From: Alphaproteobacteria bacterium
Lineage (GTDB): Bacteria; Pseudomonadota; Alphaproteobacteria; CAAGCB01; CAG-977
Reading direction: 5' to 3'
Length of the DNA stretch: 64,000 bases
Assembly: GCA_017480385.1 (NCBI GenBank)
Contig: JAFVAT010000033.1
Coordinates: 1 to 64,000 of the forward strand
Below are positions 1 through 64,000 of the stretch, piece after piece. Position numbers and translations under genes: made by a program. The notes under the pieces are model-generated. The model was not told the DNA's origin and ran no database searches. It saw nothing but the letters and a program-made list of their open reading frames with translations. Position 1 is the stretch's first letter. Each line of letters begins with the position of its first letter.

Positions 1-139
1 AATCAACAAACTGGGCATCGCCCTTTTGTGCCAGCACCTTCGTGATCGCCGCCGTCAATGTCGTCTTCCCGTGGTCTACGTGACCTATCGTGCCGATATT
101 GCAATGCGGCTTGTTCCTCTCAAACTTCTCTTTTGCCAT
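1..139 (-). CDS. tuf: Elongation factor Tu, N-terminal fragment
   Basis: Only the first 46 codons lie in the window and the gene runs off the left edge. The protein begins [20 protein letters not shown] and continues into the G1 P-loop GHVDHGKTT, the signature of EF-Tu. EF-Tu is the GTPase that brings aminoacyl-tRNA to the ribosome. The start is the ATG at 139..137. The gene lies downstream of tRNA-Tyr and tRNA-Gly on the same strand, so it is probably cotranscribed with them. The identification is certain; whether a second tuf copy exists elsewhere cannot be seen. Confidence 0.97.
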
Positions 140-233
140 TTCCTAATTTCCTGACTGTAGATCGTTTATACAAAAAAGCCCCCAAACCGGCGGCCGAAAC
201 TGACAGGGGATAACCCTCCCCTTTTCGGGTTTC

Positions 234-262
234 CCATTCCTGACCCCAAGAGAAAGGAATGG
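234..262 (-). other. Inverted repeat between tRNA-Gly and tuf
   Basis: An 8-bp perfect inverted repeat (CCATTCCT / AGGAATGG, 13-nt loop) sits between the 3' end of tRNA-Gly and the tuf start. There is no T-run after it on the minus strand, so it does not look like an intrinsic terminator. It may be a processing stem separating the tRNAs from the tuf mRNA; that role is inferred. Confidence 0.35.
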
Positions 263-270
263 AGTTCTAT

Positions 271-344
271 TGGAGCGGGTGATGGGAATCGAACCCACGT
301 AGTAAGCTTGGAAGGCTTCTGCTCTACCATTGAGCTACACCCGC
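271..344 (-). tRNA. tRNA-Gly (anticodon TCC)
   Basis: The minus strand folds as a 74-nt cloverleaf with acceptor stem GCGGGTG/CACCCGC, the D arm, anticodon loop CTTCCAA (anticodon TCC), the T-loop TTCGATT and an encoded 3' CCA (271-273). It lies 4 nt downstream of tRNA-Tyr and 131 nt upstream of tuf. Confidence 0.97.
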
Positions 345-348
345 AAGA

Positions 349-434
349 TGGTGGATGGGGCTAGATTCGAACTAGCGTACGCTCACGCGGGCAGATTTAC
401 AGTCTGCTGCCATTAACCACTCGGCCACCCATCC
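349..434 (-). tRNA. tRNA-Tyr (anticodon GTA)
   Basis: This is an 86-nt class II tRNA with a long variable arm. The acceptor stem is GGATGGG/CCCATCC, the anticodon loop is CTGTAAA (anticodon GTA), the T-loop is TTCGAAT, and the 3' CCA is encoded (349-351). The order Tyr-Gly-tuf is common in proteobacteria. Confidence 0.97.
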
Positions 435-465
435 GGCCAATCGTCATTGCAAAAGCAATGTACCT

Positions 466-495
466 GAAATAGTGGATTTTTTAGTCTTTTGTCAA
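466..495 (-). promoter_or_regulatory. Probable sigma70-type promoter of the tRNA-Tyr/tRNA-Gly/tuf unit
   Basis: On the minus strand a perfect -35 TTGACA (495..490) is followed after 18 nt by TATTTC (471..466), only a weak match to TATAAT. The tRNA-Tyr 5' end is 32 nt downstream of the -10 box. The position suits a promoter for the stable-RNA operon; the -10 assignment is uncertain. Confidence 0.5.
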
Positions 496-577
496 CATAA
501 AAATGAAATATCTTTCTTCTTTTGAAAAAATTATGATAAAATTCATCTTTAGTTCATATGCTTAGGGAGAATTTCCG

Positions 578-1369
578 GTGTCTTCACATCGACAAAAATC
601 GGGTAAAAGCGGCAGCGAACGGCGCAGCGGTTCGTTATCTGTCAAAAATCAGACAAACGGCGTTTGGCTATACGGATACCATGCCGTTGCTGCGGCACTG
701 CAAAATCCTCAGCGGAAGATTTACAGACTTCTGTTAAGCAAGGAAACAGCCGCAGAACTGCCGCAAAAATTGATCCCTGCAGGTTTAAATTATGAATCGA
801 CCGGTCGCGCCGAATTTGAACAGCTGCTGCCAAAAGGGGCCGTACATCAGGGAATCGCCGCATATGTTTCGGTTCTTCCCTGCGTTTTTGAAGAGGATTT
901 ACCCGAAAAATCCCCCTCTGTCATTGTTATTCTAGATCAAGTCACCGATCCGCACAATGTCGGCGCAGTCATGCGTTCTGCCGCCGCTTTTGAGGCAGAC
1001 GCCGTGATCATAACCGAACGCAACGCTCCGGAAGCGACCGGCGCTCTGGCCAAATCTGCCAGCGGCGCACTGGAATTAGTGCCCTTAATCACGGTTTCCA
1101 ATCTGGCTCGGACAATGCAGTTTTTAAAAGACCGCGGGTATTGGTGTGTCGGCATGGACGGATCCGCCGAAAAAACGTTGAGAGACGCCGCGCTGCCGCG
1201 CAAAATTGCTCTTGTCATGGGATCAGAGGGATACGGACTGCGCCGTTTGACCGCTCAGAACTGCGATTTTATGGTCAAGCTGCCAATTTCCGAACGGGTA
1301 GAAAGTTTGAACGTGTCCAACGCTGCCGCGATCGCTTTATACGATTTAAAGTATAAGCTGGCGCAATAA
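578..1369 (+). CDS. rlmB: 23S rRNA (guanosine-2'-O-)-methyltransferase, SpoU/TrmH family
   Basis: A 263-residue SpoU-family methyltransferase. All three SPOUT motifs are visible: VTDPHNVGAVMRSAAAF (motif 1, Asn/Arg), LVMGSEGYGLRRL (motif 2) and SERVESLNVSNAAAIALYDL (motif 3, forming the knotted SAM site). An N-terminal substrate-binding domain precedes them. In E. coli RlmB methylates G2251 of 23S rRNA. The start is GTG at 578, with AGGGAGA at 564-570 as ribosome binding site. The gene is divergent from the tRNA/tuf unit, an arrangement seen in other alphaproteobacteria. TrmH or another SpoU enzyme is possible, but the length and N-terminal domain favour RlmB. Confidence 0.88.
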   Translation: MSSHRQKSGKSGSERRSGSLSVKNQTNGVWLYGYHAVAAALQNPQRKIYRLLLSKETAAELPQKLIPAGLNYESTGRAEFEQLLPKGAVHQGIAAYVSVLPCVFEEDLPEKSPSVIVILDQVTDPHNVGAVMRSAAAFEADAVIITERNAPEATGALAKSASGALELVPLITVSNLARTMQFLKDRGYWCVGMDGSAEKTLRDAALPRKIALVMGSEGYGLRRLTAQNCDFMVKLPISERVESLNVSNAAAIALYDLKYKLAQ

Positions 1370-1412
1370 AATCTCCTGCATTAAACATCTTTTAGCTTTT
1401 TCAGCGTTATTT

Positions 1413-3110
1413 ATGGAAGATATTATAAAGAACTGGATAAAAATGATGGATAACACAACCGATTCTTCCGTAAATGATACTCAGGCTCAAACTACTTGTT
1501 TGCAAAGTATTTTCCGTTCCACAAAAGGATTGATCGATCTGATTGAAGAAAATGCCGCGGATATTGTCGCAGACGATATGGCGGACGAACTGACTCTTCC
1601 CTCTTTTTTCAAATCTGTCAGCAAGATTCGCTTTCATTCCTGGTCTGTCTTTTTGGCCGGCACTCTTTTCGGGGCCTTTTCCGCATTTGGAGCTTTTAAA
1701 TATGCCTCTTTGCAAAAGGCCTCTGATCAGATTGCAGAAAATTTAATTCAGGAACGCATCGCCGAAGAACAAACCCTAACGCCGATTGCTGACATAGAAC
1801 TGCCTCTGCCTCCTGCCGAACAAGTTCAGGAAACGACGGAAAACGAAACTTTGCCGGTCTTGGAACCGGATCATTTGGAAAAGTTCACGATTAAACCACA
1901 GCAGACCTTATCAGCCGTATTAAAACAGGGCGGCTTGACGAATCGGGAAATGAATCTGGTAATTGCCGCTTTGTCCGACATTTTGAATTTGAAGCAAATT
2001 CAGGCCGGCAGCAAAGTCGAAATCGGCAAAATGAATACGGACACGGAGGAAAAGGCCCTTTTATCCGTAACGGTTGAGGATCGGCGTGGTAATCGTTATA
2101 CGGCGGCTAAGACGGATGAGGATTTGTTCGAAGCCAGCCTCGCCGAACCGGAAGTGGAAATCAAAACAGAATATGCCGAGGGAACGATCAGCGGCCCTTT
2201 TATTCCCAATGCCAAAGCAGCGGGAATCCCAACAAATGTTATACATCAGATCATTTGGTCTTTTGACGGCCCTGTTGATTTTTCCAGAGATTTGCGCAAG
2301 GGCGACAAATTTACGGCTGTTTTCCAAAAAGAATATAATAAAGAAGGTCACCCGACCGGCAACGGCGCCCTGTTATACGCCTCTATTAACTTACATTCGC
2401 ATGTACATGAACGCTATCTGTATAAAGATTCGAAAAATCGGGAAGATTATTACGATGAAACCGGCAAAATCGCCAGAAAGCTGTTCACGATGCACCCATT
2501 GGTCAAACCGCGCCAGACATCAAAGTTCGGACAGCGCAAACACCCGATTTTAGGTTATACCATTATGCATTGGGGTGCGGATTTCGGCGCTCCGATCGGC
2601 ACGCCGATTCGCGCTCCGGGAGAAGGCACGATTACGCAGGCCTTGCGTAAAGGATCTTACGGTTATTATGTGCAAATCAAGCATAATTCCGAATACTCAA
2701 CAGCCTACGGACATATGAGCGGCTTTCACAAGCTGACCAAAGTCGGCCGCAAGGTCAAGGCCGGAGATGTGATCGGTTATGTTGGAACGACAGGACGCTC
2801 CACCGGCCCGCATTTGCATTGGGAACTGATCAAAAACGGCAAGCGAATCGACCCTGTGACACAAAGGATCACGGCGCAGCGTAAGCTGACCGGAGACGAA
2901 TTAAAGCGTTTTTATGCTGAACGCGACAGAATACGCGATAATTTAAGCGGTGAAATAGCCTATGCCAAAGCAGAACCTTTGCCGGAGGACAGAAAGCCCG
3001 CCTATCAAGAACCAAAACCCGTGAAAAAGACGGCCCAGACCAAAACAAAAGTCAAAAAGAAGGCGACTCAGAAAACGGCAGCCCGTTATACCAAACCAAG
3101 CAAAGGCTGA
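1413..3110 (+). CDS. Membrane-anchored M23 family peptidoglycan endopeptidase (MepM-like)
   Basis: The protein has 565 residues. A cytoplasmic stretch of about 70 residues is followed by one transmembrane helix (near residues 74-95, WSVFLAGTLFGAFSAFGAF). A LysM/OapA-like region comes next (from about 165, FTIKPQQTLSAVLKQGGL), then a C-terminal M23/LytM domain with the zinc ligands HWGAD and HLHWEL, and a Lys-rich tail. The order matches MepM-type DD-endopeptidases, which cut peptide crosslinks in murein. All LytM ligands are present, so it should be active. The start is uncertain: ATG at 1443 or 1446 is also possible and no strong ribosome binding site is visible. An intrinsic terminator follows. 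Confidence 0.85.
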   Translation: MEDIIKNWIKMMDNTTDSSVNDTQAQTTCLQSIFRSTKGLIDLIEENAADIVADDMADELTLPSFFKSVSKIRFHSWSVFLAGTLFGAFSAFGAFKYASLQKASDQIAENLIQERIAEEQTLTPIADIELPLPPAEQVQETTENETLPVLEPDHLEKFTIKPQQTLSAVLKQGGLTNREMNLVIAALSDILNLKQIQAGSKVEIGKMNTDTEEKALLSVTVEDRRGNRYTAAKTDEDLFEASLAEPEVEIKTEYAEGTISGPFIPNAKAAGIPTNVIHQIIWSFDGPVDFSRDLRKGDKFTAVFQKEYNKEGHPTGNGALLYASINLHSHVHERYLYKDSKNREDYYDETGKIARKLFTMHPLVKPRQTSKFGQRKHPILGYTIMHWGADFGAPIGTPIRAPGEGTITQALRKGSYGYYVQIKHNSEYSTAYGHMSGFHKLTKVGRKVKAGDVIGYVGTTGRSTGPHLHWELIKNGKRIDPVTQRITAQRKLTGDELKRFYAERDRIRDNLSGEIAYAKAEPLPEDRKPAYQEPKPVKKTAQTKTKVKKKATQKTAARYTKPSKG

Positions 3111-3117
3111 TCCAATT

Positions 3118-3145
3118 CCCCGCGGCAAAAGCGGGGATATTTTTT
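3118..3145 (+). terminator. Intrinsic terminator after the M23 gene
   Basis: A 6-bp GC stem CCCCGC/GCGGGG (3118-3123 with 3131-3136) is followed by ATATTTTTT. It ends just before the next gene on the same strand. Confidence 0.75.
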
Positions 3146-3156
3146 GGAAAATAATT

Positions 3157-4161
3157 ATGATACGTTTAAAAAAAACTCTTTTTTTCGTAATAATCTGCGC
3201 ACTTCTGACAGTATTTTGCGCGGCTGCATATGACCGGTATATGGCCAATCGTTTAATCCAAAAGTACCATGATTCGGATCAGGCGGCAGCAGTATTAAAA
3301 TCATCGAAATCATTGCATCAATATCAGCGCATTCATCAAAAAGACCCTTTGATTGCTCCGGTTGATTTCGGTTTGGCATTAAAAGATTTGGAGGCTCTTG
3401 GAATTACATGCCCCATGCCGGATCAGACAGCGGCTTTAGCCAGAGTACGCCGCCTTTTAGGGCCCTCCTATCCTTCAGAATTTGCCGAAGCGCTTGCCCG
3501 GCTGGAGGCCTCATTGCCTTTAAATCCGGCACAAAATACATATTCTGATTTTCAGCCGACGAAAGCGTTTGGCATGAATGACTCTTCTTTTATCAAAGAA
3601 ATCATGTCATTGGCCCTTTTCTCTTATTTTCCTCCGGATAAAATCCAAAACAACGGTTCTTTTGTTGTTATTGGTTTTGCCGCCGCCGACAACGGTTTTT
3701 CGGCAACGGCTTTTAAAGATGCAAAGGGCCCTGTTATCATTGCTTTTCGGGGATCCGATGAGGTGAAAGACATAACCTCCGCTCAACAAATTATAAAGGG
3801 GGCAAAACCGGAACAATTTGAAGATGCCTTGCGCTTTTATCATCAAATAAGGAAGCAGTATCCAAATGCGGAAATCAGAGCGACAGGCCATTCTTTGGGT
3901 GGCTCTTTAGCTCAGCTGCTTGCCGTGTATCAGCGTGATGTTTTGGCACTTACCTGCAATCCGATCGGAACGAAACACCTGGTCGAAAACCGCTTTTCCG
4001 AATCGGATAATGACAGAATTATCAATCTGATCGTTCAAAACGATCCTTTTTCTTTTGCCTTGCCGCAAGCCGGATATTCTCTTTTATTAAATCCGCAAAA
4101 AACGGATCAGTACGGCGATTTGTTGCACCCGCACTCTATTCTGAACTGCCTGCCCGATTAA
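3157..4161 (+). CDS. Membrane-anchored lipase-like alpha/beta hydrolase (Lipase_3/DUF2974 type)
   Basis: A 334-residue protein. The N-terminal hydrophobic segment (residues 5-25) acts as signal anchor or signal peptide. The nucleophile elbow is GHSLGGS (Ser246), and an oxyanion-type IIAFRGSDE lies upstream. A downstream QNDPFSF Asp and a C-terminal HPHSI His complete a likely triad. This is the class-3 lipase pattern. The substrate cannot be read from sequence; a phospholipid or other acyl ester at the envelope is likely from the anchor. The gene follows the M23 gene but is separated from it by a terminator, so it may have its own promoter. Confidence is high for the fold and low for the substrate. 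Confidence 0.75.
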   Translation: MIRLKKTLFFVIICALLTVFCAAAYDRYMANRLIQKYHDSDQAAAVLKSSKSLHQYQRIHQKDPLIAPVDFGLALKDLEALGITCPMPDQTAALARVRRLLGPSYPSEFAEALARLEASLPLNPAQNTYSDFQPTKAFGMNDSSFIKEIMSLALFSYFPPDKIQNNGSFVVIGFAAADNGFSATAFKDAKGPVIIAFRGSDEVKDITSAQQIIKGAKPEQFEDALRFYHQIRKQYPNAEIRATGHSLGGSLAQLLAVYQRDVLALTCNPIGTKHLVENRFSESDNDRIINLIVQNDPFSFALPQAGYSLLLNPQKTDQYGDLLHPHSILNCLPD

Positions 4162-4270
4162 AAACCTTTATGTCCAACAAGAAGACTCTCCACACAATCA
4201 GGCGTTTCCCTTATGCGGCCAAGCGTCCGAACAGAACAGTAATTCAGCGAATACATCATTTTTAAACAGC

Positions 4271-4306
4271 AAACAGACCGGAAAACTCCCGCCTTCCGGT
4301 CTGTTT
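4271..4306. terminator. Bidirectional terminator between convergent genes
   Basis: A perfect 13-bp inverted repeat (4271-4283 with 4294-4306, core AACAGACCGGAA, 10-nt loop) lies between the lipase-like gene and gapR. The T-rich stem end gives a terminator on the plus strand, and the run beyond 4271 is AT-rich on the minus strand. Confidence 0.8.
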
Positions 4307-4321
4307 TGAAAAAAAATTCTG

Positions 4322-4579
4322 TTAATTCAGGCCAAGCGCCCGTTTATAAACGTCCAGAACGAATTCTTCTTCCTGCCGTTCCTGATCGTCCATTTTGCGA
4401 ATCTTCAGCAGCTGCTTAATCGCCTTCACATCAAAATTAGCGGATTTTGCTTCTTCAAAAATTTCTTTAATATCATTCTGAAGCGCCTTTTTTTCCTCTT
4501 CGATATGTTCGATGCGTTCGATATAGGACAACAAACGCGCCGCATCAACTCCGTTAACGTCTTGAATTTCCTCAGCCAT
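4322..4579 (-). CDS. gapR: GapR-like nucleoid-associated protein (DUF2312)
   Basis: An 85-residue, largely helical, charged protein with the DUF2312 pattern: RIEHIEEEKKALQNDIKEIF, then a second helix with FDVKAIKQLLKIRKM, and a C-terminal helix. In Caulobacter GapR clamps overtwisted DNA ahead of replication and transcription and is essential. Its length (about 89 residues in Caulobacter) matches. It lies 12 nt downstream of the TrcR gene on the same strand, forming a small operon of alphaproteobacterial chromosome and cell-cycle factors. Confidence 0.92.
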   Translation of the reverse strand: MAEEIQDVNGVDAARLLSYIERIEHIEEEKKALQNDIKEIFEEAKSANFDVKAIKQLLKIRKMDDQERQEEEFVLDVYKRALGLN

Positions 4580-4591
4580 TAGAATTTCTCC

Positions 4592-5164
4592 TTATTCCTC
4601 GTCAGCATCTTCCACATCAAAAGCCGCCGTCTCCGTCTGTTTTAACGATTTCGGAGCTTCGGCAACGGCACGTTCCAAATCAGCCTCTGTGCATAATCCC
4701 AGCAAAACAGGATTGCGCGCCTTAATATTGGCCATATTCCAATGTGTTCTGCCGCGAATTGCATCAATAGAATTTTTTGTTGTTCCGATCAATTTGCGAA
4801 TCTGGGCATCAGTCAAATCAGGACGGTGCTTTAACAGCCACGCAATCGCGTCCGGTTTATCCTGACGTTTAGCCATTGGCGTATAGCGCGCACCTTTGGA
4901 CCGCGGCATCAAGGCCGGCAAATCAGAAATATTACGTTTTAAAACAGCATCTTCATCAGCTTCACAGCGTTTGATTTCTTCCTGCGTCAGCTGCCCGTTG
5001 GCAATGGGGTTCAGCCCCATCATGGACGCGCCGACATCACCGTCCGCAATCGCCTGAATTTCCAATGCATGCATACCGCAGAACTGCGCAATTTGATCAA
5101 ATGTTAAAGATGTGTTTTCAACCAACCATACGGCTGTGGCTTTCGGCATAAGTGGTAAAGACAT
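4592..5164 (-). CDS. trcR: TrcR-like cell-cycle transcriptional regulator (DUF1013)
   Basis: A 190-residue protein of the DUF1013 family, restricted to alphaproteobacteria. It begins MSLPLMPKATAVWLVENTSL and carries two helix-turn-helix-like segments (about residues 20-45 and 112-140, TDAQIRKLIGTTKNSIDAI), then an acidic tail. Family members are annotated as the cell-cycle regulator TrcR, reported to associate with RNA polymerase. An AGGGGAA ribosome binding site precedes the ATG at 5164. The gene is upstream of and probably cotranscribed with gapR. Confidence 0.88.
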   Translation of the reverse strand: MSLPLMPKATAVWLVENTSLTFDQIAQFCGMHALEIQAIADGDVGASMMGLNPIANGQLTQEEIKRCEADEDAVLKRNISDLPALMPRSKGARYTPMAKRQDKPDAIAWLLKHRPDLTDAQIRKLIGTTKNSIDAIRGRTHWNMANIKARNPVLLGLCTEADLERAVAEAPKSLKQTETAAFDVEDADEE

Positions 5165-5249
5165 AACATTCCCCTAAAAAAAAAATTATATTTGATTTGG
5201 CAGAATAGCGTAAACGTCCTGTCAGGTCAAAATGATATTTTAAATTCTT

Positions 5250-5606
5250 TTATCGGTAGCCAAACAGTGCTTGTCCTGCCCGTCTGCATGCCGTCATAAA
5301 TTTTCCCGTTCTTTTCCAGCCAGCCGCTTTTTTGAAAGAAAGAAAGCCAAAGCAGCACCTTGTTTTTGTTTCCAACAGACAAACAGGAAAAATCCGATCC
5401 CTGCAGCCTTCCAAAGCATAGCCGCGCGGCTGCTCTGCAATCAAACTCTGCGACTGATTTTCATCAAAACCGCTTTGACACAGCAAATCAAAATGCGAAC
5501 CCTCAAAACCGTCCGGAGCCGCTAAAAGACCGCCGTTCAAAATCACAAACGCTTTGCGCCGTCGGTGAAAATCCGATTCGTCATTATTTTTCTGATTTTC
5601 TGGCAT
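5250..5606 (-). CDS. Small hypothetical protein overlapping the bactofilin gene
   Basis: The 118-codon frame starts inside the last codons of the bactofilin gene (23-nt overlap) and runs on the same strand, so translational coupling is possible. The N-terminal half is well behaved (DFHRRRKAFVILNGGLLAAP, then an acidic/Gln segment ending PRGYALEG). The C-terminal half is Cys- and Lys-rich and could be poorly conserved or out of frame. I do not recognise the family. No independent ribosome binding site is visible. A competing plus-strand frame covers part of the same stretch, so the call is tentative. Confidence 0.5.
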   Translation of the reverse strand: MPENQKNNDESDFHRRRKAFVILNGGLLAAPDGFEGSHFDLLCQSGFDENQSQSLIAEQPRGYALEGCRDRIFPVCLLETKTRCCFGFLSFKKAAGWKRTGKFMTACRRAGQALFGYR

Positions 5607-6018
5607 CGGTCAGCATTAAATCCGTAGGCCCCTGCTCGGCAGGAATAGGATCGTCTATATGACGGCAATTGCCTTCCAAAAACGCGCCGGGTTCGATTTC
5701 CAAGCGCTCATGCGTGATATCTCCCGTCACCTTTGCCGGAGAAGCCAAAAACACGGAACGCGCATATAAATGGCCGTTAATGCTGCCATGAATCCGCGCA
5801 ATATCAGCCTGAATAGCGCCGTTAATTTGAGCATTAACGCCGACGATCAACACACGGCAGCGAATATCGCCTTCTATACGCCCATCGATATGCAGTTCGC
5901 CATCGCTGACCAAATCTCCCGTTATCGTTAAATCTGAACTGATAATGGAAGGCGAGGACGGTCGCCTGTCATTATTGTAAGCTTTTGTTTCGATACTGCT
6001 CTTAACCCTTGAAAACAT
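5584..6018 (-). CDS. Bactofilin (polymer-forming cytoskeletal protein)
   Basis: The 144-residue protein carries the bactofilin (DUF583) core: ISSDLTITGDLVSDGELHID followed by short beta-helix rungs (GRIEGDIRCR, AQINGAIQADIARIHGSING, ARSVFLASPAKVTGDITHE), flanked by disordered tails. Bactofilins polymerise without nucleotide and place cell-wall enzymes. The gene overlaps the upstream M23 peptidase gene by 17 nt. Bactofilin-M23 operons are known modules in which the filament positions or restrains the hydrolase, so these two products probably act together in cell shape. Confidence 0.93.
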   Translation of the reverse strand: MFSRVKSSIETKAYNNDRRPSSPSIISSDLTITGDLVSDGELHIDGRIEGDIRCRVLIVGVNAQINGAIQADIARIHGSINGHLYARSVFLASPAKVTGDITHERLEIEPGAFLEGNCRHIDDPIPAEQGPTDLMLTDARKSEK

Positions 6019-7342
6019 TTTTCCTCGCCTTAATAAACTTCATGGGATCAACAGCAATCCCTCTGATTCGGATTTCATAGTGCAGATGAGGTCCGGTGCT
6101 GCGCCCCGTATTGCCGACAGTTCCTATTCTATCTCCGGCCCGGACAGTTTCGCCTTTGGTTACAAAGATTTTTTCCATATGTGCATACCGCGTCCTGAAT
6201 CCCAGACCATGATCAATTTCCACCATATTGCCGTACCACCCCCAGCTGCCGGTCCGCACTACCTTTCCCGGAGCCGTCGCGTAAACAGGTTCGCCGATCA
6301 TGCCGCCCAGATCGACCGCCTCATGATGAGCCGGCGAGCCTTGGAAGGGATCTCCGCGCGCCCCGAAGGGGGAAGTTACACGGATTCGGTCCACAGGCTT
6401 TCCGATCGGCAAAGAATTTTGCAGCGTTGTCAAATCGTACCAACGATCCAAGCGCTGATTCAAGCTGACTAAAGAGATATTCAGGTCATGCTGAGGCTTC
6501 GGCATCGGAGACGGAATAAAAGGCCCGCCAATTCCAACCGTTTCTTTATTCTGCCTGATTCGCCGCAGCAATGTTTCCATGCTTACGCCGGAACCTGATA
6601 AGGAAAGCTTAATATCTGACAATCCGTTTTCAACAGCGTTAATGCCGTCATCGGCCAAAGAAGCCATTTTACGGAATGCCAGAATTTGCGCCTCCTGCAT
6701 GCCGGAAATCAGCTTTTCCAAATCCTTGACTTTTTCCTGCAGCGCTTTAGCATCGGCTGCTGCGATATCCCGCTGCAGCAAAACCCTATGATAAGACAAT
6801 CCGTCATTTCCTGTTTTGGCCCCGCCGCGCCCGTCAATCATATCAAACAGCCGATCACGAACCAATGCGGCTTCACTTTTCAAACGGGAAACATTTGTCT
6901 CCAATTCTTCTACCGGGCTTTTTTCCGTCGCTGCGGGTTCGGGAACATCTGAAGAATTGATTATTCTGACTTTCGGACGTTCTGCCGCTGAATTTGGCCG
7001 GTTTTGCTTCAATTGATCAAACGCCTGCAGATTATCGTCCATCTGTGCGATAATTTTATCCACATGGTCTGCAAAAACAAGCATTTCCCCTTTTAAATCC
7101 GCGTATTCTGACTGGATTTGTTCCAACTCTTCGGATTTTTGAGAAAAAGCCGCATTATAATGCAAAAAGTAAAAAGATGTAAAAACGCACCACGCCGTTA
7201 AAGCCGCCAAAATCAGAAAAAGTCCTTCCTGCTGTCCGGCAGATAACGAACAAAAAGCAATCTTATCCTGTTCCCGAATCATCAAATCCCGCTGTTTGAA
7301 CCAACGGGTTAAAAAGTTTTTCTTTATGTTTTTTGACAGCAT
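6002..7342 (-). CDS. Bitopic M23 family metallopeptidase with coiled coil, bactofilin partner
   Basis: A 446-residue protein. A basic cytoplasmic N-terminus precedes a transmembrane helix (about residues 40-62, LFLILAALTAWCVFTSFYF). A periplasmic coiled coil (about 65-250) follows, then a C-terminal LytM domain with HHEAVDLG and HLHYEIRI zinc motifs and the Gly-rich RSTGPHLHY. The architecture is that of murein DD-endopeptidases such as LmdC, whose cytoplasmic tail meets bactofilin. It overlaps the bactofilin gene. It is distinct from the other two M23 proteins of the window in topology and coiled coil. Confidence 0.88.
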   Translation of the reverse strand: MLSKNIKKNFLTRWFKQRDLMIREQDKIAFCSLSAGQQEGLFLILAALTAWCVFTSFYFLHYNAAFSQKSEELEQIQSEYADLKGEMLVFADHVDKIIAQMDDNLQAFDQLKQNRPNSAAERPKVRIINSSDVPEPAATEKSPVEELETNVSRLKSEAALVRDRLFDMIDGRGGAKTGNDGLSYHRVLLQRDIAAADAKALQEKVKDLEKLISGMQEAQILAFRKMASLADDGINAVENGLSDIKLSLSGSGVSMETLLRRIRQNKETVGIGGPFIPSPMPKPQHDLNISLVSLNQRLDRWYDLTTLQNSLPIGKPVDRIRVTSPFGARGDPFQGSPAHHEAVDLGGMIGEPVYATAPGKVVRTGSWGWYGNMVEIDHGLGFRTRYAHMEKIFVTKGETVRAGDRIGTVGNTGRSTGPHLHYEIRIRGIAVDPMKFIKARKNVFKG

Positions 7343-7443
7343 TACGAAAAACAGCTTCCTAAAATTGATAGCATTTTTTATAACATACTATATGATAACC
7401 TCATTCTGAAACAGTTTTTTTATTCAAAAGGATTTTTTCGGCC

Positions 7444-7956
7444 ATGTCAGCTCAAACAAAAACAGCTTTTATTTTAGGTACTTGGTTCGGTTCAGGCAAG
7501 GCGCCCGTTGCCTCCGGAACGTTCGGATCATTTGCCGCGCTGCCCTTTGCATGGGGAATCATGATGTTTGGCGGATGGCTCTTTTTATTGATTTCTTCCG
7601 TTATTATTTATTTTATCGGCGTTTGGAGCGCTGATATCGTAATGCGCGAAACCGGCATAGAAGATCCGGGACTGATTGTGATTGATGAAGTTGTCGGTCA
7701 ATGGCTGGCCTTATTAACGGCTCCATTAGACCCGATCAGTTATTTGATTGCCTTTTTATTTTTCCGCTTTTTTGATATTTTAAAACCGTGGCCAGCATGT
7801 TGGGCAGACTCTAAACTGCACAGCGCGACAGGGGTCATGTTGGACGATGTCTTTGCCGGACTGTACGCCTTGATCTGTTCTTCGCTGACAACCTATTATT
7901 TCATACCGCAGGAAGGCTGGCTGGCTTTGGCAAAAGAATTACTCAGCCGTATCTAA
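7444..7956 (+). CDS. pgpA: Phosphatidylglycerophosphatase A
   Basis: A 170-residue membrane protein of the PgpA family. It has the N-terminal FGSGKAPVASGTFGS motif, then ETGIEDPGLIVIDEVVGQWL with the acidic metal-binding residues, and hydrophobic helices between them. It dephosphorylates phosphatidylglycerol phosphate to phosphatidylglycerol at the inner membrane. It is transcribed divergently from the M23/bactofilin operon, and its last 18 nt overlap the 3' end of the convergent ftsB-like gene. Confidence 0.93.
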   Translation: MSAQTKTAFILGTWFGSGKAPVASGTFGSFAALPFAWGIMMFGGWLFLLISSVIIYFIGVWSADIVMRETGIEDPGLIVIDEVVGQWLALLTAPLDPISYLIAFLFFRFFDILKPWPACWADSKLHSATGVMLDDVFAGLYALICSSLTTYYFIPQEGWLALAKELLSRI

Positions 7957-8256
7957 AATAACGTAATCGCCTTCCTGTCCCATATTCAACAGCGTGCGCG
8001 CCGATTCTTCAAGCATATCGACATCAATGCTCTGCGGTGAAAGCTGATGCACTCTTTTTTCCATTTCCGCACGGCGCAAAGCGACCTCTTCCGCCACCTG
8101 AGAGGCGATTTGAATTTCCTGCTTCAGCTCAAACAGCCGCCGCAAGCCGCGCTCGCCGTTGACAGCGTGGTAGCCGAAATACACTGTCAGCACCAGCCAA
8201 AACAAGGGCGCAATCAAATACTTCACACGACGGCGAATTTCTTGAAAAAGCTGCAA
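7939..8256 (-). CDS. ftsB: FtsB/DivIC-type septum formation initiator
   Basis: A 105-residue bitopic protein with a short basic N-terminus, one transmembrane helix (about residues 13-30, LIAPLFWLVLTVYFGYHAV), the GERGL motif, then a coiled coil (35-72) and a short C-terminal domain (SIDVDMLEESARTLLNMGQE). This is the FtsB/DivIC layout of the FtsQLB divisome complex. In many proteobacteria ftsB follows eno. Here eno lies 1 kb upstream with one unknown gene between them. It is convergent with pgpA. Confidence 0.85.
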   Translation of the reverse strand: MQLFQEIRRRVKYLIAPLFWLVLTVYFGYHAVNGERGLRRLFELKQEIQIASQVAEEVALRRAEMEKRVHQLSPQSIDVDMLEESARTLLNMGQEGDYVILDTAE

Positions 8257-8341
8257 AAAAATTCCTCTCGTTCCAATACACCTGTTTTGAACTAAAAATA
8301 CTCTTTTTACTTTTTGAGTTCAACTCATGTTTCAAGGAAAT

Positions 8342-8371
8342 AAAAAAGGTGGAAAAAAAATCTTCCGCCTT
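8342..8371 (-). terminator. Intrinsic terminator after the permuted-papain-like gene
   Basis: On the minus strand a 9-bp stem AAGGCGGAA/TTCCACCTT (one G-T pair, 8346-8354 with 8363-8371) is followed by TTTTTT. It ends the unknown gene at 8379 and separates it from ftsB. Confidence 0.7.
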
Positions 8372-8378
8372 AAAAATA

Positions 8379-9047
8379 TCAAGCTCTCTGAAACCGATGT
8401 GATACGATAAAATTCCGTACGGTCTTCTCTTCAATTTTACCGCCTTTATCCCCCATGCCCGTTCCCAGCTCGGCAGGAACCGGCAGAGGTTTCTTGCGCA
8501 GCGACTCTAATAATGCAGATTTAACAGGAACATTCTGTTTCCCAAACAACCTTTTTACAGCCATTTTAGCGCTCAGCATTCTCAGTTCATGCTTGCGGCG
8601 GGCATACATTAACCGCTTTTTCACCGTCAATGCGTGCGGTGTCAAACCGACCAATTTGCTGCGCGGCGCCTCAACTTGAGCAGCCTTTAAGATCGAAGAA
8701 GCGACCGTTGAACAATTTCTGGCAAACAGCTTGTATTCCAATTCCGGATGATTTTTGTATTCTTCAACCTTTTGCTGTGCCGCCATATATTGTTCTTTGC
8801 ATACAGGATAATCGATTGCTTCGTTATAATGCGACCCTTCCTCCCTGTGAAAACGGGAGGGACAGCCGGTTACATAAACCAATAATGAATCTTTGACGGA
8901 ATCATCAGGACCCAAGCCCCATCTTTCTTCATTTTTTCCATCACTCAAATCAATAAAAGCATGCCCTGTATACCAAGTTGTTTCAGTAATGCCGCCTTTT
9001 CCGAACTTTTGCCCGTAAACCGGATCCTGTTCGGGTTTTAAAAGCAT
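8379..9047 (-). CDS. Uncharacterised protein with permuted NlpC/P60-like His...Cys signature
   Basis: A 222-residue protein without signal peptide. A His in WYTGHAFIDL (His29) is followed about 83 residues later by a Cys in FARNCSTVASSIL (Cys112). This His-first order is that of circularly permuted papain-like families (LRAT, YiiX, DUF4105-like). A segment between them resembles acyl-handling or toxin-type proteins. The C-terminal 80 residues are basic. Cleavage or transfer of an acyl or amide bond is the family-level expectation; the substrate is unknown. The ATG at 9047 has only a weak ribosome binding site and an in-frame stop lies 27 nt upstream. It sits alone between terminators in the eno-ftsB gap. 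Confidence 0.6.
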   Translation of the reverse strand: MLLKPEQDPVYGQKFGKGGITETTWYTGHAFIDLSDGKNEERWGLGPDDSVKDSLLVYVTGCPSRFHREEGSHYNEAIDYPVCKEQYMAAQQKVEEYKNHPELEYKLFARNCSTVASSILKAAQVEAPRSKLVGLTPHALTVKKRLMYARRKHELRMLSAKMAVKRLFGKQNVPVKSALLESLRKKPLPVPAELGTGMGDKGGKIEEKTVRNFIVSHRFQRA

Positions 9048-9199
9048 CTTAGGCGTATCTAAATGAAGTGTAATTTATAATCAGAGCCATCAGCAACAGA
9101 ATTTTTATTTGTTTCTGTCCGTATTGTCATAAATCACCTGAGTGTTGTTACTCCTAGAGGATATTTTGTCTATTTTTTTCCACATTGTCAATCGATAAA

Positions 9200-9230
9200 A
9201 AAAAGAGAACCTCAAAAAAGTTCTCTTTTT
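9200..9230. terminator. Intrinsic terminator downstream of eno
   Basis: The 11-bp stem AAAAAGAGAAC/GTTCTCTTTTT (9200-9210 with 9220-9230) has T-runs on both sides, so it can end transcription of eno on the minus strand and also works on the plus strand. The rest of 9048-9252 shows no gene. Confidence 0.8.
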
Positions 9231-9252
9231 CTTTTTTTATTCGTCCAAATTT

Positions 9253-11399
<2,147 letters not shown>

Positions 11400-11431
11400 T
11401 TCGCATTCCCCCTTAATTTTTTCAATAAAAA

Positions 11432-11468
11432 ACAAAAAAGGACGAAAACCTGTCCGATTTTCGCCCTT
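11432..11468 (-). terminator. Intrinsic terminator after secG
   Basis: The minus-strand hairpin AAGGGCGAAAA/TTTTCGTCCTT (one G-T pair) is followed by TTTTGTTTTTT. It separates tpiA-secG from kdsA-eno. Confidence 0.75.
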
Positions 11469-11478
11469 TACACTAAGG

Positions 11479-11808
11479 TTATTTAGATGACACGGGAACA
11501 ACGGGCACCTGTGGAGTCGCTTGTTCCGTCTGAATTGCGGCGGGCTTTTCTTCCATAAATGATTTCTGCGCCTTTGCCGCTTCTCCTTTACTCATAATAG
11601 CCAGCGTTAAACTTGTAATCATAAAGCATGTCGCCAAAATCGCCGTCATACGGGTCAGCATATTGCCGACAGAACGCCCGGTCATAAAGCTGCCCATGCC
11701 GCCGCCGCCTAATCCACCCAAAGCGCCGCCTTCGGAACGCTGCATTAAAATCACGCCGACCAGACAAACGGCCAAAATCACGTGAACGACCAAGATAAAT
11801 GTATGCAT
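11479..11808 (-). CDS. secG: Preprotein translocase subunit SecG
   Basis: A 109-residue two-helix protein. The first helix ([18 protein letters not shown]) is followed by the diagnostic [17 protein letters not shown] loop and a second helix (about residues 52-72). It ends in a Pro/Glu/Gln tail. SecG stimulates SecYEG-dependent export. It lies 25 nt after tpiA, the usual alphaproteobacterial tpiA-secG order. Confidence 0.96.
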
Positions 11809-11833
11809 TTTAACTTCTCCTTAAAAGCGGAAA

Positions 11834-12586
11834 TTACAGGCAGGATTCAATAATTGCCCAAAAATCAGCAACTTTCAAGCTGGCACCGCCGACCAAAGCA
11901 CCATCTACATCTTCCAATGCCATTAATTCCTTGGCATTGGAAGGCTTTACGGAACCGCCGTACAAAATACGCATTTTATCCGCGGTTTCTTTTCCCAGCT
12001 TATGAGCGATTTCAGCACGAATCGCCGCATGAACATCAGCAACGTCCTGCGTCGTCGGCGTCCGTCCCGTACCGATTGCCCAAACCGGTTCATATGCAAT
12101 TACGACATTTTCCGCCGTAGCATTATCGGGCACAGATCCCTGAATCTGGGCCCGGCAAACATCAATCGTTTTGCCGGCATCGCGTTCCGCTTCGGTTTCG
12201 CCGATACAGATGACTGCTTTCAGACCGTGTCCAATAACGGCTTCCGCTTTAGCTTTGACATTGGTATTTGTTTCATGATGATCCGTGCGGCGTTCGGAAT
12301 GTCCGACAATAACATATGTCGCGCCGGCATCTTTAATCATCGGAACGCTGATATCACCGGTATGCGCGCCCGATTCGGCGGCATGCGCATCTTCCGCACC
12401 AACAGCGATCCGCCCCTGAACGGCTTCGACCACAGGCAAGATCCAAATTGCCGGCGGACAGACCAGCACATCACACTTCGGATCCGCGGCTGCCACATAT
12501 TTTTCGGCAATTCCGGCGGCTAAAGCAGTGCCGTCCGCTTTCAAACAATTCATTTTCCAGTTTCCCGCAATCAAAGGGCGTCTCAT
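11834..12586 (-). CDS. tpiA: Triosephosphate isomerase
   Basis: The 250-residue TIM barrel interconverts dihydroxyacetone phosphate and glyceraldehyde-3-phosphate. The active-site features are all present: GNWKMN (Lys), VGHSERR (His), AYEPVWAIGTG (catalytic Glu and loop 6) and YGGSV for phosphate binding. The ATG at 12586 has an AGGAGAAA ribosome binding site. It is the first gene of the tpiA-secG unit and faces away from ppiD. Confidence 0.98.
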   Translation of the reverse strand: MRRPLIAGNWKMNCLKADGTALAAGIAEKYVAAADPKCDVLVCPPAIWILPVVEAVQGRIAVGAEDAHAAESGAHTGDISVPMIKDAGATYVIVGHSERRTDHHETNTNVKAKAEAVIGHGLKAVICIGETEAERDAGKTIDVCRAQIQGSVPDNATAENVVIAYEPVWAIGTGRTPTTQDVADVHAAIRAEIAHKLGKETADKMRILYGGSVKPSNAKELMALEDVDGALVGGASLKVADFWAIIESCL

Positions 12587-12762
12587 TTTTTTTCTCCTAA
12601 AAACAAAATCGTTTTACAAAAAATTTGAAACAGGTTTAGCACAACCTCGTTTTGAAAAAAACATTTATTTGCTTTTTCTATTCTTTTTTAAAAAAGGCTG
12701 TTGCCAGAACACCCTTCGGCATTTATTATTTTGCCGTTTAACAAAATTTTAAGGATTCGGAC

Positions 12763-14667
12763 ATGTTAAAGTTTTTTCGCGATCAGAAAAACAGCTGGCT
12801 GATGAAAGGCATTCTGATTTTAACGGCGCTGAGCTTTGTTTCTTTGTTCCGTCTGAGCGGGCTGGAACAGATCCCCGATGAGGGCAAGGCCATTGCGACA
12901 GTTGCCGGAAAGAAGATTACCGTTGCACAGTATGTCAACGAAATTAATCAGAAAATTAAATCTATCAGCAAAATGACCCAACGCCCTTTTACGGTCAAAG
13001 ACGCTGTAGAGGCCGGCATGCTGCTGCCTCAGCTCAATCAAATGATCTCCCGTGCCGTTATGGAAAGCGCCGTTGATCATTTAAAGCTGATTGTCCCCGA
13101 TGAATCCGTCCGCGAAATCGTTAAAAACATGCCGATGTTCAGCGATGCGGACGGCTCTTTCAGCTTAACCGCTTACAGAAAATATTTAAGCGATATGGGA
13201 TTAAGCGAAAAACGTTTTATTGACGACACCTTTTTGGATATGCGCACACAGCAGCTTATAAGCGCCGCCGGAACATTGGCTGTCGTGCCCAAAGAAACGG
13301 CAGAGACAGAATACAGCCTGCAAAATGAAAAGCGCATCGCCGACGTATTTACAATTACGCCTTCCAAATTAAAAATCGCCGGAAAGCCGACGGCAGAAGA
13401 AAAAGACCTTTTATACAAGGATATGGCGGAAGAACTAACGGCTCCGGAATACAGATCTTTTACAGTAATGTATTTAAAATTGGAAGATGTTTCCAAAAAA
13501 ATCAGCATTTCAGAAGAAGAATTGCTGGAAGCCTTTAACGAAAACAAAGACAGCTATACGATTGAAGAAATCCGGGACGTGGATCAGATGCTGTTTACAT
13601 CGCAGGAGGAAGCGGAGCAGGCTTATGCCGCCCTTCAGAAAGGGCAAAAGTTTATGGATGTCGCCAAAAAATTCGCCCGCCAGACAGAAGATCAAACCAA
13701 GTTGGGGGATATTACGCCGTCTACAGCAACGGGCGATTGGGCCGATATCGTTTTTACCGCCCAAAAGGGTGAAGTCATCGCCCCGGTACAAACGGCTTTT
13801 GGCTGGCAGATTTTGCGCGTCAACGCAATTACGCCCAAAATTGAAAAACAATTTAAGGAAGTCCGTGAAGAAATCGAACAAAAGCTGATCGCTTCCATGG
13901 CCTTTGATACATTATCGGAAACGGCCACAGAATTGGACGATCGTTTCGGTGCCGGCGAAACAATAGAAGAAGTCGCTCAGTCAACCGGTTTTCCCGTTAA
14001 AAAATTTACCATGGTTGATCCGGCGGGTTTAGATGAAAATGGCAAAACTGCCGCTGTCCCCAAAAATGTTTTAGAGACAGCATTTCTTTTGGACGCTGGC
14101 AAAGAATCTCCGATGATTGAAGACGGCTCCGGCTTCTTCGTTTTGCGAGTTGACGACATTCGCGATCCGGCAGTTAAACCGATTGAAAAAGTGCAAAAGG
14201 AAATTCAGGCCGCTTGGCTTGCTGACAAGCAGCGGGAAAAGACCAAAGAAATTGCTCGGGAAATAGAAGAAAGTCTGAAAAAGGGAATTGCTCCAAAAAC
14301 AATTTCCAAAAAGACAGGCATTCCGTATCAGCGTTTGAAAGACCTGACGCGCCGCAGCACACAGCTGCCCGCTGGGATCATTTACCGTCTGTTCAATCAG
14401 CCGGTCAACACGATTATCAGCCAATCTTCATCGCCGGAATACATCGTGGCAAAAGCCGTTTCCATAACACCGGCCCCGGTCGGAAAAGACAGCATTGGCG
14501 TGGCAGAAATCCGCCGTCAGATGCAGGATCAAATGGCAAAAGACAAGGCTGATGTCATCTTGGCAGATTTTGCTGTTTATTTGAAAATGAAGATTAATGA
14601 AAACACAGCTCAAAAGGCCTTTTCATACTTGACCAAATCGGTTCAGGAAACCGAAGAGGAAGAATAA
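12763..14667 (+). CDS. ppiD: PpiD-like membrane-anchored periplasmic peptidyl-prolyl isomerase
   Basis: A 634-residue protein with a short cytoplasmic tail, one transmembrane helix (about residues 15-32, MKGILILTALSFVSLF), a SurA_N-type chaperone region (about 40-200), one parvulin/rotamase domain (about 270-365, with GQKFMDVAKKFARQ and AFGWQILRV) and a long helical C-terminal region. PpiD assists proteins leaving SecYEG, which fits its position opposite tpiA-secG. Start at ATG 12763 with AAGGA upstream. The PPIase active site of PpiD proteins is often weak, so chaperoning may be the main activity. Confidence 0.9.
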   Translation: MLKFFRDQKNSWLMKGILILTALSFVSLFRLSGLEQIPDEGKAIATVAGKKITVAQYVNEINQKIKSISKMTQRPFTVKDAVEAGMLLPQLNQMISRAVMESAVDHLKLIVPDESVREIVKNMPMFSDADGSFSLTAYRKYLSDMGLSEKRFIDDTFLDMRTQQLISAAGTLAVVPKETAETEYSLQNEKRIADVFTITPSKLKIAGKPTAEEKDLLYKDMAEELTAPEYRSFTVMYLKLEDVSKKISISEEELLEAFNENKDSYTIEEIRDVDQMLFTSQEEAEQAYAALQKGQKFMDVAKKFARQTEDQTKLGDITPSTATGDWADIVFTAQKGEVIAPVQTAFGWQILRVNAITPKIEKQFKEVREEIEQKLIASMAFDTLSETATELDDRFGAGETIEEVAQSTGFPVKKFTMVDPAGLDENGKTAAVPKNVLETAFLLDAGKESPMIEDGSGFFVLRVDDIRDPAVKPIEKVQKEIQAAWLADKQREKTKEIAREIEESLKKGIAPKTISKKTGIPYQRLKDLTRRSTQLPAGIIYRLFNQPVNTIISQSSSPEYIVAKAVSITPAPVGKDSIGVAEIRRQMQDQMAKDKADVILADFAVYLKMKINENTAQKAFSYLTKSVQETEEEE

Positions 14668-14704
14668 GCCCTTCTCCTTTTCGGAAGGACCTTAACCAAC
14701 AGAA

Positions 14705-14728
14705 AAAGCCCCGATCATTCGGGGCTTT
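14705..14728. terminator. Bidirectional terminator between ppiD and the flavodiiron gene
   Basis: A perfect 10-bp stem AAAGCCCCGA/TCGGGGCTTT with a TCAT loop is followed by T-rich sequence on the plus strand and preceded by AAAAA (T-run on the minus strand). It serves both convergent genes. Confidence 0.9.
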
Positions 14729-14744
14729 CCTTTTATAATAAAGA

Positions 14745-15917
14745 CTACTCTTTAATAACTTTTAACGCACTTTCATGCAGCTGCCGCAATCCTTCCGCCG
14801 TCGGGCGCCAGTTAATTGTCATGATCGGTTCCGGCAGTTCCCAGCCCAGCTTTGTCAGGATATCCTGCATTTCGGACTGTGCGTCTTTTTTCCACCCGTA
14901 AGAGCCAAAGCAGAAGCTAACCTTGTTCTTTGCCGCCAGCCCCTTCAAATATGTTAGAAAAGCACCCATTGTCGGCAAAATTCCCGAATTCAGCGTCGGC
15001 GATCCCAAAGCAACATATTTTGCCTCGACAATATCATTAATCGCATCGGAAATATTGCTGTGCTTCAAAGAACATAAGGTAACCTTTAATCCCTTTTCGA
15101 TCCAAGCGGCGGCTACTTCCTGAGCCATTTTTTCCGTCGATCCCCACATCGAATCATAAACGACAACCGCCTTATCCGCGACATGTCCGTAAGAAGACCA
15201 GAGTTTATATTTTTCAATGATTTCCGGGATATGTTTTCGCCAAATCACACCATGGCTGGGAGCAATCATATCAATGTCCAGCTTAGCGGCTTCTTCCAAC
15301 ACCTTCTGAACCTGGGCCCCATAAGGCCACACAATATTGCCGTAATATTTTTTAGCCTCCTCCATAACGATATCAAAATTAACATCGTCAAACATTTCAT
15401 CACAGGCATAGTGCTGTCCGAAACCGTCATTCGGGAAAAGCAGCTTTTCATCAGCAACATAAGTCATCATCGAATCCGGCCAATGCACCATTGGCATTTG
15501 TACAAAAGACAAAGTATGTTTGCCGATATTTAATGTATCGCCCGTTTTGACAGTCTGAATTTTCCATTCCGTCGTGTCATAGTGCATTTTCAGACCACGT
15601 TCACCTGCTAAAGGGCAATATAGCATCGCATTTTCCGCTTTGGCCATCACAGCGGGCAAAGCGCCGGAATGGTCCATTTCGACATGATTGCAAATGACCA
15701 CATCTATTTTTTCCGGATCAATGACGGAAGCGATGCGGCGCATCAGTTCGTCCGTAAAAGGAGCCTTGACGCCGTCAATTAACGTAATTTTGTCATCAAC
15801 GATCAAATAGGCGTTGTATGTCGATCCGCGCGAAGTGGTATATCCGTGAAATTCGCGCAGGTTCCAATCTTTCACACCGACCCAATAAATACCCTTTTTT
15901 ATCTCGACTGCTTTCAT
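14745..15917 (-). CDS. Flavodiiron protein (A-type flavoprotein, O2/NO reductase)
   Basis: A 390-residue protein with an N-terminal metallo-beta-lactamase-like diiron domain and a C-terminal flavodoxin domain. The iron ligands are visible: HVEMDHSG (H-x-E-x-D-H), MVHWPDSM, FPNDGFGQH (Asp) and APSHGVIW (His). The FMN loop is YDSMWGSTEKMA (about residue 253 on). There is no rubredoxin or flavin-reductase extension, so a separate electron donor is needed. Flavodiiron proteins reduce O2 to water or NO to N2O in anaerobes and microaerophiles. ATG 15917 is preceded by AAGGAGATACATTTA. It is monocistronic. Confidence 0.92.
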   Translation of the reverse strand: MKAVEIKKGIYWVGVKDWNLREFHGYTTSRGSTYNAYLIVDDKITLIDGVKAPFTDELMRRIASVIDPEKIDVVICNHVEMDHSGALPAVMAKAENAMLYCPLAGERGLKMHYDTTEWKIQTVKTGDTLNIGKHTLSFVQMPMVHWPDSMMTYVADEKLLFPNDGFGQHYACDEMFDDVNFDIVMEEAKKYYGNIVWPYGAQVQKVLEEAAKLDIDMIAPSHGVIWRKHIPEIIEKYKLWSSYGHVADKAVVVYDSMWGSTEKMAQEVAAAWIEKGLKVTLCSLKHSNISDAINDIVEAKYVALGSPTLNSGILPTMGAFLTYLKGLAAKNKVSFCFGSYGWKKDAQSEMQDILTKLGWELPEPIMTINWRPTAEGLRQLHESALKVIKE

Positions 15918-16000
15918 TAAATGTATCTCCTTGTTAAAAATTTGCTGTTTTATATCATTTTTCGTTTTTTCTGAACAGATTAAAAAAAATTAAAGGCTAT

Positions 16001-18241
16001 TTACCCGCCGGCTTGTTCCGCGGCTTTTACGGCTTCAGCCTCTGCAGCTTCTTTTTCCTGATCCGCCAACTTTTTCGCCTGAATATAGGCCGGTTCGACA
16101 GACATATCTTCCGGCGGCGGCAGCTTATCCTCTTCGTTGCGCTGATTATAAATGCTGATCGGCAAAGGCGGCGGCGGTTCAAGTTTTGTCTTTTTCGCCA
16201 TTTCCCTGTCTTTAAAATAAGACGGCGTTTTCAGCTTGATCGGCCTGTTATGATGTTTCTGAATCAATGCGTACTGCCGCCCGAACGGCATGTTCATAAT
16301 CGATGAATTAGAAATAATCAGGCCACCCATTGTGCCGTAACTGATGCTTTTAGGCGTCAAAAAGGTCGTTCCCGATCCTATTCCTTCATCACGGCTTTCC
16401 GAAAAGATAACAAACGTTTTCTTTTCAATCAAAGCATTAATGCGCTCCGCCGTTCCGCGACTGTTACAGCGCATGAAAATCTTTGCGCCCGTATTGCCGA
16501 TGATTGTTTCAAGTTCCCCGCCATAGCGGCCGGACAGCTGCGACAAATCCTGACACGTCAGCAAAAAGGCATAATGCTTGGCCAACCCTGTTCCGATTGC
16601 ATCAGCCACATGAAAATCGGACATGCTTTGATATTCATCAAGAATATATAAAACCGGAAACGGACCGCACGGCCCTTCGGACACATCAAAGATCGTCAAA
16701 GTTCCCGAATACATATTGATAAACATCGTCATAACCGTATTCGTCATGCCGTCCAACGGACAGCCCAGATAAAATGTCACAGGCTCCCACTGTCCGGTCA
16801 CGGGATTTTTAATGCCTCGCATCTGCACACTGCCGAAATCGCTGGAGGCCATACGCATACGGATTACCGAGTTTTTAAACGGTGCCAATCCCGATAAGGC
16901 CATGGACAGAACCGAAGACCTCTGCGACTTTGGCAGAGCCAAAATCTGACTGATTTCCACCAAAGCACGACGGTTATATCCGAAATAAGTCGTTTCTTCC
17001 ACAATCTCAGATAAAATTTTAGCCCAGATATCCGTTTTAAAGGCTACCGGATCACCGGCGTCACGTCTGGCCCTTAATTCCGCGGAAACGTCCAGCTGCT
17101 GCTTTGTAATAAAATCCATTAACAGCGGGAAACTCGCCTGACGTCCGATCCATGCTTCCGGAATAGGTTCCCATTTGCCGATCGGCAGGTAGTTTTTAAA
17201 CGTCATCGTCCGATCGCGCACATTATTCAAAGCCTGCTTTACCGCAACACTTTTATCCATTGCGGCATAATATGTTTCAAGGACTTCGTAATCCTCTTCG
17301 TCCATTGCGTTTTCATATAAACGCTGCAGGAAATAATCGTTTGCGCGCGCCTGTTCGCATTTATCACAAATATAGTTGATAAAGCCCTCCAAAGCTGCCC
17401 GACCGGTCTTGATCCAGTAAGGGTCTGTTCCTGTAGGTCCGTCGCCTAACAAAAAATACGCCAACCCGCCGATATATCCCTGCCGTCCCGGAGAAGGCGG
17501 CGGCAAATCCATATCGCTCAACGGGTTCCATGTCGGCCAAAAAACACCGTTTGCCGGATCGTCAATGCCAAAAAAATCAACCCGAAAGACGGGGCCCAAC
17601 GCGGCTCGATGCCCGCCGGTCAGTTCAAAAAGCTCGCCCTTCATATCGTTGATAATCAAGCACTTATCATCATTTGCCAAAATACTTGGCACAACAACCC
17701 CTGACGACTTGCCGCATTCCGGCGCTCCGATCACCAACAAAGACATATAGTTGTTCATGCGCAGCAGTTGCCGGTCGTTCCACAGGCCTAAAACGAAGGA
17801 CATACCGTTCCACAGGCCCATTTTTTTTACATCGCGCTCGTCAGCCAAGCGTCCATCGCCTTCGTTTAATTGTACAAAGTAATACGGATTCGTTTTGGTA
17901 GTGATAATAACACCGGCAATGACAATAAAGACCGGCATGGCCGGAATCCATATGGCAAAACTTTGGAACGGATCGGAGGCAAACTGAATGGCCCAACGAA
18001 AATAACTTTTAAAGTAATAATAAGGGTGAGCCTTCAGATAAATATAATAGCTTTTGACATTTTCCCATGCATGCACCGAAAAATTATGAGAAATCATATG
18101 TCCCAGCGGATAGGCAATCAAGGAAAACAAAAAGGCGGCAAGAAAGGAATAAATACACCCTAATATGACCCAGTCCAGCGCTTTGTAATGCTCGGCAAAG
18201 TTATCGTCCTTACGGGACGGAAGCATAGAATAGCGATCCAT
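16001..18241 (-). CDS. VirD4/TraG-type type IV coupling protein (T4CP)
   Basis: A 746-residue inner-membrane ATPase. Two N-terminal transmembrane helices lie near residues 23-48 and 93-115, with a periplasmic loop of about 45 residues between. The P-loop GAPECGKSSG is at 172-181, followed by IINDMKGELFELT, and the Walker B-like FPVLYILDEYQSM is near 530. These define the TraG/VirD4 family, which recruits substrates to type IV secretion or conjugation channels. The last 90 residues are Pro- and Glu/Ala-rich. No relaxase, VirB or Dot/Icm gene is nearby. It is the last gene of a three-gene operon, 3 nt after a pentapeptide-repeat gene, with TTAGGAG before its ATG. Confidence 0.9.
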   Translation of the reverse strand: MDRYSMLPSRKDDNFAEHYKALDWVILGCIYSFLAAFLFSLIAYPLGHMISHNFSVHAWENVKSYYIYLKAHPYYYFKSYFRWAIQFASDPFQSFAIWIPAMPVFIVIAGVIITTKTNPYYFVQLNEGDGRLADERDVKKMGLWNGMSFVLGLWNDRQLLRMNNYMSLLVIGAPECGKSSGVVVPSILANDDKCLIINDMKGELFELTGGHRAALGPVFRVDFFGIDDPANGVFWPTWNPLSDMDLPPPSPGRQGYIGGLAYFLLGDGPTGTDPYWIKTGRAALEGFINYICDKCEQARANDYFLQRLYENAMDEEDYEVLETYYAAMDKSVAVKQALNNVRDRTMTFKNYLPIGKWEPIPEAWIGRQASFPLLMDFITKQQLDVSAELRARRDAGDPVAFKTDIWAKILSEIVEETTYFGYNRRALVEISQILALPKSQRSSVLSMALSGLAPFKNSVIRMRMASSDFGSVQMRGIKNPVTGQWEPVTFYLGCPLDGMTNTVMTMFINMYSGTLTIFDVSEGPCGPFPVLYILDEYQSMSDFHVADAIGTGLAKHYAFLLTCQDLSQLSGRYGGELETIIGNTGAKIFMRCNSRGTAERINALIEKKTFVIFSESRDEGIGSGTTFLTPKSISYGTMGGLIISNSSIMNMPFGRQYALIQKHHNRPIKLKTPSYFKDREMAKKTKLEPPPPLPISIYNQRNEEDKLPPPEDMSVEPAYIQAKKLADQEKEAAEAEAVKAAEQAGG

Positions 18242-18244
18242 CTC

Positions 18245-19624
18245 CTAACTCCTTTGCTTTTGGCGCTGTCGTTTAACGCGCATGCGGGAACGGGCAGGCT
18301 GGCGGCGGGGAATGACTTTTTCCATAACCTTCTTGACTACGTTTTCAGCGGCTTTCACAACTTCCTGAACAGCGGTCGATTTTTCTTTAACCGTTTTTTT
18401 CTCTTCTTCATCAACCGGATACAAGATCGGAAAATCGTATTTGCTGGGCGGCAATTCGATTTTAGGCCTTGGGCGGTGCGTCACCAGACTTTTAGCGCCG
18501 CTTTTTAAAGCGGGTCTCTGTTCCAAAACAACGTCCTGCAGCCGCGCTTTCATTTCCTCCGGCGAAGCTTGATTTAACCGGCGGGACTTTAAAAAAGCCA
18601 ACTCCGGCGATAAACCGTCCTCTTCAGCCAAAATCTCCATGGGCCTTTCTGCAACGGCGGACAGCCCTTCTTCAGGCTGTTTGTTTAACGGTTCCGACAT
18701 CGTATCGACCGCGGGACGAAGCTCATTTTTAACGCGCAGTTCCTCCGCCGCCCGATTGATTTCCTCCACCCGTTTTTGTTCTTCCTGCTGGTTGGCCACA
18801 CGCTTGCGGCGCAGAATTTCCAGCTCGGTCAGGTTAGCCCTCATCTGGTTAGCCGTCGTCAGATCAAGTCCGGCAAAATTTCCCTTTTTAATTTCGACTT
18901 TTCTGCCGGCGCCCTGTTTAAACGCATAAGTGCCGTCCAAATACATCGGATCAATTTTGACGCCCGTTAAATTCACACCGACCAGATTCACGCCGGATAA
19001 GTCCACTCCGGTTAAATCCACTCCGCGCAGATCCAGCTTGCGCAAATCAAGATATTTCAAATTAACCTTGCGCAGATCCAGCTTGCCTTCTTCAGCATCG
19101 CGCTGCATCTGCTGCATTTTTTCCAGCTCGTTCAAGGCCTGTTTGGTCAGCTTTGCACCGATAATCTTAGCGTTTTTTAAATACGCGCCGTCTAATAAAG
19201 CGCCTTCTAAATTGGCGCCTTCCAAATCGGCCTCTTCCAGATTCACGCCGCGCAGGTCCGCCCCGCGCAGATCGGCACCGCGCAAATCAACACCGGCCAG
19301 ATTAGCATTCTTTAAATCGGCATTCTGCAAATTAATCGAAGATAGGTCCGCCCCGGAAAAATCCACTTCGGACAAATCCGCCCCGACAAATTTATTGACT
19401 TCGCCCTGCCCCAAACAGCGTACAACTAAAACAGCATTGTCATCTTTTTCCCAGCCGTTAAATTTGTTCTTGCGCTGCTGCAATTCATCAATGATACGGA
19501 CTCCCGCGACATAACTGACGTCGGAATCGGAAAGATCGACCGATTTCGGAGCCGGTCGTTTGGTCAAAGCACTGTACACACCTTGACTTGCTTGATTCGC
19601 ATCGTTGCCCGTATTTTCCGTCAT
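18245..19624 (-). CDS. Pentapeptide-repeat protein encoded with the coupling ATPase
   Basis: A 459-residue soluble-looking protein. A 78-residue leader precedes A(D/N)LXX pentapeptide repeats at about 79-160 (FSGADLSSINLQNADL) and again at 180-227 (GVDLTGVDLSGVNL), with a partial third run near 248-268. The two runs predict two right-handed beta-helical blocks joined by a short helix. After a coiled segment the C-terminal 190 residues are charged and the end is very basic (RQPARSRMRVKRQRQKQ). No signal peptide is seen. The function is unknown; close linkage to the coupling protein (3-nt gap) suggests an adaptor or substrate. The basic tail could bind nucleic acid or membrane. Confidence 0.85.
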   Translation of the reverse strand: MTENTGNDANQASQGVYSALTKRPAPKSVDLSDSDVSYVAGVRIIDELQQRKNKFNGWEKDDNAVLVVRCLGQGEVNKFVGADLSEVDFSGADLSSINLQNADLKNANLAGVDLRGADLRGADLRGVNLEEADLEGANLEGALLDGAYLKNAKIIGAKLTKQALNELEKMQQMQRDAEEGKLDLRKVNLKYLDLRKLDLRGVDLTGVDLSGVNLVGVNLTGVKIDPMYLDGTYAFKQGAGRKVEIKKGNFAGLDLTTANQMRANLTELEILRRKRVANQQEEQKRVEEINRAAEELRVKNELRPAVDTMSEPLNKQPEEGLSAVAERPMEILAEEDGLSPELAFLKSRRLNQASPEEMKARLQDVVLEQRPALKSGAKSLVTHRPRPKIELPPSKYDFPILYPVDEEEKKTVKEKSTAVQEVVKAAENVVKKVMEKVIPRRQPARSRMRVKRQRQKQRS

Positions 19625-19635
19625 GCGCGTTCTTT

Positions 19636-20730
19636 TTACTCTGCCGCTTCCGCATCTGCCGCAGCAACCGCCGCTTTATTCTCGGCCACATTTTGTTTCA
19701 GCTGCTCTATATCAAAATTCGGATCCTGTTTTTCCGCTTCCAATCGTGCCCCTAAAACCAGATCCGTATTTAAAATACGTGCGGAATAAGATGTCATTGC
19801 GGCCTTCGCCCCTTCCAGAGTCGAAATCAGCTGCTTATCAATTTGAGCGGAAGAAAAAGTCAGTCCTTCCAGATCCTGATTCATCAAAGAGAAAAAGATA
19901 TTTTTTTTCAGTTCCACGTCCACAAAATTCGCCGCAGAAGCTGCAAAAACCTTAGAACGAATAATATTGTTCAAAATCGTTTCGTTAATAATGGTTTCGG
20001 AACGGAAATTCCTGACATCAACAATATCCAGTTTTCCCTCTTTCGCCTTAAGATATTTCGGCAGCTCACCTTTCATTTTCAATTGAGTCGCTTCAACTTT
20101 TCCTTTTTTAACGGCCTTGTCGTTCCAAACGGGAATTTCCAGCTTGCGGACTGTCATTTCGCCGTTTTCCAGCATAGGAGTCCCCTCCTTTTCGCCGATA
20201 TTGAAGTCCTTCAAAACAATTTCTTTCGCTTTCATTAAATACGGCACGGCGGATTGATTGGATTTTTGGCTGGGAATGACAACGAAATCATTGACGGACA
20301 AGGCATCTTTAGCCACATCATAGGAGATATGTTCGTATTTTATGTTATAATCGTCAGACGCCATAAAAGATTTGAAGTTTGAAATGGCTTTCTGTGCAGC
20401 AGCCTTTTCAATTTCGTCTTTTGAAGGGCCGGTATACACGCGGCGTTTAAAGGTTGACCTATAGGGCTCTTTTGCTCCCTTCTTTTTCTTTGTATCCGTA
20501 CTTTTAGCCTTATTCGACTTTTGCTTTTTAAAATACGGATTAGCCTCCGAATCATCGTCCCAAATCGACGATTTAGATTGGTTTTCCTGTTTTCGAAGGA
20601 TCGCTTTAGCCTCCTGTGCTTTATACTGTTGCACAAGCTTATCATGTCTTCCCTGCGCTTTTGCCTGCGGCACAAAAAAACAACCCGCAAAGACAAGAAG
20701 TACCCCTAAGGCAATGCTTTTATTTTTCAT
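19636..20730 (-). CDS. Secreted or periplasmic protein of unknown function, first gene of the coupling-protein operon
   Basis: A 364-residue protein with a clear signal peptide (MKNKSIALGVLLVFAGCFF, cleavage probably after QAKA near residue 25). A Lys/Gln-rich stretch follows (about 26-105), then a mixed alpha/beta domain (about 115-330) rich in alternating beta-strand patterns, and an Ala/Glu tail. I do not recognise the family. AAGGGG precedes ATG 20730. It is 11 nt upstream of the pentapeptide gene, so the three genes form one operon and the protein may be the periplasmic part of the same machinery. Confidence 0.8.
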   Translation of the reverse strand: MKNKSIALGVLLVFAGCFFVPQAKAQGRHDKLVQQYKAQEAKAILRKQENQSKSSIWDDDSEANPYFKKQKSNKAKSTDTKKKKGAKEPYRSTFKRRVYTGPSKDEIEKAAAQKAISNFKSFMASDDYNIKYEHISYDVAKDALSVNDFVVIPSQKSNQSAVPYLMKAKEIVLKDFNIGEKEGTPMLENGEMTVRKLEIPVWNDKAVKKGKVEATQLKMKGELPKYLKAKEGKLDIVDVRNFRSETIINETILNNIIRSKVFAASAANFVDVELKKNIFFSLMNQDLEGLTFSSAQIDKQLISTLEGAKAAMTSYSARILNTDLVLGARLEAEKQDPNFDIEQLKQNVAENKAAVAAADAEAAE

Positions 20731-20804
20731 TAGAAAGCCCCTTCTAAAAAGACAACCTTTTTATTATTTATATCAGGAAAACGCTGTTCTGCCCACAAAA
20801 TAAT

Positions 20805-20835
20805 AAACCGCCGAAGAAATTCACTCCGGCGGTTT
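20805..20835 (-). terminator. Intrinsic terminator after the first pepN gene
   Basis: A 9-bp stem AAACCGCCG/CGGCGGTTT with a 13-nt loop is followed on the minus strand by ATTATTTTG. It separates the pepN gene from the downstream coupling-protein operon. Confidence 0.75.
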
Positions 20836-20850
20836 CAAGAATTATAAAGG

Positions 20851-23712
20851 TCAGCGTCCCTGCATCTTGCTGCGCGCGACCTGAACAGTTTGCGTCTGAG
20901 AAGATGGCGCAACGACCTTTGCTTTTGTACCTTCCAACAAAGCAGGATGAACAGGCGTATTTGCCTTGCCGTTCGCACCGGACACAAAGACTTTCAGAGG
21001 CTCGCGCTTCAGGAAAGCGTCCGTTTTGGCACGCTTCTGCAATTTTGCCTTGTTTTCCAAAATCTTGGTTTTCTTGTCTTCCGTATCACCCAAAGCTTTG
21101 GAAACGACTTCGTAAACGTTTTTGGACAATCCGGGCTTCGCCATAATCTTTTCCAAAGCGCCTTTCATCATTTCCTGACGTTCGGAATCGAAACGGCGCC
21201 AAGATGTCAAAGGCTTTGCCACATCGGCAGCGACCAGAGGATTGATTCCGTCCAGTTTCAACGCCATATCGGCGACAAATTCGTAACCGGAGCCATCTTT
21301 GGCATGGAAAGCCTTCTGATTGCCGGAGAAGCGGCGCATAACGGAACGGACCTTGTTCGGATTCGTAATCGCGAACGCTTCGTGATCAACGGCCTTTTTC
21401 GCGCCTTCCAACCCTTCGGAAGCAACAACGCCCAACCACTTATTGACAACCAGTTCTTCATCCTTAAAGCGATCGTAGAAATCGGAAACAACGGCTTTAC
21501 CCGATTCCATACCGGCGGCGATTGTCATCGCAGCCAGACGGTCGGTCATATTATTCGCCTTTTCATATTGTGCCGTAACACGATCCGTGTATTCCGGCTT
21601 GTCCATAGAAGCCAGATAAGCCAACGCCTTGTTTTTCAGCGCGCGTTCGCCAGCGTCTTTTGCGACGGGTTCGAACGGCTTTTCGACATCCAATTCGTCG
21701 TACGTTCTGACCAGATCCTTTTCAAAGCGGGCGACAAACGCTTTGGATACCATGGAGCGGGCTTTGGCGACCGCGTCGACGTCGACGACATCCATCTGGT
21801 CGGCGATGTATTTTTCGCTCGGCAGTTCCAGAGCTTTTGCGACAAACGCCTTGTCCAAAGACGGATCTTTCAGATAAGAGCCCAACGCGTTCAAATATCC
21901 GTCGTCAACCTTGGGTTCTTTGCCGGCCTGAATATCCTTGACCATATCCAGCATTTTCTTGACGCCGTACTGCTGAGCCGCATCCCAACGGTTGAACAGA
22001 TCAGAATCGTGCGCCATCAGATGAGCGCGTTCCGCATCCGTGTAGTCCATATGGAAGTTGATCGGCGCCGTAAAGTCACGGTTGGCGGACAGAACAGGCT
22101 TTTCCTTGACATTAACGAATGTAAAAGTCGCTTCGTCCTGATCCATAATTATCACACGGGAAGTTCCCTGCGCTTCCTTTTCACCGGCCAGCTGCAAAGG
22201 CATGTCTTTGCCGTCTTTGTCCAGCAATCCCATTTCCATCGGAATGACAAACGGCAGCTTTGTTTCCTGTCCCGGAGTCGGCTTTGTCGCCTGACGCAGC
22301 TTCAGCGTATAGGTCTGATTCTTTTCATCATAGACGCCTTCTGCATAAACAGATGGCGTGCCTGCCTGCGAATACCAACGTTTGAATTGAGTCAAATCCT
22401 TGCCGGAAACGTCTTCCATACACTTAGCGTAATCATCAATCGTCACAGCCTTGCCGTCGTTGCGGGAAAAATGCAGATCATTGGCTTCGCGGAACTTTTC
22501 CTTGCCCAGCATCTTTTCGTACATACGGACAATTTCAGCCCCTTTGTTGTAAATCGTTGACGTATAGAAGTTATTGATTTCAACATAGGATTCGGGGCGG
22601 ACGGCGTGAGCAGTCGGACCGGCGTCTTCCGCGAATTGACCTGCGCGCAGAGTCGCCACGTCTTCAATACGGTTCACGGAACGGGAGCGCATATCGCGCG
22701 AAAATTCCTGATCACGGTAAACCGTCAGACCTTCTTTCAGGCTCAGATTGAACCAGTCGCGCACCGTCACGCGGTCGCCCGACCAGTTGTGAAAATATTC
22801 GTGGCCAACGACGCCCTCAATGCCAGCATAATCGTCGTCCGTCGCCGTATGAGCATCCGCAATCACATAAGAACTGTTGAAAATGTTCAACCCCTTATTT
22901 TCCATAGCGCCCTGATTGAAGTCGGAAACAGCGACCAGATTAAACAAATCCAAATCGTATTCGCGGCCAAAAACTTTTTCGTCCCACGCCATGGAACGCT
23001 TGATCGAATCCATGGTATAGTCCAGCTTATCTTTTTGACCCTTATTGGCATAAACGCCCAAAGTCACTTCACGGCCCGACATTGTGACAAACTTATCATT
23101 GATATAATCCAGATCGCCGCCGACCAAAGCAAACAGATAGGACGGTTTCGGGAACGGATCTTTCCATGTTACGGCTGTTCTGCCGTCTTCCATTTTTTCT
23201 TCTTTGATCATATTGCCGTTGGACAGCAGGCAGGGCAGTTTATCCTTGTCCGCACGGATTGTCGTCGTGAAAACGCTCATCACATCGGGGTGATCCATGT
23301 AATATGTAATGCGACGGAAACCTTCGGGTTCGCACTGTGTGCAGAACATGCCGTTCGATACGTACAGCCCTTCCAGTTTTGTATTCGCCTTTGGGTGGAT
23401 TTCCGTTCCGATCGACAATTCAAATTCCTTCGGCGGATTCAGAATTGTCAACCCCTTATCGTCAACAACATATTCTTTCGGATCCAAAGGACGTCCGTCA
23501 ATGGCGATGCCTGTCAAAGTCAGTTCATCGCCGTCCAAATGCAGAGGACGGACCTCTCCCGTGGAGGCATCGTAATCGCTTTTAATTTTTAATGTAGAGG
23601 CAACCTGTGTGTTTTCCTCGTCCAAATCGAAATCCAAATGCACGGATTCGATTTTATAATCGGGTTTTTTGTAATCCTTTAAATATTTGACCTTTGGTGA
23701 ATTTTCCGACAT
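20851..23712 (-). CDS. pepN: Aminopeptidase N (M1 family), copy 1
   Basis: A 953-residue M1 zinc aminopeptidase. The GAMEN exopeptidase motif (QGAMENKGLN), the zinc site HEYFHNWSGDR and the second Glu in SLKEGLTVYRDQEFS are intact. The order of domains and the length match E. coli-type PepN, plus a C-terminal extension of about 70 Lys-rich residues that the neighbouring paralogue lacks. It removes N-terminal residues from peptides in the cytoplasm. The start is ATG 23712 with AGGGG before it, 12 codons inside the longest frame. A close paralogue lies immediately upstream on the same strand. Confidence 0.95.
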   Translation of the reverse strand: MSENSPKVKYLKDYKKPDYKIESVHLDFDLDEENTQVASTLKIKSDYDASTGEVRPLHLDGDELTLTGIAIDGRPLDPKEYVVDDKGLTILNPPKEFELSIGTEIHPKANTKLEGLYVSNGMFCTQCEPEGFRRITYYMDHPDVMSVFTTTIRADKDKLPCLLSNGNMIKEEKMEDGRTAVTWKDPFPKPSYLFALVGGDLDYINDKFVTMSGREVTLGVYANKGQKDKLDYTMDSIKRSMAWDEKVFGREYDLDLFNLVAVSDFNQGAMENKGLNIFNSSYVIADAHTATDDDYAGIEGVVGHEYFHNWSGDRVTVRDWFNLSLKEGLTVYRDQEFSRDMRSRSVNRIEDVATLRAGQFAEDAGPTAHAVRPESYVEINNFYTSTIYNKGAEIVRMYEKMLGKEKFREANDLHFSRNDGKAVTIDDYAKCMEDVSGKDLTQFKRWYSQAGTPSVYAEGVYDEKNQTYTLKLRQATKPTPGQETKLPFVIPMEMGLLDKDGKDMPLQLAGEKEAQGTSRVIIMDQDEATFTFVNVKEKPVLSANRDFTAPINFHMDYTDAERAHLMAHDSDLFNRWDAAQQYGVKKMLDMVKDIQAGKEPKVDDGYLNALGSYLKDPSLDKAFVAKALELPSEKYIADQMDVVDVDAVAKARSMVSKAFVARFEKDLVRTYDELDVEKPFEPVAKDAGERALKNKALAYLASMDKPEYTDRVTAQYEKANNMTDRLAAMTIAAGMESGKAVVSDFYDRFKDEELVVNKWLGVVASEGLEGAKKAVDHEAFAITNPNKVRSVMRRFSGNQKAFHAKDGSGYEFVADMALKLDGINPLVAADVAKPLTSWRRFDSERQEMMKGALEKIMAKPGLSKNVYEVVSKALGDTEDKKTKILENKAKLQKRAKTDAFLKREPLKVFVSGANGKANTPVHPALLEGTKAKVVAPSSQTQTVQVARSKMQGR

Positions 23713-23884
23713 ATTTTTTCCCCTGTTAAAGGTTTCTGCGTTGTCCAAATCTTGTCCATACTACTCAGTTTTTTTGTCCAGAATCAAGAAAAAAAAGCAT
23801 CTGTTTTATTTTTTTCAAATTGTTTTAAACCGCTTGATATCTCTTTATGTTTGAGATAGCAAACTTGCTCTTTTCCCAAATTGT

Positions 23885-23930
23885 AAAAAAAGATCGCCGC
23901 ATTCCCGAAAAAAGAACACGACGGTCTTTG
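23885..23930 (-). terminator. Probable terminator after the second pepN gene
   Basis: The minus strand has an imperfect hairpin (AAAGACCGTCG with CGGCGATCTTT) followed by TTTTTTTACAA. The remaining sequence up to 23713 is AT-rich leader of the downstream pepN gene with no further feature seen. Confidence 0.55.
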
Positions 23931-23947
23931 ATTTTTCAAAAGAAAGC

Positions 23948-26602
23948 CTATCCAGCCAACGATTTGGAAACCAATTCATAAACGTTCTTTGACAATCCTG
24001 GTTTGGCCAACACTTGTTCCAAAGCGTCTTTCATCATATTCTGCCGCTTTTCATCAAAACGTTTCCAGCGCATCATCGGACGCACCATATGACAGGCCAT
24101 TTGCGGGTTAAATTCGTCCACTTTGATTGCCATTTCGGCGGCCAAAGCATATCCGGATCCGTCCGCCTTATGGAATTCCGGCTGGTTATATGCAAATCCG
24201 CCCATGACAGAACGCAATTTATTCGGATTCTTAATCTCAAAAGCAGGATGGTTCATCAGTTTGCGCACAACGTTAACGGCATCGGGACGATCCGCGCAGG
24301 CACATGAAAACAACCACTTATTGATCACGCCGTCATCATGTTTATTTTGCTGATAGAAGTCCTCCAGAATTTCTTCGCGCTTCGGATCTTTAGAATTAGA
24401 ACAGATATTCATCGCTGCTAATTTATCCGACATATTATTGGCCGAAAAATACTGGTGCTGAACGATCTGATCAATCTCTTCAATTTCCAGATTGCCCAAG
24501 AATGACAGCGCCATATTTTTCAAAGACCGCTTAGCCGCATCCTCCGTCGTAAACCGATACGGCTGCGTTCCGAAATCATTTTCGTGATAAACGGCCAGCA
24601 ATTCCTGTTTGTACCGCGTGGCCAATACTTTTTTCAGATGCGCGCGGACAAGATGAATCGCATCGACATCAACAACGTCCATTTTATCCGCCATATAATT
24701 TTCCTGCGGCAACGTGATCAAACGGGCGATGTAAGCGGGATTGAGCGTTTTGTTCGTCAGATATCCGCCCCACAGTTTAATGTATTCCTCACTGACCGCC
24801 GGTTCTTTTTCTCCGCTCTGCACCGCTTTAATCATATCCAGCATCAGCTTGACCGCATATTGCTGCGAAGCGTCCCAACGGTTGAACAGATCAGAATCGT
24901 AACGCGCCTGATGAACGCGTTCTTCTTCAGAATAATCCATGACGAAATGAATCGGCGCCGTAAAATCACGGTTAGCAGATAAAACGGGCTTTTCTGACAC
25001 ATTAACAAAAACAAACGTCTGTTCCAGTTTGTCCAAAACCAAAATGCGCGACGTTCCCTGCGCCCGGTCTTCACCTTCCAGCTGCAACGGCATATCCTGC
25101 CCGTCTGGTCCGATCAGTCCGATTCCCAAAGGAATCACAAACGGCAGTTTTTCCGGCTGATTCGGCGTCGGTTTTGTTTCCTGTTTCAGAGACAGCGTAT
25201 ACTTTTTTGCAGTCGCATCATATTGAGCTGAAGCCGTTACAACAGGCGTTCCGGCCTGAGAATACCAACGTTTAAACTGCGTCAGATCAGCATGGTTGGC
25301 ATCTTCCTGACATTTGGCAAAATCATCAATCGTGACCGCCTGCCCGTCATGACGCGTAAAGTACAAAGTGCACCCCTTGAGGAAATTTTTCTTACCGAAA
25401 AGCTTTTCGTACATACGAATCACTTCCGCGCCCTTGTCATAAACGGTTGCCGTATAATAATTATTGATTTCCAAGTATGATTCCGGTCGCACCGAATGAG
25501 CCAAAGGACCGGCGTCTTCAGGAAACTGACGCGTGCGCAGATCAAACACATCGTTGATTCTGTTCAGTGAACGCGAGTGCATATCGCGCGAAAATTCCTG
25601 ATCGCGGTAAACAGTGAAACCTTCTTTCAGGCTCAGGTTGAACCAGTCACGTGCCGTAACACGATCGCCGGACCAGTTGTGAAAATATTCATGCGCAATG
25701 ACGCCTTCGACATGGGCGAAATCGATATCCGTTCCCACGTCTTTGTTCACCAAAGCGCAGGAGGTGTTAAAGATGTTCAGTCCCTTGTTTTCCATTGCCC
25801 CCATGTTGAAATAGGAAACGGCAACGATATTGAACAAATCCAAATCGTATTCCAGCCCGTAAACGTCTTCGTCCCATTTCATCGCTCTTTTCAAAGATTC
25901 GAGTGCGAAAGACGCCTGATTTTCATAGCCGTGTTCGACATAAATTCCCAATTTGACCTCACGACCGGATTTTGTCGTAAACGTATCGTGCAAAGACGCC
26001 AGATCTCCGCCGACGATAGCGAACAAGTAACACGGCTTTTTAAACGGATCATGCCACGTCACTAAGTGTTTCCCGTTTGGCAGATCTTTCTTTTCGACCG
26101 GATTGCCGTTGGACAGCAGAATGGGGTATTTTTCCTTATCCGCGATCAAAGTTGTCGTAAAACTGCTCATCACATCGGGGTGGTCCAGATAATACGTAAT
26201 GCAGCGGAACCCTTCTGGTTCGTTTTGAGTGCACAGGGCACCGTTGGAATAATACAGTCCTTCCAATCGCGTATTGGCTTTCGGGTGAATTTCTGTTCCG
26301 ATTTCCAATGTGAATTTTTCCGGCGGATCAAATACGGTCAAGCTTTTTTCAGCCACTTCATATCGATCTGCCGGCAGTTCTTTTCCGTCCATTTTAATAT
26401 ACTTGAACGTTAAATGATTTCCGTCCAAAACTAAAGGACGAATCCCTGCCGTCCGATCATAATCACTGGAAATTTCAAGAGTTGACGCAACCTGCGTATT
26501 TTCTTCATCCAGATCAAAAACCAAATTGACCGAATCGATTTTAAAATCCGGTTTTTTATAATCTTTTAAGTACTTCATCTGCGGTTTTTCGGCTGTTTTC
26601 AT
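23948..26602 (-). CDS. pepN: Aminopeptidase N (M1 family), copy 2
   Basis: An 884-residue M1 aminopeptidase with GAMENKGLN, HEYFHNWSGDR and SLKEGFTVYRDQEFS, so it keeps all zinc and catalytic residues. It aligns throughout with the downstream copy (shared starts such as MKYLKDYKKPDFKI and long identical stretches around the active site) but ends without the C-terminal extension. The pair looks like an old tandem duplication with divergence, since large parts differ. Different substrate preference is possible and cannot be read here. ATG 26602 has only a distant AAGGA, so the start is less certain. Confidence 0.94.
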   Translation of the reverse strand: MKTAEKPQMKYLKDYKKPDFKIDSVNLVFDLDEENTQVASTLEISSDYDRTAGIRPLVLDGNHLTFKYIKMDGKELPADRYEVAEKSLTVFDPPEKFTLEIGTEIHPKANTRLEGLYYSNGALCTQNEPEGFRCITYYLDHPDVMSSFTTTLIADKEKYPILLSNGNPVEKKDLPNGKHLVTWHDPFKKPCYLFAIVGGDLASLHDTFTTKSGREVKLGIYVEHGYENQASFALESLKRAMKWDEDVYGLEYDLDLFNIVAVSYFNMGAMENKGLNIFNTSCALVNKDVGTDIDFAHVEGVIAHEYFHNWSGDRVTARDWFNLSLKEGFTVYRDQEFSRDMHSRSLNRINDVFDLRTRQFPEDAGPLAHSVRPESYLEINNYYTATVYDKGAEVIRMYEKLFGKKNFLKGCTLYFTRHDGQAVTIDDFAKCQEDANHADLTQFKRWYSQAGTPVVTASAQYDATAKKYTLSLKQETKPTPNQPEKLPFVIPLGIGLIGPDGQDMPLQLEGEDRAQGTSRILVLDKLEQTFVFVNVSEKPVLSANRDFTAPIHFVMDYSEEERVHQARYDSDLFNRWDASQQYAVKLMLDMIKAVQSGEKEPAVSEEYIKLWGGYLTNKTLNPAYIARLITLPQENYMADKMDVVDVDAIHLVRAHLKKVLATRYKQELLAVYHENDFGTQPYRFTTEDAAKRSLKNMALSFLGNLEIEEIDQIVQHQYFSANNMSDKLAAMNICSNSKDPKREEILEDFYQQNKHDDGVINKWLFSCACADRPDAVNVVRKLMNHPAFEIKNPNKLRSVMGGFAYNQPEFHKADGSGYALAAEMAIKVDEFNPQMACHMVRPMMRWKRFDEKRQNMMKDALEQVLAKPGLSKNVYELVSKSLAG

Positions 26603-26683
26603 TCCGACACACTTATCCTTTTCGCTTAAGTTATTTGTTTATTACTTAGCGTTTTTTTTTGTTAAATCAAGGAAAATAAAAGT

Positions 26684-27319
26684 TTATTTTAAACGCGCCG
26701 TCCGGCAGGAATACGGTTCGCTCCCATAACGGTTTGAACCGATCGAACCCTTGACAAAACATAAATACAGGCAGAACACAACGGCTAATCCCAATAAAAC
26801 GACTAAAACGTACGTCGCCGCCGTTCCGATAAAAGCCAGATTTAATACACGGGAAACAACCAGCATCACGAAAACGGAAAAAGCGACCGTAACAAGTAGC
26901 CAGCCGGCGGAAGTTCCCGAATCATGGAACCGTTTTGCCAATACCGCCGCACAGATATAAAATGCTGCGATCCACCCTACCGTAAGAAAGGCCGTCAGTC
27001 CGGACCATACTGCACAAACAACAGGCACGGGTAAAACCAAAATGGCCGCCGCCAAAAAAATCATCAATTGGTCGCGAGAAATACGACCGCGGAAAGAAAA
27101 TAAAAACCAAAACAGCCAATCGAGTTTTGCCTTTAATGACGTTTTTAAAATGTATATCTCTGCCGCTTTTTCTTCCTGTACTTCAAAATCAACAAGCGCC
27201 CCTTCCGAAGGCAAAGCGTTCCGGCATGCTGAAAGATGAAATTCATATTTGATCTGATCATTGCCCCTGATTATTCCCGAATCGGACTTAACGTCAATTT
27301 CCAAAACAATACCCTGCAT
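26684..27319 (-). CDS. Cold-shock-like/OB domain fused to a DUF805 membrane protein
   Basis: A 211-residue protein. Residues 1-60 resemble a cold-shock/OB fold (MQGIVLEIDVKSDSGIIRGN, ending VDFEVQE). Residues 65-200 carry the DUF805 pattern: WFLFSFRGRISRDQL, then helices, AKRFHDSGTSAGW, two more helices and GSIGSNRYGSEP. Four membrane segments are predicted. Cold-shock-like domains fused to small membrane domains occur in bacteria but their role is unknown. GAGGATACG precedes the ATG at 27319. It is divergent from mutY. Confidence 0.75.
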   Translation of the reverse strand: MQGIVLEIDVKSDSGIIRGNDQIKYEFHLSACRNALPSEGALVDFEVQEEKAAEIYILKTSLKAKLDWLFWFLFSFRGRISRDQLMIFLAAAILVLPVPVVCAVWSGLTAFLTVGWIAAFYICAAVLAKRFHDSGTSAGWLLVTVAFSVFVMLVVSRVLNLAFIGTAATYVLVVLLGLAVVFCLYLCFVKGSIGSNRYGSEPYSCRTARLK

Positions 27320-27393
27320 CGTATCCTCACAAAAAATAACAGTTGATTTTGATCAATTTCCCAGCCTTAATCTGCAACAGAAAGGAACATCTT

Positions 27394-28413
27394 ATGACTG
27401 TAACCGAAAAATTGGCAAAATGGTATGAAAAAAATGGACGTGACCTGCCTTGGCGCGTGAAAGGCGGAGCCCATAGCGATCCGTATCAGGTCTGGATCTC
27501 TGAAATTATGCTACAACAAACAACCGTCAAAACTGTCGGGCCTTATTTTGACCGATTTTTAAAAAAATTCCCTTCCGTTGAAGCTCTGGCCGCCGCACCG
27601 ACGGATGAAGTTCTGTTGCTTTGGCAGGGATTGGGCTATTACACGCGCGCCAGAAAACTGCATGAATGCGCTCAAGTTCTGGTTAAGAAATATAACGGCG
27701 AATTTCCGCCCGATCGGGAAAAACTTCTTAAACTGCCGGGGATCGGACCATACACTTCCGCCGCGATCGCCGCCTTTGGCTTTAATCTGCCGGAAGCCGT
27801 TGTAGACGGCAATGTAATCCGCGTTCTGACCAGACTAAAGGGCTGGGATCAGCCGGTGGCGGCAATCATGAACCAAATCAACGCCTTTGCAGACGAATTG
27901 ACAAAGGCCTCTCCCTGTCCCGCAGATCATGCTTCCGCCATGATGGATTTAGGCGCCGGCATCTGCACGCCTAAATCGCCCTTGTGTGCTTTCTGCCCCC
28001 TAAACCAAGAATGCACGGCCTATGCTCAAGGATTAACGGAAAAAATCCCCAATATTGCAAAACTGAAAAAAGACACAAAAAAAGGATACGTTTTCTGGAT
28101 CGAGAATAAAAACAAAGAGGTTTTGCTGCGCAAACGCACGGAAAAAGGACTGCTGTCCGGATTAACCGAACTGCCATGGAATACGGACGAAACATTCCCG
28201 TTTCAAGCCGACTGGAACATTACGAAAAAAAACGTCCGGCATGTCTTTACCCACTTTGATCTGACGCTGACAATCGTTCGCGCCATTGTTCCCCACCTGC
28301 CCGAAAACAGCGACGGATTTTTTGTCACTCCGGCACAATTTAAAGAATATCCGTTTTCCACTTTAATGCAAAAAGTCATTAAAAAAGCTTTGACCGATAA
28401 GACAGAGAAATAA
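27394..28413 (+). CDS. mutY: A/G-specific adenine DNA glycosylase
   Basis: A 339-residue MutY that removes adenine mispaired with 8-oxoguanine. It shows the helix-hairpin-helix LPGIGPYTSAAIAAFGF, the catalytic Asp in VVDGNVIRVLTR, the [4Fe-4S] ligands in CTPKSPLCAFCPLNQEC (C-x6-C-x2-C-x5-C) and a C-terminal NUDIX-like 8-oxoG recognition domain (about 225-335). The start is ATG 27394 with AGAAAGGAACATCTT before it; the longer frame begins 17 codons earlier without such a site. Confidence 0.96.
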   Translation: MTVTEKLAKWYEKNGRDLPWRVKGGAHSDPYQVWISEIMLQQTTVKTVGPYFDRFLKKFPSVEALAAAPTDEVLLLWQGLGYYTRARKLHECAQVLVKKYNGEFPPDREKLLKLPGIGPYTSAAIAAFGFNLPEAVVDGNVIRVLTRLKGWDQPVAAIMNQINAFADELTKASPCPADHASAMMDLGAGICTPKSPLCAFCPLNQECTAYAQGLTEKIPNIAKLKKDTKKGYVFWIENKNKEVLLRKRTEKGLLSGLTELPWNTDETFPFQADWNITKKNVRHVFTHFDLTLTIVRAIVPHLPENSDGFFVTPAQFKEYPFSTLMQKVIKKALTDKTEK

Positions 28414-28452
28414 CTGCTTCGACATATTTTAAGACGTTTTTTTAAAAAATGT

Positions 28453-28481
28453 TTGACAGGTCAATCTTTCGCGCTTATGGT
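28453..28481 (+). promoter_or_regulatory. Sigma70-type promoter of the 28508 gene
   Basis: A perfect -35 TTGACA (28453-28458), a 17-nt spacer and -10 TATGGT (28476-28481) lie 26 nt before the start codon, with AAAGGG as ribosome binding site. It is among the clearest promoters in the window. Confidence 0.7.
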
Positions 28482-28507
28482 AGTAAAAAATTGAAAGGGC
28501 AAAAACT

Positions 28508-29170
28508 ATGTCTGAAAGATACACTTCCGTTGAAGAAGCCATTCATCACATGCACAATGCATATGACCGCAATGGGAAATATTTGGTGGACGGGCGCCCC
28601 AAATATACCGCTCATGCCGTTCGGTTAGAGGACGAATACGGTTTGACGGGAATTGCCGGTCGTTACAAGTTTGTTGATGGGAAAGAGGCCGCCTTTGCAG
28701 AATATGATTACCGTAAGCAGTATCAAAAATATTCGATTGCGGCGGAATTCATAAAATCGGAAAATCCATACTGCCGCCAAGCGGGAGAAACGCTGAAAGA
28801 TAAAATTCCCGATGCTTTAAAGGAATTAAATAATGAGATCAGTAAGTTAACAGAGTTAAATCCCGAATTAAAGGCTTTAAATTACAATAAAAACAATGTT
28901 ACGGAAGTGTACCGTGCTTTAATCGGCATTACGTCTCAATACAATGTTGATGATATTAACGCTTATCTGCATAATGTGCGCACAGGTTCAAAGAATATGG
29001 ACGTTTTGGATCGTGCTGAAAAAATCAAAAAAGAAACAGGCATGCGTTTCGGCTGGCAGCCGGCGGCCAAGACAATGGATAAGATTGAAGCGCAGCTGAA
29101 GGAAAAAGCGAAGGCAAAAGAAACACAGGTTGTCGCTCAAGTTGCTTTGAAAAAGGCAAAATCCAGATAA
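28508..29170 (+). CDS. Hypothetical cytoplasmic protein with its own strong promoter
   Basis: A 220-residue, highly charged protein without signal peptide or membrane helix. The N-terminal third mixes short strands and aromatic residues (EYGLTGIAGRYKFVDGKEAA); the middle is helical (about 95-150); the C-terminus is Lys/Ala-rich and probably helical. I do not recognise a family. It is monocistronic, with its own promoter and terminator, which argues for a regulated function independent of mutY. Confidence 0.7.
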   Translation: MSERYTSVEEAIHHMHNAYDRNGKYLVDGRPKYTAHAVRLEDEYGLTGIAGRYKFVDGKEAAFAEYDYRKQYQKYSIAAEFIKSENPYCRQAGETLKDKIPDALKELNNEISKLTELNPELKALNYNKNNVTEVYRALIGITSQYNVDDINAYLHNVRTGSKNMDVLDRAEKIKKETGMRFGWQPAAKTMDKIEAQLKEKAKAKETQVVAQVALKKAKSR

Positions 29171-29198
29171 TTTGACTTCCTCCAAGAAGTATGACGGG

Positions 29199-29229
29199 AA
29201 AAAGGCCGGAAAAAATCCGGTCTTTTTTC
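29199..29229 (+). terminator. Intrinsic terminator after the 28508 gene
   Basis: A 12-bp stem AAAAAGGCCGGA/TCCGGTCTTTTT (one G-T pair) with an AAAAA loop leads into TTTTTTCT. Confidence 0.85.
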
Positions 29230-29275
29230 TTTGTCAGCCGGAAGAAAACAGCGCCTTTCAAAAAAATGCGAACCG

Positions 29276-29819
29276 TCAGTCAAGAATCTTTTCAAAGTTA
29301 TATTGATAATACCATTCGCCGTCTATAAAAGCGACATCATGCCAAATACCGACAATTTCATAGCCTTGTTTCAATAAATTACCTATGGAACGGGTATTTT
29401 TATGGAATGTTTCGACCGATAATTTATGAACATTGTTGCCGCGCGCCCACTTTTCAATAAGCGAGCTGAATTTTGTTCCCAAACCGTTTGACGTATATTT
29501 TTCCAAAATTGTAATCCCGGTTATTGCATTACGGCCCGAATACGGATTATCCGGCATTATTTTGCAAATTTGAGTGCAGCCGACAACATCGTTTCCGTCA
29601 AACGCGGCAATGCATAAATTGTTTTTATTTTCCCATTTCCGAATCATATGTTCTTTTGTTTCAACAGGCGCATCGGGATACTCGAACACCATTTTTGCGC
29701 CGGGACCTTGTATTAAATTTCGCGTAATATTTCTTTACAGGTTCATAATCCGTATCACAAAGACGGCGGATAATAACAGTTTCACCGTTTTTTAGTTTGA
29801 ATTTGACGGCGCGATTCAT
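29276..29819 (-). pseudogene. Frameshifted GNAT-family N-acetyltransferase
   Basis: The minus strand starts well: AAAGGAG, then ATG 29819 and a frame reading MNRAVKFKLKNGETVIIRRL. After about 35 codons, near 29725, the sensible reading moves to the next frame, which continues QGPGAKMVFEYPDAP to the stop at 29276. That second frame holds the GNAT core (AAFDGNDVVGCTQI, then ITILEKYTSNGLGTKFSSLI with the acetyl-CoA loop). The offset between the frames is one base, so removing one A from TTTAATA would join them into a protein of about 180 residues. It is a recent pseudogene, a programmed shift or an assembly error. The downstream 138-codon frame alone would lack the first strand. Confidence 0.75.
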
Positions 29820-29896
29820 AGAAACTCCTTTATAATTCACGTAAAGATTATACCATGGCGACCGAGCATCGCAACCGACAAACCGATATTACAACC

Positions 29897-30131
29897 TAAA
29901 ACCGATTTTTAGAGAGTCTGGTAGCAGGAAGGCCAAGCGAGAAAGCGGAGCGTACATTTCGTACGTAAGCATTTCGCAGCGAGGGCTCGAAACTTAGTTT
30001 CTTTGCTAAAATTGATTTTAGCAAGGTTAATGGCAGGAACGGCGACGCGAAAAAGCGAAGCATACAAAAGGTATGTGAGCATTTTGAGCTAGACGTGACG
30101 AACCAGTAACCCGATAAAATCAATTTTATCT
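29897..30131. repeat. Two diverged 108-bp units punctuated by three AT-rich palindromes
   Basis: Three palindromes (29897-29913; 30006-30023, GCTAAAAT-tg-ATTTTAGC; 30114-30131, GATAAAAT-ca-ATTTTATC) are spaced 108-109 bp apart. Each interval holds a related unit with GCAGGAA near its start and a central hairpin: GCGTAC/GTACGT (29951-29967 area) in the first and GCATAC/GTATGT (30061-30077 area) in the second. A G-C pair in one copy is A-T in the other, so pairing is conserved. The last palindrome overlaps the stop region of the alpha-E gene. No credible gene is present; the 75-codon minus frame across it is a by-product of the repeat. It looks like a small mobile or structural repeat element. 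Confidence 0.7.
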
Positions 30132-31046
30132 CATGAAGTCGGAACGAATCTGGTCGGACAGATTAGCCGTAAACCCGACAAAGTCCGTCAAGAAATCATG
30201 CAACGACCGGGTTTTGAGCACACCCGCCAGTGTGCCGGTACGCAAAAAAGCATGTTCCTGTGACGCAAGCTTTAAAGAAAGCGTATCAGGCCGCAAAGCA
30301 CTCAGGCTTGTCACGATTTCGCCGTAAGCGCTGTTCATCGCGCGCGGGAAAACCGGACTGAAAATCAGCATTTCCGCAATTTTCGACGGAACAGGCGCTT
30401 CCTTATAAATGCTGCGGTACGCCTGCCAGCCGCCGACGGAACGAAGCAGTTCTCCCCATTGATAATAGTCGATCAGCCCTTTATCCGCCGCATTCGGAGG
30501 CAGTAAAATATGATACTTCACGTCCAGCAGCCGCGCCGTAAAGTCGGCCCGTTCAATGTAGGTTCCCATTCTGGCAAACTGGAATGCGTCGTCATAAACC
30601 ATCAGGGAAACCGTTTGTCCCCGAAACAGTTCCGTTCTGTCCTTGACCCATTCAAAAAATTCGCGAAAACCGGTATGCTCCAAAGAATCATAGTACAGCC
30701 CCTGTAATTCGATCCACGTCGTATTGATGCTTTCGAACATGTCTTCAGGCAGAATACTGCGTTCCGAACGGGTATTTTCACGACCGGCACGAATACAGGA
30801 AAAGACGCTGGACGGATTATCCAAATCAAAAATCATAAAGTTCAAAACGTTCTTAGAGGTCAGATCGTCATACTTGGCCTTATAGCCTTCAATCTGACCG
30901 GAAATCGTTAAAATCGGGTCCCACCCCGCGCCGCCGCCCGGCAACTGCTCCATACGGTAAGCGGCTTCCAACAGGCGCACAATATCCTGCGCGCGTTCAA
31001 CCATGCGGGCCATCCAGTAAATGTTATCGGCTGTTCTGCTTAACAT
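30126..31046 (-). CDS. Alpha-E domain protein (DUF403)
   Basis: A 306-residue all-helical protein of the alpha-E family. It begins MLSRTADNIYWMARMVERAQ, with further family landmarks WIELQGLYYDSLEHTGFREF and GTYIERADFTARLLDVKYH. Such proteins are nearly always encoded with a circularly permuted ATP-grasp protein, often with a transglutaminase-like protease and the Anbu proteasome, in a proposed peptide-ligation and degradation system. Here it starts 12 nt after the ATP-grasp gene. Transglutaminase and Anbu genes are absent next to the pair. The 3' end abuts a palindromic repeat. Confidence 0.9.
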   Translation of the reverse strand: MLSRTADNIYWMARMVERAQDIVRLLEAAYRMEQLPGGGAGWDPILTISGQIEGYKAKYDDLTSKNVLNFMIFDLDNPSSVFSCIRAGRENTRSERSILPEDMFESINTTWIELQGLYYDSLEHTGFREFFEWVKDRTELFRGQTVSLMVYDDAFQFARMGTYIERADFTARLLDVKYHILLPPNAADKGLIDYYQWGELLRSVGGWQAYRSIYKEAPVPSKIAEMLIFSPVFPRAMNSAYGEIVTSLSALRPDTLSLKLASQEHAFLRTGTLAGVLKTRSLHDFLTDFVGFTANLSDQIRSDFMR

Positions 31047-31058
31047 CGCTTTTTCTCC

Positions 31059-32525
31059 TTATGCGCCAAGAACCCAAGTGTCTTTCGTCCCACCGCCCTG
31101 CGACGAATTAACAACCAGAGAACCTTCCCGCAGTGCCACACGCGTCAAAGCGCCGGGAACGACAACCACTTTATCTGGCCCTTGCATCAAAGCGTACGGG
31201 CGCAAGTCCACATGACGCGGCGCCACGCCTTCGGCTTGCAGCGTCGGACAGGACGACAAAGCCAATGTCGGCTGAGCAATATAATGATCGGGGTGCTCCT
31301 TTATTTTTTCTTTGAACAGTTCAATGTCCGCTTTCGTCGCTTTCGGTCCGATCAGCATGCCGTAGCCGCCGGAACCGTGCGTTTCTTTAATGACCAATTC
31401 GCCGATATGTTCCAAAACATACTTGCAGTCATCCGGCTTGGCCAGCGTATATGTCGGCACGTTGGACAGAATCGGCTTTTCACCCAAATAGAACTCGATC
31501 ATCTGCGGCACATACGGATAAACGGACTTGTCGTCACCGACTCCGTTGCCGATTGCGTTGACCAAAGTGACATTCTTTTTCATTGCCGCGCGGTAAAGTC
31601 CCGGACAGCCGAGCAGCGAATCCTTGCGGAATACTTCGGGATCCAGGAACGCATCATCAATACGGCGGTAAATCACATCAACTTTGGCCGGTCCTTCGAT
31701 CGTGCGCATATACACGCAGTCATCGGAATCGACGAACAGATCCTGCCCCGTCACCAACTCGATTCCCATTTCGGACGCCAAAAAAGCATGTTCGAAGTAG
31801 GCGCTGTTATAGATCCCCGGCGTAAAGACGACGGCCCGCGGATTTTCCGTCCCCTCAGGCGCGGAAGCTGCCAAAGTCTTTTTAAGCTCCTGCGGATAAT
31901 GATTAACAGGACGCACATTGTATTCTTTAAACAAATCAGGAAACAAGCGCATCATGATCTCACGGTCCTCCAGCATATAGGACACGCCGGACGGGCAGCG
32001 CATATTGTCTTCCAAGACAAAGAAATTATTCGGATCCGTGCGCACGATATCAATGCCGGAAATATGCGTATGCACTTTATTGGGCGGCGTAAAGCCTTCG
32101 ACTTCCGTTCTGTATTCCGAATTTTGCAGGATCAGGTCTTGCGGAATAACGCCGGCTTTCAAAATATCGCGTTCACCGTAAACGTCTTCCAAAAAACAGT
32201 TCAAAGCTTTAACACGCTGGCAAATGCCGGCGTTCAGCTTTTCCCATTCGGCAACAGCGATAATGCGGGGAATCGGATCAAAAGGAATCAGACGCTCCAC
32301 GCCGGTCTGCTCTCCGTACACTGCGAACGTAATCCCCATGCGGCGGAAAAGAATATCGGCCTGCGTATTGCGCTGTTTCAGGATCTCAGGCGGTTGGGAC
32401 TTCAGCCACTTGCCGTAAAGAGCATATGCCTTCGACAAGGTACCGTCTTCATTAACCATTTCATCATAGGAGGCCGCTGTGTAAAAGCTCCCCTTTTCCA
32501 TACCGTCTTGAGACTTATCGGACAT
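31059..32525 (-). CDS. Circularly permuted ATP-grasp protein (DUF404/DUF407)
   Basis: A 488-residue protein of the CP_ATPgrasp family. Landmarks are RLIPFDPIPRIIAVAEWEKL, VLEDNMRCPSGVSYMLEDRE, the nucleotide-binding ELVIKETHGSGGYGMLIGP and the C-terminal PRHVDLRPYALM. ATP-grasp enzymes join a carboxylate to an amine or thiol through an acyl phosphate; the substrate of this family is not established. It is the first gene of a two-gene operon with the alpha-E protein. AGGAGGAAGG lies upstream of ATG 32525. Confidence 0.9.
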   Translation of the reverse strand: MSDKSQDGMEKGSFYTAASYDEMVNEDGTLSKAYALYGKWLKSQPPEILKQRNTQADILFRRMGITFAVYGEQTGVERLIPFDPIPRIIAVAEWEKLNAGICQRVKALNCFLEDVYGERDILKAGVIPQDLILQNSEYRTEVEGFTPPNKVHTHISGIDIVRTDPNNFFVLEDNMRCPSGVSYMLEDREIMMRLFPDLFKEYNVRPVNHYPQELKKTLAASAPEGTENPRAVVFTPGIYNSAYFEHAFLASEMGIELVTGQDLFVDSDDCVYMRTIEGPAKVDVIYRRIDDAFLDPEVFRKDSLLGCPGLYRAAMKKNVTLVNAIGNGVGDDKSVYPYVPQMIEFYLGEKPILSNVPTYTLAKPDDCKYVLEHIGELVIKETHGSGGYGMLIGPKATKADIELFKEKIKEHPDHYIAQPTLALSSCPTLQAEGVAPRHVDLRPYALMQGPDKVVVVPGALTRVALREGSLVVNSSQGGGTKDTWVLGA

Positions 32526-32642
32526 CTGAGGCCTTCCTCCTGATTTGATTTAAACGCGAAGATATTATATGTTAGTTTGTTTTTAATCAATTTTTATGAG
32601 AATATTTTTTTAACAAAACGCAAACAAAACATGGTCACAAAG

Positions 32643-32936
32643 ATGAAAAAAAACTTTTTTTTCCTGATCTTATCCGCCGGATTGTGCGCCTGTACGCGCA
32701 TCATTGTCCCCGGCAGCAATGAAACCGTTATTCTGCAGCAGCCCGTCACTCGCGAGGTTTTTTACTGCGAATCGGACGAATATGTCTCTGCTGCCGTCTG
32801 TGCTGCCGAATTAGAGGAAATGGGATTTGTCAGATTAACGGATAAATCTGTTTTCCCCGGCAAAGACGACATGCTGCAAAAAGGATCGTATCCGCCCAGA
32901 CGTTACCGTGACAACCAGAATATCCCCCGTTGGTAA
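32643..32936 (+). CDS. Small putative lipoprotein
   Basis: The 97-residue reading starts MKKNFFFLILSAGLCACTRI, with a lipobox-like LCAC around residue 16, so it is probably an outer- or inner-membrane lipoprotein. The -2 Cys is unusual for a lipobox. The mature part has two more Cys (YCESDEYVSAAVCAAELEE) that could form a disulfide. Earlier in-frame starts exist at 32577 and 32631, but the signal sequence begins best at 32643. The family is not recognised. It ends just before comM. Confidence 0.6.
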   Translation: MKKNFFFLILSAGLCACTRIIVPGSNETVILQQPVTREVFYCESDEYVSAAVCAAELEEMGFVRLTDKSVFPGKDDMLQKGSYPPRRYRDNQNIPRW

Positions 32937-32941
32937 AGCAA

Positions 32942-34465
32942 ATGGTCGCCCGTATTTCAACCGTCGCCTTTCAGGGCATAAATGTCCTGCCGATTTCAAC
33001 GGAAGTCCATATTGCCAACGGCCTGCCCGCTTTTACGATTGTCGGCCTACCGGATAAGGCCGTCGGAGAAAGCAAAGAACGTGTCCGCGCCGCCCTCAGC
33101 TCTGTCGGACTGGCTCTGCCGTCGAAAAGAATCACTGTTAACCTGGCTCCGGCAGACGTTATTAAAGAAGGGTCCCACTTCGACCTGCCGATTGCCGTCG
33201 GCCTGCTTTGCGCAATGGAGGTTTTATCCGCTGAATTATTTGAAAAACTGTGGGTTATGGGCGAATTGGGATTAGACGGTCGCATCGCTCCGACCGCCGG
33301 TGTTTTGCCTGCCGCCGTCGCGGCTTCTGCTGAAGGATCGGGATTTATCTGTCCCTCCGTCCAAGGACCGGAAGCGGCTTGGTCGGGCAACAAGGAAATT
33401 ATAGCCCCGGCAACGCTTTCAGAGCTGGTTTTATGCTTTAAAGAAGGAAAAACACTGCCCCGGCCATTGCCCGGAAAAATCGAAACCATTTCTTCCGCCC
33501 TTGATATGAAAGACATCAAAGGACAGGAAAATGCCAAACGTGCTGCGGAAATTGCCGCGGCCGGCGGTCACAACTTATTAATGATCGGTCCGCCCGGATC
33601 CGGCAAATCTATGCTGGCTCAACGGATCCCCAGTTTATTGCCGCCTTTAACGACAAAAGAAATTTTGGACATCAGCATGATCCATTCCGTTGCAGGCTTA
33701 TTAAAAGACGGTAGCCTGATTACGCAGCGACCATTCCGCGCTCCGCATCATTCCGCTTCTATGCCGGCCCTGATCGGCGGCGGACAAAAAGCGAAACCCG
33801 GCGAAATTTCCTTGGCACACAAAGGTGTTTTATTTTTAGATGAACTGCCCGAATTTTCCCGCATTGCCTTAGATTCTCTGCGTCAGCCGCTTGAAACGGG
33901 CGAAGTTTCCGTCGCCAGAGTCAGCATGCATGTCACGTATCCGGCTCAATTCCAGCTGATTGCGGCAATGAATCCGTGCCGATGCGGTTATTTGGGCGTC
34001 AACGGTCAGGAATGCTCCCGTGCCCCTAAATGCGGCGAAGATTACCAATCGCGCATTTCCGGACCTTTATTTGACAGAATTGATCTGCATGCAGAAGTTC
34101 CCGCCGTTGCGCCATGGGATCTGGCCAACGCCCGGGAAGGCGAAAGCTCTGCCGTTATTGCCGCTCGTGTTGCTCAGGCTTTGGACCGTCAAAAATACCG
34201 CTATGAGCGTCTGGCTCCGGATTCCGGCATTTCCAAAAATGCGCAGGCCTCTGGAAGTCTTTTGGAACAAACTGCCGGCCTGACCTCACAAGCCTCTGAC
34301 ATGCTTGTCAAAGCAGCCGAAAAAATGCGCTTGTCGGCGCGCGGCTACCACCGAGTGCTGCGTACGGCCAGAACAATTGCCGATTTAGCCGGCAAAGATG
34401 ACGTTTCGCCGATGCACATCGCAGAAGCTTTGTCTTACCGGCACATTCTACATAACAAAGAATAA
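32942..34465 (+). CDS. comM: ComM/YifB-type magnesium-chelatase-like AAA+ ATPase
   Basis: A 507-residue protein with an N-terminal ChlI-like domain (VARISTVAFQGINVLPISTE, NLAPADVIKEGSHFDLPIA), a central AAA+ module with Walker A GPPGSGKSMLAQ and Walker B VLFLDELPEFSR, an AMNPCRCGYLG motif, and the Mg-chelatase C-terminal helical domain. ComM is a hexameric helicase that drives branch migration during integration of transformed DNA. The ATG at 32942 is chosen; an in-frame TTG four codons earlier overlaps the lipoprotein gene. No other competence gene is seen here. Confidence 0.93.
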   Translation: MVARISTVAFQGINVLPISTEVHIANGLPAFTIVGLPDKAVGESKERVRAALSSVGLALPSKRITVNLAPADVIKEGSHFDLPIAVGLLCAMEVLSAELFEKLWVMGELGLDGRIAPTAGVLPAAVAASAEGSGFICPSVQGPEAAWSGNKEIIAPATLSELVLCFKEGKTLPRPLPGKIETISSALDMKDIKGQENAKRAAEIAAAGGHNLLMIGPPGSGKSMLAQRIPSLLPPLTTKEILDISMIHSVAGLLKDGSLITQRPFRAPHHSASMPALIGGGQKAKPGEISLAHKGVLFLDELPEFSRIALDSLRQPLETGEVSVARVSMHVTYPAQFQLIAAMNPCRCGYLGVNGQECSRAPKCGEDYQSRISGPLFDRIDLHAEVPAVAPWDLANAREGESSAVIAARVAQALDRQKYRYERLAPDSGISKNAQASGSLLEQTAGLTSQASDMLVKAAEKMRLSARGYHRVLRTARTIADLAGKDDVSPMHIAEALSYRHILHNKE

Positions 34466-34476
34466 AGGAAAGCAAT

Positions 34477-35187
34477 ATGGATTCGGGAAAAGAGCGCTCC
34501 TTAAATACTCCTCTGATTCTTGTTACAGACGATGACACGCGTCTGCGCAAGCTCCTGCAAAAATACCTTTCTGAAAACGGATTCCGCGTTTTTGCCGCCG
34601 CCAATACGGTCGAAGCAGATGAAATGATGTCGTGGTATGCCTTTGATTTGCTGATTGTAGATGTCATGATGCCGAATGAAACCGGAATCGAATTTACCAA
34701 ACGCCTGCGCAGCAAAGGAGAAATGGTGCCTGTATTGATTTTGACCGCAATGGGGGAAGCGGACGACCGGATTTCCGGCTTGGAATCGGGGGCTGACGAT
34801 TATCTGCCAAAACCGTTCGAACCGCGCGAACTGCTGCTGAGAATCAACAGCATTCTCCGGCGCGTCATGAGCAAACCGCCCGAAAAACAAAAAGCCGAAA
34901 TCAAGTTTGGCGCACACCGTTATGATCTGGACGAACATGTGCTGTACCGCGGAGAAGAACGGATCCGCCTACCCGCAGCGGAAGCGGCTTTATTGGAATT
35001 ATTGGCCGACCGAGCCGGACAAGATATTTCCCGTGAAGAGCTGGCTCAAAAAACGGGCAACGAAACCAATTTGCGGACCATTGATGTGCAAATTACGCGC
35101 CTGCGTCGAAAAATCGAACCGGACGCCGGCTCGCCGCGTTATATTCAAACCATTCGGGGAAAAGGCTATTCTCTGATTCCCGATTAA
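34477..35187 (+). CDS. OmpR-family response regulator
   Basis: A 236-residue two-domain regulator. The receiver has the acidic pocket TDDD, the phospho-acceptor Asp in LLIVDVMMP, Thr in LTAMGE and Lys in YLPKPFEPREL. The C-terminal winged helix (about 140-235, with LPAAEAALLELL and IDVQITRLRRKI) binds DNA. An AAGGAAAG site precedes ATG 34477. It is 12 nt upstream of its cognate kinase gene and 11 nt after comM, so the three may share a transcript. The target genes are unknown. Confidence 0.93.
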   Translation: MDSGKERSLNTPLILVTDDDTRLRKLLQKYLSENGFRVFAAANTVEADEMMSWYAFDLLIVDVMMPNETGIEFTKRLRSKGEMVPVLILTAMGEADDRISGLESGADDYLPKPFEPRELLLRINSILRRVMSKPPEKQKAEIKFGAHRYDLDEHVLYRGEERIRLPAAEAALLELLADRAGQDISREELAQKTGNETNLRTIDVQITRLRRKIEPDAGSPRYIQTIRGKGYSLIPD

Positions 35188-35199
35188 AGGATTTAAGCC

Positions 35200-36531
35200 A
35201 TGGCTTCTTTGAAGGATATTTTTCGCTTTTACCGGTTGCGCCTGCTGCCGCGCCGTTTATTGCCGCGCTCGATTTTGATTCTTGTTCTGCCCGTTGTGCT
35301 GATCCAATCGGTCAGCGGCATTTTATTTTATGACAATCACTGGCAGAACATCAGCCGCAGACTGGCCTTGGGAATAGCTTCCGACATCAAGGGCGCTTTT
35401 GCCTTGTATGATGACTTTCCAAATGAAGATGACCGAAAAATTATCGTAAATGATATCCGCGCTTCCGCAGGCTTAAACATTCTTTTTTCGGAACCGCAGG
35501 AACCGCCGGAAAATATCCGGCTGAAAGCAAACAATAAAACAACGGAACTGATCCCCGCCCTGCGTACGGTCGGTTATCCGTTCACCCTCAGTGATCTGCC
35601 CGAAGAACGCCGCCTTTTAATCACCTTTTATCTGCCCGATTATACCGCGGAAATTTTGCTGCCTTACAAATTATTCTTTTCTTCTACAACGTATGTTTTT
35701 GCTTTTTGGGCCCTGTTTTCCTCGCTGTTATTCACGGGAATCGCAATCGTATTTTTACGCAACCAAATGCGGCCTATTCTTCGATTAGCCGAAGCGACCA
35801 AAAACTTCGGCCTGGGACGCGACGTGAACGATTTCAAGCCGGAAGGCGCCGCAGAAGTTCGTCAGGCTTCCCTTTCTTTTTTACAAATGCGTGACCGTAT
35901 TCGCCGCCATATTGAAGAACGCACCCGCATGCTGGCGGGCGTTTCACACGATTTGCGCACGCCTTTGACCCGTATGCGACTGCAGCTGGCCATGATGGAT
36001 AAAAACGATGATATCGAAAACCTGATGGAAGATGTGACGGAAATGGAACACATGGTTAACGGCTATCTTGATTTCGCGCGCGGCGGAGACAAAGAAAAAG
36101 CGCAGTCTACAGATATACGCCAGCTGGTTTCGGATACACTGGACGGCCTGCAGAAAAACGGACTGGCCGTGCAGTTCAACTGCAATTATTCTTTAATTAT
36201 GGATATCCGGCGCAACGATTTTAAACGGTGTTTATGGAATCTGGTCACAAATGCCGGTCGGTACGGAACGCAAATTAATGTTTCCATGACTGTTTCGGAC
36301 AAATGTCTGGAAATTGCCGTTGAAGACAACGGTCCGGGTATTCCGGCAAATAAACGCGACGATGTTTTCAAGGCCTTTTTCCGGTTAGATGAATCCCGTA
36401 ATCCGGAAACGGGCGGCGTCGGCCTGGGATTAACAATCACGCGCGATATTGTGACAGCGCACGGCGGAAAAATTTACATGGAAGACAGCGCTTTGGGCGG
36501 TTTAAAAGTCGTTATGGTTTTCCCGATTTAA
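35200..36531 (+). CDS. EnvZ-like membrane sensor histidine kinase
   Basis: A 443-residue kinase. Transmembrane helices near 27-45 and 165-188 enclose a periplasmic sensor of about 120 residues. A HAMP domain (about 190-240) follows, then the HisKA dimer with AGVSHDLRTPLTRMRLQL (phospho-His), and a HATPase domain with N-box NLVTNAGRY, G1 EDNGPGIP, F-box FKAFFRLD and G2 GGVGLGLTI. All catalytic boxes are intact. It pairs with the upstream OmpR-type regulator. In related alphaproteobacteria such pairs sense envelope or osmotic stress. Confidence 0.93.
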   Translation: MASLKDIFRFYRLRLLPRRLLPRSILILVLPVVLIQSVSGILFYDNHWQNISRRLALGIASDIKGAFALYDDFPNEDDRKIIVNDIRASAGLNILFSEPQEPPENIRLKANNKTTELIPALRTVGYPFTLSDLPEERRLLITFYLPDYTAEILLPYKLFFSSTTYVFAFWALFSSLLFTGIAIVFLRNQMRPILRLAEATKNFGLGRDVNDFKPEGAAEVRQASLSFLQMRDRIRRHIEERTRMLAGVSHDLRTPLTRMRLQLAMMDKNDDIENLMEDVTEMEHMVNGYLDFARGGDKEKAQSTDIRQLVSDTLDGLQKNGLAVQFNCNYSLIMDIRRNDFKRCLWNLVTNAGRYGTQINVSMTVSDKCLEIAVEDNGPGIPANKRDDVFKAFFRLDESRNPETGGVGLGLTITRDIVTAHGGKIYMEDSALGGLKVVMVFPI

Positions 36532-36643
36532 AATCATTGTCATATTTATTTAAAAAGACTATCCCTTTTTTTCAAATTCGGGTACACTCTTTTTGATTTG
36601 AATCAATAGTGATTCTTTTTATTTTTAGAATAGAGGTAACGTA

Positions 36644-38482
36644 ATGCAGACAAATTATACGCCGGAAAAGACTCAGAATGAAAAATTGATTTCCTGGGTC
36701 GAAAAAATGGCTGAGCTGTGTCAGCCAGACGCCGTTCACTGGTGCAGCGGCACCAAAGAAGAAAACGATGCTTTGTGCGATTTGCTGGTCAAAAAAGGTA
36801 CTTTTATCAAGCTTAATGAACAAAAGCGCCCGAACAGCTATCTCGCTCGTTCCAATCCGTCTGACGTTGCCCGTGTTGAGGCGCGCACATTCATTTGTTC
36901 AGAGCGTGAAATTGACGCCGGCCCGACCAATAACTGGGCCAACCCGAAAGAAATGCGCGAAAAATTAAATTCATTGTTCAACGGCTGCATGCACGGCAGA
37001 ACAATGTATGTTATTCCGTTTTCCATGGGACCGCTGGGCTCTCATATTTCAAAAATCGGCGTTGAAATCACCGATTCGCCGTATGTGGTTGTCAATATGG
37101 CAATTATGGCCCGTACTGGTCAGAAAGTGTTGGATATTTTAGGCAAAGACGGTTCTTTTGTTCCGTGCATGCATTCTGTCGGCATGCCGCTTGATGATGG
37201 CAAAGAAGATGTCGCCTGGCCGTGCAATCCGGAAAACACTTACATTACACACTTCCCCGAAGCACGCGAAATCTGGTCCTTTGGTTCCGGTTACGGCGGC
37301 AATGCTTTGCTGGGCAAGAAATGTCTGGCTTTGCGCATCGCAACCGTTCAGGCACGCGATGAAGGCTGGCTGGCCGAACATATGCTGATCGTCGGCATTG
37401 AAAACCCACAGGGTGAAAAAACTTACGTTTCCGCTGCTTTCCCCAGCGCCTGCGGCAAAACGAATTTGGCCATGCTGATTCCGCCTGCTTCCTTTAAGGG
37501 ATGGAAAGTCTGGACCGTCGGCGACGATATTGCTTGGATCAAACCGGGCAAAGACGGTCGCTTGTACGCGATCAATCCGGAAGCCGGATTCTTTGGAGTC
37601 GCTCCGGGAACGTCTGAAAAGACAAATTACAATGCGATTCAGTCCTGCCGCGCAAACACAATCTTTACAAATGTCGCATTAACTGATGACGGCGATGTGT
37701 GGTGGGAAGGTCTGACTGACGAAAAGCCGGCTCACCTGATTGACTGGAAAGGCAATGACTGGACGCCTGCTTCCGAAACACCGGCGGCGCACCCGAATTC
37801 CCGCTTTACGGCACCGGCGCGCCAATGCCCGACAATTGATCCCGACTGGGAAAATCCGGAGGGTGTACCTATCTCTGCCTTTATTTTCGGCGGTCGTTTA
37901 GCGCACAATACACCGTTGGTTTACCAATCTTTCAATTGGAGCCATGGCGTTTATTTAGCGGCTACAATGGGATCTGAAAAAACGGCCGCAGCAGAGGGTG
38001 CCGGCGGGATTCGCCGCGATCCGTTTGCAATGTTGCCGTTCTGCGGCTATAACATGGCCGATTACTGGTCGCATTGGCTGGAAATGAAACGTTTGGCTCC
38101 GAAAGCGCCGAAAATTTTCCGCGTCAATTGGTTCCGCAAAGACGAAAACGGTCATTTCATGTGGCCGGGTTACGGCGACAACATGCGCGTTCTGAAATGG
38201 ATCATTGACCGAGTTCATGATCGTGTCGGCGCTCAGGAAGGTCCTGTCGGTTTAATGCCGTATTACAAGGATTTGGATCTGACCGGACTAGATTTTACAG
38301 AAGAAAAGTTCGCGGATCTGATGTCTATCGACAAGGCCGAAGGATTGAAGGACACGGAAGATCAGGCGAAATATTTCCGTCCATTCGTTGAACAGCAGCG
38401 TTTGCCGAAGGAATTTGTTTCCGAATTAAGCCTGCTGTCACTGCGTTTTGAACGTTCCGAAGAAGTTTGGAAGCCTGTTTAA
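36644..38482 (+). CDS. pckG: Phosphoenolpyruvate carboxykinase (GTP)
   Basis: A 612-residue GTP-type PEPCK. Diagnostic motifs are [16 protein letters not shown], the P-loop [11 protein letters not shown], the kinase-2 [10 protein letters not shown], and [12 protein letters not shown] with the guanine-binding aromatic region. It interconverts oxaloacetate and PEP with GTP/GDP. Most alphaproteobacteria carry the unrelated ATP-dependent enzyme, so the GTP form is notable; in gut bacteria it often runs toward oxaloacetate during mixed-acid fermentation. ATG 36644 has GAGGTAAC before it. A small inverted repeat (GAATCA/TGATTC at 36600-36615) lies in the leader and could be a regulatory site. Confidence 0.96.
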
Positions 38483-38501
38483 GTCACATATTCAACTAAA
38501 G

Positions 38502-38527
38502 AAAGGCGGATTTTTCCGCCTTTTTTT
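38502..38527 (+). terminator. Intrinsic terminator after pckG
   Basis: A perfect 9-bp stem AAAGGCGGA/TCCGCCTTT with a TTTT loop is followed by TTTT. Confidence 0.88.
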
Positions 38528-38602
38528 GTTTTAGGCTTGTTTCTTGGCAAGTTTTTTAGGAGAATGCTTAAAATATCTTTATTTAACAGGAGCCTTTTAT
38601 TC

Positions 38603-40738
38603 ATGCCAGAACAGCCAAATACCCCAACTGCGGAAGAAGTTGAATACGAATATGTAGAAGTCCCGGAAGGACAAGCAGCAGAATATACCGAAACGGCTGA
38701 ATATGAATATGTTGAAGTTCCGGAGGGACAGGAAATAGAGTACGAATACGTTGAGGCGCCTGCAGCGGAAACGCCGGCGGTCGGAGAAGCTGTTGAGTAT
38801 GAATACGTTGAACAAGAAGTCCCGACCTTAGAGGCTGCGCCGGCAGCTGAAGAAGCCGTTGAGTATGAATATGTCGAACAAGAAGTCCCGACCTTAGAGG
38901 CCGCGCCGGCAGCTGAAGAAGCCGTTGAGTATGAATATGTCGAACAAGAAGTTCCTACCTTAGAGGCTGCGCCGGCAGCTGAAGAAGCCGTTGAGTATGA
39001 ATATGTCGAACAAGAAGTTCCTACCTTAGAGGCTGCGCCGGCAGCTGAAGAAGCCGTTGAGTATGAATATGTCGAACAAGAAGTCCCGACCTTAGAGGCT
39101 GCGCCGGCAGCTGAAGAAGCCGTTGAGTATGAATATGTCGAACAAGAAGTTCCGACATCAGAGGCTGCGCTGGCAGCTGAAGAAGCCGTTGAGTATGAAT
39201 ATGTCGAACAAGAAGTTCCGACATCAGAGGCTGCGCCGGCAGCCAGTATGCCCGCTGAACCGGAATTGCCAGAAGAGCTGGAACTCGCAGCGGCACCGGA
39301 GGCCCCTCTGCCCGAAGAACCGGAACTCGCAGCGGCACCGGAAGCTCCTCTGCCCGAAGAACCGGAACTTGCAGCGGCACCGGAGGCCCCTCTGCCTGAA
39401 GAGCCGGAACTTGAGGCAGCACCGGAAGCTCCTCTGCCTGAAGAACCGGATCCTGCAGCGGCACCGGAAGCTCCTCTGCCCGAAGAACCGGAACTTGCAG
39501 CGGCACCGGAAGCTCCTCTGCCTGAGGAACCGGAACTCGCAGCGGCACCGGAGGCCCCTCTGCCTGAGGAACCGGAACTTGCAGCGGCACCGGAAGCTCC
39601 TCTGCCTGAAGAACCGGAACCTGCAGCAGCACCGCAGGAAGATGTTGCTTCCAATGCTGAGGATTTAGAAGCCGTCAGTGAAACAGAAGCAAAAACGGAT
39701 CAGGCGTATGGCCCCGTTGAAAATGCGGCTTCTGCCGAAGAATTAGAATCTTTGGAAGCGCCCGCCGAAGCAAACGATTTGGAAACATTGGCAGCGGCAA
39801 CCGCCGCCGCGGTCGGAACGGCAGCCATAGATGCTCTGGCGGAGGAAGCTGCCGAGGAAGCCAATGAACCGGAAGATGATACTCAAATCATCGCTGAAGA
39901 AACGCAGGAAGAATCCGATCCGCAGGACGAATCAGACATGCTTCCCGCAACCGGAGGCTATTCCTTTGACGGTGCGCAAACCGCAAGTTTCGCCGGTTCC
40001 GACGTTATGGACAGCATCATTTTAACAAATGCTTCCCATGCCTTTGACCGGCTGTCCGAATGGTATTTGCTGATCAGCGAATTTTCAGTCACACCGCTGG
40101 AAGGCCAAAACGGTGCGGAAGTTCCGTTATCCGATGATATATTCTGCCAAGGAGCCTTCTTAAACGCGGACGGTTCTCATGCTCCCTTTGCCAATGAAGC
40201 TTTGCTGACCGTGCCTTCGGATCAAACCAATTTAGTTTTATGCGGATTGAACGCCATGTCTTTGGCCGGACAGGAAAATTCAACAATCGAGCTGTCCGAT
40301 TCCAACGGCATGCTGATCGGTCCGAATAACGTCCGGCTGATGTTCAGTCATGTGAACAAGCTCATCGTCCCTGATCTTCCGCCCCAATCTTCTGAAAACG
40401 CGCCGCGCAATGAACCGATTGTCTATGATCTGTCTCTGCCGGTCAAAAAGACTCAAGATGTTTTTATATTCTCAGCTGACAACAGTTCTGCCGAAACAGA
40501 CAAGGCTCATGTTTTAATCAAAGCCGGCTACAGTTTATACGGCTGGAATGTGTCCTTTGATAACGGGCAAATGATGAGTCTGGCAGATGTGCGTACCTAT
40601 CAAACAAGGCATGGCGTCCTGCCCGATGCAAACGGCAGAATCAGTTACGGCAAAACGCAGCTAACCTTTAAAAATGCTCAAAAAATCGGCGTTTATGAAA
40701 AGCCATCCTATTGCGGTTACGGCAAAAAGCCGGAATAA
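38603..40738 (+). CDS. Long acidic repeat protein (EYEYVE and APEAPLPEEP repeats) of unknown function
   Basis: A 711-residue protein. After MPEQPNTPTAEEVEYEYVEV come degenerate EYEYVE units, seven 22-residue repeats (VEYEYVEQEVPTLEAAPAA plus EEA), then eight 14-residue repeats (ELAAAPEAPLPEEP), an Ala/Glu linker (about 350-450) and a non-repetitive C-terminal domain (about 455-711) with mixed strands. The repeats are strongly acidic with Tyr pairs and Pro, so they should form an extended stalk or disordered spacer. There is no classical signal peptide. The ATG at 38603 (AGGAG 11 nt upstream) is preferred to 38537. I do not recognise the C-terminal domain. A scaffold or surface role is inferred only. 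Confidence 0.85.
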   Translation: MPEQPNTPTAEEVEYEYVEVPEGQAAEYTETAEYEYVEVPEGQEIEYEYVEAPAAETPAVGEAVEYEYVEQEVPTLEAAPAAEEAVEYEYVEQEVPTLEAAPAAEEAVEYEYVEQEVPTLEAAPAAEEAVEYEYVEQEVPTLEAAPAAEEAVEYEYVEQEVPTLEAAPAAEEAVEYEYVEQEVPTSEAALAAEEAVEYEYVEQEVPTSEAAPAASMPAEPELPEELELAAAPEAPLPEEPELAAAPEAPLPEEPELAAAPEAPLPEEPELEAAPEAPLPEEPDPAAAPEAPLPEEPELAAAPEAPLPEEPELAAAPEAPLPEEPELAAAPEAPLPEEPEPAAAPQEDVASNAEDLEAVSETEAKTDQAYGPVENAASAEELESLEAPAEANDLETLAAATAAAVGTAAIDALAEEAAEEANEPEDDTQIIAEETQEESDPQDESDMLPATGGYSFDGAQTASFAGSDVMDSIILTNASHAFDRLSEWYLLISEFSVTPLEGQNGAEVPLSDDIFCQGAFLNADGSHAPFANEALLTVPSDQTNLVLCGLNAMSLAGQENSTIELSDSNGMLIGPNNVRLMFSHVNKLIVPDLPPQSSENAPRNEPIVYDLSLPVKKTQDVFIFSADNSSAETDKAHVLIKAGYSLYGWNVSFDNGQMMSLADVRTYQTRHGVLPDANGRISYGKTQLTFKNAQKIGVYEKPSYCGYGKKPE
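38792..39253 (+). repeat. Seven in-frame 66-bp tandem repeats (22-residue unit)
   Basis: Units starting GTTGAGTATGAATA recur every 66 bp from 38792. Copies 2-6 are nearly identical at the DNA level, with silent and a few coding changes, which indicates recent expansion. They encode VEYEYVEQEVPT plus a ten-residue Ala/Glu segment. Confidence 0.95.
39281..39616 (+). repeat. Eight in-frame 42-bp tandem repeats (14-residue unit)
   Basis: Units starting GAACTCGCAGCGGCACCGGA recur every 42 bp and encode ELAAAPEAPLPEEP. Copies 4 and 5 carry substitutions (LEAAP, DPAAAP). A partial ninth copy follows to about 39632. Confidence 0.95.
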
Positions 40739-40760
40739 ACAAGCTCCTTCATATAATAAC

Positions 40761-40796
40761 AAAGCGGTCTTTATGAAAAAGGGCCGCTTTTTTTTA
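40761..40796. terminator. Bidirectional terminator between the repeat protein and rsmD
   Basis: The stem AAAGCGG(TC)TTT / AAAGGGCCGCTTT is followed by TTTTT on the plus strand. It overlaps the last codons of rsmD on the other strand. Confidence 0.75.
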
Positions 40797-41346
40797 CTTG
40801 CGCGAATAAAACAGCGGCTTTGCCATAACAGCGTTTTTCAAAAACAAGAAAAGAATCCGGCAAAACATTTTCCTCATCACGTGCCGTTTCAATAACACAT
40901 AACGTATGCGCATCGATCCAGCCCTGACTGCATAAAGCCTCCAATGCCGGTGAAACAAACCCCTTGGTATAGGGCGGATCCATAAACACCAAATCTGCCG
41001 GAGTTTCAGTCCAAGGAGGCAGGAAAGCATCAGGGAATAAGCGGACAGACAAACCCGCCCGAATAAACACGTCTGCATTTTTCCAAAAACACGCAGCAGC
41101 AGCCTGATCCTTTTCCGCCGCCGTCAGGGAAACAGCGCCGCGAGACAGCGCTTCCAATCCAAGGGCTCCAGTTCCCGCAAAAACGTCAAGCACATTGATT
41201 TCTTTCCATTCAAGCGCATTTTTGCGCAGATAAGAATCCAATATATTGAATACGGCCTCCCGCGCCCGATCCGAAGTCGGTCGAGTCGTTTTTCCTTCGG
41301 GAGCAAGTAATTTTTTTGCTTTGTATTTGCCGGCAATAATACGCAT
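40771..41346 (-). CDS. rsmD: 16S rRNA (guanine966-N2)-methyltransferase
   Basis: A 191-residue RsmD. It shows MRIIAGKYKAKKL at the start, RPTSDRAREAVFNIL, the SAM-binding DVFAGTGALGLEALSRGA and the catalytic DPPY motif in VFMDPPYTKGF. It methylates G966 of 16S rRNA in assembled 30S subunits. The start is ATG 41346 (AAAGGAA upstream), 16 codons inside the longest frame. It usually follows a pseudouridine synthase gene, as rluB here, but a plus-strand gene has been inserted between them. Confidence 0.95.
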   Translation of the reverse strand: MRIIAGKYKAKKLLAPEGKTTRPTSDRAREAVFNILDSYLRKNALEWKEINVLDVFAGTGALGLEALSRGAVSLTAAEKDQAAAACFWKNADVFIRAGLSVRLFPDAFLPPWTETPADLVFMDPPYTKGFVSPALEALCSQGWIDAHTLCVIETARDEENVLPDSFLVFEKRCYGKAAVLFAQVKKSGPFS

Positions 41347-41371
41347 TTTTAAATTCCTTTCGTCTTTTTTA

Positions 41372-41408
41372 TTTGACAAAAAAGACAAAATCAAGTATTT
41401 TTGTCAAA
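41372..41408 (+). promoter_or_regulatory. Promoter with 11-bp inverted repeat, possible operator
   Basis: TTGACA (41373-41378), a 17-nt spacer and TATTTT (41396-41401) make a good sigma70 promoter reading into the small repeat-protein gene. The -35 and -10 regions are themselves the two arms of a perfect inverted repeat, TTTGACAAAAA (41372-41382) and TTTTTGTCAAA (41398-41408). A repressor dimer bound there would cover the promoter. Confidence 0.6.
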
Positions 41409-41433
41409 AATATCTCAGCAAGCGCGGTTTTCA

Positions 41434-41775
41434 ATGACTAAATCCATGAAAGAATTTTGCCTGGGAACGTATCCGATTTTTGATTTGATGCCCAGTGGTT
41501 TAAAAAATACACAGGCAGGAGAAAAACGCCGTGCGATTGGCTTCGGTCGTGAAAGCGAAACGATTTCCCGTTCGACGGAAAGTCTTTTGCTTGAAAAATT
41601 AGGATATCGTCGTGCGATTGGTTTTGGCCGCGAAAACGAATTGATCAAAAATGGCCCTTCCGGCAAAGAAACAGCCGCAGGTTTCGGGCGTAAGAACGAA
41701 CCGGTCGCACAGCCGGCAAAGGCTGTCCGCCCTATCGGATTTAAAATTTCCCGCATCAGGACGCCTGACAGATAG
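41434..41775 (+). CDS. Small basic protein with RAIGFGRENE-type repeats
   Basis: A 113-residue protein reading MTKSMKEFCLGTYPIFDLMP, then three copies of a GFGR motif (RAIGFGRESE, RAIGFGRENE, TAAGFGRKNE) and a degenerate fourth (RPIGFKISRIR). It is basic, with no signal peptide or membrane helix. The family is not recognised. It has a clear promoter and its own terminator, and it splits the usual rluB-rsmD neighbourhood on the opposite strand, so it looks like an insertion. The start at ATG 41434 lacks a strong ribosome binding site. A minus-strand frame of similar length overlaps it and cannot be fully excluded. Confidence 0.65.
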   Translation: MTKSMKEFCLGTYPIFDLMPSGLKNTQAGEKRRAIGFGRESETISRSTESLLLEKLGYRRAIGFGRENELIKNGPSGKETAAGFGRKNEPVAQPAKAVRPIGFKISRIRTPDR

Positions 41776-41803
41776 TTTTTCATTTCTCTTTTCCCAAAAA
41801 CTT

Positions 41804-41832
41804 GGGGAGGCTTTTCGGTCTCCCCCTTTTTT
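41804..41832 (+). terminator. Intrinsic terminator after the GFGR-repeat gene
   Basis: The stem GGGGAG/CTCCCC (41804-41809 with 41820-41825) is followed by CTTTTTT on the plus strand. Confidence 0.75.
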
Positions 41833-41839
41833 ATCCTTT

Positions 41840-42613
41840 TTATGCTTTTTTTAAACGCTGCTTATTCCGAGGCGGAGGAATAAAAACACCCAATCCTCCT
41901 AATTGCTCGTTTAAAATTTTAGCGTTGATTTCGTCTATACCGCCTTTGGGCAAAGCGCCCAACTGAAAGGGCCCGTAAGAAATACGGATCAGACGTGTCA
42001 CCTGTACGCCTAACGCCTCCATCAAGCGCCGAATTTCACGGTTTTTTCCTTCTTTTAGAGAAACCGTCAGCCATGTGTTTGTCCCCTGCTTTTTATCAAC
42101 AACGGCCTGCACTCCGGCGTAGCGTATGCCTTCCGCCACAATGCCCTGCGCCAGTTTGGCAATCATCTCCGGCGTCATATCGCCGTGAATGCGCACACGG
42201 TACCGCCTGACCCACCCGGTTGAAGGCAATTCAATGCGTCTGGCCAATTCCCCGTCGTTTGTCAGCAGCAATAAGCCTTCCGAGTTCAAATCCAGCCGCC
42301 CTATGGAAATAACGCGCGGCAAAGTATCCGGCAAAGCATCAAAAACAGTTGGCCGGCCCTGCGGATCTTTATGCGACGTGATCAGCCCCGCCGGTTTATA
42401 ATAGCGCCAAACCCTTGTTCTTTCTTTCACCGGCAAAGGCTTTTGATCCACAGTAATCCTGTCACTTGGCGCAACCGTAAAAGCCGGCGATGTCAGTACT
42501 TGACCGTTAACGGCAATTCGACCTTGTTCAATATACCGTTCTGCTTCGCGGCGGGAACAAATGCCGGCGCGCGCAATAACCTTAGCGATTCTTTCGCCTT
42601 TTAACGTATTCAT
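41840..42613 (-). CDS. rluB: rRNA pseudouridine synthase, RsuA/RluB family
   Basis: A 257-residue protein with an N-terminal S4 RNA-binding domain (RIAKVIARAGICSRREAERY) and the RsuA-family catalytic domain (SIGRLDLNSEGLLLLTNDGE with the catalytic Asp; GKNREIRRLMEALG). RluB modifies U2605 of 23S rRNA; RluE/RluF-type specificity cannot be excluded. Its ATG overlaps the stop of the upstream transglycosylase gene (ATGA), so translation is coupled. Confidence 0.88.
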   Translation of the reverse strand: MNTLKGERIAKVIARAGICSRREAERYIEQGRIAVNGQVLTSPAFTVAPSDRITVDQKPLPVKERTRVWRYYKPAGLITSHKDPQGRPTVFDALPDTLPRVISIGRLDLNSEGLLLLTNDGELARRIELPSTGWVRRYRVRIHGDMTPEMIAKLAQGIVAEGIRYAGVQAVVDKKQGTNTWLTVSLKEGKNREIRRLMEALGVQVTRLIRISYGPFQLGALPKGGIDEINAKILNEQLGGLGVFIPPPRNKQRLKKA

Positions 42614-43776
42614 CTGATTTCCTTTTTAAGCTGATCAAACGGTTCTGCCGCAGCCAGGCTTGCCGTCATTAAAACGGGCAGAGGCGCCTGAATCAAATAT
42701 TCGTCCGTTTCAAAAAATGTGGCCTGATCCGCCGTATAAACGGGACGCACCACAGATCCTGTTTCAGCTTCCAATGCCGTTATTCCCCCGGTTTGGTAAC
42801 CGGTTTTTATCACAGGCAGCAAATCCGCCGAAACAGCATCGCTGCGGCCGGAAGCGGCCTGCATTTTCAGCACGGGCCGATTCAGCGTGCGCAAGGCCTC
42901 TTCGTCATCAAGATTTACGCCCTCCCCCGGTAAAATTTTAGCCAGTTCAAAGCTTTCGACAACCTTGGGCATCGGCGGCGGCGCTCCGTTCAACGAGGCC
43001 GTAGTTTTGCCCGATTCCAATTTTAAAATTGGAGCCTCGACAACGACGGAAGACTTTTTGGACTTGCGTTCTTTCGGCTGTTTGTCCAGCCATACTTTCA
43101 ACGACTTCGGCAATACCGTAAAGCGTTCGATTTTATCTTGAAAAATTTCCTCGATTTTCTGACGGACCTGACGCACCGTCCTCATTTTTTTCTTTTCAGT
43201 ATAAAAAATCGGCGGATTGGCCATAGCGGCCTCGGGAAACAAATCGGCAGCATACTTATGCGGCGTAAATTTATCCGCGCGCAGCAGCATGACCGCACCG
43301 GACGGTCCCATAAAATGAGCCAAATACAGGTCTACGGGTGAAATTTCTCCGCCGATTTGATCGCTTAAAATTTTTTGATTGCTCTTGGCAAATTCAGCCG
43401 CCAGCAAAGCCGAAATACGCGGCGATCGGCGCAAAGACAGAATTTCTTCCCGGTCCTCTTCGCTCTTCACACGGTACCGCCCTCTGCCGTCACGATAAAT
43501 CTGTGAAGCCAGCCGCGCATAGCCGTACTTGGCGCCATGCAGCTTCATTTGCTGCAACCAAGTATCAGCCGTAAATTGATATAATCCTTCCGCGCTGGAC
43601 CGTTCTGCCGCGGCATTGACCTCGAACCGGCTTTCATGTCCGGCTTTGGCCAGCATATAATCAAAGCTGACGCCGGCCAATTCGCTGGCTTCCTGAATAT
43701 AGCGCACGATTTCCCGATCGACTTTAAAGCCGCCGATTTTATAAACCGTATTTTCTATTGCAACGTCCGCCGCCAC
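42610..43776 (-). CDS. Lytic transglycosylase (SLT domain) protein
   Basis: A 388-residue protein. The N-terminal 200 residues are a lysozyme-like SLT domain: AGVSFDYMLAKAGHESRFEV with the catalytic Glu in HESRF, then SAEGLYQFTADTWLQQM and a YLAHFMGPSGA motif. The C-terminal half is low-complexity and basic to acidic. Such enzymes cut the glycan strand with anhydro-muramic acid formation. No N-terminal signal peptide is apparent, which is odd for a murein enzyme and recalls alphaproteobacterial SLT proteins tied to prophage or envelope machines. GTG 43776 with GGAAAGGA upstream is preferred to the TTG 11 codons earlier. Confidence 0.8.
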   Translation of the reverse strand: MAADVAIENTVYKIGGFKVDREIVRYIQEASELAGVSFDYMLAKAGHESRFEVNAAAERSSAEGLYQFTADTWLQQMKLHGAKYGYARLASQIYRDGRGRYRVKSEEDREEILSLRRSPRISALLAAEFAKSNQKILSDQIGGEISPVDLYLAHFMGPSGAVMLLRADKFTPHKYAADLFPEAAMANPPIFYTEKKKMRTVRQVRQKIEEIFQDKIERFTVLPKSLKVWLDKQPKERKSKKSSVVVEAPILKLESGKTTASLNGAPPPMPKVVESFELAKILPGEGVNLDDEEALRTLNRPVLKMQAASGRSDAVSADLLPVIKTGYQTGGITALEAETGSVVRPVYTADQATFFETDEYLIQAPLPVLMTASLAAAEPFDQLKKEIR

Positions 43777-43838
43777 ATCATTATCCTTTCCGAATCGGCA
43801 GTATAACAACCGCCGTATAGCTTTAAAAGAGGTTTTTC

Positions 43839-44342
43839 TTGACTTCCGTTATCAAGAACGACACCTTAGATCATATGAATACTTTTTTAAAATTTGTTAT
43901 AGAAACAGCAATAAATGCGGCAAAACAAGCAATGGAATTTCAGGAAGTTCCCGTTGCAGCCGTTATTTTTTCCGCACACGATGAAAAAATTATTTCGACA
44001 GCTGCCAACCGTACCGAACGCGATCACGATCCGACGGCTCATGCAGAAATTTTAGCACTCCGGTCAGCAGCCGCCCTCTTGCGCCAAACGCGTCTGACGG
44101 ATTATGATATGTACGTCACGCTTGAACCCTGTCCGATGTGCGCGACGGCAATTTCTTTTGCCAGAATAAAGCGGCTGTATTTCGGCGCCTATGACGTTAA
44201 GGGCGGCAGTGTGGACCATGGATGCCGCCTTTATCAGAATGCGCCGAATCTTTACGTACCGGAGGTCTACGGCGGCATTGCCCAAACACAGTGCGAAAAG
44301 CTGCTGACGTCTTTTTTTCAAACCCTGCGCGGAGCCGATTAA
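43839..44342 (+). CDS. tadA: tRNA-specific adenosine deaminase
   Basis: A 167-residue CDA-fold deaminase. Zinc and catalytic motifs are DPTAHAEILALRSAA (HAE) and EPCPMCATAISFARI (PCxxC). It converts A34 to inosine in tRNA-Arg(ACG). TTG 43839 is taken as start because AGAGG lies 6 nt upstream; the ATG at 43875 has no visible site but would give a more usual length. It is divergent from the transglycosylase gene and overlaps xseA by one base (TAATG). Confidence 0.92.
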   Translation: MTSVIKNDTLDHMNTFLKFVIETAINAAKQAMEFQEVPVAAVIFSAHDEKIISTAANRTERDHDPTAHAEILALRSAAALLRQTRLTDYDMYVTLEPCPMCATAISFARIKRLYFGAYDVKGGSVDHGCRLYQNAPNLYVPEVYGGIAQTQCEKLLTSFFQTLRGAD

Positions 44343-45814
44343 TGCCAACAAAACCTTTATTCCTGAACTCGCCCGTTTTAACGCAGGACCTTTTTGCCCC
44401 TGCGGACAAACAATCCGCTCCCCTTTCTGTCACGGCTTTGTCTTTAACATTGAAAACTTTGGTTGAAAAAAGCTTTGCCAATGTCCGCGTCAAAGGAGAA
44501 ATCTCCGGATTAAAAAAAGCGGCTTCAGGTCATATTTACTTTGCCTTAAAAGATGAAGAATCCGTTTTGGACGGCGTTTGCTGGCGCGGCGGCTCCGCTA
44601 AATTGGGCGTTATGCCGCAGGACGGGCTGGAGGTCATCTGCACCGGCAAGATTACGACTTACCCCGGTCGTTCAAAATATCAAATGGTTATTGAAACCAT
44701 GGAAGCCGCCGGCGTCGGTGCCTTGCTCAAATTATTGGAGGAACGCCGCCAAAAGCTGGAGGCGGAGGGATTGTTTTCCCCCGCGCGCAAAAAGCCTGTT
44801 CCCTTTCTGCCGAAAGTCATCGGCGTGATCACTTCGCCGACAGGAGCCGTTATCCGCGATATTCTGCACCGTTTGACAGACCGTTTTCCCCGTCACGTTT
44901 TATTGTGGCCCTCGTTAATGCAGGGGGAAGAAGCGGCAGAACAGGTGGCTCAGGCCATTCGGGGCTTCAATGCCATTCCCGAAGGCGGATTGGAAACGCC
45001 CGACGGCTTGTTGCCTCGTCCTGACGTGCTGATTGTTGCGCGCGGCGGCGGTTCATTGGAAGATTTATGGGCCTTTAATGAAGAAATTGTTGTCAGAGCG
45101 GCGGCTGAATCTGATATTCCGCTGATTTCCGCCGTCGGCCATGAAACCGACACGACCTTGATCGATTACGCGGCGGACCTGCGCGCGCCGACACCGACAG
45201 GAGCGGCGGAAAAAGCCGTTCCCGTCCGTCAGGAACTGCAATTGCAGCTGTCAGAAACAGAACTGCGGCTGCGGCGGGCCGCTGACCGGTTATGTCGGGA
45301 ACAGGAAAATATTCTGAGCGGCTTATCCCGCGGTTTGCCTCCGTTAGACCAGCTTGTCGGCGAACAGCAGCAGAGGCTGGACGACCGCACGGAAAGAATG
45401 GAAAACGCTTTTAAAACCTTTTTCTTTAATAAAAAGAGTGTGTTAAACGCTTCCGCCCTGCGCCTGATCCGTCCCGATGTTTTGCTGGAACGCTGTCAGA
45501 ACCGGCTGATTCAGGCAGCCCTGCCGCTGGAGGGGCAAATCAGGAATATGATGACACAGACAGAAAATCGTTTGCAAACGGCCTTTCGTCTGTTAGAAAG
45601 TTTCTCATACGAACGTGTTTTGGAACGCGGCTTTATTTTGGTTTTAACGCCGCAGGGCAAACCGGTCACAACGGCGGCGGAAGCGACGGCTCATTCCGAA
45701 TTGCAGTTACGCTTTTCTGATGATACGTTACGCGTATCGACAAACGGAAAACCGCATAAGGCTGCCAAAAAACAAAAGCAGAGCTTTGATGACAAGCAGG
45801 GGCAATTGTTATGA
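44342..45814 (+). CDS. xseA: Exodeoxyribonuclease VII large subunit
   Basis: A 490-residue XseA with an N-terminal OB fold (FANVRVKGEISGLKKAASGH), the nuclease core (GVITSPTGAVIRDILHR, DVLIVARGGGSLEDLWAFNE, SAVGHETDTTLIDYAADLRA) and a long coiled-coil C-terminal arm. With XseB it degrades single-stranded DNA to oligonucleotides. The start is the ATG overlapping the tadA stop; the longer frame reaching 44222 overlaps tadA and is rejected. xseB is not in the window. Confidence 0.95.
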   Translation: MPTKPLFLNSPVLTQDLFAPADKQSAPLSVTALSLTLKTLVEKSFANVRVKGEISGLKKAASGHIYFALKDEESVLDGVCWRGGSAKLGVMPQDGLEVICTGKITTYPGRSKYQMVIETMEAAGVGALLKLLEERRQKLEAEGLFSPARKKPVPFLPKVIGVITSPTGAVIRDILHRLTDRFPRHVLLWPSLMQGEEAAEQVAQAIRGFNAIPEGGLETPDGLLPRPDVLIVARGGGSLEDLWAFNEEIVVRAAAESDIPLISAVGHETDTTLIDYAADLRAPTPTGAAEKAVPVRQELQLQLSETELRLRRAADRLCREQENILSGLSRGLPPLDQLVGEQQQRLDDRTERMENAFKTFFFNKKSVLNASALRLIRPDVLLERCQNRLIQAALPLEGQIRNMMTQTENRLQTAFRLLESFSYERVLERGFILVLTPQGKPVTTAAEATAHSELQLRFSDDTLRVSTNGKPHKAAKKQKQSFDDKQGQLL

Positions 45815-46680
45815 AACTTTTTTTTCTTTTAATGCTTTTCTTTTGGACGGCACAGCCCGCTCACAGCATGGAAATGCCGACGCTGTCCCTGCATGGTCAG
45901 ATCCGGCAGGGTGAAATGCTGTTCGGGCACGTCGCCCCCGAATCAAAAGTCACGCTCAATGGGGAACAGATCAGTCCGCGTTCCGACGGCTGGTTTGCTT
46001 TCGGAATCGGACGGAACGATACGGACCCGCTTGTTTTTAATATTGAACAGGGCGATCGGAAAGCGACCTATTCTTTTCAGATTGAACCGCGTGAGTGGCG
46101 CGTACAGCGCGTGGACGGACTGCCGCAAAATACGGTAACCCCCTCCCCTGAAGAAGAACAGCGCATTGCCGATGAAATGGTCTTAACCCAAAACGCCCGC
46201 CAGAAAAGTATAGATATGGAACTGCCGCTGTGCTTTTCCATGCCGGCGAAAGGACGCATTTCTAGTATTTACGGCTCTCAGCGCATTTTGAACGGCGTGC
46301 CGAAAACACCGCATAATGCTTTGGATATCGCAAACAAGGAAGGCACGCTCATCACCGCTCCGGCGGACGGCATTGTCCTGTTGGTTCACGAAGATATGTT
46401 TTTATCCGGCAAAACCGTTCTGATCGGTCATGGCCAAAATGTTGTGACCAGCTATATCCATATGAGCAAAATCGCCGTCAAAGAAGGACAGCAGATAAAA
46501 AAAGGCGATGAAATCGGACGGATCGGCATGACCGGACGCGCGACGGGTCCTCATCTGCATTGGGTTGTTTCTTGGAAAATGAAACGCGTTGATCCGCAGG
46601 TATTTTTAAAAAATTCCGAAAAATTCTGCTCTGTTCAGGCCAAAGGGCCAGCTTCTGTTTCACAAAAAGCGAAGAGGTGA
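45811..46680 (+). CDS. Secreted M23 family peptidase
   Basis: A 289-residue exported protein. The signal peptide (MKLFFLLMLFFWTAQPAHS) is followed by a small beta domain (about 25-105, VTLNGEQISPRSDGWFAFGI) and a LytM domain with zinc motifs HNALDIA and GPHLHWVV. It should cut murein crosslinks in the periplasm. It overlaps xseA by 4 nt (ATGA) and is followed after 4 nt by the next gene, so xseA, this gene and the secreted unknown form one operon. It is the third M23 protein in the window and has no transmembrane anchor or coiled coil. Confidence 0.88.
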   Translation: MKLFFLLMLFFWTAQPAHSMEMPTLSLHGQIRQGEMLFGHVAPESKVTLNGEQISPRSDGWFAFGIGRNDTDPLVFNIEQGDRKATYSFQIEPREWRVQRVDGLPQNTVTPSPEEEQRIADEMVLTQNARQKSIDMELPLCFSMPAKGRISSIYGSQRILNGVPKTPHNALDIANKEGTLITAPADGIVLLVHEDMFLSGKTVLIGHGQNVVTSYIHMSKIAVKEGQQIKKGDEIGRIGMTGRATGPHLHWVVSWKMKRVDPQVFLKNSEKFCSVQAKGPASVSQKAKR

Positions 46681-46684
46681 CATC

Positions 46685-47500
46685 ATGAAAAAAAATCTTT
46701 TGTTGACACTTTTAGCCGCGGTCGGCTCCTTTTGGGCAGTCGCCGCTTCGGCACAAATGTTTTACAATGCGCAGTCTCGTTTCGATTCAACGGGATCGAC
46801 ATCTTCGTCATACAGCCAGCCGGCAAAAAATTCTGACGAGGATACAAACAAAGAAGAAGCTCCTTTTGAAAGAATCGTTTCCAAACCTATTCGGGAACGC
46901 CTGAAAGCCGACGCCTCCTACATTATCGGCGAACCGGAAGAAACAATTTGCTACGGAATCGCCCGCAAAAGCCCGAAAAAACGCAGTGCAACAATCAGCG
47001 GATATGCACACACGGGAAATTGCGGCACGTTAAACGAAACGGGCATGTCTGAAATCCAGGCCAAATTATTCAACGCGCAAAGCTATGACATGAATATCAC
47101 CAAAATCGCTTCATGCGTTATCACGCCCAAGCTGGCTTTGCGCTTCAGAAAAGGGTTTGACTTTGTGGACGTTCTTTTATCCGGCGGAACCTGTCCGGCT
47201 GTTTTGTTTTTATATGCCGGCGAAACAAAAGAATTTTCGGCAAAACCCATTAAAGAATGGCTGGACGGTTTTATTGAAGCGGTCTCGAATGATTTAGAAC
47301 CGCTGGACCAGGCAGAAATGGAAAAAACAGCCGGCAATATGTTCAAAAAACGTACGCCGGAAGAAGAAGGGGCAGCAGCCGCACCGCAGCCTGAACAGCC
47401 GCCTGCACCAAAGATGTGGGGTCGGCGTGTCGTTCGACCGGAAGAAAACGAACCGGAACCGACAATGGATCCTTCCGTTCCTCCGCCTCCAAAAAGATAA
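46685..47500 (+). CDS. Secreted protein of unknown function
   Basis: A 271-residue protein with a signal peptide (MKKNLLLTLLAAVGSFWAV, cleavage near AASA/Q). A disordered Ser/Asp/Glu stretch (25-65), a central domain of about 150 residues with four Cys (ETICYGIARK, GNCGTLNE, IASCVITPK, GGTCPAVLF), and a Pro/Glu-rich tail ending PPPPKR follow. The central domain resembles, loosely, invasion-associated-protein-B-like folds, but I cannot confirm this. It lies 4 nt after the M23 gene in the xseA operon. Confidence 0.75.
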   Translation: MKKNLLLTLLAAVGSFWAVAASAQMFYNAQSRFDSTGSTSSSYSQPAKNSDEDTNKEEAPFERIVSKPIRERLKADASYIIGEPEETICYGIARKSPKKRSATISGYAHTGNCGTLNETGMSEIQAKLFNAQSYDMNITKIASCVITPKLALRFRKGFDFVDVLLSGGTCPAVLFLYAGETKEFSAKPIKEWLDGFIEAVSNDLEPLDQAEMEKTAGNMFKKRTPEEEGAAAAPQPEQPPAPKMWGRRVVRPEENEPEPTMDPSVPPPPKR

Positions 47501-47523
47501 CATCTCTATTCTCGACCATCAGA

Positions 47524-47559
47524 AGCTCCCTTTAACCTTTTTGGAAAGGGGGCTTTTTT
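47524..47559 (+). terminator. Intrinsic terminator of the tadA-xseA operon
   Basis: The stem AGCTCCCTTT/AAAGGGGGCT (one G-T pair) is followed by TTTTTT. Confidence 0.85.
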
Positions 47560-47749
47560 ACCGTAAAAATGCTTACAGAAAAGGGTTCCCCGCGCGCCTG
47601 CTGCCAAACAATGCCTCCCCAAACAGCTTATAAACGGGCTTTCGTTTCCTCCCCGTAAATCTTTCCCTAAAAAAACCGCTTCATAAAGAAAGATTATCCT
47701 AATAAAGGACGGACACAGAAAATCTTAATTTCACGCAGGACAACCCGCT
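47560..47749. other. Intergenic stretch without recognised feature
   Basis: About 190 bp between two terminators of convergent operons. I see no coding frame with a ribosome binding site, no tRNA and no clear promoter. Confidence 0.5.
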
Positions 47750-47772
47750 GAAAAAAGAGAGGCTCTTTTTTC
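47750..47772 (-). terminator. Intrinsic terminator after the GDYXXLXY gene
   Basis: A 10-bp palindrome GAAAAAAGAG/CTCTTTTTTC with a 3-nt loop gives a hairpin ending in a T-run on the minus strand. Confidence 0.7.
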
Positions 47773-47800
47773 ATACAAGGAGTGTTTTTCGCAGTGCCCG

Positions 47801-48319
47801 TTATTTCCCATGCCGCAGTTCCAACCATTCTTTAAAGGGTTTTCCCTGCAATATTAAATCCAGCGGATACGCCTGCCCGTTTTTGGCAACAGAGAGCAGC
47901 AGCATCGGATCATTATCACGGTTGCGGACGGCCCGTTCCAGCACTAAGGAAGCCCTTTCCGGCACATAAAAACGCGAGATATTACTGTGAAAACGGTTAT
48001 ACTGGCAATACCCTTTGATAAAAGCCCCGCAGTCCGCCGTTCTTTCCAATACGATCCGTCCGCTGGAAGAACAGAAAAATGCGTCCCGTTTCTGCCAGCG
48101 CAAAGACTTGTTCTGATCCTCTTTGACGGCACATTCCGAAGGATAATCGTCAAAATTGACTTCAACAGACAAATAATGTCCGGCCAAAATGTCCCTTGGG
48201 TCATATCCGCGAATCGGCAGCTCCATTTTTGTGCCCTCGGAAATCATTGCCTGAACCGAAATGACCCAGCCCAGCAAAACGAAAACAGGAAGGAATAATA
48301 AAATTTTTGCCTTATTCAT
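47801..48319 (-). CDS. GDYXXLXY-domain membrane-anchored protein
   Basis: A 172-residue protein with one N-terminal hydrophobic segment (ILLFLPVFVLLGWVISVQA), a motif region ELPIRGYDPRDILAGHYLSV that matches the GDYXXLXY family consensus (here GHYLSV), and two Cys pairs (SECAVKE, FFCSSS, DCGAFIKGYC). Family members are regularly encoded behind DUF2157 or DUF4401 membrane proteins, as here, with an 8-nt overlap. The function is not established. Confidence 0.82.
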   Translation of the reverse strand: MNKAKILLFLPVFVLLGWVISVQAMISEGTKMELPIRGYDPRDILAGHYLSVEVNFDDYPSECAVKEDQNKSLRWQKRDAFFCSSSGRIVLERTADCGAFIKGYCQYNRFHSNISRFYVPERASLVLERAVRNRDNDPMLLLSVAKNGQAYPLDLILQGKPFKEWLELRHGK

Positions 48320-49430
48320 GTGCTTGTCCTCCCGCTGTCAGTTTTTGTTTCAAGTACCCGTCCGCCTTATAACACCCGTACGCTATTCCCAAAATCATCA
48401 GTCCGGAACAAATCATTCCTATTCCCGTATACATCAAAGAACCGAACAACGCGAAAAAAGCGCTCAGCATTCTGAATGCCGTTATCACGCCCAACACCCG
48501 CGCCGTCTTTTCCTCGCGGAAGCAATAAGCCACAAAAATAAACGCAATCAGGATCAGAAGCTCTGAAAAATAGACCGTATCTTTGCTCAGCGGGAAAAGG
48601 AAAAAGAGGGCGTAAAGCCCCGCAATAATCCAAAGAGCCTGTTTTTCCTGCAAATTAAAGCCCGAATATTTCCAAACAAACGCGGCAAATCCGAACGCCG
48701 TTACGCAGGAAAGCAGCATGATGCTGTTTGTTTCCATGGTATCATAGAGAAGGTAAAAATTCCGCCCGCAGAACAGAAACCACACGCCCAAAACAAATGA
48801 AATCGTCCGCAGCGGCACAACAAACAGCGCCGCTTTTCGCACTCGGAATAAACAGAAGAAAACAACGACGCCCAAAAAAGAAAAATACAGCGGGGAAGCC
48901 CGAAAATAATCAAAGATAAAACGGAAAAATCTTTCCCCCCACGGAGAAGCTGAAACCGCGCCGACAAATATGATTTCCCATATCCAGCCGAACAGCACCC
49001 TTTTCGTCAGAAACAACAGCGGGAAAGCCAACCCCGACCAAAACAAAAACGCCTTGTAAGAATCGCTTCTCAGATGATAAACCTGTCCGACCAGACCGAT
49101 TGCCGCAAACAGCAAAAGCATGAAGAAAAACAATCCGGCATCAAATCCGACGGGACGTTTTTTTTCAATCATCGGCAAAGCGCCGGCCATTGCGATCAAA
49201 ATCAGAAACATGCCCGATAATTTGACGACGGAAGGAATACTGTACCAATTAGAAGAAACAATCGCCGCAATCCCGCACGCGATTGAAAAAACACCTAAAA
49301 ACAAAATAATGGAAAACAAGGAAAGAAAAGGCTTTCTGTCTTTTTCAAAAGCGATGATTTCCTGCGCCTGCTGCTGCGTAATCAATCCCTTGTCAACCCA
49401 GTTCTGGGTCTTGCGTATAAATGATGACAT
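48312..49430 (-). CDS. DUF2157 multi-pass membrane protein
   Basis: A 372-residue integral membrane protein. A short cytoplasmic helix (NWVDKGLITQQQAQEIIAFE) typical of DUF2157 precedes about ten hydrophobic helices, the first being LFSIILFLGVFSIACGIAAI. The function of the family is unknown; it pairs with GDYXXLXY proteins. The ATG at 49430 (AGG about 9 nt upstream) is chosen over a TTG two codons earlier. Confidence 0.82.
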   Translation of the reverse strand: MSSFIRKTQNWVDKGLITQQQAQEIIAFEKDRKPFLSLFSIILFLGVFSIACGIAAIVSSNWYSIPSVVKLSGMFLILIAMAGALPMIEKKRPVGFDAGLFFFMLLLFAAIGLVGQVYHLRSDSYKAFLFWSGLAFPLLFLTKRVLFGWIWEIIFVGAVSASPWGERFFRFIFDYFRASPLYFSFLGVVVFFCLFRVRKAALFVVPLRTISFVLGVWFLFCGRNFYLLYDTMETNSIMLLSCVTAFGFAAFVWKYSGFNLQEKQALWIIAGLYALFFLFPLSKDTVYFSELLILIAFIFVAYCFREEKTARVLGVITAFRMLSAFFALFGSLMYTGIGMICSGLMILGIAYGCYKADGYLKQKLTAGGQAHE

Positions 49431-49532
49431 AAACAATACCTGACTGCTGTTAATTTTGAATTGATTTTAAGAGGTTTTTAATTTATTGTCACCATATGTT
49501 TTAACCTAATTAGAATGTAAGGAAAATCTCTT

Positions 49533-49979
49533 ATGAAAAAATTCTTAGCTTTAGCTGCTTTTGCTGCTGCTTTTTCGGCTTCTTCGGCTTTTGCAGTTGA
49601 CAGTACAGGCTGTGGTTTGGGATCCATTATTTTTAAAGGTCAGCAGGGTATGATTCAGCAGCTTCTGGCTGTTACGACGAACGCTTCTTTCGGAAACCAG
49701 ACGTTCGGCATTACGACCGGAACGTCCGGCTGTGATCAGAACGGTCGCATCACCGGCGGTACGGGCAAGACCTTGGCCTTCCTGGAAAACAATTTGGAAC
49801 AGTTTGCTGTTGACGCCGCGCGCGGTCATGGCGAAACGATTGACACGGTTGCCGCTTTGATGGGCGTTTCTTCAGACAAGGCCGGCACAATCATCAAAGA
49901 AAACTTTGCGTTCATTTTCGACAGCCATGATGTTTCCGCTGTTACCGTTACGCTGAAAGTTTCCGAATTGTTGGCATAA
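49533..49979 (+). CDS. DUF3015 periplasmic protein
   Basis: A 148-residue exported protein with a signal peptide (MKKFLALAAFAAAFSASSAF) and the DUF3015 pattern: GCGLGSIIFKGQQGMIQQLL, then SFGNQTFGITTGTSGC and a C-terminal helical region. Two conserved Cys may form a disulfide. DUF3015 genes are very often found beside DUF4105 genes, as here 30 nt upstream, implying a joint outer-envelope function that is not defined. AAGGAAAATCTCTT precedes the ATG. Confidence 0.9.
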   Translation: MKKFLALAAFAAAFSASSAFAVDSTGCGLGSIIFKGQQGMIQQLLAVTTNASFGNQTFGITTGTSGCDQNGRITGGTGKTLAFLENNLEQFAVDAARGHGETIDTVAALMGVSSDKAGTIIKENFAFIFDSHDVSAVTVTLKVSELLA

Positions 49980-50009
49980 TCTCATTGAAAGGCAAGAGGC
50001 TGATTTAAC

Positions 50010-51956
50010 ATGCGTATTGCCTTGATATGTTTCATATGGCTCTGTCTTGGCGGAAATTCCGCTGAGGCAGAGCCCTTTTCTTTGTCCGAAAAACAAGAAG
50101 ATTACCTGCGCACCCTGCAGCAGGAGGCAAAGCATCAGAAATTGGCGCAGGATCCGCAGTGGCGTGCCTTGATGCATTATCATGACCGTTGGATTTCCAA
50201 AGAAAGCACGATCGATTCAGAGGCTTTTTTTCTTTCCCCTGACGGCAAAAAAGATCCGGACAAAGAATTAAATGTAACACTGAGGGCTTTTTTCACTCCG
50301 ATCAGCCACGTTGAAAAAATCGAAAAAAAAAGTGCTGAATACAATCACCCTCAATGCCTTTTTCCCGCTCGGTATGCCTGGCTGAACCGCCGGCTGCATT
50401 TTGATCCCGCTTTACTGCTGCCGGTTTCCTGCACAGATTATCAGGCGTTTAAATCAACCATTGCGCCCGAACGCGTCGCCTTGATTTTCACCAGCGCTTA
50501 TATGGGTAATCCGGCGTCTTTATTCGGTCATACCCTGCTGCGTTTGGACAGCGCGGGAGAAACGCCCCTGCTGTCCCATGCCGTCAATTATGGCGCGATT
50601 ACAGGGTCGGACGGCGGAATTTCCTTTATGTTCAAAGGCGTCTTCGGCGGATATAACGGGATATTTTCCGTTTACCCCTATTACGACACGGTAAACCTGT
50701 ACAACAATATGGAAAATCGGGATATTTGGGAATATCAGCTGAATTTCGATCAAGAACAAATCGACCGCCTGATAGCGCATGTTTGGGAACTGGGACATAA
50801 TTCGGCCTATTATTATTTCTTTTCCGAAAACTGTTCCTACATGCTGCTGGAAACGTTAAACGTCGCTTTGCCGCAGCAGGATCTGACAGAAGATTTTTAC
50901 CGCCCGCTGTTTTCCAGCTATACCATTCCGATAGATACCGTACGAACTGTTTTAAAACAAAAAAATATTCTGAAAAAAGCAATTTACCGCCCTTCCCGTC
51001 AAACACGTCTGACACACGCCTATGCTTTTTTAAATTCGCCGGAAAAGGTTCAACTGCGCAAATTGTTGAAAAAGCCCAGACAGGTCGATTCCGTCATGGA
51101 ATCAGATTTAAATGACGAACAAAAGGCCAATGTTCTTGTCACGGCATACGAATATATTCAGTATGCTTTTATCGCCGGCAATGTTCCTTTGGATGAAATG
51201 CGACGGGATTCAATCAAAATCCTGACAGCGCTCAGCTCTATTCGGGACAAATCCAGCATTACGGAGGTTCCCGTTCCCGAAACCAGACCGGACGAAGGGC
51301 ATTTGTCCGGCGCGGTTGGAGTGTACGGCGGACGGCGCAATCATAAAAACTTTATCGATTTTATGATTCGTCCGGCTTACCATACTCTTTTGGACGAAAC
51401 AGGCGGTTTTGTGCCTTTCGGCGCAATTACGTATCTGGATACGACGCTGCGCTGGTATGAAAATGAAAACGATCTGCGGCTGCAAAAATTTTCCTTTGTC
51501 GATATTGCATCTTTTCCTGCCAGAAACGAACTGTTCACCCCCTTTTCCTTTAAAATGAATCTGGGCGTTGAAAGTTATGCGTATCCGACAAAAGAGAAGG
51601 AAGGCTATGTCTTTTTTGCCGGCGCTGACGGCGGCGTATCATGGTGTCCTTGGAAGGGCGTCACGACTTATTTTTTAGTCAATACGCATCTTAAAGCCGG
51701 CGGTTATTTGCCGCATAACGCTATGATCGGTGGCGGCTTCCAGCTAGGAACCGCGGCGGACTTTAAGAAAGTCCGTTTAACCGCCGATGCAGAAAAAATC
51801 TTTTATACAAATAAAGACGCCGATACATGGCGGTATCAGGCAGCTGCCTCCGTTTCATTAAGACACAATTGGACTATGGAAGCGTCCTTTTTATTCGAAG
51901 ATACGAAACACGCCGATATTCATGAAGGGCGCTTAGGACTTATCATGCATTTTTAA
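50010..51956 (+). CDS. DUF4105 (Lnb-like) envelope protein with C-terminal beta-barrel-like region
   Basis: A 648-residue protein with a signal peptide (MRIALICFIWLCLGGNSAEA). The DUF4105 domain (about 120-330) has His174 in SLFGHTLLRLD and Cys275 in FSENCSYMLLE, the permuted papain-like pair. The C-terminal 240 residues are rich in alternating strands and end in HF, like outer-membrane barrels. A member of this superfamily, Lnb, is a lipoprotein N-acyltransferase in Bacteroides; the same chemistry here is only possible. It pairs with DUF3015. Its last 4 nt overlap the convergent CheA-like gene. Confidence 0.88.
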   Translation: MRIALICFIWLCLGGNSAEAEPFSLSEKQEDYLRTLQQEAKHQKLAQDPQWRALMHYHDRWISKESTIDSEAFFLSPDGKKDPDKELNVTLRAFFTPISHVEKIEKKSAEYNHPQCLFPARYAWLNRRLHFDPALLLPVSCTDYQAFKSTIAPERVALIFTSAYMGNPASLFGHTLLRLDSAGETPLLSHAVNYGAITGSDGGISFMFKGVFGGYNGIFSVYPYYDTVNLYNNMENRDIWEYQLNFDQEQIDRLIAHVWELGHNSAYYYFFSENCSYMLLETLNVALPQQDLTEDFYRPLFSSYTIPIDTVRTVLKQKNILKKAIYRPSRQTRLTHAYAFLNSPEKVQLRKLLKKPRQVDSVMESDLNDEQKANVLVTAYEYIQYAFIAGNVPLDEMRRDSIKILTALSSIRDKSSITEVPVPETRPDEGHLSGAVGVYGGRRNHKNFIDFMIRPAYHTLLDETGGFVPFGAITYLDTTLRWYENENDLRLQKFSFVDIASFPARNELFTPFSFKMNLGVESYAYPTKEKEGYVFFAGADGGVSWCPWKGVTTYFLVNTHLKAGGYLPHNAMIGGGFQLGTAADFKKVRLTADAEKIFYTNKDADTWRYQAAASVSLRHNWTMEASFLFEDTKHADIHEGRLGLIMHF

Positions 51957-54535
51957 AGCTCTGTTGAAAAAACAGGAACCTTTCTACCGCTGTAAAGAAT
52001 AAAATCGACATTGCCGTCCTGCGTATCGACATTAGGAACTTCTACGATATCAGCGACTTCATGAATAGCGAGCGCGAACGTTTCAAAAATCAAAATAGCC
52101 TGTGCATATGGATAATGCTCACGCGGACAGGAATCTTTTAAAAGCAACCTACGTCCCTGCGTTTCCAAAACTTTTTTATAAACCGTTTCGTTCGAAGGCG
52201 TAGGAAAATCTTCGACGCGCAAAACGGCATTTACACGGACGGCTCCGAATACGCTCGGTTCCGATTTGAAAACCAAATAAGACACATGCTTGGCCTGCAC
52301 TGCGTTTGATTGAACTTCTTCTGAAAAAGACACGATTTTTTTCGGCAGAGGCAGAACAACCTGCTTCATCAATTCCGCAATGTCCAACCACAACGGCTCG
52401 CGACCGCTTTCTAATACGGTACAAGGCACCAAATAAGGGCAATTGTTTTCAGCCGTTTGATCCGAAAAAGAAAGCAGAGCCTCCGTATCTAAAATCTGCT
52501 GAACAGGCAGTAAAAATCCGAAAACACCGGCCTGAACGACCAAACCAAAATTATTTTGTTCCGCGCTGTCCAGCTTTAATACCGGCAAAGCATTTCCTTT
52601 CCAGTAAAAGAAAGACCCCCGCCCTTCTCCATCTCGTTTAATATCCCCTTCTTTTAAAAAGACGGTTTCAGCAACAGCGTTCAGAGGAAGAGCCAAAAGC
52701 TGTCCGGACAATCGGAAAAGCAAAGCCTTATCAAACAAAAAGCGTTTGGGAATTGAAAAATGAACCTTTAATCCATGATCAGAATCGACACTGACCTGAC
52801 CGCCCGATTTTTCTAACAGCTGAACGGCATTTGTCAGTCCCCGCGGCCCGGCATGAAAAGCCACACTGCTGTGAAACAAATAAGTCAGCAAATCAGACCG
52901 ATCCAAATCCGTATTTTCATTTGCCAACCCTGCGGCCTGAACAGCTTTATACAGCCGATCAAAATCAAAAGAGCCGCCATTGTCAAAAAAGGAACAGCGA
53001 AGAAAAGCGCCCTCCTCCCGTACAGAAAGATTTAAACGCAACGTTTCTCCTCTGTCTTTCGGAAAAGCATAGCGGAAAGAATTGTCCGTCAGCGGTACCA
53101 GCATTTGTTCCAACACGGCCAAAGCATCTTTATCTACTCCGCCGATCACCGAACAGTTCGAAGCGATTTCATAAGAACGCTGATGCTGCTTTGCAGTTGT
53201 TTGCGCCATACTTTTAAAAAAAGAAGGAATTTTAACAAAAGAGCGCGTTCTCATTTGGCCGATCAATTCTTTTAAAGCGATTAAGCTATTTGTTACGGAT
53301 CGAGCTCCTTCCTGTCGGGCTAGAAGCGCTAATTCTTTTTGAATTTTTTCCGTATCATACGGCCACCCTGCCGCGCGCAGTTCGCTTTGCACAACTTCTC
53401 CGCGGCGCTTTTGTTGTTCCAGCAGCATTTCTGCCCGCTTGACATTTTCTTTTTCAATGCCCAGCTTTTCCTGCAACACAATCATACGGGTATTAAATTC
53501 CAGATGCTGCTTTTCCAGTTCTCTTTTTTCTTTAAGCATCTGTTCTTTATTTTCTTTTTCTTCCTCTAAACGCCGAGAGATATCCTGATATTCCTTTTCC
53601 AGCTGCGCATATTGAACAAATATCTTTTCCTGGTTTTCGCCCGCTTCCAAACGGGTTTCTTCCAACAATTCCAAATTGCTTTGCAGCTCCGCATTTTTCT
53701 CACGATTTTTCTGCAGCTCGCGATACAGCTGCTCTTCCCGCTGTTCGCTGATACTGTTTTTTTCCTCCAAAAGCCGTGTCAGATCCTGAATTTTCCGACT
53801 CATATCATTCAGAGCCATATCTTTTGTTTCCAACAAACGTTCGGATCTTTTTCGCGCTTCTTCCTGATCCGCTAATTTTTCCTGACAGCTTTGCAGTTCC
53901 AAGCGCGTTTCCGCCAAATGATCCTCTAAATCGCTTTGGATTCTCTCTTGTTCGCTCAACCGGTTCAAAGCATCGTCAATTTTTTTCTGAGCAACAGTTT
54001 GGACATTTTCCTCTTTAAACAGAATATTTTCTTTGCGCTTTAAAATATCTTCCTGTTCCGTCAGAGCCTGAGCCCACAGCACCAATTCCTCTTCGCGCTT
54101 ATCTAAAGCCGCTTCCTGCGCCGTTACGTCGGGCACGGATGCCGTCTTTATTTGAACCGCCCCGAAAGCGGGAATTTCTGCCGCTGCGGGCGGCAGCAGA
54201 TCGTCATCAGATTCCCGGATCTCTCTTTTCAGCCGTTCCGCTGCCGTCAGGATATCCCGAACACGCTGGAATTTAGCCAATGCCGCCGGTAAAACACTCG
54301 AATTCTGCCGTTTTTTCAAGTATTCCCGTATTTCCCGCCCCCCCGCGTCGGACAAACGGTAAGACCTCTGAAATCCGACAAAGGGCGCAACAGAACGCAC
54401 AAAATCCAAAAAAGAGCAAAGCACCTCCCAACAGTCTTCCTGCTGCGGATTTGTTTCCAATACAGGCAAAAGACCTTCCAAATCAGAAAGCTGCGCAGCC
54501 GCTTCGTTTAAAAAGTCCTCAACCAAATCCGTCAT
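51953..54535 (-). CDS. CheA-like protein with degenerate HPt, coiled coil, divergent ATPase domain and CheW-like domains
   Basis: An 860-residue soluble protein. Residues 3-110 align with the CheA HPt domain, but the phospho-His position in the HTLKGSAGMLGF-type motif is Asp44 (LDFVRSVAPFVGF). A coiled coil spans about 145-420. A CheA-type HATPase follows with N-box-like TDNSFRYAFP (near 485), G1-like FFDNGGSFDFD, and G2-like AGPRGLTNAVQLLEKSGG (near 562). Two CheW-like stretches end the protein (about 600-720, RLSGQLLALPLNAVAE; about 740-855, LIFETFALAIHEVADIVE). Loss of the His means it cannot act as an ordinary CheA. It lies 18 nt downstream of chpT in one operon, suggesting it scaffolds or tunes that phosphotransferase. 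Confidence 0.75.
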   Translation of the reverse strand: MTDLVEDFLNEAAAQLSDLEGLLPVLETNPQQEDCWEVLCSFLDFVRSVAPFVGFQRSYRLSDAGGREIREYLKKRQNSSVLPAALAKFQRVRDILTAAERLKREIRESDDDLLPPAAAEIPAFGAVQIKTASVPDVTAQEAALDKREEELVLWAQALTEQEDILKRKENILFKEENVQTVAQKKIDDALNRLSEQERIQSDLEDHLAETRLELQSCQEKLADQEEARKRSERLLETKDMALNDMSRKIQDLTRLLEEKNSISEQREEQLYRELQKNREKNAELQSNLELLEETRLEAGENQEKIFVQYAQLEKEYQDISRRLEEEKENKEQMLKEKRELEKQHLEFNTRMIVLQEKLGIEKENVKRAEMLLEQQKRRGEVVQSELRAAGWPYDTEKIQKELALLARQEGARSVTNSLIALKELIGQMRTRSFVKIPSFFKSMAQTTAKQHQRSYEIASNCSVIGGVDKDALAVLEQMLVPLTDNSFRYAFPKDRGETLRLNLSVREEGAFLRCSFFDNGGSFDFDRLYKAVQAAGLANENTDLDRSDLLTYLFHSSVAFHAGPRGLTNAVQLLEKSGGQVSVDSDHGLKVHFSIPKRFLFDKALLFRLSGQLLALPLNAVAETVFLKEGDIKRDGEGRGSFFYWKGNALPVLKLDSAEQNNFGLVVQAGVFGFLLPVQQILDTEALLSFSDQTAENNCPYLVPCTVLESGREPLWLDIAELMKQVVLPLPKKIVSFSEEVQSNAVQAKHVSYLVFKSEPSVFGAVRVNAVLRVEDFPTPSNETVYKKVLETQGRRLLLKDSCPREHYPYAQAILIFETFALAIHEVADIVEVPNVDTQDGNVDFILYSGRKVPVFSTEL

Positions 54536-54553
54536 CGGGTTCTATAACCTTAT

Positions 54554-55180
54554 TTATCGTTTTTCGCCTAACTCTATAATAATCTTTTCATCACGACAGG
54601 AAAGGGAAATTTGCCAATTTTGTTCATTTAAACAGTTGTATAAAAAAATAGCGGGCATCACTTTCGGCGAAGATATTTCCGTTAAATCATGCTTATCCAA
54701 AACAGACTGGACCAGCGGATCCAAAACAGCCGCTTTTCCTTCGGCCATAATCAGCACCCGCCGGCTGCCGGCCTGTGCCTGAACCGTAATTTGGCCGCCG
54801 CGCGGCAAACTTTCCGCCCCGATGACGCCTGTCAGTAAAATTAATCTGAAAATAAAAATCGGAAGCTCCTGATCCGTTTGCCACACACATTTGTAATGGA
54901 CGGCCCTGTTTTCCAAAGAAGCCAAATAATCTTCAAAAATTCTTTGTGTCGCCGCTATATCGGTCAAAGGTCCCTCATTGCCGAACGCCGCCCGAAAAAA
55001 ACGTAGCCGCCCCATTAAAGTATTGGCGTTATCCTCCGCCAGAGTCAGCGTTTCCTGATCGGCTCCGCCCAATTCGTTCAACAAAGACAAACTGTTGGAT
55101 ATGGCGCTGATCACACCGGCCAAATCATGACTGAAACGCGTTACGACGGCTTTTGAAAAAATAAAATCACTTTCCGGCAC
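54554..55180 (-). CDS. chpT: ChpT-like histidine phosphotransferase
   Basis: A 208-residue protein whose start (VTRFSHDLAGVISAISNSLS) matches the ChpT dimerisation helix with the phospho-accepting His18, followed by a degenerate ATPase-like domain without nucleotide boxes. In Caulobacter ChpT passes phosphate from CckA to CtrA and CpdR, the core of cell-cycle control. The start is GTG 55180 with AAAGGAA upstream. The linked CheA-like gene is unusual: it suggests an extra input to the CckA-ChpT-CtrA relay, or a dedicated relay. Confidence 0.82.
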   Translation of the reverse strand: MPESDFIFSKAVVTRFSHDLAGVISAISNSLSLLNELGGADQETLTLAEDNANTLMGRLRFFRAAFGNEGPLTDIAATQRIFEDYLASLENRAVHYKCVWQTDQELPIFIFRLILLTGVIGAESLPRGGQITVQAQAGSRRVLIMAEGKAAVLDPLVQSVLDKHDLTEISSPKVMPAIFLYNCLNEQNWQISLSCRDEKIIIELGEKR

Positions 55181-55222
55181 AAAAAATTCCTTTCTTTTTT
55201 AGTTGTATGACTTTGTATAGTA

Positions 55223-55251
55223 TCGACTTAGTCCCCTCTTTTTTGTATACT
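55223..55251 (+). promoter_or_regulatory. Probable sigma70-type promoter of the small gene and prepilin
   Basis: A -35-like TCGACT (55223-55228), 17-nt spacer and -10 TATACT (55246-55251) lie 49 nt before the ATG at 55300. Confidence 0.55.
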
Positions 55252-55299
55252 AATTATATTAAACAATCTTTACCACTCTTGGCTGAGGAATTTTTTAAT

Positions 55300-55539
55300 A
55301 TGAAGGCGCCCGTTTCGTCCGCAACAGGATCAAATCTCAGCACGGAACGCATTGCTGCGGTTTCCAGGCAGCAGATGCCTAAAATCGAATCGTCAGCAGA
55401 CCAAAACACGCCGGCATTCCAAGCTTCTTCATTCAGACGTGAAGTCCCCTTGCCGAAAAATGCCGACTTTGTAGAAATCGACGGCAAGAAATATTTTCTT
55501 GATGCGCCACGGGGGACCTATTTAAATATTGTCGTTTAA
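55300..55539 (+). CDS. Small hypothetical protein upstream of the prepilin gene
   Basis: A 79-residue soluble protein: a Ser/Thr/Gln-rich, probably disordered first half, and a C-terminal part with a strand-rich motif (NADFVEIDGKKYFLDAPRGT) ending YLNIVV. ATG 55300 is chosen because GAGGAA lies before it; the longer frame from 55207 overlaps the promoter. The family is not recognised. It is 21 nt upstream of the prepilin gene on the same strand, so it may be cotranscribed with it. The position between chpT and a pilin gene is the only functional hint. Confidence 0.65.
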   Translation: MKAPVSSATGSNLSTERIAAVSRQQMPKIESSADQNTPAFQASSFRREVPLPKNADFVEIDGKKYFLDAPRGTYLNIVV

Positions 55540-55560
55540 TTTTTTAGGAGATCTATCGCC

Positions 55561-56163
55561 ATGAAAAAAACAAATCAAAAAGGTGCGACCATGATCGAAG
55601 TGCTCGGTGTTTTATCCATTTTATCCGTCATGTCCGTAGGGGTTTATTCAAGTATTGCCGCCGTGCAGGCAAAAGTGAAAATCACTCAGGCGCAGGATCA
55701 GGTTTCCAGAATTATAAAAAGCATGCGCTCACAGTTTTCCGCTTTTCATCCATCCTCTGTTTCAGCGGGAGCCTTAAATAAAATCGGTATTTTTGATAAC
55801 GTCACGGACGACGGAAAGGCTTATCACGTCTATGGCGACGAAATGGAAATTCAGCTGTCTAAAGTGGGAGATAGTGACGGCTATACATCTTCCTTTTCAG
55901 AATCGGATCCGACATTCAAATTGATTTATCATAACATTCCGACCAGAGCCTGCATTGATCTTTTAATGGCGGACTGGGGAAGCGATCCTTCTTCTGGGCT
56001 GGTGGAAATATCTACTGGTACAGCGTCTTCCGTCACGTTCCAATGGCGCAAAGATTATACCGAAGAAGCAACACACCACCCCTTGCCGCCTCAAGTGACA
56101 GAAGCCGCAGAGGAATGTTCCCGCGCTGCAACAGTGAATGTTTCATGGGAATATTATTTCTAA
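55561..56163 (+). CDS. Type IV prepilin-like protein
   Basis: A 200-residue protein with a short basic leader and a prepilin cleavage site: MKKTNQKG, then ATMIEVLGVLSILSVMSVGV, with Glu at +5 and a hydrophobic assembly helix. The C-terminal part has two Cys (RACIDLLM and EECSRAA) that would close the D-region disulfide typical of type IV pilins, especially the type IVb/PilS kind. The short leader and length also recall acid-containing PilS-type major pilins. No peptidase, assembly ATPase or secretin gene is nearby, so assembly must depend on genes elsewhere. AGGAG precedes the ATG. Its 3' end overlaps the convergent LpoB-like gene by 4 nt. Confidence 0.85.
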   Translation: MKKTNQKGATMIEVLGVLSILSVMSVGVYSSIAAVQAKVKITQAQDQVSRIIKSMRSQFSAFHPSSVSAGALNKIGIFDNVTDDGKAYHVYGDEMEIQLSKVGDSDGYTSSFSESDPTFKLIYHNIPTRACIDLLMADWGSDPSSGLVEISTGTASSVTFQWRKDYTEEATHHPLPPQVTEAAEECSRAATVNVSWEYYF

Positions 56164-56681
56164 TGGGCTTTTTTAACGATCGGCGTTGAGTTTTCCCATA
56201 ATTTCATGCCGCTTTTTGCCTCAGTCAAAACCAAGTGCAGGTAATATTCCTGTCTTTTTTTACCGCCGCGGACATGGGCCGTCCGCTGCGTGATCCGACC
56301 GGCGACAATAATTTGCGGAGAGACTGTTTTCGAGGAAGACGAAACGACACGAACCTTGCGCCCTGCAGCCAAGTCCGTGCGCAGCTTTTGCTTAATATCA
56401 GCGGTATCAAAACCTTTCTTGGTCACATCAACAATATATGAAACGGCGACAACATATCGTTCTCCGTTCGGATTATCCAGGGCGCCTGATTGCAGCATAT
56501 TTCTGACTGCCGTTTGAACAGCGCGCTTAAAGTCCAAAGATTTAACTTCCGTATTTTCCTCGGGCTGCGTTTTTTCCGCAACAGTTTCAACAACCGGAGG
56601 TTCCTCCTCTGCTTTAGAAGCGCAGCCGGATATGAATCCAATAAAAAAACAAAGCAACAGCACACTTTTGTTTTTATCCAT
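56160..56681 (-). CDS. LpoB-like lipoprotein
   Basis: A 173-residue lipoprotein: the signal sequence ends in the lipobox ISGC (Cys20), followed by an acidic Pro/Glu linker and a domain that resembles the LpoB/PF13036 fold (LDFKRAVQTAVRNMLQSGAL, VVAVSYIVDVT, DTADIKQKLRTDL, QIIVAGRIT, LHLVLTEAKSGMKLWE). LpoB activates the penicillin-binding protein PBP1b in enterobacteria; the fold is used more widely, so the partner here is open. It is separate from, and upstream of, nothing else on this strand but shares direction with the asmA gene 36 nt further upstream. Confidence 0.72.
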   Translation of the reverse strand: MDKNKSVLLLCFFIGFISGCASKAEEEPPVVETVAEKTQPEENTEVKSLDFKRAVQTAVRNMLQSGALDNPNGERYVVAVSYIVDVTKKGFDTADIKQKLRTDLAAGRKVRVVSSSSKTVSPQIIVAGRITQRTAHVRGGKKRQEYYLHLVLTEAKSGMKLWENSTPIVKKAH

Positions 56682-56717
56682 TTTTCTTCCTTTCCCCTAA
56701 TTTTTATACCGTCCTTT

Positions 56718-59700
56718 TTAACGACGGCGAATAATAATAGAGTTATCCCTGTTTATTTCCGTCTGACTTTCGTCCTTTTTCTCAGCTTCCGGTTCCGCAG
56801 TCAACGTCGGCTGCAAAACAGCTGAGGTTTCCGTCTTTGAAGAAACAGGAGAAGCCTGTGTTCCATCTTTTCGCACGATTGTTCTTTGACGTTCGCGCAA
56901 TTCAGCCTCCTGCCTTGCTTTTTCTGCGGCAGCCGCTTCTTCGGCAGCCTTCTTGGCTTCTTCTTCGGCTTTCTTCTTCAGCTCTTCAGCCTCCCACCTG
57001 GCCTTTTCTTCCGCGGCGATTCTCGCATTGTTTTGTTCAATTGCCTCTTGCGTTTTTTGATGCAGCTCTTTGATTTTATCCAAGTCTGCTTCGGCCTGTC
57101 CCAGCAATATCGTCAAATCCTCCTGACTGATACTGTCACTTTCCGACCGGGAATGAATATCTTTAATATTCTTCACTATTTGCTTAATAGCAGTGATATT
57201 CTGCGATATATCCAGTTCTTTTCCATGGGCCGACTGCGCTTTTGTTTCCTGACGCAAAATCTCATTTGCCTGATTCAAAACATCAAAAACGGCCCCTTTG
57301 GATCCGACCGTCATCGCCGTATTATAGCTGGCATCAATCTCGCTTTCCTTATCAAAATAAATGCTTTGAACTTTCTTTTCCAGAGCCTCTATTCCCGCTT
57401 CGGAGATCCGGTCCTCAGCGACAGCCTTTTTGGCCTTTTGAATTTCATCATTCAAAGCGGCCAGAGTGCTTTCCGCATTATCCAAAGTACGCAAATACTT
57501 GTGCACCTGATAAACCTTTTCGGAAATCGGTCTGACGACGCCGATTTTTTTGGCCAGTTCCGCAGAGGCCATTGTCAAACGCTCATCAAGGCGGTTCAGA
57601 CGTTCTGTCAGCTGACGACGGTTCTTTTCATGCGCCTCTATTTCCCTTTGCTGACGTTGCAATTCCTTTTGACGCGCTTGCTCTTTTTGCTGATCTTTCA
57701 ATGTGGTCACAGCCTGAGCTACCTCCGCTATATTTTGCGTCAATACGGCCTGTTGCTTCCCTGTTTTGCTGACAGACAAAGAAACATTCGGTATTGTCTG
57801 CATGTTTAAAGGAAAAGAAATGCCCGCGGATAAAGCGTGCCCTAAATAGTTATACGTTAGGAACGGCGATGTATTCTTGACCCCATTATAGAAAAAAGAG
57901 CCAGGCTGTAACGCAAAAACGCCGTCTTTAATGCTCAGATCCGCCGCAAAACGACTGATCTCCGTTTGGCCTTTTAATGCCCCCGACTGCAGCGCTTCCG
58001 CAGAAATTCCCGGCAGTTTGGCCATATCCTGCGTCAACTGCGCCATATTAAACTGATCCAGTTCTGCCTTTTCAAAACTCAGCGATCCTGTTCCTGTCAA
58101 GGACGACATCAGAGCATCTGTCGTTTTGCCGTTTCCACTGACAGTTGCATTAAGAATCATCGCATCGACGGCGCTGATATTCAGCGTATCCGAATCAAAC
58201 AGCTTCGCAGGCACATTAATATTAGAAATACGGACAGCCCCCCGCATGGAAAGCGTTTCTTCGGCAGGCATCAAATTAATAATTCCGCCCACATTCGCTT
58301 TATTCCACAGAGCACGACGCAGATCAATAACGATTTTATCTGATGAAAGTTTGATAATGCTGTCAAAATCAGACAAAACAAGCGAATTAAAAAACAAATT
58401 ATTCGTTTTAAGGGCAATCGAAGCTTCGTATTTTCCCAAAAATGAAAAATCAAAAGCTTTTTTAGAAAAAGACAAACTATCGGCAAAACGCGTCAAAGCT
58501 CCGTCTTTTTCCCATACGTTTTCAGGAATCGCCCTGCGCGTATCAATCGCCAGAGAATCTACGAAATTAATCTTGGGCAGCAGTCCTAACAAAGCTAAAT
58601 TCTCACCGCTTATTTCGGCATTCACGACAGGAATTTCACCCTGGTCGTTTATTTTGACCGACCCGACGAACTCGTTATCCCCGATTTGAACATTCATATC
58701 CAATAATTGAAATATGTCTTTGTTCTTGACGATTTGTCCTTTAAAATTCAGTACGCCGGGATTAGCCAAAACCGGGCGGTAACTGTCCGAAAACAAGCGG
58801 ACAAAATTTCTGAAGTTTTCATGATAAATCTCAACGGTCGCGCTCCAGTCAAACACGCCTAAAGCCGCCTCTTTGAAATCTCCGCGTCCGCCGAAACGAG
58901 CCGCGCCAAAATCGGCGGTCGCATCAAAATCCATCATCTGCAAGGTTCCCGTTAATCGGGACGACAGCTGCAGTTTATCCTGAGGAGCAATGCCGCGCGG
59001 CAGGGAAATGCCCAAGCTCTGCGTCAATGAAGAAAGCTGTTTCGCATCAATATTGACTTTAAAATTATTAAATTTAGGCTCGGCCCCAAATCCTTCCGTC
59101 TCCCCTTGAAGCGAAATGGAAGAAGCAAACAATTTCTCCATTGAAAGATCGTTGATTTTCATCTGGCCGCGCACAACAGTAAAATCAGACTTGATGTTTT
59201 CCGCTTTAATATCCGCCCATGAAAGAGAGTTCGAAGTTAATTTAACATTCAGATCAATGTTATTCAAAAAGGCAAGATAATCAAACAGGTCTTTCAGCTT
59301 GCGTCTCAAGGGCAGCCGGGCAAACTCTTCGCGTTTTTGAACAAATTCCTTGCTGCGGACGGGAAAATACTGCGCAAAATTCAAATCAGAAACGTCTGCC
59401 GTCACGCTGACAGCCTTTCTGTTCCCCATGCGCATAGCAAAACTTCCCGAAAAATCAGTCTTATCCAGCGTGCCCTTGATCTGCTGCAGAACAATCCCGC
59501 CGGAAGCCAGCTTAAATTCCGTTTCCGCTTTAAACTGCCGCAGTAAATTCTGCGGAATTTCCTCCGCCGCGGGAATATTCAGCCAATTCAAAACAGCATT
59601 AATATTCGCCGCATCAACGGTTACTTTCCCGGACAGCATCGGCTTCTTCGTCAAAGCCAGCGTTGCCCGCCCATTCACATAGGCGTTGCTGGGCAGAGTG

Positions 59701-61022
59701 GCTTCGAATTTTTCAAAGGCCAATCCCTCCGGTTTGGATTCAATCTGCATTCCCAGCTGATGAATCACATCTCTTTTATAATTTACCGCATCAAACAGCA
59801 GTTTTAAAACATAGCTGTCTTTTGTTTTTGTAAAATAATCCTGATTGGCCAGAAAAACAGCTATTGCCGGCAAATTATCAAAGAACGGATCCGCATCCAG
59901 TTTGGAAAAAACAAAAGAACCGTCCACAACTTTCGGCAGCATGTTCTGCGCCACCTTAGTCTGAGTAACAGGCATATCGTCCAAATGAACGACTTGAGAC
60001 GGATTGCTCGGATCGCGCAGGACAATATCCTCGTCCTCCTCCTCTTCTTCAGCGTCCTGTTTCGCCTGCAGAGCCGAAGCCTCCTGCGGAGACAAAGAAC
60101 GAATTGTCAATTTCCCCGTTGCCGAAGAAGTACCATATTGGAACAAAACATCTGTCAGTTCGGTTGTTCTGGCCTGCAGCGTTTTATTCACTTTCAAATT
60201 GCCGACAAGCGGCTGAAAAACGGCAGGCGGCAATTTTTCCTGAGGGTACAGCAACGCAAAGAACTGGTCCGGCTTACGAACATCAAATGTCAAGCCGCCG
60301 TTCAGCATGCCGCGATCCGTCTCTGACAATCCGTACTTGCCCGTAAAAACAAAAGAGGCCTCGGCCAATGCATTAATCAGGCGCAACGAAAAATCAGGGG
60401 ATTGGCCGTTTAAGTACTTTTCAACCTTTAAGGAAAAACCAAAACTGGACGCCAGCGCGCCGAAGTTGCCTTCAAAGAAAAAAGGTCCCTGAATGCTGTC
60501 GGCAAACATTTCTGCATTGATCCGGTCCCATTTTTGAACCGGCGTATATTTATCATGCTTAATTTCAGCCTTGCCCTCCGTCATTAAAAGGCTGTCAAAA
60601 CCAATCGTCGAATCGGCCCCGGCCTTGTCAAAGAAAGCGCTTTGCCAGTTCCATTTGCCATTCGGCAGCGTTTCAAAATAAAACTGCGGGGAATACAGTG
60701 TAATTTTCTTTGCTTTAATTTTCCTGCGGAACAAAGAAGCCGTATCAAATAAAATTTCCGCCTGAGCCGCGGTCATCATCTGCGGATAAGTGGATTCTTT
60801 GACATTGCCCAAACGGACTTGTCCCAGTTTTAAAATCGGGGCCGGCTTCATCGAAAAAACAGGCTTTCCCTGAATATTCAGCGTTACTCCTGTTCTGGCC
60901 TGAACTTCGGCGGATACTTCCTGAACATATTTTTCCCAATTGATATTGGTCGGCAGCAAAAAGTAAATACCCACCGCGGCTCCTGCAATCAAAAGAGTGA
61001 GAATAATGACAAGCTTTTTCAC
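56718..61022 (-). CDS. Giant AsmA-family protein with C-terminal coiled-coil extension
   Basis: A 1434-residue envelope protein. An N-terminal membrane helix (VIILTLLIAGAAVGIYFLL) anchors an AsmA domain with beta-rich repeats; another AsmA-like C-terminal module lies near 900-1090. Beyond about 1110 comes an unusual helical extension of roughly 300 residues, with coiled coils (LTERLNRLDERLTMASAELA) and an Ala/Glu/Lys-rich stretch, ending in a Gln/Glu tail with IIIRRR. AsmA-like proteins form hydrophobic grooves carrying phospholipids between membranes. The extension is not a standard part of AsmA. It is upstream of the LpoB-like gene and 18 nt after upp. Confidence 0.85.
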   Translation of the reverse strand: MKKLVIILTLLIAGAAVGIYFLLPTNINWEKYVQEVSAEVQARTGVTLNIQGKPVFSMKPAPILKLGQVRLGNVKESTYPQMMTAAQAEILFDTASLFRRKIKAKKITLYSPQFYFETLPNGKWNWQSAFFDKAGADSTIGFDSLLMTEGKAEIKHDKYTPVQKWDRINAEMFADSIQGPFFFEGNFGALASSFGFSLKVEKYLNGQSPDFSLRLINALAEASFVFTGKYGLSETDRGMLNGGLTFDVRKPDQFFALLYPQEKLPPAVFQPLVGNLKVNKTLQARTTELTDVLFQYGTSSATGKLTIRSLSPQEASALQAKQDAEEEEEDEDIVLRDPSNPSQVVHLDDMPVTQTKVAQNMLPKVVDGSFVFSKLDADPFFDNLPAIAVFLANQDYFTKTKDSYVLKLLFDAVNYKRDVIHQLGMQIESKPEGLAFEKFEATLPSNAYVNGRATLALTKKPMLSGKVTVDAANINAVLNWLNIPAAEEIPQNLLRQFKAETEFKLASGGIVLQQIKGTLDKTDFSGSFAMRMGNRKAVSVTADVSDLNFAQYFPVRSKEFVQKREEFARLPLRRKLKDLFDYLAFLNNIDLNVKLTSNSLSWADIKAENIKSDFTVVRGQMKINDLSMEKLFASSISLQGETEGFGAEPKFNNFKVNIDAKQLSSLTQSLGISLPRGIAPQDKLQLSSRLTGTLQMMDFDATADFGAARFGGRGDFKEAALGVFDWSATVEIYHENFRNFVRLFSDSYRPVLANPGVLNFKGQIVKNKDIFQLLDMNVQIGDNEFVGSVKINDQGEIPVVNAEISGENLALLGLLPKINFVDSLAIDTRRAIPENVWEKDGALTRFADSLSFSKKAFDFSFLGKYEASIALKTNNLFFNSLVLSDFDSIIKLSSDKIVIDLRRALWNKANVGGIINLMPAEETLSMRGAVRISNINVPAKLFDSDTLNISAVDAMILNATVSGNGKTTDALMSSLTGTGSLSFEKAELDQFNMAQLTQDMAKLPGISAEALQSGALKGQTEISRFAADLSIKDGVFALQPGSFFYNGVKNTSPFLTYNYLGHALSAGISFPLNMQTIPNVSLSVSKTGKQQAVLTQNIAEVAQAVTTLKDQQKEQARQKELQRQQREIEAHEKNRRQLTERLNRLDERLTMASAELAKKIGVVRPISEKVYQVHKYLRTLDNAESTLAALNDEIQKAKKAVAEDRISEAGIEALEKKVQSIYFDKESEIDASYNTAMTVGSKGAVFDVLNQANEILRQETKAQSAHGKELDISQNITAIKQIVKNIKDIHSRSESDSISQEDLTILLGQAEADLDKIKELHQKTQEAIEQNNARIAAEEKARWEAEELKKKAEEEAKKAAEEAAAAEKARQEAELRERQRTIVRKDGTQASPVSSKTETSAVLQPTLTAEPEAEKKDESQTEINRDNSIIIRRR

Positions 61023-61040
61023 GAAAAACCCCGTTAACTG

Positions 61041-61697
61041 TTATCTTGTTTTAGTCCCGAACAAACGGTCACCGGCATCACCTAATCCGGGCAGGATATA
61101 GCCGTGTTCATTCAATTTCTCATCTAAAGAAGCAACATAAACCGGCACATTCGGATGCAGATCCGTAAAAACGCGCACCCCTTCCGGAGCGGCAACCAAA
61201 GCCAAGAAAACAATCTTGCTTTCCGGCACGCCATTTTTCATCAGAGTCTGAACCGCCGCCGCCGCCGAATTTCCCGTTGCCAGCATCGGATCGACCAAAA
61301 TAAACAAACGGTCGTTCACCGGAGGCAGTTTCACCAAATACTCCACCGGCTGCAGTGTTTTGGGATCGCGGTACAGTCCAATATGTCCGACACGCGCCGA
61401 AGGAACCAGTTGCAGCAATCCGTCCGCCATACCGATTCCCGCTCGCAAAATAGGAACCACCACTAATTTTTTACCGGCGATCACCGGCGCTTTGATTGTG
61501 CATAAAGGCGTTTCTATTTCTTCATATGCTAAAGGCAGGTCACGCGTCACTTCATAGCCCATCAGCAGAGCGATTTCTTTCAACAGTTCTCTGAAGGTAC
61601 GAGTCGATGTCGTAATATTGCGCATCAGAGTCAATTTATGCTGAATCAACGGATGATTTAAAACGTGCAGATTAGGAAATTCAGAATTATTCGACAT
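61041..61697 (-). CDS. upp: Uracil phosphoribosyltransferase
   Basis: A 218-residue enzyme making UMP from uracil and PRPP. Landmarks are [27 protein letters not shown], the PRPP loop [15 protein letters not shown] and the C-terminal [18 protein letters not shown], which binds uracil. The start is ATG 61697 (AGAGGGAACC upstream); nine codons of the longer frame are rejected. It is divergent from the cdd operon, so uracil and nucleoside salvage genes meet at a shared intergenic region. Confidence 0.97.
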
Positions 61698-61825
61698 AAA
61701 GGTTCCCTCTTTTAAGATTCCCACTCTTTAGAGTTATACGGTACAGACAAAAGAAAACCAACCACATTTTTTTAAATTTCAAAACTTTCTCCATTTTTGA
61801 TGCCTCGGGAAAAATTTTTTATGGC

Positions 61826-61855
61826 TTGACGAAACTTCAAGCTGTATTTTAGAGT
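61826..61855 (+). promoter_or_regulatory. Probable promoter of the nucleoside-salvage operon
   Basis: TTGACG (61826-61831), an 18-nt spacer and TAGAGT (61850-61855) lie 27 nt before the cdd start, with AAAGGG as ribosome binding site. The 185-bp divergent region shows no other gene. Confidence 0.5.
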
Positions 61856-61882
61856 GCATAAAATAGTTATGAAAGGGACGGA

Positions 61883-62284
61883 ATGAATATACTTGAAGAA
61901 ATGCTGCAAATGGCACGCGACGCAATGGATCGGGCATACGCCCCCTATTCCAACTTTTTTGTCGGCGCCGTCATTAAGGCTGAAAGCGGCAGATTATATG
62001 CCGGCTGCAACGTTGAAAACGCGTCCTATCCCGCCGGTTCCTGTGCGGAACAAGGGGCGATTTCCGCAATGATTTTAGGCGGTGACACGAAAATTCAGGA
62101 AATGGTCGTTATGGGAAACGGAGAACACTTGGTTTCTCCGTGCGGATCCTGCCGTCAGCGGATTCGCGAATTTGCAAATTCTGACACCGTCATTCATATT
62201 TGCGACAGAAACGGTGTACGCAAGTCAATGACTCTGGAAGAACTTTTACCGATTTCGTTCGGTCCGGAAAATTTAAAAGTTTAA
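61883..62284 (+). CDS. cdd: Cytidine deaminase
   Basis: A 133-residue homotetrameric-type cytidine deaminase. Zinc and catalytic motifs are YAGCNVENASYPAGSCAEQG (CAE) and SPCGSCRQRIREF (PCxxC). It converts cytidine and deoxycytidine to uridine forms. It is the first gene of a salvage operon with punA-type phosphorylase, deoC and deoA; the uracil released downstream can be reused by the neighbouring upp product. Confidence 0.96.
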   Translation: MNILEEMLQMARDAMDRAYAPYSNFFVGAVIKAESGRLYAGCNVENASYPAGSCAEQGAISAMILGGDTKIQEMVVMGNGEHLVSPCGSCRQRIREFANSDTVIHICDRNGVRKSMTLEELLPISFGPENLKV

Positions 62285-62315
62285 ATCGGCTTATCTTGTA
62301 AAAAAGAGGATATTT

Positions 62316-63131
62316 ATGAAAGAAACTATCAACCAGGTTGCCCAGCAGATTAAGGCAAAGATCGGCAATTATAACCCTAAAATCGGTATTATTTTAGGCA
62401 GCGGATTGGGCGGCGTTGCAGAAGCAATTGAAAACGCAGTCATAATCCCCTACGAAGAAATCGAAGGTTTTCCCCGTTCCACCGTATCCGGCCATGCCGG
62501 ACGATTGGTTGTCGGAAAATTAAACGGCGTTGACGTTTTATGCATGCAGGGGCGTGTCCATTTCTATGAAGGTCATACGCCCGCGGCTTTGGCTTTAGTG
62601 GTCCGCGCGTACAAAAAGCTCGGCATTGAAAAGTTGATTTTGACGAACGCCTCCGGTTCTTTGAATATTGACATGGGACCGGGCAGCCTGATGATTATTT
62701 CTGATCACATCAACCTGTCCGGCTGCAATCCGTTGGTTGGCCCGAATGATGATACAGTCGGCCCGCGTTTCCCGGATATGACTTACGCTTATGATCCGGA
62801 AATGCGCCGGACATTGTTGCAGATAGCGGAAAAAGAAGGCATTAATATGCGCTCCGGCGTTTATTTGATGACCTCCGGACCAAACTTTGAAACACCGGCG
62901 GAAATCAGAATGTTCCGCATTATGGGAGCGGATGCAGTCGGTATGTCCACTGTTTCCGAAACACTCTGTGCCGTTCACTGCGGCATGAAAGTTGTCGGCG
63001 TCTCCGTCATTACGAACTATGGCGCGGGAATGGTTGCCGACAAGCAAACACACGATGAAACCATTGCTCAGGCGAATGAAGCCGGCAAAAAATTGCAGCG
63101 TATTTTAACACGCTTTGTAACGGAGATTTAA
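62316..63131 (+). CDS. punA: Purine nucleoside phosphorylase (trimeric, PNP-I type)
   Basis: A 271-residue PNP of the trimeric family. Landmarks are ILGSGLGGVAEAI (phosphate site), VSGHAGRLVVGKL, QGRVHFYEGH, TNASGSLN, YLMTSGPNFETPAEIRMF and GMSTVSE. It splits inosine and guanosine (and deoxy forms) to base and ribose-1-phosphate. It is 31 nt after cdd and 1 nt before deoC. Confidence 0.95.
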   Translation: MKETINQVAQQIKAKIGNYNPKIGIILGSGLGGVAEAIENAVIIPYEEIEGFPRSTVSGHAGRLVVGKLNGVDVLCMQGRVHFYEGHTPAALALVVRAYKKLGIEKLILTNASGSLNIDMGPGSLMIISDHINLSGCNPLVGPNDDTVGPRFPDMTYAYDPEMRRTLLQIAEKEGINMRSGVYLMTSGPNFETPAEIRMFRIMGADAVGMSTVSETLCAVHCGMKVVGVSVITNYGAGMVADKQTHDETIAQANEAGKKLQRILTRFVTEI

Positions 63132-63132
63132 T

Positions 63133-63885
63133 ATGAAAGAAATTGCTCAAAAAGCTTTATCTTTGCTGGATCTGACCAGCTTGAACGATGATGACACAGA
63201 AGAAAAAGTTATCGATTTGTGCGCTAAAGCGCATGGTGATTTTGGAAAAACCGCTGCTGTCTGTATTTGGCCGCGTTTTGTGAAAACCGCCAAAAACGCT
63301 CTGGAAGGAACCGGCGTACGCGTTGCAACGGTCGTCAATTTTCCTCATGGCGGCACAGACATTGCGGCAACAGTAGCGGAAACGGAACAAGCCATTGCCG
63401 ACGGCGCTGATGAAATCGACGTTGTTCTGCCTTATAAAGCCTTCATGAATAGTGACAAGGAAACGGCCAAAGCGTTATTAACTGCAACGCGCGAAGCCTG
63501 CAAAGGCAAGACGCTGAAGGTCATCATTGAAAGCGGTGTTTTGGCGCATGCGGCTTTAATCGCCGAAGCTTCCAAGCTTTCAATTGAATGCGGTGCCGAT
63601 TTTATCAAAACTTCGACAGGAAAAACGCCTGTTTCCGCAACATTGGAAGCGGCTAACGCCATGCTGGAAGTCATCCGTGAATCCGGCAAACCGGTCGGCT
63701 TCAAAGCATCGGGAGGTGTCCGTACAACGCAGCAGGCGGCTGATTATTTGACATTGGCAGACAAGATCATGGGACCGAAATGGGCTAATCCGAAAACGTT
63801 CCGTTTCGGCGCAAGCGGTCTGCGCGACAGTCTGCTGGCTTCAATGGGATACGGCAAAGCTCCGACTGAAAACAAAGGATACTAA
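63133..63885 (+). CDS. deoC: Deoxyribose-phosphate aldolase
   Basis: A 250-residue class I aldolase splitting deoxyribose-5-phosphate to glyceraldehyde-3-phosphate and acetaldehyde. Signatures are VVNFPHGG, ADEIDVVLPY, LKVIIESGVL, the Schiff-base Lys in FIKTSTGKTPV and GFKASGGVRT. It allows deoxynucleosides to serve as carbon source. It starts 1 nt after the phosphorylase stop. Confidence 0.97.
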   Translation: MKEIAQKALSLLDLTSLNDDDTEEKVIDLCAKAHGDFGKTAAVCIWPRFVKTAKNALEGTGVRVATVVNFPHGGTDIAATVAETEQAIADGADEIDVVLPYKAFMNSDKETAKALLTATREACKGKTLKVIIESGVLAHAALIAEASKLSIECGADFIKTSTGKTPVSATLEAANAMLEVIRESGKPVGFKASGGVRTTQQAADYLTLADKIMGPKWANPKTFRFGASGLRDSLLASMGYGKAPTENKGY

Positions 63886-63888
63886 CGT

Positions 63889-64000
63889 ATGTTGCCGCAG
63901 GAAGTAATCCGCCACAAACGTGATGGCAAAAAATTGACGAAGGAAGAAATCGACTTTTTTATTAAAGGCGTCGCGGATTGGTCCGTTTCCGAATGTCAGA
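63889..64000 (+). CDS. deoA: Thymidine phosphorylase, N-terminal fragment
   Basis: The last 37 codons of the window read [20 protein letters not shown] and continue [15 protein letters not shown], which matches the start of thymidine/pyrimidine-nucleoside phosphorylases. It begins 3 nt after deoC and runs off the right edge. It would cleave thymidine to thymine and deoxyribose-1-phosphate, completing the salvage operon. Confidence 0.9.

What the first reader, a model, noticed from the sequence alone, without database searches (positions are those of the whole stretch)
16001..20730. Isolated VirD4-type coupling ATPase in an operon with a pentapeptide-repeat protein and a secreted unknown
Three genes with gaps of 11 and 3 nt encode a signal-peptide protein, a two-block pentapeptide-repeat protein with basic tail, and a complete T4CP. 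Coupling proteins are normally found with a relaxase or channel genes; none is present within the window, and the flanks are housekeeping genes (flavodiiron protein, pepN). The trio may be the recruitment part of a dispersed type IV secretion system, with the pentapeptide protein as adaptor.
Basis: partly seen in the sequence, partly recalled or inferred. Interest (0 to 1): 0.72.

Follow-up and report, generated by a model that had tools for sequence, protein, structure and literature searches.

The report
Paralogous secretion coupling ATPase with pentapeptide partner
Gut-type Alphaproteobacteria carry a second, anciently duplicated coupling ATPase of their own scattered type IV secretion system, kept next to a pentapeptide-repeat protein for most of its history, which suggests an undescribed accessory substrate-receptor module rather than a stray conjugation gene.

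Summary
In detail: a minus-strand operon SEC (19636-20730), two-block pentapeptide protein PPR (18245-19624) and complete VirD4-type coupling protein T4CP-2 (16001-18241), with gaps of 11 and 3 nt, among housekeeping genes. It is not an isolated or mobile-element gene. The same genome carries a VirB/VirD4-class system on other contigs: VirB4, VirB6, VirB11, a 2,355-aa VirB10, and its own coupling protein T4CP-1. T4CP-2 forms one clade (SH-aLRT 99-100) beside T4CP-1, so the two arose by an ancient duplication and were inherited vertically. The PPR/T4CP-2 gene pair is conserved in the window's order and in four further families with different neighbours. Of 385 sampled Alphaproteobacteria, all 16 with T4CP-2 also have T4CP-1. 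SEC is a fast-evolving, own-family addition. The best reading is an accessory substrate-receptor module of that secretion system, with PPR as cytosolic adaptor or regulator. Against a strict adaptor role: PPR survives where T4CP-2 is lost (G277, G061), and in G353 where T4CP-1 is also absent; distance matrices show no PPR/T4CP-2 co-evolution beyond the species tree. PPR could instead be a conserved substrate. Function is inferred; no paper found describes the pair.

The parts
16001..18241 (-). T4CP-2: second VirD4/TraG-type coupling ATPase, 746 aa
   Evidence: Pfam PF02534 E 3e-33, PF12696 8e-11; own clade beside T4CP-1
18089..18184 (-). first hydrophobic (transmembrane) segment of T4CP-2, residues 20-51
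   Evidence: hydropathy scan
17891..17971 (-). second hydrophobic (transmembrane) segment of T4CP-2, residues 91-117
   Evidence: hydropathy scan
17705..17728 (-). Walker A GAPECGKS, residues 172-179
   Evidence: alignments: G177 and K178 invariant, middle residues drift between species
16634..16651 (-). Walker B LYILDE, residues 531-536
   Evidence: Asp invariant; Glu replaced by Asp or Asn in 7 of 16 T4CP-2, in none of 24 T4CP-1
18245..19624 (-). PPR: cytosolic two-block pentapeptide-repeat protein, 459 aa
   Evidence: Pfam PF00805 E 4e-36; no hydrophobic segment; AF2 block 1 pLDDT about 73-89
19145..19393 (-). pentapeptide block 1, residues about 78-160
   Evidence: sequence and AF2 strand pattern; Foldseek matches pentapeptide solenoids, E 1.5e-6
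18929..19078 (-). pentapeptide block 2, residues about 183-232
   Evidence: conserved L-D-L-R pattern in alignments; AF2 confidence for this block is low
18248..18307 (-). basic C-terminal tail of PPR, residues 440-459, net charge +10
   Evidence: mean +7 over 26 homologues; only 3.4% of internal 20-mers are as positive
19636..20730 (-). SEC: secreted (periplasmic) protein, 364 aa, fast evolving, own family only
   Evidence: orthologues in own family only; AF2 pLDDT 70.8; weak Lpt-like beta fold
20656..20730 (-). signal-peptide-like N-terminus of SEC (residues 1-25)
   Evidence: hydrophobic stretch 3-25 ending in AKA-QG, read from the sequence
20766..20800 (-). conserved promoter-like element (TTTTGTGG ... 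TGRTATAAA) upstream of SEC
   Evidence: alignment of 8 relatives
20808..20832 (-). hairpin plus T-rich stretch between pepN and SEC, probable terminator of pepN
   Evidence: CCGCCGG/TCGGCGG stem kept with changed bases in relatives

Best explanation
PPR and T4CP-2 are an accessory coupling (substrate-recruitment) module of the chromosomal, scattered VirB/VirD4-type secretion system of this alphaproteobacterial clade. Shown by sequence: T4CP-2 arose by an ancient duplication of the system's own coupling protein (T4CP-1), keeps the membrane anchor, the nucleotide-binding lysine and the Walker B aspartate, is found only where the secretion system is found, and is nearly always encoded directly behind PPR. 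Inferred: T4CP-2 sits in the inner membrane at the base of the same channel, as its own ring or mixed with T4CP-1. PPR, a rigid beta-solenoid with a disordered linker and a basic tail, binds T4CP-2 in the cytosol and presents or gates a class of substrates different from those of T4CP-1. Relaxed ATPase motifs suggest T4CP-2 acts more as receptor or regulator than as the main motor. SEC is a lineage-specific periplasmic addition to the operon.
For: One genome carries VirB4, VirB6, VirB10 and VirB11, T4CP-1 and T4CP-2. T4CP-2 is one clade, SH-aLRT 99, and 100 after removal of the longest branches, beside T4CP-1 and apart from conjugative outgroups. Of 385 sampled class genomes, 24 have T4CP-1 and 16 have T4CP-2; all 16 lie inside the 24. 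In the order, T4CP-2 is in 12/12 genomes and T4CP-1 in 11/12; the exception, G011, lacks VirB4 too but keeps the giant VirB10, so a gap in the assembly is likely. PPR lies immediately upstream of T4CP-2 in families f1, f22, f39, f48 and f90 among different neighbours: pepN, mutL/pgi/lspA, uvrA, rarA. T4CP-2 and PPR are under purifying selection. Walker A is invariant in T4CP-1 of these families but drifts in T4CP-2, with GK(S/T) kept.
Against: PPR persists without T4CP-2 in G277 (T4CP-2 absent at the syntenic locus), in G061, and in G353, a 100%-complete genome with no T4CP of this family at all. In G080 the two genes are unlinked. Several genomes with T4CP-1 (G378, G079, G368, G291, G013, G032) have neither, though two of these are incomplete. 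Distance matrices show no PPR/T4CP-2 co-evolution beyond the species signal (partial r about 0.19, p 0.11-0.15). There is no physical or genetic evidence of an interaction, and no substrate is known.
Confidence: 0.5

Rival explanations
1. PPR is a conserved translocated substrate (effector) whose dedicated receptor is T4CP-2. Its basic C-terminal tail is the secretion signal, and the pentapeptide solenoids act in the target cell.
For: C-terminal tails are basic in all 26 homologues, mean +7 in the last 20 residues, as expected for VirB/VirD4 substrates (own knowledge). Rickettsia SrfD is a secreted effector with two pentapeptide blocks and coiled coils (PMC11258249), and cREM-4 has a pentapeptide block (PMC11077975). 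PPR can stay when T4CP-2 is lost, since T4CP-1 could take over in G277 and G061.
Against: At a stable locus, well conserved (61-82% identity within the family), and co-linear with T4CP-2 across families, whereas effectors usually turn over. G353 keeps PPR with no T4CP at all.
Confidence: 0.22
2. PPR is a negative regulator or plug of the coupling proteins, in the manner of CagZ: it holds T4CP-2 or T4CP-1 out of the active ring until needed. The solenoid may imitate DNA in the T4CP channel.
For: CagZ binds the all-alpha domain of Cag-beta and traps it as a monomer (PMC9886983). Pentapeptide solenoids of the MfpA/Qnr kind imitate DNA (own knowledge; structural matches). The 3-nt gap suggests coupled production with T4CP-2.
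Against: Block 1 has net charge only -6 and block 2 has 0, so it is a poor DNA mimic. No sequence or fold relation to CagZ was seen.
Confidence: 0.12
3. T4CP-2 and PPR left secretion and do another job (for example a membrane DNA or protein translocase). Their restriction to genomes with the secretion system reflects only shared ancestry.
For: The Walker B glutamate is lost in 7 of 16 T4CP-2, and evolution is faster than in T4CP-1. PPR is kept in G353 without any T4CP.
Against: All 16 T4CP-2 genomes of the class sample have T4CP-1; none was found without the system apart from one assembly-gap case, G011.
Confidence: 0.12
4. The trio is a remnant or part of an integrated conjugative element with its own relaxase.
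For: Coupling proteins are typical of such elements; sister genomes do carry extra VirB4/VirB10 sets of conjugative size.
Against: Housekeeping flanks on both sides, syntenic in relatives. The locus is deeply conserved: pepN upstream also in f22, and mutL/pgi/lspA beside it in both f1 and f90. No mobility gene in the window. Vertical tree. Nearest plasmid T4CPs are only about 25% identical.
Confidence: 0.02

Closest known systems
VirD4/TraG-type type IV coupling proteins (Pfam PF02534)
   Same: Domain content, two N-terminal membrane segments, Walker A/B, TraG-D C-terminal region
   Different: It is a second copy inside a genome that already has the system's T4CP-1, it carries relaxed ATPase motifs in several lineages, and it is paired with a pentapeptide protein
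Dot/Icm coupling complex (DotL with DotM, DotN and adaptors)
   Same: Idea of a coupling ATPase with dedicated recruiters; DotM reads charged C-terminal signals (PMC5802825)
   Different: The system here is VirB/VirD4-class, DotB models score far below cut-off, and no Dot/Icm adaptor contains pentapeptide blocks to my knowledge
CagZ with Cag-beta (Helicobacter Cag system)
   Same: Small dedicated soluble partner of a VirD4 ATPase (PMC9886983)
   Different: CagZ is a U-shaped protein without pentapeptide repeats to my knowledge; no second coupling protein is involved
SrfD of Rickettsia parkeri
   Same: Two pentapeptide blocks plus coiled coils in an alphaproteobacterium with a VirB-type system (PMC11258249)
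   Different: SrfD is a secreted effector known only in Rickettsia; PPR is a conserved gene fixed beside a coupling protein
Qnr/MfpA/HetL pentapeptide proteins
   Same: Right-handed pentapeptide solenoid
   Different: All NCBIfam equivalog scores are far below cut-off. Long disordered linker and basic tail; two blocks split by a helix
Rickettsiales rvh system
   Same: VirB-type system with duplicated components in Alphaproteobacteria (PMC11077975)
   Different: Here the duplicated component is the coupling protein, and VirB10 is giant (1,280-2,838 aa in most genomes)

Membership tests
VirD4/TraG coupling proteins | Conserved NTPase domain (PF02534, PF12696) | tested here: met
   E 3.2e-33 and 7.9e-11, both above the curated cut-off
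VirD4/TraG coupling proteins | N-terminal membrane anchor with two transmembrane segments | tested here: met
   Hydrophobic stretches 20-51 and 91-117
VirD4/TraG coupling proteins | Walker A and Walker B motifs | tested here: met
   GAPECGKS and LYILDE in the window protein; catalytic Glu not kept in 7 of 16 orthologues
VirD4/TraG coupling proteins | A transport channel of the same class in the genome | tested here: met
   VirB4, VirB6, VirB10, VirB11 and T4CP-1 on other contigs
VirD4/TraG coupling proteins | Delivers substrates to the channel | not testable with these tools
   Needs secretion assays
Pentapeptide-repeat proteins | Tandem A(D/N)LXX repeats | tested here: met
   PF00805 E 4.4e-36, 122.5 bits against cut-off 20.2; Foldseek matches to pentapeptide solenoids
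Qnr/MfpA gyrase-protection proteins | Passes the family's curated score | tested here: not met
   MfpA 52.9 of 360 bits, Qnr 47.6 of 240 bits
Dot/Icm (type IVB) systems | DotB-type ATPase and DotG-type component | tested here: not met
   The genome's ATPases score best as VirB11 and PilT; DotB 16 and 59 of 463 bits. The VirB10-type protein matches TrbI, which does not by itself exclude a distant DotG
Integrated conjugative element | Relaxase or integrase next to the coupling gene | tested here: not met
   None among about 34 scanned window proteins; conserved housekeeping synteny
Integrated conjugative element | Relaxase elsewhere in the genome | not tested
VirB/VirD4 secretion substrates (for PPR) | Basic C-terminal signal | tested here: met
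   Mean +7 in the last 20 residues of 26 homologues; suggestive only
VirB/VirD4 secretion substrates (for PPR) | Translocation by the system | not testable with these tools
   Needs a reporter assay
Lpt-type beta-jellyroll proteins (for SEC) | LptA/LptC-like fold | tested here: inconclusive
   Best Foldseek E 1.3e-3, TMt 0.46; VIA Z 6.9 at most, tied with unrelated folds

The most novel reading that the evidence does not exclude
A type IV secretion system with two paralogous coupling proteins has turned the second into a largely non-motor receptor that works through a pentapeptide solenoid adaptor, so that one channel serves two substrate classes. This would be a coupling architecture that I found described for no VirB/VirD4 system.
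Probability: 0.2. Interest if true: 0.75.

Novelty: new variant of a known kind. Interest (0 to 1): 0.55.

Why it matters
Substrate choice in type IV secretion rests on the coupling protein, and systems are normally described with one. A conserved second copy, kept since the divergence of several alphaproteobacterial families and paired with a pentapeptide protein, would show how one channel can acquire a second entrance. It would also give pentapeptide-repeat proteins, most of which have no known role, a place in a defined machine. The host bacteria of the nearest named records are uncultured rumen and gut Alphaproteobacteria whose secretion system is otherwise undescribed in the papers I could search.

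Tried and rejected
Conjugative-element origin: rejected by synteny, tree and window content. Dot/Icm membership: not supported by model scores. DNA mimicry by PPR: block charges -6 and 0 do not favour it. Electrostatic docking of the basic PPR tail on the acidic T4CP-1 tail (up to -36 in 50 residues in the own family): tail charges do not track each other across families, so not claimed. Specific PPR/T4CP-2 co-evolution: partial matrix correlation about 0.19, not significant; two earlier runs of that script failed on a thread setting. The promoter motif of the trio was not found before the T4SS genes in the stretches of C6, C9, C26 and C28 that I read, so shared regulation is unsupported. VIA-align gave no Lpt-specific match for SEC standing above unrelated rows. 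phmmer found no PDB chain for T4CP-2. Literature searches for pentapeptide plus coupling protein, second VirD4, and the host group found no prior description.
Full report
WHAT IS THERE. On the minus strand, three ORFs follow each other: SEC (19636-20730, 364 aa), PPR (18245-19624, 459 aa) and T4CP-2 (16001-18241, 746 aa), with gaps of 11 and 3 nt. T4CP-2 is a full coupling protein by Pfam, has two membrane segments and intact Walker motifs. PPR is a soluble two-block pentapeptide protein with a basic tail. SEC has a signal-type N-terminus. A hairpin and a promoter-like element lie between pepN and SEC and are conserved in relatives, so the trio is probably its own transcription unit. The rest of the window is housekeeping: flavodiiron protein, tandem M1 aminopeptidases, enolase, TIM, PEPCK and others, with no relaxase, VirB or integrase.

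NOT ISOLATED. The genome (2.03 Mb, 40 contigs) holds a second coupling protein, T4CP-1, on contig C9, with a VirB6/TrbL protein nearby. VirB4 is on C6, and VirB11 with a 2,355-aa VirB10/TrbI protein is on C28. Model scores place these in the VirB/VirD4 class, not Dot/Icm. There is one VirB4 and one VirB10 match in this genome, hence most likely one system, scattered over the chromosome. A giant VirB10 (1,280-2,838 aa in most) is a hallmark of the clade.

ANCIENT DUPLICATION. In the order, T4CP-2 is in 12 of 12 genomes and T4CP-1 in 11 of 12. The exception, G011, also lacks VirB4 but keeps a 2,336-aa VirB10, which points to missing contigs. In 385 sampled Alphaproteobacteria, 24 genomes have T4CP-1 and 16 have T4CP-2, all 16 within the 24 (my count). 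These searches scored only the best two candidates per genome. In the tree, T4CP-2 is one clade (SH-aLRT 99; 100 without the longest branches), beside T4CP-1 and away from plasmid and other outgroups. Long-branch joins remain a caveat. Nearest plasmid relatives are only about 25% identical, and a phylum-wide sample at E <= 1e-60 found no further carrier outside those already seen.

THE PAIR, NOT THE TRIO, IS CONSERVED. PPR sits directly before T4CP-2 in f1, f22, f39, f48 and f90, while neighbours differ: pepN in f1 and f22; mutL, pgi and lspA in f90 and in part of f1; uvrA in f39; rarA in f48. The shared pepN and mutL/pgi/lspA neighbours argue for an ancestral chromosomal locus. SEC was found only in f1 and evolves much faster (dN/dS about 0.13-0.21 against 0.03-0.05 for T4CP-2; dS is near saturation). 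Its AF2 model (pLDDT 70.8) is a beta-rich type with weak Lpt-like matches that are not decisive.

WHAT ARGUES AGAINST A SIMPLE ADAPTOR. In f48, G277 keeps PPR at the same locus where its relative G182 has PPR and T4CP-2, but T4CP-2 is gone. G061 has PPR and T4CP-1 without a full T4CP-2 (a short fragment scores weakly as T4CP). G353, a 100%-complete genome, keeps PPR with no T4CP of this family at all. In G080 the two genes are unlinked. G042 has a T4CP-2 behind a 159-aa ORF with only a weak PPR match. Distances of PPR and T4CP-2 do not correlate beyond the species signal. So PPR has some role that can outlast T4CP-2.

MECHANISM. T4CP-1 keeps Walker A APPGTGKT and the Walker B Glu in all 24 copies, whereas T4CP-2 keeps GK(S/T) and the Walker B Asp but replaces Glu in 7 of 16. 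This suggests binding of nucleotide with relaxed catalysis in some lineages, that is, a receptor or regulator more than a motor. PPR, a solenoid with a long linker and a basic tail (mean +7 in the last 20 residues), is the natural cytosolic partner: adaptor (preferred), CagZ-like regulator (PMC9886983), or itself a substrate (compare SrfD, PMC11258249). Everything from 'sits at the channel base' onward is inference.

STATUS. The components are known kinds; their combination, a paralogous coupling protein with a pentapeptide partner in one VirB/VirD4 system, was not found in the searched literature, which holds open-licence papers only. I rate it a new variant of a known kind. Names such as f1 or G277 are the session's codes; the nearest named records are rumen and gut Alphaproteobacteria assembled from metagenomes.

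Noticed in passing
L022:1268-8335 (G000 contig C28): VirB10/TrbI protein of 2,355 aa with some 23 beta-flower repeat matches before the TrbI domain; relatives range mostly from 1,280 to 2,838 aa. Giant VirB10 marks this system.
   Followed up: partly
L011:6517-8886 (G000 contig C9): T4CP-1 ends in an extremely acidic tail (net -34 in the last 50 residues); similarly acidic in the own family and in G061, weaker elsewhere.
   Followed up: partly
L011:5308-6483 and 4864-5298: Two unnamed genes beside T4CP-1 are conserved in nearly all T4CP-1 loci; the first has a C-terminal stretch that looks HNH-nuclease-like by eye, the second resembles SMI1/KNR4 proteins by eye. No informative Pfam match.
   Followed up: no
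L020:16007-17605 (G000 contig C6): A secretin gene and pilus-type genes lie a few kb from VirB4, so the scattered system may share a locus with a type IVb pilus.
   Followed up: no
window 20851-23748 and 23948-26602: Two M1/PepN-type aminopeptidase genes in tandem on the minus strand, conserved in relatives.
   Followed up: no
L023:1395-5927 (G000 contig C9): A 1,510-aa low-complexity protein with YYxDENGxPYYxD repeats lies on the same contig as T4CP-1 and VirB6.
   Followed up: no
genome handle G013: 72 pentapeptide-repeat matches in one 1.9-Mb genome that also has T4CP-1.
   Followed up: no
genome handles G002, G004, G006, G007: These sister genomes carry additional VirB4 and ordinary-sized VirB10 (about 380 aa) genes on shared contigs, probably conjugative elements separate from the scattered system.
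   Followed up: no
window 56718-61022 and 38537-40738: Large ORFs (1,434 and 733 aa) without any Pfam match at E <= 1e-4.
   Followed up: no
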